Assembly (NCBI GenBank): GCA_947034895.1
Contig: OX344762.1
Coordinates: forward strand, 51,873,087 to 51,937,086
DNA: 64,000 nt
Direction: 5' to 3'
DNA from: Rhytidiadelphus loreus
Taxonomy: Eukaryota; Streptophyta; Bryopsida; Hypnales; Hylocomiaceae
Made by a program: the position numbers and the translations under genes. The notes below the pieces were generated by a model. It worked only from the letters and a program-made list of their open reading frames with translations, had not been told where the DNA came from and ran no database searches. Below are positions 1 through 64,000 of the stretch, piece after piece. Position 1 is the first letter of the stretch; every line of letters starts with the position of its first letter.

Positions 1-346
1 ACTCCAGGCCCACGCAATACGGAAGCTCGATGGGCCCGTCGACGATCGCCTGCGTCGATTGATTGGAGCTCACTTCCTTGTGAGCACTATACCCTATGCA
101 AGCATACTTGAAATCTCTAAAATTCCGGGAGTTTTTAGCCACTTCGCTGTCCAGATCATTGTGTACCATGAACACTTCCGGTTCACTGCTCCGGCTGAGG
201 CCCAGACAGACGGGATTCCGCCCATGTTCACGCATTATGCTCGAGTATAACAAACATCCTCTACAACTCCTGATGGTTTGCGAAATCTCAGTCTTTTCCG
301 GTGCCCCTGCCCCTGAGGAGCTCGCCTCCGCGGCTTCGCTAGCCAT
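1..346 (-). CDS. DUF8204-like plant protein, 5' part (runs off left edge)
   Basis: Reading the minus strand from ATG at 346, the frame stays open for 115 codons to the window edge, so the 3' part is missing. The protein starts MASEAAEASSSGAG and then carries the Cys-rich block RSCRGCLLYSSIMRE, a further Cys in NPVCLGLSR, then FKYACIGYS and ends at LPYCVGLE. This order (CxxC, then single Cys residues in a G-rich context, ending in a CVGLE-like motif) matches a plant-specific uncharacterised family, DUF8204, as I remember it. The repeated Cys residues suggest metal binding, but no function is established. The frame stays open upstream to a TAG near 519 without another ATG, so 346 is the only start I can support. 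Higher GC than the DNA to its right fits a host gene. Confidence 0.72.
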   Translation of the reverse strand, partial: MASEAAEASSSGAGAPEKTEISQTIRSCRGCLLYSSIMREHGRNPVCLGLSRSSEPEVFMVHNDLDSEVAKNSRNFRDFKYACIGYSAHKEVSSNQSTQAIVDGPIELPYCVGLE

Positions 347-1100
347 CTCCAAACCGAAACTCAGTGTCGAAACCCCTAACTCCGCTACCTCAAGTATTAG
401 GTCAACTTCAGTCTGCCATTCAGAAACTCCCCACAGGTACAATCCAAACTCGATTTTCGCGCCCAAACGTAACCTCTTCCCCGAAGCATCAAAATTCGCA
501 AAGACAGACACTATTCCCTACGCCTTCCCCTAAACCATAAACTAAATTAACAAACGCTTCAAGGCCAAAAACTTCACCGTCACCGCCGAGAATCAGAACT
601 CGACGAAACACACAAAATTAGGTCAAATTCCTCCGGAGTCGAAAAAGCGCCAAACAACACATGGGTTGTTTGTAAGGTTGGATCGGAAGAACAAAAGTCT
701 ACTCAATCAACGTAAGCGCTTCAAATGCTTCAGAAATTTTGAATCCACATGAAAAAACTAAGTGCGTTCCCACAATGGATTGTGCCAAAGCTCCGGTCCA
801 CATTGACTTCGACCGGGACTCTTTGAGAATTGTTTTCAGATGAGGAATTGCGAATGCACCGAGGGCGTTGTGAAATCGCGTGGAACCGAAACAAAATGGT
901 CGGGGCGCCCTCATCGAACCCTTGCGCAGCTGTGCATTGTGGATGAGCGGAGAAGGTCAGTGTCGAAATGGTTCTCGAGCAGGGATGGTACCGGCTGATC
1001 CGGTGACCTAACCGGGTGTATCCGGTGGTTTCCAATGCTGACGGGGTGGAGGGAGGTCAGAGGGTGACTGGGAATCGGCTTAGACAGATTTGTCAGGTTA
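347..1100 (-). promoter_or_regulatory. 5' leader and promoter region of the DUF8204-like gene
   Basis: This is the sequence upstream of the minus-strand start at 346. It is clearly richer in GC than the AT-rich DNA that begins near 1,100, as expected for a plant 5' UTR and proximal promoter. I could not fix a TATA box or transcription start. Reading frames on both strands here look like chance frames. Confidence 0.4.
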
Positions 1101-1596
1101 GTCAGGGTGCAAAATTAGTGTCACCTATCAAATTAGATTAGGGCCACTACCCAAAAAATAAGTGGAAATTACAGCAGTAATGTATTACTAGAAAAAATCC
1201 CATTGCAATGCAATGGGACTAAAATAGTTTCATCAACATGCAATGTTTCATTAGTGGGCATCAAAGGGAATTTGGTGAGGGGAGATTGAGCTATTAGTTA
1301 TCACATGTGGCACTCTTTGAGAGAAAACCAAGAATTTAGCTTTGGCACCCCTTCTGCACATTTCCTAAACATAGCTTAATGCCATTCACAATGAACAATA
1401 TTGTGTGTCTTGCTTCTTAATATGTTATATCCACACTTTTCTACAAGCTAAGTCTTTGCTTCTCTTTTCTACTGTAAAGAAAAAATGCACTAAGGTTGAT
1501 ACATTTCGATCTTGAATAGAAACCTTTGGTAGCTAATTGCAAGACGCTTTAGACTTATTTATTGTTTATTTAGTGTGTTTATTATGCATGTATCTT
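1101..1596. other. AT-rich intergenic DNA, no gene seen
   Basis: No coding frame, RNA gene or clear repeat boundary recognised. Confidence 0.5.
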
Positions 1597-2131
1597 AGGG
1601 CCACTTCACACTATGACCGTCCAAGTCAAGAGGCCATGGCATTGAGTGGCCAAACTTTGTTGAGTCCAAAGAAATGAGCAATAAATAGACAATAAATAAT
1701 AGGAATTGGAGCCATTGGCCGGCCATAGTGTGAAGCCTTCAAAGGCCAAACCCAAAGTCCACACCCTTGGCAATGAACTCCCATGGCCTCTTAACTTGGC
1801 CGGCTATAGTGTAAAGCCTCCAAAGACCAAGCCCAAAGTCCAAACTCTTAATAATGAAGTATCACCTACCAATCTAATGGCTAAGATCTTGTCATAAGTT
1901 GATGGCCTCTTGACCATAGTTTGGGCATTCATTTCTAGCCAACCCAAACTTCCTTTGAGAGTCCGTCGCCATGTAGACAATTTATTGCCATGTAGGTAGT
2001 TGGAGGGTGATGGCCTTTGGCCTTGTGCCTTCTAGTGTGAAGGGTCAAGAGGCAAAACTTTGGGTTTCTTGAAATTTGATTGGTGGAATCCCACGGCCTC
2101 TCGACCTTCGGTTGTAGTGTGAAGTGGCCCT
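1597..2131. mobile_element. MITE, 535 bp, 6-bp target duplication TATCTT
   Basis: The ends are inverted repeats. The left end reads AGGGCCACTTCACACT, and the reverse complement of the right end begins with the same 16 bases. Similarity continues inward for about 45 bp through a CAAGAGGCC / CGAGAGGCC block. TATCTT lies directly outside both ends (1591-1596 and 2132-2137). Inside is a tandem pair of roughly 81-bp units starting GGCCGGC at 1717 and 1798. There is no transposase, so this is non-autonomous. A 6-bp duplication does not point firmly to one superfamily. Confidence 0.8.
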
Positions 2132-2564
2132 TATCTTGCTTATGTGGAGTGATGTCATTTGTTTCTCCTTTCACTTCCCAAATTAAGGAAGCTTGGTTCT
2201 CAAGTTCATTGTTCTAAAATTTGTTGTAATTGGAATTCTACAAGCTTGGCAATTAAAAGTACATGTAAAATACTTTATTTTTTAAAGATAATTGTTGTAG
2301 AATATTTTAGAGTGGTAGCAATTGCTTCAAATGAAGGCTTTGAGTTTAATTTCTTAATTGAACCAAAGTTTGATGCTAAAGCCTTCAACTGTTGGATAGA
2401 AGTGGAGTGCTTAATTTATTGAGTCTTCATTGGAAGCCAATAGATTGTTAATACTTTAAATTTCTTCCAATTATTATTATTTTAAAATAAATATATTCTA
2501 AAAATTCTTGTTATTGATTACACCTAGTACTTAAACAACATTAAAGTAATAAATGAGGTCTACT

Positions 2565-2870
2565 TTGGAGTTCATAAGTGAACATTCAAATAATTACCAC
2601 GAAGTCTTCTTGTCCTCTTAGAAGATAAAATGGATTTGAGGGGATCTCCTATGATCTCAATACTTGCTGTGATTTTTTTGAAACTTTTAAGCTTTGTACT
2701 ATATTTATTAGTGAATTCCAAAGTTTATGAATATTGTAGTTCTTAGATATATTAAATAGTCTTGAAAATTCTTAGACATGCAAAACAATAAATTAAATAC
2801 TTTTTTAATCTTTGCAATAGAGATGACAATTTTGAATGTTTTTTGATGGAAAAAGACCTTGGAATTGTAG
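2565..2870. mobile_element. Decayed, internally deleted relative of the TTAA-flanked family X
   Basis: Segments around 2640-2690 (GGATCTCCTATGATCTCAAT, then TTTTTTTGAAACTTTTAAG) and 2815-2870 (AGAGATGACAATTTTGAATG, then TTTTTTGATGGAAAAAGACC) match the left and right parts of the complete copy at 43,789-44,710. The centre is missing, and the terminal CCCCTAAAG motifs have decayed, so the exact limits are uncertain. Confidence 0.5.
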
Positions 2871-3441
2871 CAATTAAGCTTTGTACTATATTTGTTAGTG
2901 AATTCTAGAGCTTACAAATATTGTGGTTTTTAGATTATTAAGTTTTTTTTAGTTTTTTTAAATAAATTAGTTTTAAATTAAAATACTTTTAACTTGCAAA
3001 GAAATAGATCCAAACATGGACATTGTGCTTCTACCTAAAAGCCACAAAAAACAAATATTTATGCAAAGTGTGCAATTGTATATTTGTGGATGTATGGAAA
3101 CATGTAATAAATTGGGAAGGAGCATAAGTGTTTGGCAAACATCCAAGACATCCTACAAGAATTGCAACGTTCTAACATTGGTAAGAATATTTTTGAAAGT
3201 GTATGCGTAACTTATTGTAATTTCTATATTTCATTTATTGTTTTAGGGGATGTATATTATTACTCATAGGCTTATTATACTAATAGATTGTAGAATTAAT
3301 ATAATATTTATTGAAATTATTTCTAAATCACTCAAATCTTTATTGCACTAATTTTCATTTGTTATAAATAGGAATAAATTTTTAATATATCTGAAGTATT
3401 ATTTAAGTTTTTATTATTTATTTATTTATTTACTTTTCAAC
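2871..3441. other. AT-rich DNA, no gene; ATTT microsatellite at its end
   Basis: Nothing coding recognised. A short (TTTA)n run lies at about 3416-3433, next to the following MITE. Confidence 0.45.
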
Positions 3442-3726
3442 CATTAGATGTTTTTTCGGGCCTCCAGGAGACCGTTTCAAGCTTGTTCCTTCACTGTTCT
3501 CCTCGTAGTGAAGGAACGGCCGGCTATCAAAAAGAAATTCAAAAAGAAATTCAAATTCTTCAAATGCAAAAAAAAGTTGAAAATAAATAAATAAATAAAT
3601 AGAAGAATTAGCTGGCAGACTCTTGGCCATGTAGGACCACTACGGTGTCACTGTAGCAGTTACATTCCTTGGTTATCACAACATTATAACTCGCGGTCTC
3701 CCGGAGGCCCGAGAAAACATCTAATG
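3442..3726. mobile_element. MITE, 285 bp, 33-bp terminal inverted repeats
   Basis: The outer 33 bp at 3442-3474 and 3694-3726 are inverted repeats matching at 31 of 33 positions, beginning CATTAGATGTTTT and containing CGGGCCTCC and GAGACCG. Inside is a perfect 11-bp stem GTTCCTTCACT / AGTGAAGGAAC (about 3484-3516) and a short (AAAT)n run near 3583-3600. I could not identify a convincing target duplication. There is no coding capacity. Confidence 0.75.
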
Positions 3727-5043
3727 TAATTAGAAAGACAAAACAAAGAAGAAATTCTATTGTTCTACGTGCAATCAAGATTTACCAATTCAAAAGATGA
3801 TTTGAAGAACCATATTGCAAAACATGTTATTGCTCTTGAAGATTGTCTTCTTCGTAAGTGTTCAACATATGTGGGCTCTACAAAAAGTATTATGCACAAA
3901 GTATCAAAGATTATATAGACTCAAGACTTTTAGAAAAAATATGTTCCAAAAAAAGAAGATCTTCAACAAATCTATACTCCAACATCACTTCAAGATCTTT
4001 CTAAAGAATTGGAATTTTACTTTACAAGAAGTAAAATTTCTAACAAAGGAAGCGCAATGGCTAGAAAAGATTGCTACACTTACAAAAAAAGGGCAATAGA
4101 AACAAAGATCCCAAATGGTGACTTTCAATATCCCCTTCAAATGTGGAAAACTAGCTTGGTAATTTTTTGGTTCTTTTTATAAAGATATTTTTTATATAGA
4201 TATTTATAATATGTAAATTATTTTATTTTATGACGTTCAAATACATTTTTAATGCGTTCTAATTCTATATAGGTATAAATATTCAAATTCAATAGAGCAC
4301 TTAGCAAAAGTCATGGTGGAGGGTTTAAGGAGATTTTTTCCTTCTATTTTTTAGCATCTAAATAATGTCTAGGTCATTGAAGGTATAGAATCCAATGACA
4401 ATTCTATAGGGAGCTCACGATTTTCTTCCATTTCTATAACCAAAGACAACAATGTTAAGGTTCACTATGACAACAATGACTTTTTTTATAGTTTTTTTAT
4501 AGCTTGATAACAGTGGTAAGTTTTGAATTTCTATGATTATATTTTTTAATTTGATTTTAATCAAATGCATTAATAAAAATTATATAAATTTTTATAATTA
4601 TTTTTTGAGATTTTCAAAAGGTACTTTTAAGAAATGGCATTGGCGTGTGATTTTATCTTGTAGAGTTGGGCCATTTTTTTGAGCCACAAATTAGAGACGT
4701 CATGCTTATCAAAGCGAGCAAAATTCATCATTATACAAGAACTATTGGATAACTTGGTCAACTTGGTACAACACTTTATTTTGCAAGCAATACTACTTTG
4801 TTGGTGTAAAATTGTGAATAGTGATGCGAAAAGAATCCATAGTGGCGTCAAACTTGGTGATAAAGAAACACTTAGGGCTATTCATTGGTAGAACAATAAT
4901 CGCATGTATCAAGTGCATATAAGTTCATTCCATAATTAGTTTACCTCTAAAAGGGCTTAGAGTATATGGGCTTGCAATTAGATACTTGGTGTATGTAAAG
5001 TAAATTCATTTGTTAGGAAAAAAAATTTGGAACAAATCATCAA
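3727..5043. other. AT-rich intergenic DNA, no gene seen
   Basis: Open frames at 3815-4099 and 4679-4891 are short, composition-driven and resemble nothing I know. No repeat boundary resolved. Confidence 0.45.
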
Positions 5044-5238
5044 TAGTATTGTTTCAAACTTTTTGTAGTAGATTATTAAAAGTATATTGTTGTAGTATTG
5101 CAACAATATAGTTCAGGTGCAAATGCAATCCCCCCATCGCAACAATATTGTTGCATACTATTTGTAATTTTGACACAGTATACTTTCAATACTCTACTGT
5201 GAATTGTTTGAAACAATATTGTTGCAATGGAGGGGTAC
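5044..5238. repeat. Foldback repeat with GCAACAATATTGTTGC palindrome
   Basis: Most of the left half (from TATTGTTTCAAAC at about 5048) is complementary to the right half (ending GTTTGAAACAATATTGTTGC before GGAGGGG). A perfect 16-bp palindrome, GCAACAATATTGTTGC, lies at 5139-5154. The structure could fold into a long hairpin and is probably a foldback MITE. No target duplication assigned. Confidence 0.6.
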
Positions 5239-5280
5239 TTTCTTGATGAATCTTTCATAACTCTCATGCATTGAAATTAG

Positions 5281-5350
5281 CCCTAAACCTTAAAACCTTA
5301 AAATCCTAAACCACAAAGCTTGAACCCTAATACCCTAACCCTCACCCTAA
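5281..5350. repeat. Degenerate telomere-like CCCTAAA-type tract
   Basis: A run of imperfect CCTAAACC, CCTTAAAA and CCCTAACCC units, similar to the plant telomere unit CCCTAAA but not a clean array. It is best read as an interstitial telomere-like relic or chance low complexity. Confidence 0.4.
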
Positions 5351-6085
5351 AGCATATTGTGAGAAACAATTCAATTTGTGGCCATTAAAAGAACCATTGC
5401 ACAAGCCAAGCATAAACCACTTAACCCCTCAGGCCTAACAACTTCTTGAAAATGGAGGTATTCAATAAATCTTCCCGCTTTAGATTTTTGGGCATATGGA
5501 TGAGCTTGAAAATTGTTGGATTTTTAGATTAACAATTTTGAATGATCAATGTGTACTAGTCAAAAATGTAGCTTTGGAGAAGAAAAATAATAGTAAGATG
5601 AATGATGTTTTTTTAACACCCCTAAAAAAATTGTATTGGAATCTAAAACAAATGAGGTACTTTTTAATTTTAAAAGAAAAGAAAAAACTCTCTTGAATTC
5701 ATATGCGATTTCCAACAAAAAGAATAGAAAGCCAAAACTACCCAAATTGGATCCTACAAAAAAATTTAAAATTAATGTATGAGTCAATATTTGAAATTTA
5801 ATAATTAGTAATTTTAGTATATTTTTTTGGAACATCTTCAAAAAAATTTGGAATCATCTTAATTATTTTTTATTCTTTATTACACAAGAGTGAACTTTGT
5901 ATTTTAAAAATTACTTAAGATACAACTTTGAAAAAATTCCCTCAAGATCCAGTTTGTTTGTGCAAACCAAAGGTTAGAAATGACTAAGAATTTTTTTTCC
6001 ATCCCTACTATTTCTTTTATTGTAAGAAAAAAAATTAGTCTGAAAAATTTACAATTGCTTATTTTAATTTTTACATTCCAAATAG
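5351..6085. other. AT-rich intergenic DNA, no gene seen
   Basis: Overlapping short frames on both strands near 5500-5840 have no recognisable motif. Confidence 0.45.
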
Positions 6086-6407
6086 ATGGGCAATTTCGTT
6101 AAAATGGCGGTATTCTATGTGCCATTTTCAGACTACTCAATCTCAACTATAAAAGTAACATCTAGTACAAGTGTAGATTTTAGAAATCTTTGGTTTATAT
6201 AGATTTCAGAGATCTAAGACATACATGGATTTTAGATTGAAGGGTTTGGATTTTTAAATTGACATCTAGGATATGAGTAGATTTCAAAAATCTATAAAAA
6301 ATATAGATTTCAAACATCTAGGACAGTTGTACATTTCAGACCGCCCGGTTTGAACTGTGAAAACTACCAAAATAGCAGAATGGCGCCATTTTAACGAAAT
6401 TGCCCAT
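6086..6407. mobile_element. MITE, 322 bp, perfect 24-bp TIRs, ATAG duplication
   Basis: Positions 6086-6109 and 6384-6407 are perfect inverted repeats over 24 bp, starting ATGGGCAATTTCGTT. ATAG sits directly outside each end (6082-6085 and 6408-6411). The interior has several AGATTT...AAATCT mini-palindromes. There is no open frame. The superfamily is not assigned because the duplication could also be read as 3 bp (TAG). Confidence 0.82.
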
Positions 6408-6896
6408 ATAGCCACTCCAAAGATCTTGAGTCAAATTCATATATCAAACTAATTTCATCCTTTTATTTAATCAATGTATGAAATTTTGATATTTTTATCA
6501 GTGGAAAATTTTATTTTCTATTTCTATTTGAATTTTTTCAAAAAAATTGATGGAAAAATCAAAATTAACTTCTAAAGAACCATTGTCCCTTCAAAGGAGA
6601 AAATGGAGATTAAGTAGGTTCCTATGACCTCAATTTCTAGTGAAACTTTTTGAAACTTTCTCATAAAATAGAAAAATTAATTAGCTTTCAATTGTAGGAA
6701 TATAATTTCTGTTTCAATTGGTAATACAAAGCAAAAGTAATACCACAAAAAGCATAGAACTAAGCTTGGTGGGTAGCACAAAAGAAATTGCAAAAATTCA
6801 AAATTCAAAATTCAATTTTTTTTTCTAAAATATTATATTTCTTTCTACAAGTGAAGCTTTGATTCATTCTATTTGGACTAGTAATGAACAAGTTAA

Positions 6897-8282
6897 TTCC
6901 TAAATGTTGAAGCCTTGTCAAATGTGTTTTTTCTATTAAAAAAGAGCATAGATTTATAATTATTTCCAATAAAGCAAGTTGATGTTTATTCAAAATCTAA
7001 CTTCATACGGATGCTTTAAAATCTTGCTTATTAGTGTGCATATCAATTTTGAAATTATACCAAGAGAAATGTATGTATTGTACTTTAGTATGTTGCCCTT
7101 CATCACAATATTTGAGAAATGTCCATGTAAGAGTTTTTTGGAATTAGAGGTAGCATGAATAATTAGACATTATATTAGCACATTAGGATGCACTTCCAAA
7201 ATCCTTGAATTCAAATGAAGTGCTATAAAACTCATTACACAATCCACCTTGTAATTCTTGAAACACAATTTTTTTTGTAAGTAGAAATTGCAAATAACTC
7301 CAAATCAACACTTGCATGTTTAAATTTTCAACCATCCAAATCATGAAAACACTTTACTCTTTCCATTCCCGGGGAGGACACTCCCCACGTTTCAACCCAC
7401 GTGCGGCGGAAAAAGTAATACTTGTAATACACCTTAAAATTTAATTTTTTTTTCAAAAAAAAATTATGGATAGATTTTACTACTTTAAAAGTTTATGTTT
7501 TGAATTATTGGTATTTTTTTATGCTAATAGTAATTAGCTATAAATTTTTTAAGAAAAAAGATACACTATAAAGCTGAAAATAACTTTCACACCTCTATAT
7601 TATATAAGAAAAAAAAATATGAAAAATGAAAAAAAAATATTCTATAGAATAGCTTTCTATTGAAAGTTTATTTTGGTTGAGTATTGATGCAATAGTCATC
7701 TTCATGTGAGTTCTATAAATATTTTAGTTGGAGAACATGCCATTTTAGTTCATTTTTCAACCCTTTTTAGACAATATATCTTATGTTATTTGAAATTGAA
7801 TTTTTTTTTCAATAGAAACCTTTAGTCATTGTTAAACAAAGCTCAAAATTTTAGGATGAAATTATAGTTTATTCAAAAGTAAATAGGGGGTTAAAAAATC
7901 ACTTTGCCACACGTGGGTACCCCAAATGTAGTGAGAGTGTCTTCCCCTAGTTTCCATTGGGACCATTTTTGAAGCAAATGGATAAGAACAATTTATTAGA
8001 TCTCAAATCAAGTGAAATTGTTAAGTTTTGTTCAAAGTTGAAAAATCAAGTAAAATTCACAAGCTTTATTCTTCCACTAATGGTGCATATATGCCTTTGA
8101 AGACCTCTAGAAAAAAATTGATCGTTTTTAATGAATAAAAATTTAAAAAGCTTTCAGTAGTTAACCTTCAATATTGTCATAAAACAATTTTAAATAGTCA
8201 AAGGAATTTAATTGCTTATACCAAAATAAGCCTGAAATTATAGACCGACTAGATTATATTTGGTTTGTTAAGTAGTTAAGGA
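6897..8282. mobile_element. Family Z element nested in family X, flanked by TTAA
   Basis: TTAA lies at 6893-6896 and 8283-8286. The uninterrupted relative at 44.1 kb reads AAGTTATGGACACTCTTG where this copy reads AAGTTAA, the insert, then TTAAGGACAATCTTG, so the insertion site and TTAA duplication are visible. The element's middle and right parts match 55,630-56,084. It carries its own insertion, the hAT-type MITE at 7368-7950. No coding sequence. Confidence 0.75.
7368..7950. mobile_element. hAT-type MITE, 583 bp, 8-bp duplication TTTCCATT
   Basis: TTTCCATT occurs at 7360-7367 and 7951-7958, immediately outside the element. The ends are diverged inverted repeats: the left starts CCCGGGGAGGACACTC, and the right, read in complement, starts CTAGGGGAAGACACTC; both lead to CCCACGTG. 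The related sequence at about 55,890-55,910 (CTTTACACTTTACATTGAGACC, shown only as its 5' 20 bases CTTTACACTTTACATTGAGA) lacks the insert, so both edges are confirmed by comparison within this window. Eight-bp duplications and GGGG-type ends are typical of the hAT superfamily. Confidence 0.82.
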
Positions 8283-8877
8283 TTAAGGACAATCTTGTTC
8301 TTTGGGCAATCTAAGCATCTTTTGAAAAAATAACTTATAGGATTCATTTGTAAATGCAATTTTCACAATTTTCATGAAATATGGTTTGACAAGATTAAAT
8401 TTGTCTGCTAAAACAATCTCACCATTGGGATTATTGTGTTTCAATTCCATATTACAGCTATTAGTGATTTAGTTTCTCCTTTCAATCTTTGACCTATTTC
8501 TACTTAACAGTTTAAAAAAAATGAAATTAGGTTTATTTTCTTGAATTTTTTTGAAGATTTTCCATTCAATTCTTCAATACAATTTTTTTTTAAATCAAAG
8601 TTTCTAGTACAAAAAATATTCCACAAATGGTGGTCAAAGTCATCTAAAATTACAAGCTATTGTTCAGGTTTTTTTTTTTCCAAATTTGAATGCTAATATC
8701 TTCCAATGTGTATAGTCAAACTTCAGGAAATTTTGACCACATCATCAAAGATAGGTGAAGTATAAAATATTATAGTTAAATTCTTAAAAAATATTTTTTT
8801 TGCTCTCTGGAATGAATGTAGTAGAAATGGCAATTTTGAGTGGTTTTCGATAGAAAAATGACCTTGCTCTTTTAGTA

Positions 8878-9590
8878 GTAAAGGCAGAATTATGTCAATT
8901 AGAATATATATTATAATAGTGAGGAATGTTTACCATAAATGAAGGTTAGAATTTAAAACTTAATTTTGTAATTCAAATTTGAAATTCATTTTAAAAGGAA
9001 AAAATATGAATGAAAAACATAATATATTGTGTTATTTGGATTTTAACACATGGAGCTTGCAATTATAGTAATTCTTTCAATTTTAGATTTTTTTTAGAAT
9101 TTCAAGATGAAATAGAGAGAAAACTTGTCAAGCTTCATTTTCTTAGTTTAAATTATGTACCAAAAATGATTATATTGAAAGTTACATTGAAGGTTGACCA
9201 AAGAGCATCCACTTTTTGACCTTAAGTTTAGGGATTAATACCTTCACACTCATCCATTCACAAGTTCTTGCACTATCATCGACAACCTTGTCCATCCACT
9301 AGCTACCTTGTCCTTGTCCTCATCCATATCCTCGTCCGTCGAATTGTTTGCATGTCTTTAAGTATCAACAAGAAACTGGGATGGAGTGTTGGGTATGTAT
9401 TAGAAAAAAACCATTTGCCCGACGCAAATGTGCAAGGGCAAACAATATACATGCATGCGGGCATGCATGGAGCCCATATGATGCAATTTCTTAGGTTAAA
9501 AAAACACTTTAAATTCACATTTTTTGAGGGCTTTTTGATGGTACCAAGACGAGACCACGGGACGCACAGCACTAGAAATCTCACCGTAAT
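8878..9590. other. AT-rich intergenic DNA, no gene seen
   Basis: The frames at 9010-9219, 9268-9609 and the minus-strand frame over the same stretch have no recognised motif. Confidence 0.4.
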
Positions 9591-9840
9591 GAACAAACAA
9601 CTAGCCTAACTTAAGATATGGACCAGTGTGCCTTGTGTTGTTGCCACATCTAAAATGTAAATAAGAATAATTTTTGAACTCATAAAAACTTTGAAATTCA
9701 ATAATTTTCCACCATACGCTTGAAACAAAGCCCGTGCACTCCTCCTCACCAAAAGCTTTCTGACAATATCAAGAACGTAACCAAAGAATGCACTGTCTAG
9801 GAGATCTCAGTGTATTAAACAAACAAACAAAACTTTTATT
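9591..9840 (-). repeat. Dispersed repeat, inverted relative at 43.26-43.56 kb
   Basis: In reverse complement this stretch matches 43,265-43,560. Shared anchors are GTTTGTTT, TGAGATCTCC, GTGCACGGGCTTTGTTT (GTGTACGGGCTTTGTTT in the other copy) and GTGGCAACA...CACAAGGCA. The two copies are diverged. No ends defined. Confidence 0.6.
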
Positions 9841-11027
9841 AGACACCCCTAAATCTTCAAGGCACCATTACGATTCTTGTCTGATTTTTTCCATACTTCT
9901 TTTTGTACTTGGAAATTTAATGCTCAACAATTACTTTATGTGATGAGATAGTTTAATTACAAGTTTCAAGCAAGCAAACACCTCTAATAATTCAAGCAAG
10001 CACCTCTAATATTATTAGACCAACTTTTTACTTGTATTAGGGGCGTAGTAGGGTGTTTCAAACTAAGTTAACTCTCCTATAGTTTAATAGCCTCTCGATT
10101 GATGTAGCAAATAGACATACTAATCCATTTCAATCTCAATTTATAGGGCCGGATTACACAAGTCTAGACACTTAACGACTATTTGACCATGTTCAATTTC
10201 ATTGCCATATTTTTCATAAATCTAATATTGAAATTTTCTATACCATACTAAGCTTCTAGCAATAGCAATAATATTACAAGAATTGCGCTAAATAGAGTCC
10301 AAAGAGTTCTATGCTAAGAATATCAAGCTTATTACTATCCAAGCATTGACAAATCAAATAATCATCATTTTCTTACTCTAAAAGTAAACATAAGTTTAAC
10401 ATAAGGAACAATTTCAAAGCATAAAGAAGTTTTTGAAAGTTTTCAAGAAGCCCTTGACGTCAACTATGCCCATCCTACAACAAAACATCATGTTGTAATG
10501 TTAGTGATGAAACAATAGGTGCCTTCAACCCATAGCATATGTTATAGTTGTCACTAGAATACAATCAAAATTACTCATGCAAACCAAATTTCATCACAAG
10601 GCTAAAACAACAACCAAACCACAAGACAAATTGAACATTGTACCATGCTTCGCAAGGGATCTATTACAATCTGAGAGTTACTACAAGCAAAGTCGAAAAC
10701 ACTTTGCTAATATTGTATGAGAGTTAGCTATGAAATGCTCAAAACTCCATGATAGGGTTGAAATAGGTAAGCAAGGTAAGCAAGTAAGATGGGTCAAACT
10801 GGGGATAGGAGAAGCACCAGAGCTTCACAATAGCAATTTCTACTTTTCCTATTTAATGTTAAGGCAAGGCTTTAACTTGTTAGAGCTTATTGTAAGGGCA
10901 TGTCTCTAGCTATTCAAACTTAACCAAACTTCATTAAATCTTAGCCCTTCTAATCAAATAGTAATAATAAACTGAGGGTGCAGTAAGCATTAGGGCTATA
11001 ATTCCAAAGCTAGCCAAATCGGTAGGT
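9841..11027. other. Intergenic DNA, no gene seen
   Basis: No coding frame longer than chance and no defined repeat edge. Confidence 0.45.
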
Positions 11028-11462
11028 TGCTTGATTGAATGGGACATGCCTAAGTTGATGGCATGTTGATTGGTATGTTTTTACATAACAACTAACCCTT
11101 GGTAGGCCTTTTAAAGTATGTGCACACATAATTGTTACTAATTGCAATTGAACATATTAACTATTAAAGGCAAATTTTATTTTTAATTTTACTTCTATTG
11201 GTAAGTGAAAGAAGATCATTAACATACTTTAGTATGCATTATTTGGACATTGTATGAATAATTATTATGCATTTCTAGAGTATTGAACATAGATATACTC
11301 TAAATCAATATTGATTTGTGGTGTTTAGATGGCATACATGTTTAGAACTAATACCTTCATTTTAGACAAGAATACATGGTGGTTATGAGTGAGGGACAAT
11401 TTTGGATGTTCTTAATTATCTTAATTCCTTAATGCTCAAAGTGACAATATCAAGACTGCATT
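11028..11462 (+). repeat. 435-bp dispersed repeat, direct copy at 47,338-47,769
   Basis: The two copies align almost without gaps. Shared stretches include AACTAACCCTTGGTAG, GAATAATTATTATGCATTT, TTTGTGGTGTTTAGATGGCA and TTTTGGATGTTCTTAATTAT. The ends are marked only by where similarity stops, so I cannot say whether it is a MITE or a piece of a larger element. Confidence 0.75.
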
Positions 11463-13300
11463 TTTTTAAATCACAAGAGGTTCAAAGCTCCGCTGTTGGA
11501 TAAGCCTTTAACACACAATTTAGGACTGAACTGGACAAGGAAAGGTAGGGTCTTCTAAGTTACTCAAAAATGGACCACCCTACTCTTTTCTTGATAAGAC
11601 GTATGGACTAGACTCAATATGGCATGAGAGCCTTGGGTTAGTAACAAGAATGGGAATAACCCGTGGTTAGTAGCAAAAAAGTTAGTACAACAAGGAAAGT
11701 ATGGAACTAGAGGTCCTCTAGAGTGGCATCGCCAAGGTACGGTGGAGGAATGCTCTAGGGTTAGAACAAGACACCAAAAGAAGACTACCAACGTTACTTG
11801 ACCAGTAATACGGACACAACAACACGGGGTCACAAGAACTTAAGTTACCAAACACAAGGACTAAAAGACATCAAACGCAAGGACTAAAAGACAGAAGGCA
11901 CAAGGACTTCAAGGAATAAGAAGGACCTCCACGGACCTTCAAAACTGTAAATAGAACAACAATTGGAGTCAAAAGTGCTCCAAAAACACCATAGGGAGTT
12001 TTGGCCAAAATGCCAAAACAACAAAGATAGCTTGGATCCACGGACCCACAGTAAGTATTGAAAGTGTTTTGGGAGGGAGAAGGGCCCCCTTTTATAAGAT
12101 TCCAAGGGCCCACTCCCCCATCAACTTACTACCAGTAACCTCATCCTTCCGGATTTTCATCCTTATCTTTTGAGATTTTCACCTAATTTTGGTTATTACC
12201 CTGGTCCTAACATCTATCTTTTGAAGTTTAACTTCGAATTGCAAACGAATTACGCCAATGGCTTCGAAAGGTCATTTTTAGCCTATTAGACATCCTACTT
12301 CCTATTTCTATCGCGAAAAACCCATCAGAAACTAGCGCCAACTGAAACCAATAAAAAGGTTAAAATCTAACTTTTGGAATTTACCTTTTTTGGCCTGGAT
12401 AACTAGCTAGGGTTGTTGGGGAGGCTCTAGGGAGTAAGAAAAGACTCCTTGATGTCTTCATTCCGACTTTGTGCGCTCCCGGGACGACAATCAACTCCAT
12501 GAATATCCTGCTGTAATTAATAATTGGGGGAATGTTGATGATTCGGCTGCCTCCCGCTATTGGAACACCATAAAACTTGTCAGGGTGCGTTATTAACATA
12601 AAAAATGCTAATATTATTTTTAGTGAGGTTTTACCGCAGCCTGGGTAATTTATATGAATTTCCCATAGCGGCTTTTCGCAGTTGACCGCTCGGAAAAAGA
12701 TCCTCTAGAGATAAAAAAAAACTGAGACTTTTTGGGGAACCTCTCATGGAATCCCCCCAAGCCGCGTGCCAAGTCTTGGGCTAATCTGGCACACAATGAG
12801 TGGCAAGGTGAAAACTGACTTCTCTTGAATTACTGGCAGTCAAGGAATCTTTTATACATGAGGGAATCTTGGCGAATGGATTTCGCTGTGGGTACTCTGA
12901 CATGTTCTAGATCCAAGAGCACTATCCGGCGGCTGTGGATTCTTCCATGTGGCCTGTCTTGGAAAAGTGACACCTGCAAGCTAATAATTGGGATTCGTAA
13001 TATTTCGTCGATAGAATGGGGAAAGTAGAACCTATCTTTGGAGATTTATGTGGGGATCTCCTTAACTCTCCTGACACTAATTTAGCCTATCATGGTCACA
13101 TGCACTAGATTTGGGCTATTTCGGGTAAGTTCCATGTAACCCTATTGTTTCCCACTACTTACGGGTTCTAAGTTTCTAACCTATATGCAAGTGAGGTTTG
13201 TAGGTATTCTATGGGTAAAAGGCTATTTATGACCAAATGCCAACGATGCTAGCATGCGAGCTTAGAGCAGCGAGCTTGAAACTTGTGAGCCTAGAGCCCA
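11463..13300. other. Unassigned, less AT-rich segment, possible retroelement or gene relic
   Basis: Base composition is more balanced than in the flanks. Minus-strand frames at 11,564-11,833, 11,884-12,105 and 12,381-12,599 are longer than most local noise, but I recognise no domain. No long terminal repeat pair or primer-binding site was seen. The part at about 13,230-13,300 resembles the reverse complement of 29,990-30,045 (shared CTAGCA...GCGAGC and CCAAATGC). Confidence 0.35.
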
Positions 13301-14346
13301 AAACTATAGTTTTTTCTTTTTTCTTTCCAAAATTTTGTATTTAAAAAAAAAACTTGGAAAAAAAAAATTCTAATTATAGTAAATTTTGTGACTTATGACC
13401 ACTATCCCTATGACCGTGGATTTTGTTTAATTTTTTTTCTTCGTGTATCAATTGTCATTTGCAATAGTAAAAGATCTTCAAACTTCAATACATAATTTCA
13501 ACACTTACTTCACCCACTACAATTTCACTAGTTATGCAATTAGAAAATTCTAATACAACACCATATAATGACTTTAGCTAACAATACTCATAAAAAGAAA
13601 GGTAATTACTACTATGTCTCCACTATAAATTCTCTTAACCAACTCTTGTCATTATGGTCAATGTAGAGACTAAACCCACCAGTATAATTTGAACCCAAGC
13701 CATCATATTGTATATAATGAACCTCTTACACATATACTCCAACCTAATGGAGTGACCACTCCTAGGAAAACTAGAACTATAAAATGCGGAAGATATACTC
13801 TAAAGAAAATGGAAAAAATTAATTTTTTTTTCAATAGAAAAAAATGGGAAAAAAATGGGAAACTAACTTTTTGAAAAAGGGAATAAATTGGTTGCGGTCT
13901 CGGAAGCTATTTGAAACTAGTGTTTCAACTTTTGTTGGCCTTGAAATCTCATTCACAATGCTTGATTCAACATTCGAGGTGGGGCCAAAAGAGTCATTTC
14001 TAATTTTTTTTTTCTATTAAAAGTTCCCAAAATGGGTTGTAGGACCGCAACCAATTTTGCATTTTCAAATGAAAATGAAAATACAATTTTGCACAATTTC
14101 TTTTTTAGTTAAATTACCAATTATTATTGCAGAATCTTAGGTTCATTGCATTCATATAGTATTAATTGAAAATTTAGGCTCCACAGATACATATGTGTAT
14201 ATAACTATATATAGTGAATGCAAACATATTTTCCATGCCACATGGTTGAAGTCATTCCACTTGTAACAATTGCATAACAATATGCTACAAATGAAGTACC
14301 TACAAATCCACTTGAGGTTCTATTCTAAAATTGAAATGATCCCAGC
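13301..14346. other. AT-rich intergenic DNA, no gene seen
   Basis: Only short A/T-run frames. It may contain the 3' flank of the transposase relic to its right, but no terminal repeat was identified. Confidence 0.45.
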
Positions 14347-17300
14347 TCAAACAAAAAGAAGCTTCAACTCATTGAAGCTATAATTTGGAGCATGAATGAA
14401 CTTGTTTTTATGGATATCCATCTTGCAAAAGTATTTGTACAAGTAGTACAAGTGCTTGCAATTTACGTATTGTTGACGACCTCCAATTGCAGAGACGGCC
14501 ATATTCAGGAAATTCGGACAAGTGCATGTTGGAAACATACCTACTGTAATTTGGTACACATTTCGATTTTGCTCTGGGCTAGTCTCTAGAGATACGATTG
14601 CACCTAATCCCGGAAAGGGAAGCAAGGTCAATCCTATAATTTGTCCTTTGATGCTGCATGCACTCTTCCACTTGTTTCGTTGTTCTGTTGTTAGTGCATT
14701 CGCAATTCGGCAGATGGTTTTGTTATTCCTCACTGTTGGGTATGCATTCGGGTTCATGGGTGGAGGGTGGTCATAAAGAAGACTCTGAAATGTCTTTGAC
14801 ATGTGGAAGAGACGATGTGGAGACAATGTAGGGCAATCTTGCAAACAAAAGCCTGCATGCTGCAATAATAAAGTCTCTTCTTGACTCATATTAGTTTCTG
14901 TCAAGATAGGCCACATCTCAGGTACCTCAGACCAATCAATCACCCATTTCCGCTTTGTTCCTTTCACACATCGTTCAATATCATCCTAGCAAAACCAAAA
15001 GTCCGCTACCACCTCCTGATGACTTCCATAATCTTCTTTCCTCCCATGATAGGTTGGAGCGGCAGTTTCCTTTGAACCCTTTGCAATTTTGGCGGTGCAC
15101 TTTATATTTGAACCCCTTTGTTGAGCTTGACATTTGGCACTTGATTTGTGGCTAATTTTGGCAATATGCCACTTTGACGTGTCATAATCACTTTCATAAG
15201 TTGTTGTTACATGAGTGGCAATATTTGCCTCCATATGTATTCGTCCATCTTTAGAAGACGTTGCACTAGCCATAGTAGACCTTGTTCAAACACGAGGTTG
15301 AGAGAAGTTTACTTTATCTGGGCGATGTGAGTCTCCTTCGGCACCAATTGGTACGTCCAACTTCCTTTTTGTGCTTCCAAAGATTTCTTCCCCTTCCAAA
15401 TGTGGTATGCAAGTTCCAACACCTTCAATTCGAGGTAATGTGTTAGAGCCTCTGCCATTTTCTTAGGGTCTCTATTTCGTTTTGCAGCTCTCAACTTCAA
15501 CTCCCCCTTTGATGGACCTGATCTAGAAGCATGGCCTTTTAAATATGTTCTATAGTTTGTCATTTGCATAAATGCGCGGATACTATCATCACAAGTAGCG
15601 TCGAACAAATTGTTTCCTCGATTTCCAAACATTTGAAGCCACTTATTGTGGATGGTCTCAGACTAATTGCAAGAAGGCATGTTCGCCATCTCCTCCAAAG
15701 TCAAGTCCTAAAAAAAAAAACATAAGTACAATTTACTTTAAAGATTTTCATTTCTTATATGAAAGCTACAATATTCTTTGAGTACATGATTTGCTACAAA
15801 AGACTACTTCAATCCAATAAAGCACTTTATTTTATAGATACCTTACCTTTAAGAACTTATTGGAGGACAACATACTTAATTTATGGAATGTTAGGAATTT
15901 CTCTTATTGAATAATTTTGTTTTATAATTAGAGAAAGAAATTGACGTTTCTGATTTTTCAATGAATACACAAACATTCAACAATAATTAAATTCATATAT
16001 AGTCCTCTAAACTATTATTTCCTCAAAAATTCACAATCAAATTAACCTATGGTAAAAAAAATATACAATACTCTTTGACCTAATTGACAATTCTATAATG
16101 GCTACATGGGTGAAAGGAAAATTCACGTTCTCATACCATTTGCATAAAGCCTCTCCATTGCCTATAACGGAAATGCCAAAATGCTAGCCAATGGTCCAAG
16201 TGATGGAGTGCATCTTCAGTTGCAGCACTGGATGAAAACCACCATGACCGAATTGCAAGGTAACGCATCTCTGCCTCGTCCATAGTTTTTGAATCCTTGT
16301 ATTGTTTACACAATCTAGTGTGTTGATGTTGTAGATCTGCCTTGATGTACTTCTGCGTATGTTTCTGAAGAGAAGTATTCCAATGTAGCAAGCAGGTCCT
16401 TTCTCAATTCTCCATTTTGTCTTCCGTAGATCTAGTGCCGTAAACAATTCGAACAACCTTCCAATTGGCCATAGCACTATTTGCCATGGACCCTTTGAAA
16501 TTTGGATGATGTATTCCATAGCGAGACATAACAGTGTTCAAGCACCTCCAAAATTGTATTTGGATCTCTGTATCTTTTGACTGCATATTGCATGTTGAAA
16601 TAGTCATGACCTTCTTGTAATTTGGATCATATACGTGACACGCCGTGGTCGTCCAATCCTTCACACGCTTCACGGGGTAAAACATCATCCACGTGTTTGC
16701 TAGATCTCCACCAGATTGCATGCGTTTCACCAAGTCCACTCCATTGCTAGATCTTTCAGTGAGCATCTTGAACAAGTAGACCTTCTCCTTGCCTTGGCCA
16801 GGGAAGACGCTGTTATGAATGTATTCAAATCTTGAGTCTTTCTTCATAGTCATGATGTTGTCAATGATACCTCCTCGGTTGTTTGAGCGAAAGGATGATA
16901 TCACGTTCCGTATATTGGGACTACTCAAATATTGAAAGCGGTCCATGACATCTTCTAATTCATTATCCCGCAACATCTCTTTCTCTCCTTCTCCATTGTG
17001 AAATAGGTAGTTTTTCAAGAACTCCTTACTTGCGGAAAGTGCAATTGCCAAATTTGTGGCCAATGGTGTTTTTGCCACCACTTCCCCAATGAGGCTACAA
17101 ATTTCTTCACTAGAATCTCTATACATACCTTTGGCAACTCGGTGTACATGATCTCCAAAATGAATAATAGCCCTTGTCATCTTGGAATTATCACTGTAGG
17201 AGTAGTATATCCTAGCATCACAAATTTTCAAGCATATAGGAGGATTCTTGCAAACCTTGCAAACTAGAGTTGAATCTTTGGGAGGACTTTTCCCAACTGC

Positions 17301-18341
17301 AAATGGAAAGGTAGTACAACCAGTCCACTTTGTTTTGTTTTGTTTAGAAGCCCTCTTCAAAAAATCACATTCGGGATTTGCACAAGCAAGATGACCAACG
17401 AAGTATGACTTACGGAACTTCAAATGGTTGGAGTTGTAAATGTTCGTCTTTACTAACTTGCACCACGGGTGTCCATCGTATTGCTTGTCCATTCCTTCCA
17501 AGTTTTGAGCTGCCAGTATAGAAGCAGATGAGCGATATGGAGGCAATTCAAAAATGACATCTTTGTTGAATACCGGTGGAAGAAATTGTACACAATGGTG
17601 CTTCATAGCATCTAAATCCGTAGTAGACAACTCGTTCCGAGAACGGTGCATGCTTATTAGTCTCTTCAAGCAATCCATTATGCTAAATCGATCAACTATA
17701 GTTGGGTGCAATGGAGGACAAGAGAATAGAGATTGTGTAAGGTTATTAGACAGAGTGCCCGCTGCAGAACTATCAAGTGTTTTCTGGGTCGATACAATTT
17801 GAATAGATGATGGTTGCTTTTGAAGTATCAAGTGTAGGGACTCCCCCTCCAATTCACTAAACAACTCAATGATAGGATCTAAAGGCTCTATCTTGACTGT
17901 TTGGAGCAATGCATTCTTTGGAAGTATAGGAGAAACTTCTCTTGGTGGACCAGGTGAAATTGTTTGAGCCAAGTAAAGCATATCCACTATAGATGTTTCT
18001 GAGTGACGACTAAGTATTCCTATCGACACATCTAGCAAAGATAAGGGAAGATCATATGCTCTAAAGTTTCCGGCAAGAAGATACCAACAATGCCCTTTAT
18101 CTTCCACAGACTTCACAATTGGCATAGATTGTTGCAATGCACCAGATTCTGATTTCTTCTCTTCCTCGACGTAGATAGAGGACTCTATAAATCTGAAGTG
18201 TACATGAAGGAGGTGACTGCAAACTCTAGCTTGTGCACCATCATCAACTGAAAAAACGAGAGGAATTTCATGACCATCTACTCGAATGCATGCCATGACT
18301 ACAACATTGACCAAGTTCTCTCTAAAACAAAAGGTAGCCAA
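14347..18341 (-). pseudogene. Mulator-like transposase relic with Cys/His module and SWIM zinc finger
   Basis: Read on the minus strand, a long exon (18,341 to about 16,129) encodes an N-terminal region, then a Cys/His cluster (CANPEC, about 30 residues, CKVCKNPPIC, then IHFGDHVH) that looks like the WRKY-GCM1 zinc-binding fold of Mutator-like proteins. A transposase-core-like stretch follows (CHVYDPNYKKVMT, FRYRQW near the end). After an intron (about 15,712-16,128) the protein continues with DLTLEEMANMPSC, and further downstream has a SWIM-type finger, CTCPNF...CKH, around 14,480-14,560. The MACIRVDGHEI start at 18,296 is an alternative to 18,341. In-frame stops include TGA 16,404-16,406 and TAG 15,663-15,665. 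Two positions where I would expect Asp read Asn (TCNMQS, MANSA). It is probably dead. No terminal repeats were found. Confidence 0.7.
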
Positions 18342-20704
18342 TGATTGTAAAGAAAGATGAAGAATTGATTGTTGTAATGGAGTTTAGTATTGTAGGTTTC
18401 TGAAACAGGAATTACGGAATACTTGAGCATGATGTAAGTGAGTAATTAAGCATGTAATCTCAATTGGCAGAATGGTTGTCATACTACCATCCAGTTAGTT
18501 ATGAAGTGCCAAATTTTAAAAGTCATTTAATGAAATAGGCGACTGTATCAAGAACTTGCAATTTTAGCACTATTGAAATATTTGTCACCTAAGATCCTTC
18601 ATCAATAGTCCATAGATCCACTGAGTCAGACTACGGCTTGTGGATGGTAGTTGGAGGTTACATTATGGATTTGCAAATGGTGCTCTTAAAGTTTTGGCAA
18701 CGTCGTTAAGGGTTGTCAGTCTTAAAGGTTTGCTATTTTGAAATGGAAGACTCTATGAAACTCTATTGAATGAAAAGGATTGGCAAAGCTTACTTGTGAG
18801 AGTATATAAGGACTTATGTATTTCAGTGTCAAGTCTTTCAAATGCATTCTATGTGGTGAAGTACTAAGAAGTTAGAGTATAGGTATGCATATTTTGTTTT
18901 GGTACTTCATGCACATAGAGATCCAAAGTGGTTTCTGTATTATTGCAAAGGGTACAAAAAGTAGGAGAAAGCGTAGGTCACTTCTATTCTCTTCTTTCAA
19001 GGCACTTAGGAGATCCAAGATGAAAGGGAAGAAAGCCATATCAAAGACAAGTCAAGGTACATCTGGAGCCATCCGCGTGCTTGGTTATGGAGAAGGAGGC
19101 TGCGGCATGGAGGTAGAGATAGTAGGGACAAACTTGGAGGTTTTGGTAGAAATGTCACAGGAGACCATTACTGCACAACAGGAGCCGATTGGAGAGGACA
19201 TGGAAAATGTATGCATCTATACAAACACCTTCTATGTCTTTCAAATTCCTTGCATTCATATGTTTTTTGAAAAAAACATTGTAGTACGCTTTACAAGATT
19301 TGTTGTTGTCAAAAAATTCATCTTTAGAATATGAACCTTTTTGTGCTCCTACTATAAACTTGTTTCCATTAGCTATTTGATGTTAAAATATAGCCTAATC
19401 CATTATATGTTTGAATATACATTATTTGTTCATAGGTACAAATAAATAGAATAGTTAAGATATTAACTACTCTCAGTCTATATAATGTATACATGTCAAT
19501 TAAATTTAATCTTGTGCTCATAGTTTTAGATGTTGATATAGTATAATAGGTATATGAAATTTGTATTCTAGTGTTCTATTATAGTGAAACAATGAAAGAA
19601 AATAATATGTTGTATGAAAAGAAAATAATATGTTGTATGAAAATATATCTATAATGCACAATATGTTGAAATTGGATTTCCCCTTATTAATTTCTCTGCA
19701 ATTGATGCAATTTATAAATTGATTAATGATTATAATTTTACTAGATAACCAGAATGCACTATTTTTGAATTCATTATTTTTGTAATTAGATCTCAATAAT
19801 CTTCTTGAAATGGATATTTTGTGAATATGGCTTTTGAAATATGTCATTTTTTCATTCATTTTCTAACTACATACAGAAAAATGAAGCCATCCATTTATAC
19901 TTTTCTTGCTAATTTCCTACAGCTATTTAGCCTTCATTTTCTATAATTTAGTAAAGAACGTAAAATATTTTTTTGACTAACAACATATGTACAAAAGAAA
20001 TAATTTAGATGCTATTGGCTTTGAAATATAAAAATATCACATATATATATAAATCACTGTCATTGGTAATAAAAAATTTACAAAAATTATGAAAATAAAG
20101 TTTGAAAGAAGAATCCAAAATACCTAATTAAAAGATAAAATCTCCAATATGATTTTCTATTAAAGCCTTTTGAAAAAAATTACCTACATCATGTTTCTCC
20201 ACCTTTAAAGAATATTGAGACCAAAAAATGTCCAATGGATGACTTGACTATTCATTATAGATACAAAGAATGCACCTATTGGTCTAATAACTGAAGCATT
20301 TTTCATGAAGAGCCGTATCCTTCAATGATTAAACCAAAAAACTATTGATGAATAATAACACATTCCAACTAATTTTCAAATATTATGTATTGAAATTAAA
20401 TTAAGATAGACTACTAGAACTAACAATCAAGCCATAAATAATGTAACAATGCAAACAATCTTATATAATTATATATCAAATTTGAATGTTAGAATTACTT
20501 GCCAACTAACGGTTAGTAATCCTTGCTGTCATTTTAATTCAATGGTTGAGATATCTAATAAGATAAGATTGGATTTGAAAATTTTGGGCGAAAATGCTAT
20601 GAAGAGATTGGTTGCCGAAATTTTGGTGAAGATGTATTGTACATCGCGCGCTGAGCTTGAAATTTTGCCCTCCTTGCAAGATAATAGAGGCTTTTGGCTT
20701 CTAG
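18342..20704. other. AT-rich intergenic DNA, no intact gene
   Basis: A plus-strand frame at 18,885-19,334 contains a basic stretch (MKGKKAISKTSQGTSG) ending at a possible donor GTATGC, but I recognise no family and do not call it a gene. The stretch at about 20,218-20,287 is related to 54,486-54,556 (shared GACCAAAAAAT, ACAAAGAATGCACC, TTGGTC), another dispersed repeat. Confidence 0.45.
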
Positions 20705-21046
20705 CACTACAACAACGATAGTGTTTTATGACTGCAAATATATGACTGAGGATGACTGGCGACTACTTGCAATCATATTTTTGGAGGTCAATACCTTGGG
20801 GAGAAATATGACTGCCAGTCGTTTTTGGGTCTTGTACTTCACGCGCGTATATTATACGTCCGTTGAAAACACCAAAGTATTTCATAGGGAATGGTAGGGA
20901 ACTCGTTTGAGAACATTGAGTTATATTATTGGTCATATTTTCATGGTACTAACATTTTTTTGGTTTTTGGGCAACCTAAAAAAAACATGGGCAATCAAAA
21001 AAAATATAGACAAGCCATTGTTTAAAATTTTGAAACTTAATCACTA

Positions 21047-21175
21047 TTTTTTAAGGGTTTTGAAACCCTAGCCGTCATTTTTTTAGGGTTTTGAAATCCT
21101 AGCCACCACTTTTTAGGGTTTTGAAACCCTAGCCGTCATTTTTTTAGGGTTTTGAAATCCTAGCCACTACTTCTT
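21047..21175. repeat. Four tandem units with AGGGTTT/AAACCCT palindromes
   Basis: Inside CACTA-1, the motif AGGGTTTTGAAACCCTAGCC (with an AATCCT variant) occurs four times, about 32 bp apart. Each has 7-bp arms AGGGTTT and AAACCCT. AAACCCTA is the plant telo-box, so these could bind telobox proteins, but that is only an inference. Confidence 0.75.
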
Positions 21176-21224
21176 TTGACTCTTCTTCCTTATCTTTTGT
21201 TGTCTCTTGTCTCTTGCCTCTTTG

Positions 21225-21365
21225 AGTTCACTCTTGTTTCTTAGTTGTTGTGTTTTGTTGCATCTTGAATTCACTCTTGCTTCTTAATTGTTGTCTTTTG
21301 TTGCATCTTGAGTTACTCTTACTTCTTAGAGTTGTTGTCTTTTGTTGCATCTTCACTCTTGCTTC
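21225..21365. repeat. About 43-bp tandem repeats in pyrimidine-rich part of CACTA-1
   Basis: Three units of the form CTCTTGCTTCTTA, GTTGTTGT, TTTTGTTGCATCTTGA repeat in tandem, followed by a longer CTT/TTG-rich tract to about 21,600. The open frames here come from this composition and are not genes. Confidence 0.7.
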
Positions 21366-22197
21366 TTGTTTTTTGCTTCTTGTTTTTTTCTTCTTGCATC
21401 TTAATTCTTTCTTCTTCTTCTTTCTTCTTTCTTACTTTTTGTTCTCTCTTTTTGTTTCTTATTTTTTTTTGTTGCATCTTAAGTCTTTTTTGTTGTTTCT
21501 TGTTACCTCTTAGTAGTTGCTCCTTATTGTTTCTTGTGCATCTTAACTTGTATTTGTTGTTATCTTTTAGCACTTTTTGCCTTTTTTCTTCTTGTTCCTT
21601 GCATCACCATTATTTTTCTTCTTACCCTAAATTTGTATTACATATTTTCTATTGTTGTAAACTTTTGAAAATTGAGCTTTGTTGTATGTTCATTAAAAAT
21701 TAACCTCCTATTTCTTTAATTGTATACATAGGCAACAAAATTGGAACAAAGTCGTTGAAAGCTACTTGCAACTCACTTCATATTATTGTAAGAAATGTAG
21801 TCTCTATTGACTTGTATAAATAATTCATTGTGATATACATATTTTGTATTTGTGACTAATAAATTATAAATGTCATTGAAAGGAGTCATATTCCTTCTTA
21901 TATATTCCCTCTTCAATATAATTGTTTCTTGTATATCTTTAAAATCATATGTATTTGTTTTTAACTACATGAAATCTTTTATTCAATTGTTAAAGTATTT
22001 TAATGTATGATTGCAAATATGCTTAGGTATCCTACAACCATTGTATAATTTGTTCAATTCATAGTTCAAAATACATATCAATAAAAAAATGACTACTTGG
22101 AGTCACAAAATGATTATAATAATTTCCAAAAAATGACTAGGTGTTCTCAATATGACTGAAAAATATAACTGAGAAGAGTCGTTTTACAAATCATCAA

Positions 22198-22516
22198 AAA
22201 ATATGACTCACCTCAGTCATATTTCACATGACTGCAAAATATGACTTACCACAGTCATATTTCACATGATTGCAAAATATGACTCTCCGCAGTCATATTC
22301 CACATGACTGCAAAATATGACTCACCGCAATCATATTTCACGTCATCAAAAAATATGACTCAACGCAGTCATATTCCACAAAATATGACTGACCACAATA
22401 ATATTCCACGTCATCAAAAAATATGACTCAACGCAGTCATATCCCACAAAATATGACTGACCAATCATATTCCACGTCATTAAAAAATATGACTCAGCGC
22501 AGTCATATTCCACGTA
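22198..22516. repeat. 38-bp subterminal tandem repeats of CACTA-1
   Basis: About nine units of roughly 38 bp (some shortened to 30) follow the pattern ATATGACTCACCGCAGTCAT then ATTTCACATGACTGCAAA. Each unit holds the inverted pair ATGACT/AGTCAT, the same hexamer found next to both termini. This is the classic subterminal array of CACTA elements. Confidence 0.85.
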
Positions 22517-23170
22517 GGATTTTTTCATTTACCCGGGCAGCTCAATAAAAAATTAAAGAAAGTCAAAATATACGCCTTGTTGGCATACTATGGCTAATTA
22601 TGGATATTTATACCCTTCAACTTATATGACTGCCAATATGACTGATGTCTGAAGCAACTGCTTCTAAACGACTGCTGCAGTCATATTCCGAGTCATCTAC
22701 AGTGATTTCTGCGCCAGTCACATTTTTTTAGTTTACGACTGACTACAATCGTTTTTTGCAGTCATAAAACACTGTTTTTGTTGTAGTGTAGTTTTTGTAG
22801 ACAGCTCTTGTCCATAGATTCTTGCTACCGATGTCTTTGTGCCATTGCAAGACCTTTGTGAATTGGTCTCTTATTCATGGATCTTCAAGCGGGATCTTGT
22901 TGTGATATTGCATTTGTAAATGAAGATCACGTTGGTTAGTTGTTTGTGATTCATATTCCCATTCTTACTACTAGCTCTTCATTGAAAACACGCATGAGTT
23001 TGTTGATTGCCAAAAACTGATATTCAATTTCTTGAGTTGTGTAGGAAACCATGGATCAACGGTGGTTGACGAGGAGTGCTGCAAAAAAGAGGAATGACAT
23101 TGAGGGATCTCGGACAAACAAGCGGTTGCCAAAGAATTCAAAGAAGTCGATTGTTGATGAGGTAAGTTTT

Positions 23171-23518
23171 GGTGACGCAACTCCTTGCAGTGACGCAACT
23201 CCTTGCGGTAACGCACCTACTTGAGCCTTGTGATGACGCAACTACATGCGGTAACGCACCTGCTTGTGCCTTGTGGTGACACAATTGCTTGCGTCTTGTA
23301 GTGATGCACCTACTTTTGCCTTGCGGTGATGCACCTACTTGTGCCTTGCAATAACGCACTTGCTTGTGTCTTGTGGTGACGCACCTACTTTTGCCTTATG
23401 GTGACGCACTTGCTTGTGCCTTGCAGTGACACAAGTGCTTACACCTTGCAATGACACAACTCCTTGCACCTTGCAATGATGCAATTGCTTGGGCCTTACG
23501 GTGACGCAATTCCTTGTG
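23171..23518. repeat. 25-bp minisatellite in intron 1 of the ParB-like gene
   Basis: About fifteen imperfect copies of a 25-bp unit, roughly TTGCGGTGACGCACCTACTT then GTGCC, start nine bases after the exon 1 donor. The first copies are shortened to 18 bp. The core TTGCGGTGACGCAA is an inverted repeat (TTGCG/CGCAA). More isolated units appear at 23,570-23,600 and further along the intron. Confidence 0.88.
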
Positions 23519-24236
23519 TGCATTGACAGATGACATTTCTTTTTTAATTTGATTTCATAGACCAACTGCTTGTGGTGACGCAAATACTGCTTGTGGTCAT
23601 AACTTTCAATTCAAATTAGAATGACGGTGTTTGGGAGTTCATGACTTTTTTATCTTTGAGGTCCATTAAGCATCTAGAGTGTGCCGAGGCCCTTCAATAT
23701 AGCTAATTATTATTTTCTATTCATTTCAGATTTTTGTTTGAGAACGTTTTTTGAATACTTGCGTTACCACAAGTAGCATGTTGGAAATTCTAATATTTTC
23801 TTAAACCTCATCACATGATCATAAAATCTTGATTTTGTTGTCTCAATGAAACACTATGTTGTTGACTTTGCCTTTTCAACAAGATGTGAAGGTTAGAAAT
23901 TCCTCCTTGTTAGACCTGCTTGACTAATTGAAATAATTTTTCAATAAGATGATGCATAAACTTTCCCATGGCATCTCTATATGTGCACTTTAGTACCCTT
24001 GTAAGTTGTGACCACTAACTATGATGACAACAAAGGTCACCAAAATGAATCTATGTTAAAGCCATATTTACCTACTAGTCCATTATTTGGAGAATTTTGG
24101 TGACTACTTTGGTAATGGAAGGCCGTGTCCTTTTAGGGTTAAAAATTAACATAAATTTTTGGAATCATCACCCTTAACCAAGTGCATAAATTCAAATTTC
24201 TTGTTTTTTTATTAATATCAAGCATCTTCCTTCGGC

Positions 24237-24252
24237 GTTGCGATATCGCAAC
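24237..24252. repeat. Perfect 16-bp palindrome GTTGCGATATCGCAAC
   Basis: This perfect palindrome lies in intron 1 of the ParB-like gene. It shares the TTGCG/CGCAA arms of the minisatellite core. A similar site, ATTGCGTGACCGCAAT, lies at about 24,352-24,367, and an opposite-strand form, CTTGCGTTACCACAAG, at about 23,759. Confidence 0.7.
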
Positions 24253-27200
24253 TAGTATATACTATATAGGCAAAATTAAGAACATTGCGAAGCTTTTGTT
24301 TTTTGTTTTTCTGATTCATTCCTTGTTTTGAAGGACTACAACATTTAGAGATTGCGTGACCGCAATGGATTTTGGAACAAAAAATCCTAAGTATTTGTTT
24401 GGAGTATGTTGTTGAAAGTAGTCTTCACCAAAGTATTTTCTCTTTGAATTTATTTTAATTCATCATCAAAGAGAGTGCTTGTGGTAATGCAATGGGATCA
24501 GGACGGATGTACTATTTTTATTTTGAACAAAATGGTTGTCCTCTATAATCTTCATTCATTTGATTATTAATTCATATGAACTTGAAGTTCATATGATGTT
24601 CATATTTATATCATTGTATATAATAGAACACTAGCCACTAAGTTTGCAACTAGTGATTGTAAAGGTTCAAATTGTTGAAGCCATTTGGTGAAGTATAGCA
24701 TTCCATCAAAGAAGGAGATCAATTTATTATAGATTTTAGCATTGATTGTAGTCCTTAGAAATGGTTGAAGATCTAAAATGGTTAATAAAATGGTTCATAA
24801 ATTTAAAAGCATGGGCCTTGCGGTGCCACAATGTGGTCTTTGTACATCTTTTACATTATTACCATTCCATAGTCATTGTTTTAAGTGATTACTTTAATTT
24901 ATAAACTGTTTTGGATTCAAATCATGAACACTTTAGATATTCCAACATTTCATCAAAATGTATTATCCAATGATGTTTATTTCTGGGATTGAATGATGGG
25001 GTCTGAATTGGTTAAAGATCTTAGTATACTTATTGACATTAACATTATTCTTATGGCATTAATGTTTGTATCTCAGATTCCATCATTTGGACCAACTCAT
25101 GTAGAAGAGCATGAAATTGACAATAAGACCTTGGTGAGAGCACGTACTACATTACTTCAATCAATTTGAATAACCTTAGAGGATGATCTAATATTACATT
25201 TCATGCTTCCAAGCCTTCCATGCTTTACCCATTTGAATATTTTAACTGAATTTTCAATGTCTAGCATGAGTTCAGGAATCAGGATCCTAGTACACCTATA
25301 TTGACATAGGGGATTCAATCAGAAGCATCAACACCCAACTTAGAGGAGGATAAGCAACCCGAGATTGGTCACACTAATAGTGATGATGAAGAGGAAAATG
25401 AGGATGGTGAAGAAGCAATGGATCAGGAGGTTGATGTTGAAGATGATCTTTGGAGGAAGCAAAAAGTGGACTCCATCACGACCATCAATAGCATGCGATT
25501 GAAGCCTTTACTACTTTCTCGAATTTGTATTCTGCTCTGCCTCTTAACTCCAATGCCTATGGTGAGGCCTACTTTGACCTGTGATCTCATTAAGCTCGAG
25601 CAAGAATTCATCCATGGTTATCGCGATGGGGCTTGTGTCTTTTATGTTTCAACTACAAATGAGAGAGGGGATATGCAATTGATGACACCGGAAGACCATG
25701 CATCCCTAAGTCCATTGTGGAAAGAAGAGGTGGTGAAGTTTGAAGCATTTCTAGACTATACACCACAGCTTAGGCGTCTTAAGAACTTGAAGTTCTTTAT
25801 TTGTGATGGTAATCACCGTCACATTGCTTGGATGTCTCACATCACGAGACTCCACAACAAAGATCCATCTTGGCATATCAAGGTGGATTGCATTTTACTT
25901 GAGACAAAAGGCCATACGGGTGCGGTTATGCAAGCAATGCATGATATCAATAAGTAAGTGTGTATATACAACATTTTCATTTTCATATAATTTTGCATTT
26001 ATAAATGCATTGTATTATTGTTCAATATCTTCAATAATATTTATTTGTTTTGTATTGTTTTACAGGCACATTGAAGACTCTCATGTCAAAACAAAACTCG
26101 TTCACATTTTGTATCAGATCCAAAAGTATGGAGTGATGCCATTAAAAGAATTCAAGGAACTTCTTAGTGATTCCGAATATGTAAAGTGCCAACAAAATTC
26201 AAAGAAGACATGGTATTCAATGCCATTGGAGGTTTTCACTTCGTTTATCTTTCGGGTATGTCTTGGAAAGTATTCTTCAATTTTTTTAATTTTCAGATGA
26301 GGCTTTTTAAATGTTTTTATTTCTTTTGTATCTTCAATTGTGTTGTGGTGCATTTTTGTAGCATGAGATTACTGCTGCAACAGATGCGGCCGTGAGAGTA
26401 TACCACAAATGTACCCCAGACGGAGAGGTGGATGAAGCTGGAGCAGTGATGGTTATGCGGAAGGGGGCAAGGGATAAGACCTCCAATTTGTATTACAAGC
26501 TTGCAAAAATGGTGGCGGTGGCAAATCTAACTTCTAGTCCACACTGGCTTGAAGAGGTAAGGGTCCAAATCAAATTTGAGGAATTTTTTATGCCAAACCA
26601 AGTTTATATTCATTGTCTATGCTTGAAATTCTAAATTCTAAATAAATTCATATTTTTTGTATTGCAGATTGAGAGGCATTGGACTTTAAATGTTGAGCCA
26701 GAGTTGACTCTTGATATTTGATAAACTTCAGCTTATCTCAAATTCTAGTGCAAAAGCTATTTACAAAGTAAGGTGGTTGAAATGGTGGAATTTGTCCACC
26801 CATTCTCGTGAAGCAAAGAAGTTTCCTCCAAAGCCAATGAACGACGACAAGCTCACTGCCTTTCTTCACAAGGCAATGTGGTAGACAGGAATGAGTTTAG
26901 AACTTACTCCAACATCCTCCATGCTTTGTCTTTGACATTCAATGTTCATTTCATTTGAATTTATTTATTTTTTGGTAATTTTGTATTTTTTTGCAGATTG
27001 AAGAGGCCATGGTTGAGGCTGTAGACATGATAATCTGTAGGGACAATTTGACAGTAGACATGCAAAGTCCTCTTGAGCCTGAAACGGCAACAAATTATGT
27101 TAAAGGATGGCGCATGAAGATTTGGGATCAGGCATTCCACAGTGATCTAACTCGCAAAGGTCATTTCAAGAAAGGAGACAATTTCAGAAAATTCAGTGGT

Positions 27201-29525
27201 AATGACAACATGATAAAACGCGTTGTTTTTAGGTACAATTAATTATCATTTACTATCTTTGAATATATTGCCAAAATTAAATCTTTCATTTTATATGACC
27301 GTGATCTCTAATATTGATCTTCACTTCCTTCATTAGGTACTTCAAGTTAGAGTTATACAACAAGAAGGCCATCTCCAAACATGAGTTGCCTCCATTCTTG
27401 AACACATGGATTGATCGAGGGTCTTCTGAGTGCATATTCTCATTGAACCAATTGAAGACCTGGACAACCACACATCTAAACGGTTGTGGATGGTATCTAG
27501 AGTGTGAGCCCACGTTTACACCACCTACAGAGGTTGTACTGCAACAAAGTCTTCAAACAATGGGGGCTACTGATGTTGTGTTAGAGGAGTACGCAAACTT
27601 GGAGGAATCTGCAAAGCAGAAGGCCATTTTGAAGCGTCAAAAAGAAGATCAAAAGAAAGAGGAAAAACTTGTGAAGGACACATAAAAAGCCAATTGCAAG
27701 GGAGACGGAGAAGAAATTGAAGGCGGCTACAAAGGCTGCAAAGAAAGAGGCTCAGAAGTTAAAGGGAAAGAAGGCACTTGTTTCAAAGGTTCTTGCATCA
27801 TCAGTGGATAACACCTTGGTAGTATAAGGTCTACCAACCATGGCTAAGATTCCACCTCCCTGTATACGTTGTTGATTGAAGAGGTCCTCACTCGTGGACC
27901 TTTGCCAAAGACTAAGGAGGCTACGCTTGTTGTTTCTATAGTGGAGTTGATTATAAATACGAATGTCGAGGTAGTTCTTGGCAGCATGAGCGGTTCAACT
28001 CCAACAGAATACACACGCATCTTGGACTTCTCTCGACATGTACTTCTAACAAAATTCAAATGAAGTAACACAATGTATGAGAATGAATGGTCATCTTTGT
28101 AGATTGTCATGGTAATTGTAATTAATTGATATTTACATTGTTTTGTAGAACGCATCAAAGCGAGGGAGGGCTTACCGTGGAGTGGTTGATAAGCACCCCG
28201 GCTTCGACCTCATTTTGGTGGACATGCCCAAGGGTCTTCCAGTTCCTGGTGTGAGTGAGCCAAAATCGAGCATTCCACAATGGAATGCTCTACCAGACTC
28301 GTAATTGCAACCACTTTTTGAGTTTGTTGATAATCATCTCCATGATGATGGCGCCTTCATTGTCATTCACCCTCAAAGTACAAAGGCAAAGACAACAATT
28401 CTTCAACATTGCAATGCATACTCTTTCAAGAAGAAGAAAGACTGGTGGGGCATGAATCGACTATATTTGACAAACCCCTTAGACATGGGAAAACCAATAA
28501 GAAACTTTATTTTCTCCATAATTCCTTGTTGAACTTACAAGTCTTGATATTTCCTTAAGAACTTGTAATATTAACTCTAAATTCCTAATGCAAACTCTAC
28601 AATTTGGAATTATTCTACTAGTTAGGGACCTTGTTGAGATTCCAGCTTCAAAATTTGACTTCCAGCAAATCCCCGACCTCAAATTTTGTGGCGTTGATGT
28701 CAATCAAGATGACATTTTGCAAAACATTACGTCTACTGAAGACTTGGCCATGAATGGCAACAGTCCATGGCGTGGTCCTCGAGAGAAGAGCCATTTGTTA
28801 ATGAATATGTTGATTGAGTCATGCACGTTGCAAGGAGATGTTTTTTATTCTACTGCAAGCACGGGTTCTCTTTACTTTTATCTTCTATGAATTCTTAAGT
28901 TTTAGCATATTTTCATGTGTAGCTATAATGTACATGATGTCAACTTTGTCTAAATTGAAATAATTTGTTTTGATGCAAGTGCCTCTATCCATGCATGTTG
29001 ATCTTCTGGTCGCCACATCGTTGATCTTGAGGAAGATGAGGGCATCTTTAAGGCCATATTGGCACCACTGATACGTCCTTCATCATCTGTTGCGGTTACT
29101 ACAATACCAGTGGTCCAAGACTTGGGTGATTTCGACGAAGAGCTTTGTGTTGTAGAACCCATCAAGAAGAAATCACAATTTAGTACGTAAGTCAACCTTA
29201 GACTTTTCATTTGATTAAGTTATAAATTTATAAATTTATATTGCAATTTGACTAAATTTTTTTGTCTTTGTCCTTTAGATCTGTGAGGTGAAACTCCCAG
29301 TTGCACTTGCCATTTTTTGGTAGACCCGAATTCTTTCCAAGTCCAAAGAAGTCTTTTGCCTTGCTAGTTTATGCTGAGGACTTGGCTCAAGCATTCAAAG
29401 TTCATGGCAGCACACATAATTTGTCCCATCATCAAAGAGCAGACCCTCGTATTTTGGATTATGTTGATGTGAAGGCAATTTCTTTAGATGGAGAGTCAGT
29501 AACGGACTCTTCTGCTAGTTCTTAA

Positions 29526-30257
29526 TTTGGAGGTGTTTAGTTTGATTTGGATTGGATTTGTAGTCTCCAAATTGGATTTATGTTCTTCATGACAATATAT
29601 TAGTGATTTGCATTGCTATAGATTAGATTGGATTTTCTATATTACACTATTATTTTTTTAATTCTTGAACGTAACTAATTCTTCTTTTATTTTCTTAGTT
29701 CTTGTATTGTATCTCATGATTTTATTCTACTCAAATTCATATATTTTCTTACAAAGACATTACTTATAAGTAAAATCATTACTTTTTTCCAATCCTTTAG
29801 TTTCAAATTATACAAAAATCTTTGCCCTCAACCTCAGTCTAATATCCATAGTCATAGGTAATAGACAAAAAATGCAAGGCTCATCAGTTCATGGGCTCAT
29901 GGGCTCTGTCTCACATACTAGCAACCTTGACCCACGGCCATAGGTCCTCACCTATTTTTTAACCAAAAAAAGTTCTTGCTCACACCCTCACGCTTACAGG
30001 CTCGCACACTAGCAACCCTGGACCAAATGCTATAATAGTACGTGACATACCTATTTTGGTTCTATACTCTTTGTGGGCTTTTTGTATAATATCATGCCTT
30101 AATTTGCAACAAACTAAAAAAAGAAAACCTATGAATCCCAAGTGACGAATTCGGAGCTCACAGACCCACATGGATTAATATTTTTGAATTTCTTGCCATA
30201 TAGTGTAAAAATCAATTTAGCAACTTCTCTAATTAGAAATTCAATAACAAACTTTGA
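29526..30257. other. Intergenic DNA, no gene seen
   Basis: Contains two CACA(T)ACTAGCAACC motifs near 29,913 and 30,006, the second inside the stretch related to 13,230-13,300. No coding sequence recognised. Confidence 0.4.
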
Positions 30258-30937
30258 TCCCTAGAATCCTAGATGCCCAAGGCCTGTTTTAAGCTTTTTA
30301 GTATTTGCTCTAAATTGAACAAAATGACAACATTTTGATTAAGTGACTAGGTGTATTAATTTAAAAAAAATTGTAAACGTATAAATTCAAACTAGACATG
30401 TTACAAATCTCATAGGAAACCAAAACACAACAATATCACTTATGGAGTAAAAGATTATAATGTTTGAACATGAGGGTGTTAAAACTACAAAAATGATGTG
30501 GTCTTCCAATCTTCTTTTTACAAGTCAAATTTAAAAAGTTGGTGACCAAAAAAATATGAGGTTAAAGGGCCTAACATGTATAATCCCAATCAATTTATGG
30601 CTTCTTAAAATATATTCTATAATTTTTTTTAAATTTTAAATGAATTTTGAATGTGATTTTTTCTCCAAGATCTAGTGTTTTTGAGGCACATTTTGAAGAG
30701 CTCTCAATGCTACAAGAAGTCAAGATTGCAATGAGTACCCTTGCACAAAGTCTTGAATAGAAAAATCACTATCATTTATTTTTAAGAACAAACTATTGAT
30801 GCTATAACTAGACTTTAAGAAGAACTTTCTAAAAATAGCAACTTGGATACTACTAAAAATAGCAACTTGGTTAGGTTTTATTTAACTTGGTCAAAGTTTT
30901 GCCAACACCAGAATTGGGTGCCTCGGGCATTTAGGGG
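30258..30937 (-). mobile_element. Family Y TTAA-type element, inverted copy of 56,089-56,718
   Basis: In reverse complement it begins CCCCTAAATGCCCGAGGCAC, then GGTGTTGGCA and CCAAGTTGCTATTTTTAGTAG, matching the start of the copy at 56,089. Its other end, ATTTGCTCTAAATTGAACAAA, matches the complement of that copy's end. TTAA flanks the plus-side right end (30,938-30,941); the left flank is TTGA, probably a decayed TTAA. No coding capacity. Confidence 0.75.
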
Positions 30938-30956
30938 TTAAGTGCAAAAAAACCAA

Positions 30957-31215
30957 TCCCACCCGTCCAAATGCCCGTCTATTTTTCCGTCTACACAACC
31001 GTCCAGTTACCCGTCCAGATGCCCATCCATCCCGTGCGTCCACATACCCATCTATCCCGCCCGTCCAGATGTCCGTCGACAGAAGCTCGCATGTCCAGCG
31101 TGTCCGTCCAACGCGTCCGTCGACGAAGAACGTCCATCCATTTCTGTAGTTTTCATCCTCTATCAACGGTTATCGTCCAGATTTCATCCTGACGGACGCT
31201 GGGAATAAATCCGGA
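30957..31215. repeat. CGTCC-rich irregular repeat tract
   Basis: More than a dozen CGTC cores in CCGTCCA, CCGTCTA and CCGTCGAC contexts occur in about 230 bp, interleaved with CCATCCA and CCATCTA. The tract ends with CCGGACGTTTGTCCGGACGT, which has the inverted pair CCGGAC/GTCCGG. It is the most CpG-dense stretch in the repeat zone. The open frames through it on both strands are a by-product of the repeat. Confidence 0.65.
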
Positions 31216-31252
31216 CGTTTGTCCGGACGTGACATGGCGGGGACTACCCAAG

Positions 31253-31383
31253 CGTAGTGTGGATCTCACGGAAGATCTCATTGGGCGACTTCAAAGATCT
31301 AATTTGATTTGCTTGAAGCTCCTAATTGTAGTGAATTTTGTATAATACTCTACAACTATTACTTTTGTGAAGACTTGCAGTAC
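31253..31383 (+). repeat. 131-bp direct repeat, copy 1
   Basis: This copy and the one at 31,709-31,839 are the same length, gap-free and differ at about 10 positions (about 92% identity). Both run from CGTAGTGT to CTTGCAGTAC. The 325-bp spacer holds a readable stretch of about 50 codons around 31,550-31,697 (MECIMDEIAKHLKAKG...KLSAGLNKP) that I do not recognise. Confidence 0.85.
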
Positions 31384-31708
31384 GGCCATAGGTGCATCCA
31401 TCCATGCACGGCCACGGACCGGAGATCCCTAGCACAACATTTGCTGGGGACAGAGGAGGTGGAAATGAGGGATGTGTTGCGCAAACTAGATGTGGATAAT
31501 TTGAGTGTTGATGCACTAATTGTTTTATGGGTAGTGTGCTAGCTCGAGATTCCTGAAAAAATGGAATGTATCATGGATGAAATAGCGAAACACTTAAAAG
31601 CTAAAGGTAAAGAATGGGATTGTGATATGAAAGAGGGCATTCTGGAAAATAGTGTCGAGCAAGTGCTAAAGCTTTCTGCAGGGCTTAATAAGCCTTGATA
31701 GTAACCAA

Positions 31709-31839
31709 CGTAGTGTAGATCTCGCGGAAGATCTCATGGGGCGGCTTCAAAGATCTAATTTGATTTGCTTGAGGCTCCCAATTGTAGTGAATTCTGTATA
31801 ATACTCTGCAACTGTTACTTCTGTGAAGACTTGCAGTAC
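31709..31839 (+). repeat. 131-bp direct repeat, copy 2
   Basis: Second copy of the pair described at 31,253-31,383. It may be a segmental duplication or short terminal repeats of a small element. No terminal TG...CA or tRNA-primer site was noticed. Confidence 0.85.
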
Positions 31840-34451
31840 TGGATAGTTCTCTTTTTGTATCATGTGATAAAATGATGGCATTTTATAGGGAGCTTTGACA
31901 AAATCTAGGATTCACTAAGTCGGTTGTGTTTGCCATTATTTCTATATTTTGGCTCAAATGTTACACTTTCTATCTCAGGTATGTGATTTGATTGGCATTT
32001 TTGTGTCTCATTAAATTTTTCCTCCTATGAGGTCACATTTGCTTGCCTAATTGATCAATTTAATTTCTAATGATATTTGTAATCCCTAACTATGAGACTT
32101 CTACACTCCAATTGTTGCTCTTCAATGTAAGTTGCGATCATGCCCTGTTTTACTAATTTTGCGTTACTTAAGCTTTGCCGAGGTTGTTAGGATGTGGATG
32201 TTTTTTTTTTGAATGGATTGAAAACGAGAGAAAGTGGCTTGAAAATGAGAGCCGTCTTCAGACCAGCAACCTGGCTTGCAAATGGAAAAAGCAGCCCTGA
32301 CTTGCTTGATTGCTTCCAGCTTTGATTGTTTGGTTTGCTAAGTTTCTTCGAGTTCTTCAACTTCTGTATGAGGTTGGCCTTGTTTTGTTTTTTAATTTTC
32401 TATACGCTCTACTCACTCTTCCAACTCGACACTAGTGTAGCATCTTTTGTTGTGGAGAATGTAGAAACCCTATATTTTTTCCTAGGACACAATTGTGTTA
32501 TGAAATTCATAGAATGATTTCAATGACTTTTAGAAACCTAAGAGTTGTCTTTAGAAACCTAAGAGCTTTTGGTCAATGTTAAGGTTTTGAGGTGCCGCGC
32601 GAGGGAAGGTCTCATTTTGAGTTCATTCTTGAGGATGTAGGTGACAAAACTTAGTGTACACTTTGTGTCGTTGATGCTCTTGCTTCGCGACGGAGAAACA
32701 ACTTTGCGAAAATTATCTGCTCAGTTGAAGCTCGAAGGCCATGTGCGTTTGAGAATTTTCTAAAGCATAACTCACGGAGACACGTTATCCAACAGTGTAA
32801 TCCATGGGTGCATGCCTCTATTTGTGTGAAACTCTGTTTTAGGCTTTGCTGTTTCATGAATTAGGTTTACGAGATGTCCGTCCAGCCGGAGAGAAGACAA
32901 TGTACGTTCTGCAAGGCTGGCTGCAATGCTATGAAGATTTGGAAAATGCCACATTGAAATGCCACATTCTGGGATTTTTCAGGTTGAATGTTAATCTGCT
33001 GCACGTGATTTGTGTGTGGATATTTTGAAGCCAAAAAACTAGGAACTTTTTCAAGTTGATACTTTTAGATACATTTCTCATGTTGGTTAGCATACATCAT
33101 CAAGCTAGTCATCGAAGTTTTGTGTTGTGTACAATGTTGTCACACTCTACAGCTTGAATTAGCAAAAGTGCAAGGAAAAGATACGTCTAAGATTAAGAGA
33201 GTCTGCCATCTGCAAAAGATCATGCTCATTCTTATCTTTTGGAGGACGTCAAGATGGTATACTTGTTGTTCAAAGCTTTGACTTGCCTCTTCCTAGAATC
33301 TTTATTTTAGTTTCTATATTTCAGTAGGTTGAGGTCCATGTGACTTGATGATGGTCTCTCATTATTTCTCAGTATGCCAGCTGTTTTCTTTGATTTAATT
33401 TGAAGGTTGAGGTTGTTCGGTTGAGTTGCCTCTTAACTGCATATTGAATTTAATTTATGTGATCGTTTAAATGTTTAATGTGTCATAGGAAATTGGACAA
33501 GAAGAGTCAACTGCAGAGTCAGGAGCAGTGTTTTATTTTCATTGATTTGCAACCAAATTGCACTAGATTTTTTTGGCTGGCACCAGGCCTTTGTAAAAAA
33601 AACAAGGAAATTCCAATCAAAATTGCCTAGAGGAGGTTATGGTCTTATGTCTCGACACGAGTTCCACGCGAAACAGTCTTCTGTGCTAGGGTTTTGTCGC
33701 CAGCGCAACAAACTGGGGGACTTTCACTAATTTGGCATCACAGCTGCTTGCACTCCAATCTGTCCTTTCCATAACGGCTCTCGCGCCACCTTACTGATAG
33801 GAGTGATTGTTGTGGAGCCACCTTTTCTCCCTCAGTGAATTGCCTAAGCGCTACCTTCACTCTTGCAATTAATCTCTTGTAGCCCACTCCACGATGCTAC
33901 ACTTGCGTATAGAGGCAGCCAAGGATTTTGCTTAGGGCATTTACAGCCAATTCTTCAATTGTAGTAGTGGTTTAGGCTGATTGTGTCGCCACATTGATTT
34001 CCACTTCCTTCAGTTTCTTGTAGGTGTATGTGCATTATCTCCATGTAATTGGAATAATGTTTGCCTTCATGGATGCAACCATGGAGTGTTTTGGTGTAGG
34101 GTGGGGTTGCATTGATCAGGAAGGGTGGACTTTACAATTGCCGAGCGAGGATGCACAATATCCTTTTCTGATTGAACTTTGTGTTTGTGGTATTGCATCG
34201 CTAGGGTTTGGGTTTGGGGCTTTCTGTCTAGTGCATTTCTCCGTTGGAGTTGGGGATTTCGGCTCTTCCAATTTGATCTTACATGTATGCTCAATTCATT
34301 GGGGTTAGAGAATTGAGGTTTCCAAATTCACTTGTGTTATTTTGTTGGGGTTGGGTGCCTGGGGTTCCAATTTTTTCTTGTACTACTCTACCGGGGTTGG
34401 AGGCTTTGGCTTCCAAAATTGGATTTTGTCGCTATATTGTTTGGTGGAGCG
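31840..34451 (+). other. Upstream flank of the hAT relic; scattered possible exon fragments
   Basis: Several GC-richer patches look exon-like but broken, for example 32,590-32,760 (HFEFILEDVGDKT, then ASRRRNNFAKIICSVEARRP after a stop) and 32,846-32,990. I recognise no family. The G-rich stretch at about 34,020-34,450 leads into the ATG at 34,452 and could be the leader or promoter of the hAT gene. Confidence 0.35.
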
Positions 34452-35874
34452 ATGACGGACTCTCCTTCCGCGCCTAAGAACATTGGTTTTGCCAGCGCGG
34501 CCGCTGCCACACACAAAAGTATTCTGGCTGACAGAAGGAAGCGGAAGCTTGAAAGATTGCAACATGAGGCGAAGGTGGCCAAATGAAAGGCACAAGCGTC
34601 AAAGCAAGCCCTGGAATTGGAGGCGCGCAAGAGAGCAAAAACTGCCCGAACAATGCGCAGTTATTTCACGTCCTCAAGGAATTCCCAAAATCAAGGTCCC
34701 CTAGAAAGCAACGCAATGGAGTTCCTTAGCTCTGAAGCAGGAAACAAGTATTCTCAGTCCCCGAGTACCGAAATTTTTCTATCGTGCCCCGACATCGTCC
34801 ATGTCTTTGACAATGAAGACAACAGCTTGGGTGATGAAGATGATCCAGACTTGAGCGCAAATGAAATGGTCAACTCCGACGACGAAGCTTTCATGGACCC
34901 ACCAACCCATGGCCGTAACAAGCGAAAGAGTGGTCATCTGGCGCTGAAAGGTGCAAAAGATGTAGGTCCCTCTTCCAGCACGATGAAGCAATTGAAGAAA
35001 AACTGTGAACGATCCCGCAAGTTCCATAGTGAGTGGGCAACAAAGGAGCCCTGGAGCAAGGTTGTGTTGGCTGAAGACGGCGTCATGCAATCTGTGCTTT
35101 GCAAGCCATGTTCTCTTGTTTGTGGCAAATCGATTCAAATGGCTCCTAAGTGGAACACTATCTCGAAGCATGGGCAACGTGATATTCACAAGAAATGCAT
35201 GATTTTGTTTGCTGCTTAGGGGCCTCTATTTGTAACAGAGCAAATTCAAGGTTGTACCATGGCAAAATCACGGAGGAAACGTGTGCAATTCTCTACTTTG
35301 TTCCAATTGCTTGCGAGAGGTAGACCAAGGATTGAATTTGAGGCCTGCTTTGAATTATATGATTTCCTTGGCGTTCCAGAGTTCCCTCGCAAGCATTGGG
35401 ATGACGGATCCAATTGGATAATGGCCGAACACCTCTATGACTTTGTGAAACAAAAAATAAAACATTTGGTATCTATTGCACCTTTCTTTGCTTTGCACTA
35501 GTAGAAAACAGGGTCAAATGTGACCAGTGAAGAAATGACTGGTGACTAAAAAGCTACTGAAAAATGATTCCCAGTCATTGAAATGGCGCCAAAGCTGACG
35601 TATCAAGGGCCACAATCATTTAGAAGTCACTTCCTACATTACTGGATGGACTTCTAGATGAAATCGACGACCAAAATTGGTATCATCTGTAGTTAAGTCT
35701 GTGTTCTATGGCCTTGTTGCTAATGTAGTTTTTGTTGAGTCATATTTGAGTTGTGCTGTCATAAAATGAACCCAATATATGACTACGGTAGAACAGAGGA
35801 AATCAATGACTATTAACCCCTCACCACCGAAGGGGACGAAAAGTGTTCTCACATAGTCTAGCAGTCCAATTCAA

Positions 35875-36345
35875 AGTGTTGTAACTTTTGCATCCAATGT
35901 CTGAATTCAATAAAACTTGTTGGGAAAGTTGCGCATACTAGTCTAGTCTGTGTGGTAAAATTTTCAGATCAATTTTCATACCAAGATGTACAGACTTTTT
36001 GGAAGCCAATCGAAGTTCACAGGTTCAATTTGCATTTTGATGGCTGCAACTTCAAGGGCTTGTATCTTCTTCATCCAATGTCCGTTTTCAATCAAATTTG
36101 TTGGATTATGTTCTAATTAAAGTCTAGTTATTGTGTTAAGACTTTCATGTCAATCCAAGTTGTTTTGAATGTTTGGGAGCAATTCAAAGTTCAAAATCCA
36201 GACATTTTTGGAATATAGTGAATTTCAACGGCTTATTTCTTCTTCATACAGTGTCCGATTCCAATAATTGTTTTTGAAAAAGTTGCGCATACTAGTCTTT
36301 TCTGTGTGGTTAAAATTTCATATCAATCCAAAAAGTTATGATTGA
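35875..36345. repeat. Three diverged tandem units of about 170-180 bp in CACTA-2
   Basis: Units begin near 35,880, 36,059 and 36,230. Each holds CATCCAATGTC or a variant and AATCAA/AATAA, followed by a TCTAGT...GTGTGGTTAAAATTT-like segment. Units 1 and 3 share GTTGCGCATACTAGTCT. They are old internal duplications. Confidence 0.7.
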
Positions 36346-37464
36346 CTAAGAAGCATTTTAGTAGAGGAAGGTTCAGGCATAGATGTGTTTTCTGCAACTT
36401 TTTTTTTTTCTTATTTGACATTTCAAAACAATTTTGCAGATACAAAGAGTCAATTGAATGATATTCTCTTTCACCAATGTTTTTTTTTGGGGGGTTTGAG
36501 TCACTTTCTAGTTTAAAGTTTTTTCATTTGAGTAGATTTAGAAGTTAAAATTCACTTCCAAATGTGTTTCTAGGAAAATTTCAGCATCTTTTTTCAACAC
36601 TAAAACATTATAATCTTGCAATCTATACAATCAAATAACTTCAAATTTGGTTGACATCATCTTCAACACGCACACTACAAGATTGTACGGTTGAGATTTT
36701 TGTACCTCAATGACATTTAGACTTATAACACTTGTAAAGCAAGGAAGCTTTTAGACATGTTTGGGCTTTGGCAATGAGGGGTTAATGGGACACCGTAGAA
36801 ATTGAACTTAAATTTATTGTTTGCTTCTCTATAAAGGTCTAGTTGCATTGTAGTCATTTTTAAGTCACAAACTATAAGTGCACTCCAAATAGATGGACAG
36901 CTTGGATGGATGGATTAGAGAGAAAATTCAGATGGTCAAATCAGATTGCTTTTTTTTTGAGCGATTTAGATGGATGGGTGAAAATTGCATTTTGGGGACA
37001 AATTAATGGACAGGTCAGATTGTATTTGGACAATAAATAGACCACTCAAATTGTATCTCTACAACTAGTGGATGACAGGTCAGTCGCCTTTCTACTTCTA
37101 TGGTGGCTGACATGTAGTATGTTGTAATTGCATCTCATTTTTTAGTCATTGATTAGTAATTGATTAGAGCAGTTGTAGAGTAGTCATTGATTGGTCATTG
37201 ATTAGGCATTGTTCAGGCATTGTTTAGGCATTATTTAGTTTAATAATACATTGTGACGTGGCATCTGTAGATTGCAATTGCAGTTGCTAAAGATGAACGA
37301 TGGAGATTTCATCTCTCTCATTTATGGTTAGGGTTAGGTTAGCCATTGCCTACTTAAGTGCATCTTCTTCTTCTTCATCCTCCTTGTTGATGAACACCTT
37401 CTCATTTTCTCTTCTTGTTTTTACTCCAATTTTCCTAAGTAAGTCTTTAGTTTACAATCTTCTT

Positions 37465-37700
37465 TTTGTTGTATTGTTTTGTTGTTGTTTTGATGCTTTG
37501 TTGTTGTATTGTTGTGTTGTTTTGTAGTTTTTTTGTTTTTTTGTATTGTTTTTTTGTTTTTTTGTGTTATTGTTTTGTATTGTTGTTGTTCTTATGTTGT
37601 GTTGAACATAGTTCTTGTGTAAGTTGAGTTGTTGTTTTGCAATTTTGTTACTTTGTTGTTTTGTTGTTTTGTTGTTTTGTGTTATTGTTTTGTTGCTTTG
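37465..37700. repeat. T/G-rich simple tract (TTGTTTTGT) in CACTA-2
   Basis: Long irregular TTGTT/TTTTGT repeats on the plus strand. The open frames on both strands here (poly-Gln/Asn/Lys or Cys/Leu/Val) are artefacts of this composition. CACTA-1 has a comparable tract in its interior. Confidence 0.75.
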
Positions 37701-39935
37701 CTGTTGTGCTGATTTGTTCATTTGCTATTTGGGTATTTTGCTTATTTGTGGTTCAATTTGTGGTTTTGTTGTTGGATGTTTTCAGTTGGTAGTGGGCTGC
37801 AATTTTCAATGGACCAAAAATGTCATTTGAAACAATGACTACCACATCATCACCAATGACTATCATATGACTCATATATAACTGATGCAACTCAAAAATG
37901 ACTCAACTCAAAAATGACTCAACTCAATTCAAAAATGACTAAAATTTGACAGTTTCAGCCAAAACCATTACTACAAAATGACTAACATGATCTGAAATCG
38001 TCCATGTTAATTAAATGGGTCACTGGTTATACAGTTATAGACAACAGTCATTGATGGCCCCTTTTCTACTAGTGTTGTCTGTTGATGAGACAACTGCCTG
38101 CGACAGTACTTCGTGGATTGCAATCCACGCTTATGTTCTTATAAATTGGTGTCGTGTTCCTCTTCTCCTCACGATCGAGAAAATGGACGGTGATAGTGCC
38201 ACGACAAACAAGCTGACTACTGTAATCATGTCTGCCGTGATTGTTGGAGTAGGGCTCACAAATACAAACATCGCAGAGAAATTGTTGTGCTTCGAAGCCG
38301 ATGGGGTGAGCACCTTCCAAGGCTTAAAGTAGGGAGTAACTACGCAAATGAAGGAGAAGTTTGCTCTGTTTGCCACTGGAGTTCACTGTTGTGCTCACCA
38401 CCTCAATTTGGCAGCCGAGTCCTTGTCTTCAATGACAGTTATGCATGCAGTGGAAGAAGTCCTCTACACGACTCACACTTACTTTGCGCATTCACCCAAA
38501 AGGTAGCAAAGTTCAAAGCCTTATTGCAGCAACTTGAGTTGAAAGTTGGGTAATGATGCACAAAGATAAAAACAACAGGAAGTGGGGGCACAAGGCTAAG
38601 ATTAGTGTCCCTATCTTATTGTATTCCCTTGTCTGTAGTCTGTACTTGAATGATCTCAGTCTTGAACTATTACCGATTGACTATACGTGAATGATCTCCA
38701 TCTTCAGTTGTTATCTATTGTTTGGCTCCAATTGTGTACGTTGCCCCTTAGCATCTTTGCTTCATTGATTTCTCGTCTATATATGCATGTGCAGGCAAAC
38801 CTAGCCCTCCTCCTCGATCCCTACGTTTTGCTGGGTATGCTAGCAATGCTGCCAATGCTTGAGGCTATAGATACTTTGATTCAATGGGCTCAAAAAAGAG
38901 ACACCTACATTTGTGATTTTGTCGAGGCTCTAAGCACCTGCCAAACCAGTTTATTCACATTCTACTTGAATGCTGAAATGGCCTTCCGCAAAGATGAGTT
39001 TCATGCTTACAACCAGGTCCTGCAATGCTCTCATGAGCAGATCTTGATGAAGTGGGACGCCAATTTGAACTTGCCCTACGAGACTCTGACATTTGTGGTG
39101 GGTGGGAAATCCTTGTATGCAATGCATGACGGTGCAATGGTCAACCGTGAGGGATATGCGGCCATAGTCAGTAGTGTCCAAAAAGATTGCAAAGGCAAGT
39201 TTTCATTTCAGGTTTTCATTTCAGGTCTTCTCTAAATCCAAAAATGACCCAATTTCTAGCTTATCATGTGTCATTGTGGACTGATTTTCTGAATACAAGC
39301 CATTGTAGGGAGGTACTCTTCAGAATGCTATTGTGACCCTAAATTGCTTAAGCGACCTCTATTGTCTGTAACTCCAGCATTTTGTTTGTCATGTGCAGAG
39401 GCCGCAGGGAAACTCATGGATGAGATGAGCAGCAAGTTTCCGGATCATTGCTTGATGGATGCCTTAGGCGTCGTATACCCGCAGTATTGGCTCCGCAAGC
39501 TTCAGAAAGCACTTGGATGTCATCAAGAGCTTCTATGGAGAGCCGAATTGGATTGGTGAAGGTGACAATAAACAATTTGTCCCAGCTAACCTTGACAAAT
39601 TCTTGTTGGAGTCAGAACAACCTCTTTTCAAGATTGCTATGCTATCAAATGCCCACAATGCTATGCAGATGCCTCAAGTACATGCTCCTGCACACCAAAT
39701 GGTGAATCCACTAACTAAATTGTGGAGGATTTTGGACGCAAACACCTCTCTTGGCCACAAATTCGGGGAGTATATAAAATTGGCCCAGATTGCAATGGTT
39801 CATGTTTTGGGCAGCGTGGAAGATGAGCGCATGTTCTCAGCACTGTCTTTTTTGAAGGACAAGCTACGAAATCCGCTAGATCAACACTTGGGCGTTGTTG
39901 TGGGCACGCATTGCCAGTCTGTATATAGTCTGTAG

Positions 39936-42647
39936 AATTTTCCGTATGACAATTGTTTTAAGTAGTGGGTGCTAGCGAGTGAGCGTCAGCGTTATGCACT
40001 AACCGCTTGACAAGCTCTGTACTATGTAGATGGCAGACTTAGTGCAGTTGAAGCTCATACTTAGTAGTTCTTTAGATTGAACAAGCAAGTGATTGAATTT
40101 CAATCACAGCATCATTCTTGAGATTTTGTTGCAACTCAGTTTCTCTTGTCAGTGCTGGGAATGTCCAGGCTACGGTGTATTCATTTTATAGAACACAACT
40201 GCCATTTAAATGTTGCTATCAATTTATCGTGCTTGGATAGTGTTTGTGGTTGGCTGCAGATGTTAAGTGCAGGACGGTGAGTCTAAATTCGTCTACTGTG
40301 CGGTAGCTTCAAAGTGACTACTTCGATTAAGTGGTGCGTTCAATCTCCGCCCAAGGTGCTTAGACTCTCTCGTCAATGGACAACAGATGGCCAGTCTTTA
40401 ATTGCATGGCTGAAGGCTTGAAGGTTTGTACTGTACATGGACTTATGTTTTTTATGGTGTAAAATACCACTATATACTTGTGATATAGATGTAAGAGCTT
40501 CGTTTTGAGTAAATATCTCTTACAAAGCAAACTAAATGATGATGGCTCGTGGTACGTAATCTTTGTGGTTTTGGAATAATCTAGTGGGTGTGAGCTTCTT
40601 GATATGCAGTGCACTGATGTTTTCATGCCCCTTGTCACAATTTTGAATTAAAGTCGATATAATTGTTCCATTTCCCTTCTGACTTTGGCATCAGAGTGTT
40701 ATTTTTTGTTGGTTGTAGGTGACATGACGAGACTCATGAACTTCAAGAAAGATGAGTGCAAAAATAGTTTGTACTACTTTCTGGCTGACAGTGTAGGCAT
40801 TTATCACTTGCAATTGATTACTTGCATTGTACTAATGTATGTAGGATTGTGAGCATGCATTGCATAGTTTCTTACATGTTAGTTTCTTGCATGTTAAGTT
40901 GTCTTCCAATTTTCTAGAATTGTACTAAATCAAGCATCGGAGTACTTGTGTTTGTTTGCAGGTCTTGTTTTGCTTGTTGAAGAACTAGGACAACTAAGTG
41001 CAATTTCTTGAAGTTGTAGTTTTTATTGTAAATCTTGTTTACCACAAAATTTGTGCACTCTTCCATTTAAGTGAATTTGCCATATTTGTGTTAAAAGTTT
41101 GCATTGTATTGCTAAAATGTCTACAAAATTCTAGGGGAACATATAAATTGCAGCCTAAACCAATTTGTTAGTGTATGCTCAGAAGCCCAAATTCCATTAC
41201 AAAAGAATCCCTAGTTGCCACTTCTTGCGACATGCAATATTGAAAAGTAGCCAAGGATATCAAATTCAAATACAAAAATATACTCTGGCCGCCAGTAGCA
41301 GAAAAAAAAATGCCAAATTAAGTTTTAAAAAAGCCACATGGCATGTCACTATTTGCTATGTGTCGAGAAAAAAGCACCCATCCGTAAATGAAAAAAAAAA
41401 ACTGGTCAAAAGCAAGGAAGAGTTGTAGTCATCCTCAGGATGAAGCATCACCTGTGAAAGAAGAGTTATTTCTACATGATTGAAATTGTTGATGCTCTCT
41501 CTTCTAGATTTATTCTGATGATACTTGGGACGTTGATGCGTGTTTTATTATGACATACTCATTGCTAACCAAAATATTTATTGTCTTGTTGGTTACAGAG
41601 GGTAAGCAATGAAGAATCCGGCCGTTAATTAGAAGATGTGATACAAAGATCAGTACTTAATCCATAATGCATCGTAGTCCTTCATGGTTCCTATCCATGC
41701 TCAAACCATAAGAATGTATATATCTTTGAGGCATGGTTGACATTCTGATAGGTTGAAATCTTCTGATGCGGAGTTCACTCAAATTGATGTGAATTTGTAC
41801 TGCAGTACAAAGGAGTTCGAGACTTTGGAGATGACAAGCATGCGTTGTTGCGGTCTCTCCTCTTGGTGTTCCTAGATTGTTTCAGATTCCCCTACGGACT
41901 TGCGTCAAAGATATCTGAAGAAAAGGATTGAAAGTGTTGGATGACTGCAGATGAAGTTGCATGATCAACAGGAGATATGCACGTCCATGCGTGTCAAAAC
42001 TTGAGGACGAATTCAGCATATTGTCTTCAATATGCAATTTAGCTGCCAAAACGCTTGCAGGGAATCCTTCTGCAGAAAGGATCAAATGCCTGGAATGTAA
42101 CTAGCAGAAATTAACGAACAAGATTGCTTCTTGGATATGTGGATCATACTTCCTATTTTTGATGTAAGATAGGAGTTCCATAGAATGCCCATTTAAGAGC
42201 TAATAATTAATTTGGGGAGGTTGGACTTCTTGAAATATTTTCCAGTAATCTTTCCTTGAAAGTCAAATGAAATTGGCATCTTAACCCAAGTTGATTCATA
42301 TTTTTTGGAGCTTCATGGAATTAGTTATGAATTCATGAATTTGAAATACAGTGGTCACTAAAAGTGTCCTCTTCAAATGTACACTATTTGTGTAGTGCTA
42401 GTGCAATGAGAAGGCAAAATGTACCTTCGCATTAGAAGACGTTTTTAAAAGCTTGGGCATTTTATAGACTCCTGCCTTAAATCATTTGATAGGAGGAATA
42501 CTCAATAGAAGAAAAAAAACTTTACAACTTTCCTATGAGATCAATCAATTCCAAGTAATCTGCATTAGATGTACATTTTTATGTTAAACAAACAAAATGT
42601 TAAAAAAAAATTTAATCTTGAAATGCTAAGCATGCTACAATGAATTT
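39936..42647. other. Downstream flank of the hAT relic, no gene seen
   Basis: Balanced composition to about 40,300, then AT-rich. Open frames at 40,360-40,638, 41,165-41,428 and 41,882-42,085 have no recognised motif. No terminal inverted repeat that would close the hAT element was found. Confidence 0.45.
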
Positions 42648-42934
42648 TAAGGTGGGCACCCCTAAATGCACTTGTAACCCAAAACCACCATCATCACTCT
42701 GGGTGCATCTCCAAATTCAATATGTACCCACATAGAGAGAATGATTTTAGAACTTCTGCCAAAAAAACTTTGTCCCTTCCTAACTTTTGTATAGAATATC
42801 CAAATGTCACGTTCTTTGGTGCGTTGGAACCTCCTTCACTTGCTAAGAAGAGAACATGAAAATTTGACTAGTATACTAATAATAGTATCTATACACAATA
42901 GTTAAAAGTGACAGTTTTGAAGGTACCCACCTTA
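42648..42934. mobile_element. MITE, 287 bp, TAAGGTGGG termini
   Basis: The left end starts TAAGGTGGGCACC, and the right end in complement starts TAAGGTGGGTACC. The interior is related, in reverse complement, to 46,310-46,615 (shared CATCATCACTCT, CAATATG, AACTTTTG, GGTTCCAA/TTGGAACC). No target duplication is evident and there is no coding capacity. Confidence 0.7.
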
Positions 42935-43264
42935 CATGTTGACTTCTTTTAAATTTTAGCCTGAATTAAGAGTTCACTCCATTAGCTTTATTACAACATT
43001 GCTACCAATGTACAAACTTTTCAATGATTTTCCCTCCTTTCTAACAAATAAATATTTTCATACAAGCAAGTCACTTTATTTGAGCCACTTTTCATTCACA
43101 CCAAACGTGAAGGCAAAGACCACATTGTTGATGACAAATAGTGTAGACCACAATATATAAATTTTACCTAAACTACTATAGACTTTTATATTTGTGCGCC
43201 TCATAAATTTGTATAATTCTTAAATTAGTGCAAGTAGGTGTCATTATGGTAGAATATCTATACA

Positions 43265-43560
43265 TTAAATGAAGTTGTTTGTTTTGTTTTGTTTGTTACA
43301 ATGAGATCTCCAAGATCTTGCATCCACTAGTTGTGTTCCTAGTACCATTGAAAAACTCTTTGCAAGGAGGGGTGTACGGGCTTTGTTTTGTGGCTTTCTG
43401 ACTTCATGGTAGAAAAGATATTGGATTTCAAAGAATTTATGGATTAAATAATTAAATAATATCTTTTATTTCTATTTTTGTGGCTTAGCCATCACTTTTG
43501 TGGCAATTACAAATGATATCCCAATGGATGTGGCAACACAAGGCATACTAGTATTAATGA
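43265..43560 (+). repeat. Dispersed repeat, inverted relative of 9,591-9,840
   Basis: Pairs with the copy at 9.6-9.8 kb; shared anchors are listed there. Similarity is patchy, so this is an old copy. Confidence 0.6.
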
Positions 43561-43788
43561 AGTTCACATAATTAGTGTGTCCTTTTACATGCCTAATTTC
43601 ATCCATTAATTTTTTTCTAAGATTCTTGTACTAATTGTTTAACACTTGTCTAGTTTGGATTTTTCCAAACTCTTCTTTGCATTTATTATGTAACTTAAAG
43701 AATGGAAATATGTTACAAGTCAAAAATTAGTTTTCTCAATTAAAAAAATTGACATTCAAATATAGCTTCAATTAACAAATAATATTAA

Positions 43789-44710
43789 CCCCTAAAGGAC
43801 CAAGTGTCCCTTTAGGGGACAAATGGATTTTGGGTAGGTACCTACGGGCTGAATTTTTCTCCTGATTTTTTGAAACTTTTTTTGAAGATAAAAAAACTAA
43901 TTAACTTTGTGGGAATATAACCTTTTTTCCAATTAGTGCCTAGAAACAAAAGTTATGCCCATATAGCTCAAAACAGAGGAGACCGGGCAGCAAAAAAAAT
44001 TTGCAAAAATTTGAATTTTTTTTTTCTAAATTTTTTTTCCTCATAGATTATATTTTTGTCTATCTGGAAAGCTCTTATTCATTTCATTTGGATTTTTTAT
44101 GAGAAAGTTATGGACACTCTTGTTTTTTGGGCAATTAGAGCCATCTTCTTATAAAAATAACTTGTAGGATTAATTTCTGAATGCAATTTTGACAATTTTT
44201 CAAAAAAAGAAGTTCCACATGGTTTAGTTTGCTTGCTAGAACAATCTCACTGTGGGAATTATTGCATTTTAATTCTATCTTAGATATATTAATAAAATAG
44301 ATTTTCATTCAATCTTGTATCTACTTGTATTCTACAATTTTTTTAAGAATGAAAATTTAGTTTTTTTTAAAACCTTTTTTTCCCTAGACTCTCAACTCAA
44401 TTCTCCACTATAATGATTTAAAGCTCAAAACTCTGTAGTGAAACAAATTTAAGTTAAAAATGTTCAAAGTCAAATAATCTAGTCCCACAATGTGCTGAAA
44501 AACTTGTTTTTTTTACTTTAAATGCAGATATCTTACAATCTGTACAGCGAAAAATTCTGAAATTTTTTCCACACATTCTTGTACTAGTAAGGTGTAAGAT
44601 CCTATGGTTAGATGTGGGAAAAAACAATTTTCAAATTTTTTTAGTTTTTACTGTAGAGATGGCAGTTTTGAGTGTTTTTTGACAAAAAAGAGGCCTTTGT
44701 CCTTTAGGGG
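43789..44710 (+). mobile_element. Family X TTAA-type (piggyBac-like) element, complete copy
   Basis: The left terminus CCCCTAAAGGAC is the exact complement of the right terminus GTCCTTTAGGGG. TTAA sits directly outside both (43,785-43,788 and 44,711-44,714). Just inside the left end, a second GTCCCTTTAGGGG makes a subterminal hairpin. The 922-bp element has no open frame. TTAA duplication with CCC-starting ends is the hallmark of piggyBac transposition; a transposase source is not present here. Confidence 0.78.
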
Positions 44711-45123
44711 TTAAATTTATCAAAAACCACCATGAAATTTGGAACTACAATCATTTTTCCTACTGATGTGGGACAAAAATTAGTATCATGTACAAAGTCT
44801 TTGTGACTACAAAATTTAATTTCTACAAACATTGAAACACAACAACAATATTTCAAACTGTACTAGTTCAAAAATAGTGTGACCACTTTGGTAAATTAGT
44901 ACATGCACTATCAATGTAAGGTACATCCATCCATGACAATCAACACCGCCTAACAAAGCAAAACCTACATTTGGACCCCCAAATTGACACTTTTTCCTAG
45001 ATATTAATTAGGCAAGATGTACACAACCTTGAAAAATGAAAATGGCAAGGAAAGTCTAGTGTTAGTTTTTTGTACACCTAGAGACAAAACTTTAGAAACT
45101 CATAACTTATTCATACAAGGGAG

Positions 45124-45510
45124 ATCACCCATTTCCAATGAGCATCCCATTTTTGTTGCGTAGGGTGGTTTGTTTCTAAAGCATATGGTGTTGTATTTCC
45201 GACCAACTGGACAGAGAAACCGATGAGTCATGAGGCATTGTGATTGGCCATACTACTTGTGGTTTTAGTAATAAAGGACTATTAGATTTGCTACTTTACG
45301 TTGGTTGGAAATAGAATACCCTATATCACAATTTGAGGGCAAACAGAATCTTCTTGTTTAAAATTCATAGTAATTTCGTTTTTGAGGATTAAATTTTGGA
45401 AAAATATGGAATCCTTTTCAATTGTATTTTTGTAGACGGGAAAAAAAAATCCTCAACCTTCCGCATGCTGCAAATTGACCCAATTGCTTAAGTGATCGGA
45501 AATGGGTGAT
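45124..45510. mobile_element. Possible MITE, 387 bp, ATCACCCATTTCC termini
   Basis: The left end ATCACCCATTTCCAATGA and the right end in complement ATCACCCATTTCCGATCA are inverted repeats with two differences over 18 bp. No target duplication was identified and no coding sequence. Confidence 0.6.
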
Positions 45511-46309
45511 ACACCTTAGTGTCCAAATGACACATGCTAAAGCCGGTGCATTGGAATCCTCTTTCAAGTGCTGATAAGACCTACTAAATTTTTTAATTTA
45601 TGCTTATCAGTAATAGTCATTACAATTGGGGTCGATTGTATGTTTTTAGCTTCCCTTACTTCACGGGACACGTGGCACCCGATGAAGCCACCACTGTCAT
45701 TAGTGTTCCTGCACGGGACAGTGAGGGGCCCCAAATAATATCCTGCATGGGCTACGAAGGTTCCTTCCAGCATCTCCCTTTGAGAATGTTCTCTTCTGGC
45801 AACTGAAGCATTCGAAGTTGCAGTTCATCCCCTTTCAAACCCCCCCTTCAACTCAATCCCCTCATTGCATCCAAACGTGGTGACCAAGACAAAGAGCCAC
45901 TCAATCCTGACACATGATCCCTACACCATCCGTGCATGTATGTATATTAAGGTATCCTATCACCCTTCCTTCAATAGCCAAAATATTAGGTTCATAAATA
46001 ATTAGGGGAAATTTGGAATATGATTGTCTAAATTTTTTTAATTGTACAACTATTTCTGAAAATCTGAAAAAAATAAATTCATTGGTGCCAATTCTGAATA
46101 TGGCCAAATCTCTAGAGAAAATTTAGAAAAAAAGAACACACTTGCGTATGATTAGTAAAAATCAATCCAAAATTGGAAGTGTCAGATAAAGTAGGAGGGA
46201 GCAGAGTGCGGCAAGTCAAGAAAATCAAAACAAGCTCCCGAATTGTCAAAATTCTAGAATTAAATTGTTTCTTCACCATGGTGTCAAATTTGACATGAAC
46301 ATATGTACG
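45511..46309. other. Intergenic DNA with a GC-richer patch, no gene called
   Basis: The stretch 45,640-45,900 is less AT-rich and open on both strands, but no family is recognisable. It may be an exon relic. Confidence 0.35.
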
Positions 46310-46615
46310 GTAAATGTGAGGTCAATAAATTGGATACCCCCCAAACCACCACTTTTTGCTATTGTGCCTAGTTATTATTATTAGACTCATCATATTTTCG
46401 TATTTTCTTGTTGGCAAGTGAAAAGGAGGTTCCAATATATACCAAGGAACACGACATTTGGATCCTATATGCAAAAGTTATGAAGGAGTCAAAGTTTTTT
46501 TAAGGTAGATGTTCTAAAATTGTTTCTTCAACATGTGTGCATATTGATTGGGGAAATGTACCTAGAGTGATGATGGCATTCTAGGCAAAGTGTGATTTTG
46601 GATGTACCCACCTTA
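46310..46615. mobile_element. Second copy of the TAAGGTGGG MITE, inverted
   Basis: Reads as a diverged reverse complement of 42,648-42,934. Its right end, GTACCCACCTTA (46,604-46,615), is intact; the left end is decayed, so its position is approximate. Confidence 0.6.
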
Positions 46616-47337
46616 AGCCATCAACAATAGTTTTTGGGAAGTTTTCAAAGTCGCTCTAATAATTTGCCTTTTCTTTGTAGAAGGAGCAAGAGGGGAGGTT
46701 CCAAGGGCATCGGTCACCTCCTTATAAAAATCTCTTGGTTCATTTCTTCTGGTGTCAAATTTTCACCGACATTTTTCTTCAACTTCAAATTTGCAAAGGC
46801 TATGATCTTCCTCTTTCAAAGACATGCCAATTTTGAAACAAAACTCCAAATTTATTACATTAGGTAGACAAAGACGAGTGAGTAGGGGGGTTGGCCATCA
46901 CAATCAATCCTATAGTGATTCCCACTCCGCCCTATTCAAGCACTCCAAGACCCTCAATTGATGCCCCCCCCCTAAAGTGACACCTACCTTGTCCAAGAAC
47001 ATACCTACCTCTAAGTACATGAGTATTAGCCTTGAATTCGAAATTGCAAGCGGCTAAAATTTGGCAAGCGGGGGCTATGTATCCACCTTTTATTTTTGCA
47101 CACCAATTGGTTGCCAATCCTACCAATCTTTTGTCTGGTTTTGAATCTTTCATAATTTTCATACTCCAACCGGTTGTTTTTTCAAAGGCACCTGCTAACA
47201 ATTAATTAACCAACATTTCTCTCCAAACATTGATCGGTCATCCTATTTGTATCATCATGTACCAAGAGTATACATTTCAAAATTTAGTATAGGTACTATT
47301 GTACATAGTGACATAAATAAGCTCTATTGAATCGGTG
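46616..47337. other. Intergenic DNA, one unrecognised minus-strand frame
   Basis: A minus-strand frame at 46,932-47,201 (89 codons, GWSMKIMKDSKPDKRLVG) has protein-like composition but matches nothing I know. It may be a relic of a gene or element. Confidence 0.3.
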
Positions 47338-47769
47338 TGCCTTGATTGAATAGAACATGCATGGGTTGATGGCATGTTGATTGATATGTTTTTATCTAAT
47401 AACTAACCCTTGGTAGCCCCCTTAAGGTATGTGCACAGGCATAATTGTCACTAATTGCAATTGAGCATATTAGAAGGCAAATTTTATTTTTAATTGGATT
47501 TCTATTGGCAAGTTAAAGAGGATCACTTACATACTTTAGCATACATTATTTAGACATTGTATGAATAATTATTATGCATTTTTAGAGTTTTGAACATAGA
47601 TGTATTCTAAATCAATACTAGTTTGTGGTGTTTAGATGGCATACATACTTAGAGCTAGTATCTTCATTTTAGGCAAGAATACATGATGGTTATGAGTGAG
47701 GGACAATTTTGGATGTTCTTAATTATCTTAAATCCTAAATGCTCAAAGTGACAATACCAAGACTACATT
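47338..47769 (+). repeat. Direct copy of the 11,028-11,462 repeat
   Basis: Same orientation and nearly the same length as the copy at 11.0-11.5 kb, with small indels. Confidence 0.75.
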
Positions 47770-49700
47770 TAAAAAATAACAATAAAAAAATTTAACTCCT
47801 CCAAAATGTCTATAAGGTAGAAGTATCCATTATTTTATTACCACCTAGCACTCTATTCCATCCTCATATATTGGTGGCATCTACATGCATTTTAGAGTAC
47901 AAATATATGTAGTTCATCACAAAGTAGTTGTTAAAAATGAATGGAAATAGGTGTGTCTCTGTTATTGTTGATTCATTCAAAATAAACCATTGATGTGTTA
48001 CCTTGTTTTTCTTGAAACTTCTTCATTGGATACTAATTAGATAGAATGTACTTTTCAAAACATTTATAATCTATTGGGTAGATGGTTGAGCACTAGATTT
48101 TAATCTAAGTGTATCTAATTTCCACCGTGTAAATGTCCCATCTAGATTTGTGAATAAAATGTAAATACAATGAATATAAGTCTAGGATCAGTTTGGGATA
48201 CATCAATAATTAGTACTTTGAAAATTCATAGTTTGTTCTTTTGGATGTCAGAAGATTTATAAGCAAAGAGATGATATGGAATTCTCATAGTTTCAAATTG
48301 CCAACATGATCCAATAAAAATCAAGACAATACTCACTATTCAAGATAACTCTCAAACCAATAAGGATTAATAATTGGAACAACACCTACATGTTTATGTG
48401 AATAATTTTAGGCTTAGTGACATAATTAATGTAACACTTTCATTATTGTGTTCAAATATCACAACAAGATTTCAATCCTTAGTTGTGAAAAACGTTAACC
48501 TTGAGTATTTGAGGCATAAAAACATATAGACTTGATAAGACATGAACTATATCCAGTTTTTGCTAGATCATTTTTTTCTTATCATTTTGATGTGAAATAA
48601 TTTAGAACCTTGTATAAAAATCTTGAATTATCGAGTGATCAAGCTAGTTCCATTGTTGACAAATGGACAAAAATTTACTTTTTCAACACATTTGGATGTT
48701 TTTCATCCATTTCATATAGCCCTTGTAGAGACCTCTTGATACCATTCATCACCCATCTATTGGATGTTGGCTATCTTAGGATTTAATCCCTAAGGAACCA
48801 AGCATTCAAATTTTGAATAACAAATGAACACAAACACATCCTATACATGTAAAAATGCATTTTTTCATCAATCATTTTTTTGAAGATTCTTGTATTAGTT
48901 CTTTAACATTAATAAAATTTAATAGATTCTCAAGAGTTTGATTTGCAAATATTCTATAATTCAAAAGGCATTGGTAGGTTTAGATTAAAAGAAAAAAAAC
49001 TTTTTTTGTTTAGAAAATGGTCCTTTTAAAATGACTTGAATGAAAAGTTAAAATAAAAATCTTCAAAATCACTATGAATAGAACTTAGGATTTGAATCAC
49101 AAACATCCAATCTACAATTGATTTTAGGACTTTAAATATTTTTTTTGGCTTCAAATGTTATTGAAAAATATTGGTTTGTGTACTAGTTGATTTAGCCATA
49201 TGGATATAATCTATGGATTGTAATTTACATCTATTATTTGAGAGTCATCATTTAATTATTATTCTAAATTACATTTAACAATACATCTTCACAATTTTGG
49301 AAATTTGGGCTTATCACCTCGTCTTGAAGGGGTCATGGCTTATTCCAAGTCCTACAACCCAAATCTACTTTACGGATGATAACCTAAGAGACATTGAAAG
49401 TTTGTTCCATACATAAGATATAAAAATAAAATTCAAAATAAAAAGAGGATGTAAATATTGGATCTATACTCAAAATACAAGTTTAAAGTAAAAAACAAAT
49501 ATTAGGTCTCAGCAAAAATAGAAACAAAAATAATTTTATAAAATTAGGATTTTATAAATTAAATAACTAATTATAGATTTTCTAAAAGAATTATTCAATT
49601 AAATATTTCATTATAGTTTAAAAAAAAAATGATCACTAAAATTGTTGAAGTTGGCTCCACCTTTATCTCGTATGAGCAGTACCGGCAAGCTTACCCAGAC
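47770..49700. other. AT-rich intergenic DNA, no gene seen
   Basis: A possible decayed family X left end, TTAATCCCTAAGGAACCAAG, lies at about 48,785, but I could not find its partner. Otherwise nothing supported. Confidence 0.45.
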
Positions 49701-49779
49701 CCGGGTCTTCATGGAATAATTTTGGGATTTAACAGAATTCTAAATTTAAATACAACTCTTTTCCAAAAGGTGAAAGAAG

Positions 49780-50234
49780 GTGAAAGAAAATGAAACCTCC
49801 AGAATCCCGGCCATCCTGGCCATCCAAAACCCGGGAAAAACGTTCATCCATCCATGCAAACCTTTTGTCAAATGCCAAGGGTGCAGGGCAACCCAGCCAA
49901 GTCACCACAGTCAGCGCCAACGGCCATGTGGCCCGCCTCTTCCTAACGCACAATGGACATGGACGATATTCATCCAACAATCCCTCCGCATCCATCCTTA
50001 TGACCTAATACATTCATCCACGATCCCTATTCTCTCCCGTCTGAGAATCACCTCCCTCCTTATAAGTGTTCGGTCTCCTCCCGAGTCGCAACGCCTGCAG
50101 AGAGCTTTGTTTAGCTTCGTATTTCGGGAGCGTTGTCTTGATTTCGCTTCTGTAGCTTTTTTCGTTTAGGATCGTGACGTTTCTGCGTTTGTTTATTTAT
50201 CGAGGATTTGCGCTTTCATTCTCTATCGTTAAAC
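49780..50234 (+). promoter_or_regulatory. Enolase promoter and 5' leader
   Basis: GC rises sharply at about 49,780. A TATA-like TTATAAGT at 50,060-50,067 sits about 170 bp before the ATG, leaving room for a leader of roughly 140 bp. An E-box-containing palindromic stretch GGCCATGTGGCC lies near 49,921. The transcription start is inferred, not seen. Confidence 0.55.
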
Positions 50235-53603
<3,369 letters not shown>

Positions 53604-54274
53604 GCACCTCTGGCTTTCCAGCCCTTTTAGTTTTGGGAGAATAACATCTATGTCTGATGCTACTTTACGCACAGAGCACTCTTATCCGGTTTACTTTCGA
53701 AGAGTTTATCAATAATTTTCACAAAATCTTGCGGGAGTGAGGCTATGACTTGGTGCCGGTGCTGTGAAAACTTCTGAGTTTTCTTACTTGTAATCGACTT
53801 CTTTGTATCGAGGTTTTATTATGACATGCATGGTGATTTGCGGGTAGGCAGCATGCAAACTTTGCACCGTAGACAGGAAGCTTTTTTCACTCCGTACCAA
53901 GATTTTGAAACTCGAATTGAATTCAAACTACTTTTGATGAAAGCAGGTGGGTACATCGATCGTCTGTTCCTTGCACTGATTTCTAGTTGTTGCTTCCAAG
54001 TTTTCGATGGCACTCGTGTAATTCGTTGAAGTGTTTCATTTTGGGGTATTGTCAAGTCTCTGCCTAAGTCACTATCTCCCGACTATGATGCATGCCAAAT
54101 TTGAGTGTGAAGGGGAAAATTGCGTAGGAGTCTGAGATTATAACGAGAGAAATGTGCATCTTATTTTAACTCATAACCCTGAAAGGACGAACGGGTGACT
54201 ATGAAACTCATTCCTTTTTCATTACTTTGTGAAGTACTGTTTGAATCAATGGCTTAAGAAAAAGAAAAAGCACT
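53604..54274 (+). other. Enolase 3' UTR and downstream DNA
   Basis: Follows the TAG at 53,601-53,603. Composition stays mixed to about 54,050. A polyadenylation site is not resolved; AATAAT at about 53,710 and TTGTAAT at about 53,790 are candidates. Confidence 0.4.
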
Positions 54275-54402
54275 CATTGGTAGTCAAACTATTGTAGAAG
54301 ACCTCCCCTTTTCACAACTCTTTGAGGATGAAAAGTTTCATTGGTAGTCAAACTATTGTAGGAGACCTCCTTTTCACAACACAATTCTGAGGATGAAAAG
54401 TT
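54275..54402. repeat. Tandem duplication, two 64-bp units
   Basis: 54,275-54,338 and 54,339-54,402 are near-identical; both start CATTGGTAGTCAAACTATTG and end GAGGATGAAAAGTT. A simple local duplication. Confidence 0.85.
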
Positions 54403-54605
54403 GGTACTTCTTATTAGAAAGATTTCTTGTCATTCATTGGTTGTCAAATGTCCGTGTGTTAATGTTTAAGGGTTAAATGATGGTAAGACCAAAAAATCCT
54501 TGATGGATGATTTGATTGTTCACTATAGAAACAAAGAATGCACCTTTTGGTCCAATTATCCAAACATTTTGGCGACTACCTTGGTCATGGGGGTTATGTC
54601 CTTAA

Positions 54606-55619
54606 ACCCCTAAAGTCCCAAGGCACTTTCTAAGATTTTCTGCCTCAAAAAACATTGATAACTGCCATTTCTATTGCATTGATAAAAAAATCGTAATAGA
54701 TTAATTTTTTCAGAATGCAACCGTAGGATCTTGTACTGCACTTGTATGAGATAATGTGGTAAAATTTTCGTGAAGTTTGACCGTACGGATTGAAAGATAA
54801 TTGCATTCAAAGTGAGAAGATTGTTTTTTTAGGGCCTTACTCAAAAATTTCAGATGACTTTGACCACCTCTTGTGGTCAATTTTTTCACTATAGAATTCA
54901 AGTTTTTCTTTTCATAATAAATATCATGTTTTCAAGTCAATCGAAGACATAGAAGACATTCCAAAAAATCCTGCAATGCAACTATGTTCCAAGAGTTGAC
55001 AATACACTATTTGATTTTTGCACACATTTTCCCTCCACATAGTTCAAAACCCCTACAATCCAAACGGTGGATTGAAGTAGGTAATCATAATTAACAAGCC
55101 CAAAATTCCAAAATCTCTAATTTCTATGTTGTTTATTAGTCCAATGTGAGCTCCAAAACATAGGGTAGCTCTTGAAGGATGGGTTGGCCATTGTTCCTGA
55201 GATGTTCCCCTATCATTCCTAACATGTTCCTAAGTTCCCCTTCCATTCCCAATGCTCCCTTGATGTTCCCAATGTTATTGCTGCCATTTTTGTGCATTTT
55301 CCGTCATCCAACCCTCCTCCCTTCCTCTTTCTAACCCCAACCATTGCCCCACCTTCCTCCAACATTTGGCCTAACCTCCTGACCTCGTGAAAGTCAATGC
55401 AAACAACCTTGTCTAGACTAGCCCCTCTCCCCCATTTTTCCAAAAAAATACATAACTTGTGAATTGAAGGTTTGTTTTACATAAAAATTGTACGTGCTTG
55501 AAGCTCTTGGAAATCTCCATGTATAGAAAAAGTTTCAAAAAATTGTGGTACAAATTGAGACTAAACAAGCCTACCTAAAATCAATTTTGTCCCCTGTAGA
55601 GACAATGGGACTTCAGGGG
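54606..55619 (-). mobile_element. Family X TTAA-type element, inverted copy
   Basis: Flanked by TTAA at 54,602-54,605 and 55,620-55,623. The left end ACCCCTAAAGTCCC and the right end GGGACTTCAGGGG are inverted repeats with an extra A on the left. The interior is the reverse complement of the 43.8-kb copy: shared TCAAAAAACA and AACTGCCAT near the left; TTTTTGAAACTTTTT in complement near the right. Non-coding. Confidence 0.72.
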
Positions 55620-55623
55620 TTAA

Positions 55624-56084
55624 GAATTAAATGATGTTTCCCCTCTACAATATATGAGAAATTTGCATATAAGAGTCTTTTGAGATTGGAGGTGACATGA
55701 ATTAGAAATTGCGTTACTATACTAAAATGCACTTCCAAAAAACTCAGTTTATGATGAAAAGCTATCATATTCATTACACAATCCACCTTGCAATTGTTGA
55801 AGTGCATTTTTTTTTATAAGTAGAGATTGCAAATAACCTCAAATCAACACTTGCAAGTTAAAATTTGTAATGATGAAAATCATGAAAGTACTTTACACTT
55901 TACATTGAGACCATTTTCAATTAGATCTCAAATCAAGTGAAATCGGCAAGCTTTATTCTTCCACTAATGGTACATAAAGCTTGTCAATTTCAAAAAAGGC
56001 TCGATCAAAAGAGTTTAATTGCCCACACCATAGTCAGCTTGAAATTTTGAAGTGACCATAAATGGTTATTCATGCATTTAGGGG
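55624..56084. mobile_element. Family Z sequence without the hAT MITE
   Basis: Matches the middle and right part of the nested element at 6.9-8.3 kb (shared ATGCACTTCCAAAA, CACAATCCACCTTG, TTTATTCTTCCACTAATGGT) but lacks the 583-bp insert. The right end TTTAGGGG abuts TTAA at 56,085-56,088, which it shares with the next element. The left end appears truncated. Confidence 0.68.
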
Positions 56085-56088
56085 TTAA

Positions 56089-56718
56089 CCCCTGAGTGTC
56101 CAAGGCACCAAATTTTGGTGTTGATAATGCGTTGAAGTTAAACCAAGTTGCTATTTCTAGTAGTTTGTTTATTTTTATTTATTTTTTAAGTCTACTTTTA
56201 GCATCAAAAATCTGATTTGAAAATAAATGATAGTGATTTTTCTATTCAAGATTTTTTGCAAGGGTGTCTATTGCAATCTTGACTTTCCATACTGTTGAGG
56301 GCTCTTGGATATGAACCTGAAATACACTAGATCTTGGAGAAAAATCACATTAGAAATTCATTTAAAAGAATTGTAGAGTGGATTTCGAGAAGCCATAAAT
56401 TGATTGGGGTTATACATGTTATGCCCTTTAACCTCATAATTTTTTGGTAACCAAATTTTTAGATTTGACATATGAAAAGAGGATTGAAAGACTTCAAACC
56501 ACTTTTGCAATTTTAACACTCTCATGATCAAACATTATAATCTTTCAATTCATAAGTGATATTGTGTTTTCTTTTCCTATGCAATCTCTAACATGTCTAG
56601 TTTGAATTTGTACATTTACAATTCAAAAAATTCGATACAACTTATCAAAATGTTAGCTTTTTGTCCAATTTAGAGCAAATTCCAAGAAGCTCAAACAAAA
56701 ACACTGCACATTTAGGGG
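56089..56718 (+). mobile_element. Family Y TTAA-type element, complete copy, 630 bp
   Basis: Flanked by TTAA at 56,085-56,088 and 56,719-56,722. The left end CCCCTGAGTGTCC and the right end, in complement CCCCTAAATGTGC, are imperfect inverted repeats. The copy at 30.3-30.9 kb is its inverted relative. Non-coding. Confidence 0.75.
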
Positions 56719-57053
56719 TTAAGGCAGTTAAATTGATGAATATTAAGATGATGCATGCCGCAGAACTTTGTTGGAAATCCTCCAATTCCACTTGGCCACG
56801 GGGAAGTTTAGGGCCTAAAAAAACCCAAGTTTTTAATCAATAGACAACGCACACCAGAAGTGTAAGACATAAGCTAGTTCTTATCATTCAGAAATGAGGT
56901 CGGCGCTTGCCACTCAAGTCTTTCGTCACTAATATACACTCCAAATCTCTTTCAAATGCATCAAAATGAACAACAGCAGCAGAGCAGCAACATCACATAG
57001 TCTAGAAAACACTGTAATTATCTAGATAGCTACTCTGACAGTTTGAAATGTGC

Positions 57054-58957
57054 TCATGTGCGACGCCTGAAGATAAAGAGAGACCCTCTGGAGCCCCTCC
57101 CAATCCTGACAACTTCATCAAGGTAGATGGTGGCTAGTTTTACACTGCTGTTGCCTCCATATTGCATTTTCAGTGGTCCTAACTCCACTTGTGGAGATTC
57201 GAACACAACTTCCACCCACTTCTTGTCCAAGACTGTCAATTTTCCTGCAGATGCAAATGGCCACTGTGAGCAGCAGTCCATGTGTGGACCCATTGAATTC
57301 TGTAGTTTTTGCAATGTCATTGAGACACACAAATGTTAGTCTACACACAACAGTCTTCTTTGATAATTGATATCACCTTCTCTAATATTAAATACTCTGT
57401 TTTCTCACCAAAACCTAAGAAGCAGAAGTACCCAGTTCAAAACTCACTCTGCACTGTCAATATCATCTCACAAGAAAAGTTACATACAAATGCACGTGTG
57501 ACAACAGCGAGTTCAATAAGTGTGAAAAGCATTCTAAACCACTTTCCTTACTCCAAGCACTTACTAATGTCAATTTTACACAATTGAGTATCACAATGTT
57601 ACAGAAATCCATGGATAACCACATGCTTTGATTTTTGAGGGTCTAGGCTGTTATAATTACAGAGGTTTGGGTGCACATGAATCCACATTCTCTAGACATC
57701 CACACAGTAAGGGGTGCCAAGAGTTGGACAACAGAAGAAGGCGATTCCAAATAGCATTCCAAGACTCTAAAACGAGGCCTCGTACTGTAGAGAATGAAGA
57801 ATCACAATGTGCCATATTCATGTCAAAACCTGCATATTCAAAACAGGAATTGCAAGGTCTGGCCAGATTTCAGAGCACTTGCATGTAGCAAATGTAATGA
57901 GCGCTTTATGAAGCGGAGGAAATTGTATGCGAGAGAGAATGGGAAAGGAGGAGGACCTTGCAATGTCACTTGGCCGTCCAGAAAGCCGAGGGCAGCAAAG
58001 GCCACCTTGTTGGTGATAACGTCCGGGGCAATGACGCCCTGCACCATTTCTCGCGTCTTCAGCAACGCACGACCCAGCATGCTGCGGTAGTACCCGCCGG
58101 GTGCAGTCGGGTTAGTACTGTACGCCACATCCCAATCTGGCTCCACAATTCAAAACTTCTTCCTCATCAAATGTGTACAAGACGCCCGAAACATCTACAT
58201 TTCGAGTTCTAATTCAAGCACAGATAGCAGAGTCAATTAAAACTAGTGCTTAACAGTCACCATAGCGAAGCTCATGCGAGAAAATTTGGTAAATAAACCG
58301 CTGCTCGCAATGAGGGAGCAGGCAGTGAGAATTTAGGGTTTGCGGTACAGCTAGAGAGGAGGACATTCTATTACCTCCAAACAACAAAGGGCTAGAAAGA
58401 GGCTCCGGGATGCACAAGCTCTCCAACTTGGCCACAATTTCTTCAATCGCAAGCCTCTCTGGCTCGCCAATTTGCGTTCCACGGTCGGTGTCTTCGACCT
58501 ACACATTCATTCTTCTGTCACAGTTGGTAGGGATGTCATTATTCCTGCATACCACACTCAATCCTTGCCTAGAACAACTCTACAAGACTTGACTCTCGGA
58601 ATGTTAACAGTGTACCTACTGTTGTTGATTTCTAAGCTATTGAGAATTGCGCAAAAGAGGTCAGAGAGAGGAGCATACTAAAGCGAGAAGGGTGTCCACG
58701 AGAACAGAAGGAGGTGCATTGATATCCACTGCTACTCCTGCTTTCATTGCAGCAAATGTTCTCGACTTTTGAACTCTGGCGCTTCCGACTCTCAGCTCAG
58801 CCTTGCCCCAATCCTTGGAATTTCCCGAAACCATCTTCACTGCCGTGAATGCACAACATTGCTGAAATCCACCTCCAGCAAAGAACGGGCGAGAAGAAGG
58901 CCTGGCATTCAAACCACAGTCCATGGAGAATCTCGAAATGGCCGCAGAAACTGCCAT
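57054..58957 (-). CDS. Plastid-lipid-associated protein / fibrillin family, 4 exons, 257 aa
   Basis: Fibrillins are plastid proteins of plastoglobules, thylakoids or stroma that bind lipids and support photoprotection. Minus-strand exons: 58,679-58,957; 58,375-58,498; 57,957-58,136; 57,054-57,244. All junctions are GT-AG, with phases 0, 1 and 1, giving 257 residues. Residues 1 to about 75 are rich in Ser, Ala and Arg, with no early acidic residues, as in a chloroplast transit peptide. The mature part has EDTDRGTQIGEPERLAIEEI, then LLFGDWDVAYSTNPTAPGG (the conserved W-x-V-x-Y-S start of the lipocalin-like barrel) and DKKWVEVVFESPQVELG. It ends with YLDEVVRIGRGSRGSLFIF, the typical R-I-x-R-G closing motif. 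The acceptor in exon 3 is CAG before ATTGGGATG, chosen because it keeps frame. It may be the PAP8-type subgroup, but I am not certain of the subgroup. Confidence 0.85.
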
Positions 58958-59261
58958 GACGACTCCGTTTTCTCAAACCTTGGAATCTCCTTCTGCAACC
59001 CTCTCGTCAAATCTCTCACGTCAACAATCCCACGCCATCAGAAATACAAGTCCCAGTCCTTAAGGGCGTGAAATCTACAGTTCACGAACATTTTGAGCCC
59101 TTCATCTAGGTTCAAGATGGTCCTTCCTTTCAAAACAGAGAGCTTCGTCTTGGTTTTTAGTTTTAGGATTTAGTGGGGGGGTTTGTCTAGTTGATCTCCC
59201 CGCACTATTCCTTTGCGAAATTCGAGCCTATTGTTTTGTTTTTTGCAACCTGATAGTGGCT
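58958..59261. promoter_or_regulatory. Bidirectional promoter between fibrillin and methyltransferase genes
   Basis: The two start codons, 58,957 on minus and 59,262 on plus, point away from each other and are only 304 bp apart, so both 5' leaders and both core promoters must fit here. No clear TATA box was seen. The plus side has a short G run (TTTAGTGGGGGGG) near 59,170. Confidence 0.6.
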
Positions 59262-62252
59262 ATGGCGGAGGAAACGAAGAAACGGGAAAGAGAAGAGGAT
59301 GGGCTTCTGATGACGACTGTCTCTCACCACCATTTCCAACATGCTGGACATTCAGAGCTCTTGACCATTTCTTGTTCCGAGGTAAATATGCTTCCGTTAC
59401 TCTACTTTTCTCTGCGATTGAACTGTGAGTAGGAAACAATGCTTTCTCGTCTTTTTGCTGAGGGCCGTGAATTCTGGATGTAGTCTTTGGAGGTGCAAGA
59501 GATTTGCGTTTTGCAATGAATTTGTCTGATATTTTCGATTCTGAATTTTCTGATGAATGCAGGTAATGCAAGAGGAGTATGGGCTGTATGTGTGGCCGTG
59601 CAGCATTGTGTTGGCCGAATACATTTGGCAACATCGTCTCCGATTTTCTGGGGCTAGGGTTGTTGAGGTAAGATACCATCTCAGAGCACTTTTGTTCCAC
59701 ATGGTCAAGAGATGGTAAGTACATTGTTCAATTTCACCCTCACTTTCATGTTTCAACTTTCATATCTCATGTTGTGCAACTTCACTTTGATTAAACATTT
59801 GAACATGTAGAGATGCAATTAGTCTCACAATTGAATTATCAAATACACTCATTTTTCAATTTTAGGAGGTGCAAGTGGAAACGCAAGGTCCAAACTGATG
59901 TTCATCTTCCAACTCCCGAATCTCTCGTTGTTGTGAGCACCTCCAACGGTTGATTTGATTGGAAGTTGAATTTGCAGAGTTGCAATTTGTCTAGTGGGGT
60001 AGGGTGTATCACACTCATTTAATGTTTTTTGTCTTTTCATTTTCAGCTTAGGGTAATGCAGTTGGGTGCAGGTACTTCCCTACCTGGAATGGTAGCTGCA
60101 AAAGTGGGAGCTTCAGTTGTGTTAACGGATCGGGAAGATCAACCCCAGGTATAAAGACAATTCCCAGTTGCAACTTGTAATCATCATAACACTGTAGAGC
60201 AGTTTGATCGCCCGCCTTTGCACTGTAGCTGCACTCTGGTTAGCAGTAGCTTCATTTGCCTATAATAGTTGACCGAATACCAATGCTTCATTCTTGAACT
60301 CAATATTTGAGAGGATCTGTGCCAGATGACAGAGCATTTGAGCATCCTGGGTCTAATGTGTTTGCAAGACTTTCAAGAACATTTGAAAGTTCTCAAGAAC
60401 GAGATCGCTAAAACTGATTTATATCCTATTAGAGATGCCACAAAATTAGTGTCACCTGCAAAATTAGTGTCCCTCAAAAGAAAAATTCTGGACATTAGTA
60501 CGATTCTATATTTCAACCTGCACTCGTTAAAATAGTGTGACTTTGGTGAAATAGAGTCACGCACTAAAATGATAAATCAGTGTACTGTACTTGACTTCCA
60601 GATGGTAATTGACTGACGTAAAATTGTCTTGTGGTTAATCTCATGATTGAGATGTTCAACGTGTTTGTACTTTATTTAAGGTTTTCGAGAATATGCAAAA
60701 GACCTGCGATTTGAATCAAGTTAGCTGTGAGGTACGCCAAGCTTACTCTGTTTCGAATTTGAGCCTTCGTCACCATTCCAAGATGCTGACGTTGAGAGGA
60801 AGATTGCAACCAGCATTGTCTCTCATGGAAAGAAATCATATGAAACTTATTTGGTCGGGTCTTGAGATCTTCCAGTTTTCTGAACTTCGATTATTCAATG
60901 AAAGCCTAGTCAGTGATGCGATTGAACCGTAACATTCTTGAGGGGCTGCCTGAGCACCCTTGGAATCCAAGTTCTTTTTGTGCACGATCCTGAGCTTATG
61001 TTATGTTTGCAAAGGCTGGAGTAGCTCACATTAAAATTATTTATTTCCTTTCGTCCAGTCCTTGGTTATGTGGGATCATGTGAGAGTGATTGTATGCTTG
61101 GCTATGGAATAAACTGCTTCAAAAGTATGACAATTCTTCAATACTTTAGTGGTCCGTATTCTATTGTGTTACAAAGGGTGTGAGCTGTCTACCACTGTAG
61201 AATGTTATGTATCCTAGTTGTCCTGCTATGTAACTGATATGTTCAAGCTGATTGTGCTGTAATCTCAGATGCAAGGGTTAACTTGGGGCCAGTGGAATGA
61301 GAAATCTTTCGCTCTACGACACCATGCTCAGATTGTTTTGGGTGCAGACGTTCTTTATGCCAGTAAAGGTGTGAAGTGTTTCTCCTCGGTTTTGATATTT
61401 TTCGCATTGCATCTCGTGAGCTCTTCCTTCGTGCATCTAGTAACGTTCAAGTTCAAGCTAAATATTGAGGTTCATCTATTTATTGTGCCTTCCTACTCCG
61501 GTTTTGCAGATTTTGATGACTTACTTGCTACTGTCAAGTTCTTGTTGCAAGGAATGCCAGATTCTGTTTTCATCACCACATACCAACCTCGCAGGTTTGA
61601 CTAATGTCCCAGCTGTTCTCTGTTTGCATCCCAATATTTTGAGTAGCTAGTAGGAGGGTTGTTTTTCCTTCTTGTTTTCCTATTAGAGCAACCCTCTGTT
61701 ATGCAGTCATGAACGAATCGGGCAAAGACAACCACCATGTTCTAGAAAACACAACATTCTTGAGAAGTCGTTGCATGGCACATATCAGAACAGTGCCAAC
61801 CAAGAGTTATTTAGAACAAAGCCATGCCAAATCAGAGTGAAACTAGATTTTTTGCATACTCTCACATGTGAACGATCGCTTACTGGTTCGAGGCTCTCAC
61901 GCTTGTTCAAATCTATAGCATAACTTGGCAAAACAAGGTGTCAAGGATTTTTTGGCATATCAATTCAGAGGGTGTGCTCAACGAAAATATTCTCGAGAAT
62001 GCAATGAACAACCGAGCCTTTAGTACCAATTTTCACAAATAGTGCTGATCATGTGCATGTATGAATCGGTGCTCAGAAATTGAAAGGCGTTGTTTGTTTC
62101 TCTGCAGCGGGCACAGGTCCATTGAGTACCTCATGACAAAGTGGGGTTTGCAATGCACTCAACTTCTGGACGCTGCAGACTTCCTCCCAGCATCGAAACT
62201 GGCGGCTTTGAAGCATTCGGTCGAGCTTGTCGAGATGAGATCTCGAAATTGA
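59262..62252 (+). CDS. Family-16 (METTL23-like) protein methyltransferase, 7 exons, 230 aa
   Basis: A small AdoMet-dependent methyltransferase of the Methyltransf_16 group, which in animals and plants usually methylates Lys or Arg on proteins. Exons: 59,262-59,381; 59,563-59,667; 60,062-60,148; 60,681-60,731; 61,269-61,368; 61,510-61,594; 62,108-62,252. GT-AG junctions keep phase and give 230 residues plus stop. Landmarks: EEYGLYVWPCSIVLAEYIW before the AdoMet site; motif I split across an intron as RVVE / LGAGTSLPGMVAAKVGA; VVLTDRED (acidic ribose-binding residue); then VLGADVLYASKDFDDLL, equivalent to the DxxY-type motif after beta-strand 4; and VFITTYQPRSGHRSIEYLM. No targeting peptide. 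METTL23-like is my closest assignment; substrate unknown. Confidence 0.88.
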
Positions 62253-64000
62253 CATCACAACCTTTGCTCTCACTGTACACACACATGGATGCTTGCAAGC
62301 AACATGATGCCAAAGTCGACCGCTTCTTCAGTTGAATCCATTTGGACTTCTGAAATGCACTCCACTAGTAGAGAACCCCCCAGAGTTATTCTAGAATTTC
62401 ACCTAGCAGCATTTCACCCTGCCAATTGTAACATCATTTAAGACAATATCTATCATGGACATTTCCAAAAATGTAATGCCATTCTAGACAATTTCTAATG
62501 TTAACTCTGCCAATCGCAGAGCGACTAGGTTTTCTAGAATACCTCTAGGAGATGGGCTGCTGTACTTCCAAGTGGTTGGCACCTCTGGAGAATCGGCATT
62601 CGACACAAGCGGCTCCAGAGCAGTTGGCATCTGCAACGAATTGTTTGTCGTAGTGTGACGCTGGCGATTGTGTACAATTGTGCACATGGATAACCGGATC
62701 CCTTCAATTGGAAACATCTGAGCCTTCAAATTGGAGCTGTCTTGAGTATTGCTACGAAGAGAAGAATTTTTTTTCCCCACCACATTGGGTTAACTATAAA
62801 AACCTGCCCCCTATTTAATTTTGTATTTTACGACCTCTCCAAGATAATTCGGTGTTTCTGATTCCAAGTGTGAAGCCATATTTACAAATTTGATCATCTG
62901 TAGTAAATATTAGCTTCCTAGATGTGAGAGAAGTAGCTGTTACCTCTTTTTTTTTGATGTCATCATGATCTAACAAAATGTTTTTGAGGATTCGTCTTCA
63001 GCACCAGCGGGAGCACCAGGAGGCTACAGTTATCACCGAGGTGGAAATAGCTTGGTGAAATTAGATGTTCTGGTAGAAATAACTTGGCGAAATTGTTGAC
63101 TCCACAAGCTTCGGGAGCTGGTTCCTACTTCGACCGATATGAAATGAGTAAAGTTTGTACATGCAAAGGAATGTCGGTATTATAATTGCTCAAACTTCAC
63201 AGGACAAGAAGGTGCCAAGGAAGGAGGCAAGAAGCCAGGAATCGGTATGATTTCAGAAGCACCTTAGCTTACGATGGACGATATGAGAAACAAAGATGTG
63301 GAGAAATGGAGAATTCGGCACTCGGATTTGGGAAAAAGAATATTATATAAGTAAAACACAAATCATTTTCATGTAACTTTCAGTCAACGCGGTGCCCCGG
63401 AACCGGGGTCACTTGCTGCATTTTACTGGCCGCAAGCTACAGTACTGTAGAACCATCCACTATATTTATAGTAATAAGTATTATATATTTTTAATACTCC
63501 TACTTTAGTAAAATAAAATACTCGTACAGTAATTTTTTGGAGCACAATGAATTGTGAAGTAATTTTTATTTATTTATTTATTTATTTATTTGAACCAAGC
63601 GTGTTTAGGAAACACACTGGAAGGGTATCCGTCAGGGAGAGGCTGATTTTATGCCAAGAAAGAAGTGAAGTAATATTTTCATAGGCGGGTTGAATATCTG
63701 GCTTTCCACCTTTTGACGCCACTGGTTTCGTGTTCCAGGTCAGTCGTTGAGACGCGTCCTCGAAGGCTCCAACTTATTTTTCTGAACCGAAGAATGGCTC
63801 TGTTTGCGGAACCTCGTTATTAGTCTGCGTCTTCTTCTTTCCTGCTGAACGAGTTTATGTATTTGTACACTTTTGTAGAAATCCTCTAACTTTGTCTCCA
63901 CCCTCCACTTTAGATTTCTTTTCTCAAACGTTCCAGGCTGAATTGGGAGATACTCGTCGGTAATGATTTACAGTTGTCTTTAAGTGGGTGCTTGTTCTAC
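62253..64000. other. Methyltransferase 3' flank and right-edge DNA, no gene called
   Basis: The first few hundred bases are the likely 3' UTR. From about 63,600 GC rises, as in a promoter or leader of a gene beyond the edge, but there is no supported start; an ATG at about 63,793 gives a nine-codon frame. A (TTTA)n run lies at about 63,567-63,591. Confidence 0.4.
63392..63450. repeat. Two palindromes: CCCCGG-AA-CCGGGG and CTACAGTACTGTAG
   Basis: 63,395-63,408 has 6-bp GC arms separated by AA, and GTG and CAC lie further out with one unpaired base on each side. 63,437-63,450 is a perfect 14-bp palindrome. They may be ends of a small decayed inverted-repeat element or binding sites; no partner was found. 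Confidence 0.5.

Follow-up and report, generated by a model that had tools for sequence, protein, structure and literature searches.

The window, a stretch of 64,000 nucleotides from the moss Rhytidiadelphus loreus, carries a spliced gene that joins a ParB-fold module to a module derived from N4/N6-methyltransferases, and this gene is, with a probability of roughly 0.9, the accessory (second) gene of a giant two-gene DNA transposon, probably of Mutator-like type. The presence of both modules in one spliced gene, proposed in an initial annotation of this DNA, is supported by fold and profile homology, and the peptides quoted there all lie at their given place and strand. The features of the element are collected in Table 1.

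Table 1. Position of the transposon, its termini and its genes within the window
Feature	Position	Strand	Remarks
Left target-site duplication	13231..13240	.	GACCAAATGC, identical to the 10 bases directly after the right end
Transposon	13241..30020	.	16,780 bp; ~14.7 kb minus the inserted CACTA-like element
Left terminus	13241..13300	+	CAACGATGCTAGCATGCGAGC... with GAGC-rich subterminal repeats
Transposase-like gene	14353..18383	-	broken, several exons; relatives in copies A and B
Transposase last exon	14353-14985	-	CxC..CxH SWIM-like finger
Transposase main exon	16410-18383	-	
Non-autonomous CACTA-like element	20705..22788	.	interrupts the transposon; TAG/TAG duplication
Exon 1	23051..23161	+	basic N-terminus; GT donor next; 86% in copy A
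Tandem array	23172..23518	+	18-25 bp units, inside intron 1
ParB/sulfiredoxin-fold exon	25310..25954	+	with DGNHR
Middle exons 4-7	26067..27232	+	exon 6 broken; conserved in copy A
Exon 8	27336..28060	+	lysine-rich, broken
Methyltransferase-like exon 9	28149..28520	+	DMPKG at the motif IV position instead of DPPY; DDGAFIVIHP
Methyltransferase-like exons 10-11	28630..29188	+	EKS..LI..GDV, TASTG (motif I position), GRHIVDLEEDE
Last exon	29292..29525	+	
Right target-site duplication	30021..30030	.	GACCAAATGC

The mobile unit and its partner gene

The limits of the transposon are sharp in comparison with a second copy (copy A, C4:7163500-7188499), which aligns with window positions 13241-30022 from terminus to terminus with both genes within; identity is 93.8% over 7529 nt and 94.4% over 5805 nt, and falls to 80-90% in the intron-1 stretch between these two long aligned blocks. 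A transposon-borne origin had been offered as an alternative in the initial annotation, and the position of the gene inside the unit 13241-30020 bears it out; that larger unit was not itself visible to the annotation. The gene likewise lies between the termini in a third copy (copy B). The CACTA-like insert, which has CACTA-like ends on both sides (CACTACAACAA..), is missing from copy A. Cargo status of the gene within this insert was considered and rejected, for the insert stops at 22788 and is not found in copy A.

The terminus sequence of the element reads CAACGATGCTAGC. A similar left terminus was present at all eight left-end loci inspected, the window and copy A included (12 loci were fetched, and four with a match not starting at base 1 were left out). 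The left and right ends are inverted repeats of one another, matching at 84% over 38 nt in copy A and more weakly in the window and in copy B. Mutator-like elements are characterised by target-site duplications of ~9-11 bp and a C-terminal SWIM finger, while the duplications of hAT and Sola elements have other lengths; here, direct duplications of 9-10 bp, within the Mutator-like range, flank four of the five copies examined, namely the window, copy A (one mismatch in 10), copy B and C4:74305578, no duplication being found at C3:60084740. A duplication of 8 bp was rejected because that of copy B extends to 10.

Relatives of the transposase-like gene, oriented against the ParB gene, occur in copies A and B and in 7/9 further copies; in the other two, the 4 kb of upstream sequence fetched showed none. 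The finger in its last exon gives a weak Pfam SWIM match (E 0.4), and a Pfam scan of this neighbour gene returned no named transposase family and no MULE match. The latter result would suit an element of another superfamily (e.g. Sola- or hAT-related) that has 9-10 bp duplications, as would the published brown-algal case, presented as a Sola1 element in the relevant sections of PMC12477816; given the duplication length and, more weakly, the C-terminal SWIM-like finger, such an assignment is nevertheless unlikely.

The mobile unit is present in high copy number. With its left 460 bases as query, the 40 places scored among 110 candidates matched; 25 of them begin at query base 1 (hand count including the window), and nine other left-end matches are followed ~11-14 kb downstream by a listed ParB exon with matching orientation, as judged by comparison of coordinates. 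The ParB exon matched at all 150 places scored of 1373 candidates (E<1e-60), about 120 of which list no internal stop (hand count). That a host gene, derived from an old bacterial transfer with introns gained, was repeatedly captured by transposons is very improbable, for the spliced structure and the intron position common to the copies would fit such a history, yet 150 scored copies of 1373 candidates, a transposase relative on the other strand in A, B and 7/9 further copies, and termini common to the copies all speak against it.

The accessory gene and its two modules

Read through, the gene of the window would encode ~1,140 residues from exons whose borders are mostly GT..AG sites. The copy is broken, as the initial annotation had noticed: stop codons or breaks in the frame occur near 25307, 26720, 27683, 27825 and 28302, though some of these positions may instead mark splice sites that went unrecognised. 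Elsewhere in the genome, single exons are present in stop-free form. The 3' end of the ParB-like exon (..HDINK, followed by the intron) is common to relatives, and in one of them (P0008) that intron is read through into the following exon. Middle exons 4, 6 and 7 were located in copy B, and middle exons in most further copies. Both parts of the gene have conserved relatives and therefore represent conserved coding sequence, not chance. A search with the whole read-through protein passed none of the 7990 candidates scored, probably because low-complexity words filled the candidate list, and Pfam scans of single exons of the gene gave no informative family.

For the ParB-like exon (25310-25954), 477 of the 500 candidates scored are relatives at E<=10, the 120 listed all having E<=1.2e-52. 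Across 30 aligned sequences DGNH is invariant and the next R is kept in at least 90%; this DGxHR / GxxR-type motif stands at the start of a helix, and the exon has a ParB-CTPase / sulfiredoxin fold. DndB and DGQHR proteins resemble the exon in having an IN segment after a DGxHR-type motif; profile matches over this stretch are weak, and such bit scores as were given stay far under the cut-offs for DGQHR (TIGR03187; 14.8 vs 58.85 in P0006) and DndB (TIGR03233; 13.8 vs 328); a better DGQHR-scoring member reaches E 0.0045. Nothing below E 0.5 was found in a sequence search against solved structures.

The exon with FDLILVDMPKG has four relatives, at 47-76% identity, among six candidates. When a profile of 13 sequences was compared with 10 phage enzymes, the whole methyltransferase-like module scored 45.6 against a shuffle maximum of 24.6, and each half was separately above all 200 shuffles, the motifs being in the order IV..I. 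With a smaller set (window exons 10-11 and the exon-9 relatives only), exon 9 was above all 300 shuffles and the second half was not, the latter becoming significant once other genome copies were added. The methyltransferase assignment made in the initial annotation is supported by homology to the 10 phage enzymes; the Pfam profile N6_N4_Mtase has no match at E<=10 in either the broken module of the window or the four exon-9 relatives. A model of exon 9 alone is of low confidence (pLDDT 54); in a fold search with it the best matches were Smr-like or otherwise unrelated, not methyltransferases of the N4/N6 class, a few Rossmann methyltransferases of other classes appearing lower down at E>1. 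In one of nine further copies (L046) the methyltransferase exon was not seen in the 4 kb downstream.

Selection and possible function

The accessory exons are under purifying selection. Median dN/dS values for the ParB exon are 0.063-0.136 at dS>0.05 (25/30 copies, 270/300 pairs); three pairs with dS<0.05, which hold very few changes, have a median of 0.499. For exons 9 and 10 the medians are 0.12 and 0.157, respectively, from 10/11 rows each with 27 and 22 of 45 pairs computable. Such low values denote constraint in the lineages that spread, and do not reveal how the protein acts.

The catalytic motif (D/N/S)PP(Y/F/W) is absent from all 15 methyltransferase-like sequences, its position reading DMPEG, DMPKG, DMPED, DMPEE, DQPEG, DIPMG, DCHEN or DCQEN; for this reason, an active methyltransferase is not supported. 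It follows the same line that an enzyme by which the transposon methylates itself, its ParB module binding the element and its methyltransferase adding N6-methyladenine or N4-methylcytosine, appears quite improbable with the motif missing in 15/15 sequences, notwithstanding the motif order, a motif I region that can be recognised (VVLDCTTATG), the retained E of GRHIVALEED, the purifying selection on the exons, and the suggestion, in PMC12477816, that algal transposons do so.

A non-methylating clamp is the mechanism tentatively favoured here, at somewhat under even odds. One gene of the transposon would encode the transposase and the divergent second gene an accessory protein, whose ParB-CTPase-fold module is linked through a middle part to an N4/N6-methyltransferase fold in which the catalytic motif is degenerate. 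This protein may bind the element's own DNA, the repeat-rich element ends or the intron-1 array being candidate sites; its ParB fold would work as a nucleotide-gated clamp, and its methyltransferase fold would serve as a scaffold for binding S-adenosylmethionine or DNA, not as an amino-methylating enzyme. The protein might aid escape from silencing or the assembly of transposition complexes. It is conceivable, if doubtful, that, in a Mutator-like transposon, a phage-type ParB-methyltransferase became a non-methylating, nucleotide-/SAM-gated clamp which recognises the element's own repeats and protects it from silencing, a prokaryotic self-recognition system selected in hundreds of copies.

Relation to known systems

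mudrB and VANC are helper genes of plant Mutator-like elements and serve the element itself. Like them, the moss gene would be the second of the genes that an autonomous Mutator-like element carries; the likeness is one of role, and neither mudrB nor VANC is known to have a ParB or methyltransferase fold. ParB is best known as the clamp of bacterial chromosome partition, and in eukaryotes its fold has been reported mostly as sulfiredoxin, according to passages of PMC12704722.

Fusions of ParB and methyltransferase are known in phages (PMC12704722) and, like the moss gene, place the ParB-fold module ahead of an N6_N4 methyltransferase. The WO phage gene ADW80149.1 is a single open frame of 404 residues with DPPY kept, whereas the moss gene is split into many exons, has an extended middle part and lacks DPPY. 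No confirmed relative was found in viral and GTDB contigs and none in phages, and plasmids gave two sub-threshold matches (E 2 and 10), these searches reaching close relatives only.

The closest parallel in description is the Ectocarpus transposon Sola1-1_Ec32, whose accessory gene combines ParB and N4/N6-methyltransferase in 1104 residues, similar green and red algal cases being cited alongside (PMC12477816, in part). Protein length, ParB-like and N4/N6-methyltransferase-like domains, the giant size of the DNA transposon and the location of the gene on the strand opposite the transposase are alike in what that source details. The moss element differs in that its partner transposase looks SWIM-type and Mutator-like, with 9-10 bp duplications, in residing in a land plant and in its degenerate methyltransferase motif; the two are likened by description.

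To sum up, a very large plant transposon here carries, in many copies and under selection, a gene in which the ParB fold is joined to a methyltransferase fold without its usual catalytic motif. The algal class of transposon ParB-methyltransferases is extended to another type of transposon and probably to land plants, and it becomes testable whether such proteins mark DNA or clamp it.

Identity of the ParB-methyltransferase gene

The spliced gene joining a ParB-like module to a methyltransferase-like region is, with a probability of about 0.9, the accessory gene of a transposon. A search of the 407-Mb assembly (489 contigs; the window is C2:51873087-51937086) with the ParB exon scored 150 places of 1373 first-look candidates, all 150 at E<1e-60, about 30 of which carry an internal stop by hand count. 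The nearest copy among them lies on C4 (copy A, C4:7163500-7188499; 93% identical at the ParB exon), and its surroundings align with window positions 13241-30022, with sharp ends and with the minus-strand partner gene inside the aligned unit (93.8% over 7529 nt and 94.4% over 5805 nt, the intron-1 stretch between them being 80-90% identical and in pieces). The window copy is flanked on both sides by the target-site duplication GACCAAATGC; copy A has AATCTTATAG and GATCTTATAG (9 of 10 bases matching), in copy B, which belongs to a distant subfamily, both sides read TTTACAAGAA, and the copy at C4:74305578 has the duplication TAGAGGACT, while the fifth copy examined (C3:60084740) has no flanking duplication. 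At the termini the sequence is CAACGATGCTAGC.. and, for the opposite strand, CAGGGTTGCTAG.., with GAGC-rich repeats following. For the left 460 bases, 40 places of 110 candidates were scored; in 25 of the 40 the match starts at base 1 (hand count), and nine, besides the window and copy A, have by coordinate comparison a listed ParB exon of like orientation ~11-14 kb downstream. A mobile unit of two genes, with flanking duplications, many copies and a recurring left end, bears out the transposon-borne origin that the initial annotation had offered as an alternative.

A third copy with the left terminus, 91% like the window's, was seen at locus L066 (C5:33476090-33476567), on a contig for which the 150 listed places include no ParB exon of comparable identity; it is perhaps a truncated or gene-less derivative.

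Features of the transposon and of the remainder of the window
Feature	Position	Strand	Remark
Transposon	13241-30020		two genes
Partner gene	14353-18383	-	transposase-like
CACTA-like element, non-autonomous	20705-22788		inside the larger transposon; TATGACT-rich subterminal repeats, TAG/TAG duplications
Accessory gene	23051-29525	+	~12 exons, mostly GT..AG boundaries
Tandem array	23172-23518		intron 1; 18-25 bp units, TGACGCACCTGCTTGTGCCT-like
ParB exon	25310-25954	+	longest open exon; DGNHR
Exon 9	28149-28520	+	FDLILVDMPKG
Exons 10-11	28630-29188	+	TASTG
Dispersed repeat, inverted pair	30288-30941 / 56085-56695		78% identical; first copy immediately right of the transposon
Open frames resembling a broken hAT-type transposase	34587-39932	+	BED-like start (own reading); no informative Pfam match
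Enolase exon	53250-53600		ordinary host gene; Enolase_C, E 1.1e-55
Lysine-methyltransferase-like exon	61263-61601		Methyltransf_16, E 9e-4, just under cut-off

The partner gene is 90-96% identical to its relative in copy A, by exon, and 62-78% in copy B. In seven of nine further copies, the 4 kb fetched upstream contain a relative that runs opposite to the ParB gene; in the other two none was seen there. The C-terminal end of the partner gene carries a CxC..CxH finger (Pfam SWIM match weak, E 0.4), which together with the 9-10 bp duplication fits a Mutator-like transposase; since no Pfam transposase model matches the gene, we infer this assignment.

The CACTA-like element, whose termini we take to be plant-type, is absent from copy A and was therefore inserted later than the transposon. 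The view of the host as presumably a land plant draws on these termini, on the initial annotation and on five large contigs of 51-94 Mb.

Relatives and constraint

All peptides quoted in the initial annotation were found in the window, where the gene is indeed disrupted in several places. For the ParB exon, 477 of 500 candidates are relatives at E<=10 (E<=1.2e-52 for the best 120, those listed), and for the exon with FDLILVDMPKG four of six are relatives. Many relatives share the intron position at the end of the ParB exon (..HDINK); in the relative P0008 the reading continues through it into the next exon.

Stop-free copies of single exons exist elsewhere in the genome; the ParB exon is without a stop in 25 of 30 fetched copies. 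With 270 of 300 pairs computable, the pairs being non-independent, median dN/dS is 0.088 at dS 0.05-0.2 (20 pairs), 0.136 at 0.2-0.5 (29), 0.079 at 0.5-1 (25) and 0.063 above 1 (193); below 0.05 it is 0.499, from three pairs with very few changes. For exons 9 and 10, each with 10 of 11 rows used, the medians are 0.12 (27 computable pairs of 45; closest pair 0.28) and 0.157 (22 computable pairs of 45; one copy A pair 0.47), respectively. During the spread of the element the accessory gene appears to have been maintained as protein, and this extends to the altered methyltransferase part.

The methyltransferase-derived module

A comparable accessory gene, with ParB-like and N4/N6-methyltransferase-like domains, is reported from the giant Sola1-1_Ec32 transposon of the brown alga Ectocarpus, where it lies opposite in strand to the transposase (PMC12477816); similar cases from green and red algae are cited there. 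A 2025 survey of the ParB fold reports phage fusions to N6_N4 methyltransferases and, in eukaryotes, mainly sulfiredoxin (PMC12704722); its main text has no word beginning with plant, and no land-plant or Mutator-like case was recognised in the abstract openings of the matches listed from the open-licence literature.

The METHYLTRANSFERASE module, exons 9-11, was taken from 13 sequences (the window, copy A, another eight copies from the genome and three exon 9 database relatives) and scored against a profile built from 10 annotated methyltransferases of phages, with 200 column shuffles as controls. The score is 45.6 for the module as a whole (E 3.7e-6 for a single comparison; best shuffle 24.6), for exon 9 alone 32.5 (shuffles <=22.5) and for exons 10-11 34.1 (shuffles <=21.1), and the alignment places D-M-P-K/E opposite DPPY and DCTTATGT opposite DPFAGSGT. 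As the module and each half exceed all shuffles and the motifs align, the methyltransferase homology is real. The proposed methyltransferase-like region thus stands as to descent, but the catalytic (D/N/S)PP(Y/F/W) is missing from all 15 sequences (11 genome copies and four database relatives), the residues at that position being DMPKG, DMPEG, DMPED, DMPEE, DQPEG, DIPMG, DCHEN or DCQEN. In one of the nine further copies (L046) no methyltransferase exon was found in the 4 kb fetched. The predicted structure of exon 9 alone was of low confidence and was set aside.

Possible role of the accessory protein

The two-gene mobile unit encodes a protein with a ParB fold and a methyltransferase-derived module, under constraint and devoid of the usual catalytic motif. 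Active self-methylation is improbable for a module so altered; other roles share what this reading and the following one leave. A clamp for anti-silencing or transposition that acts without amino-methylation has slightly under even odds. As a probable helper in one of these processes, the accessory protein would bind the element's own repeats, and the array in intron 1 is a candidate site for such binding.
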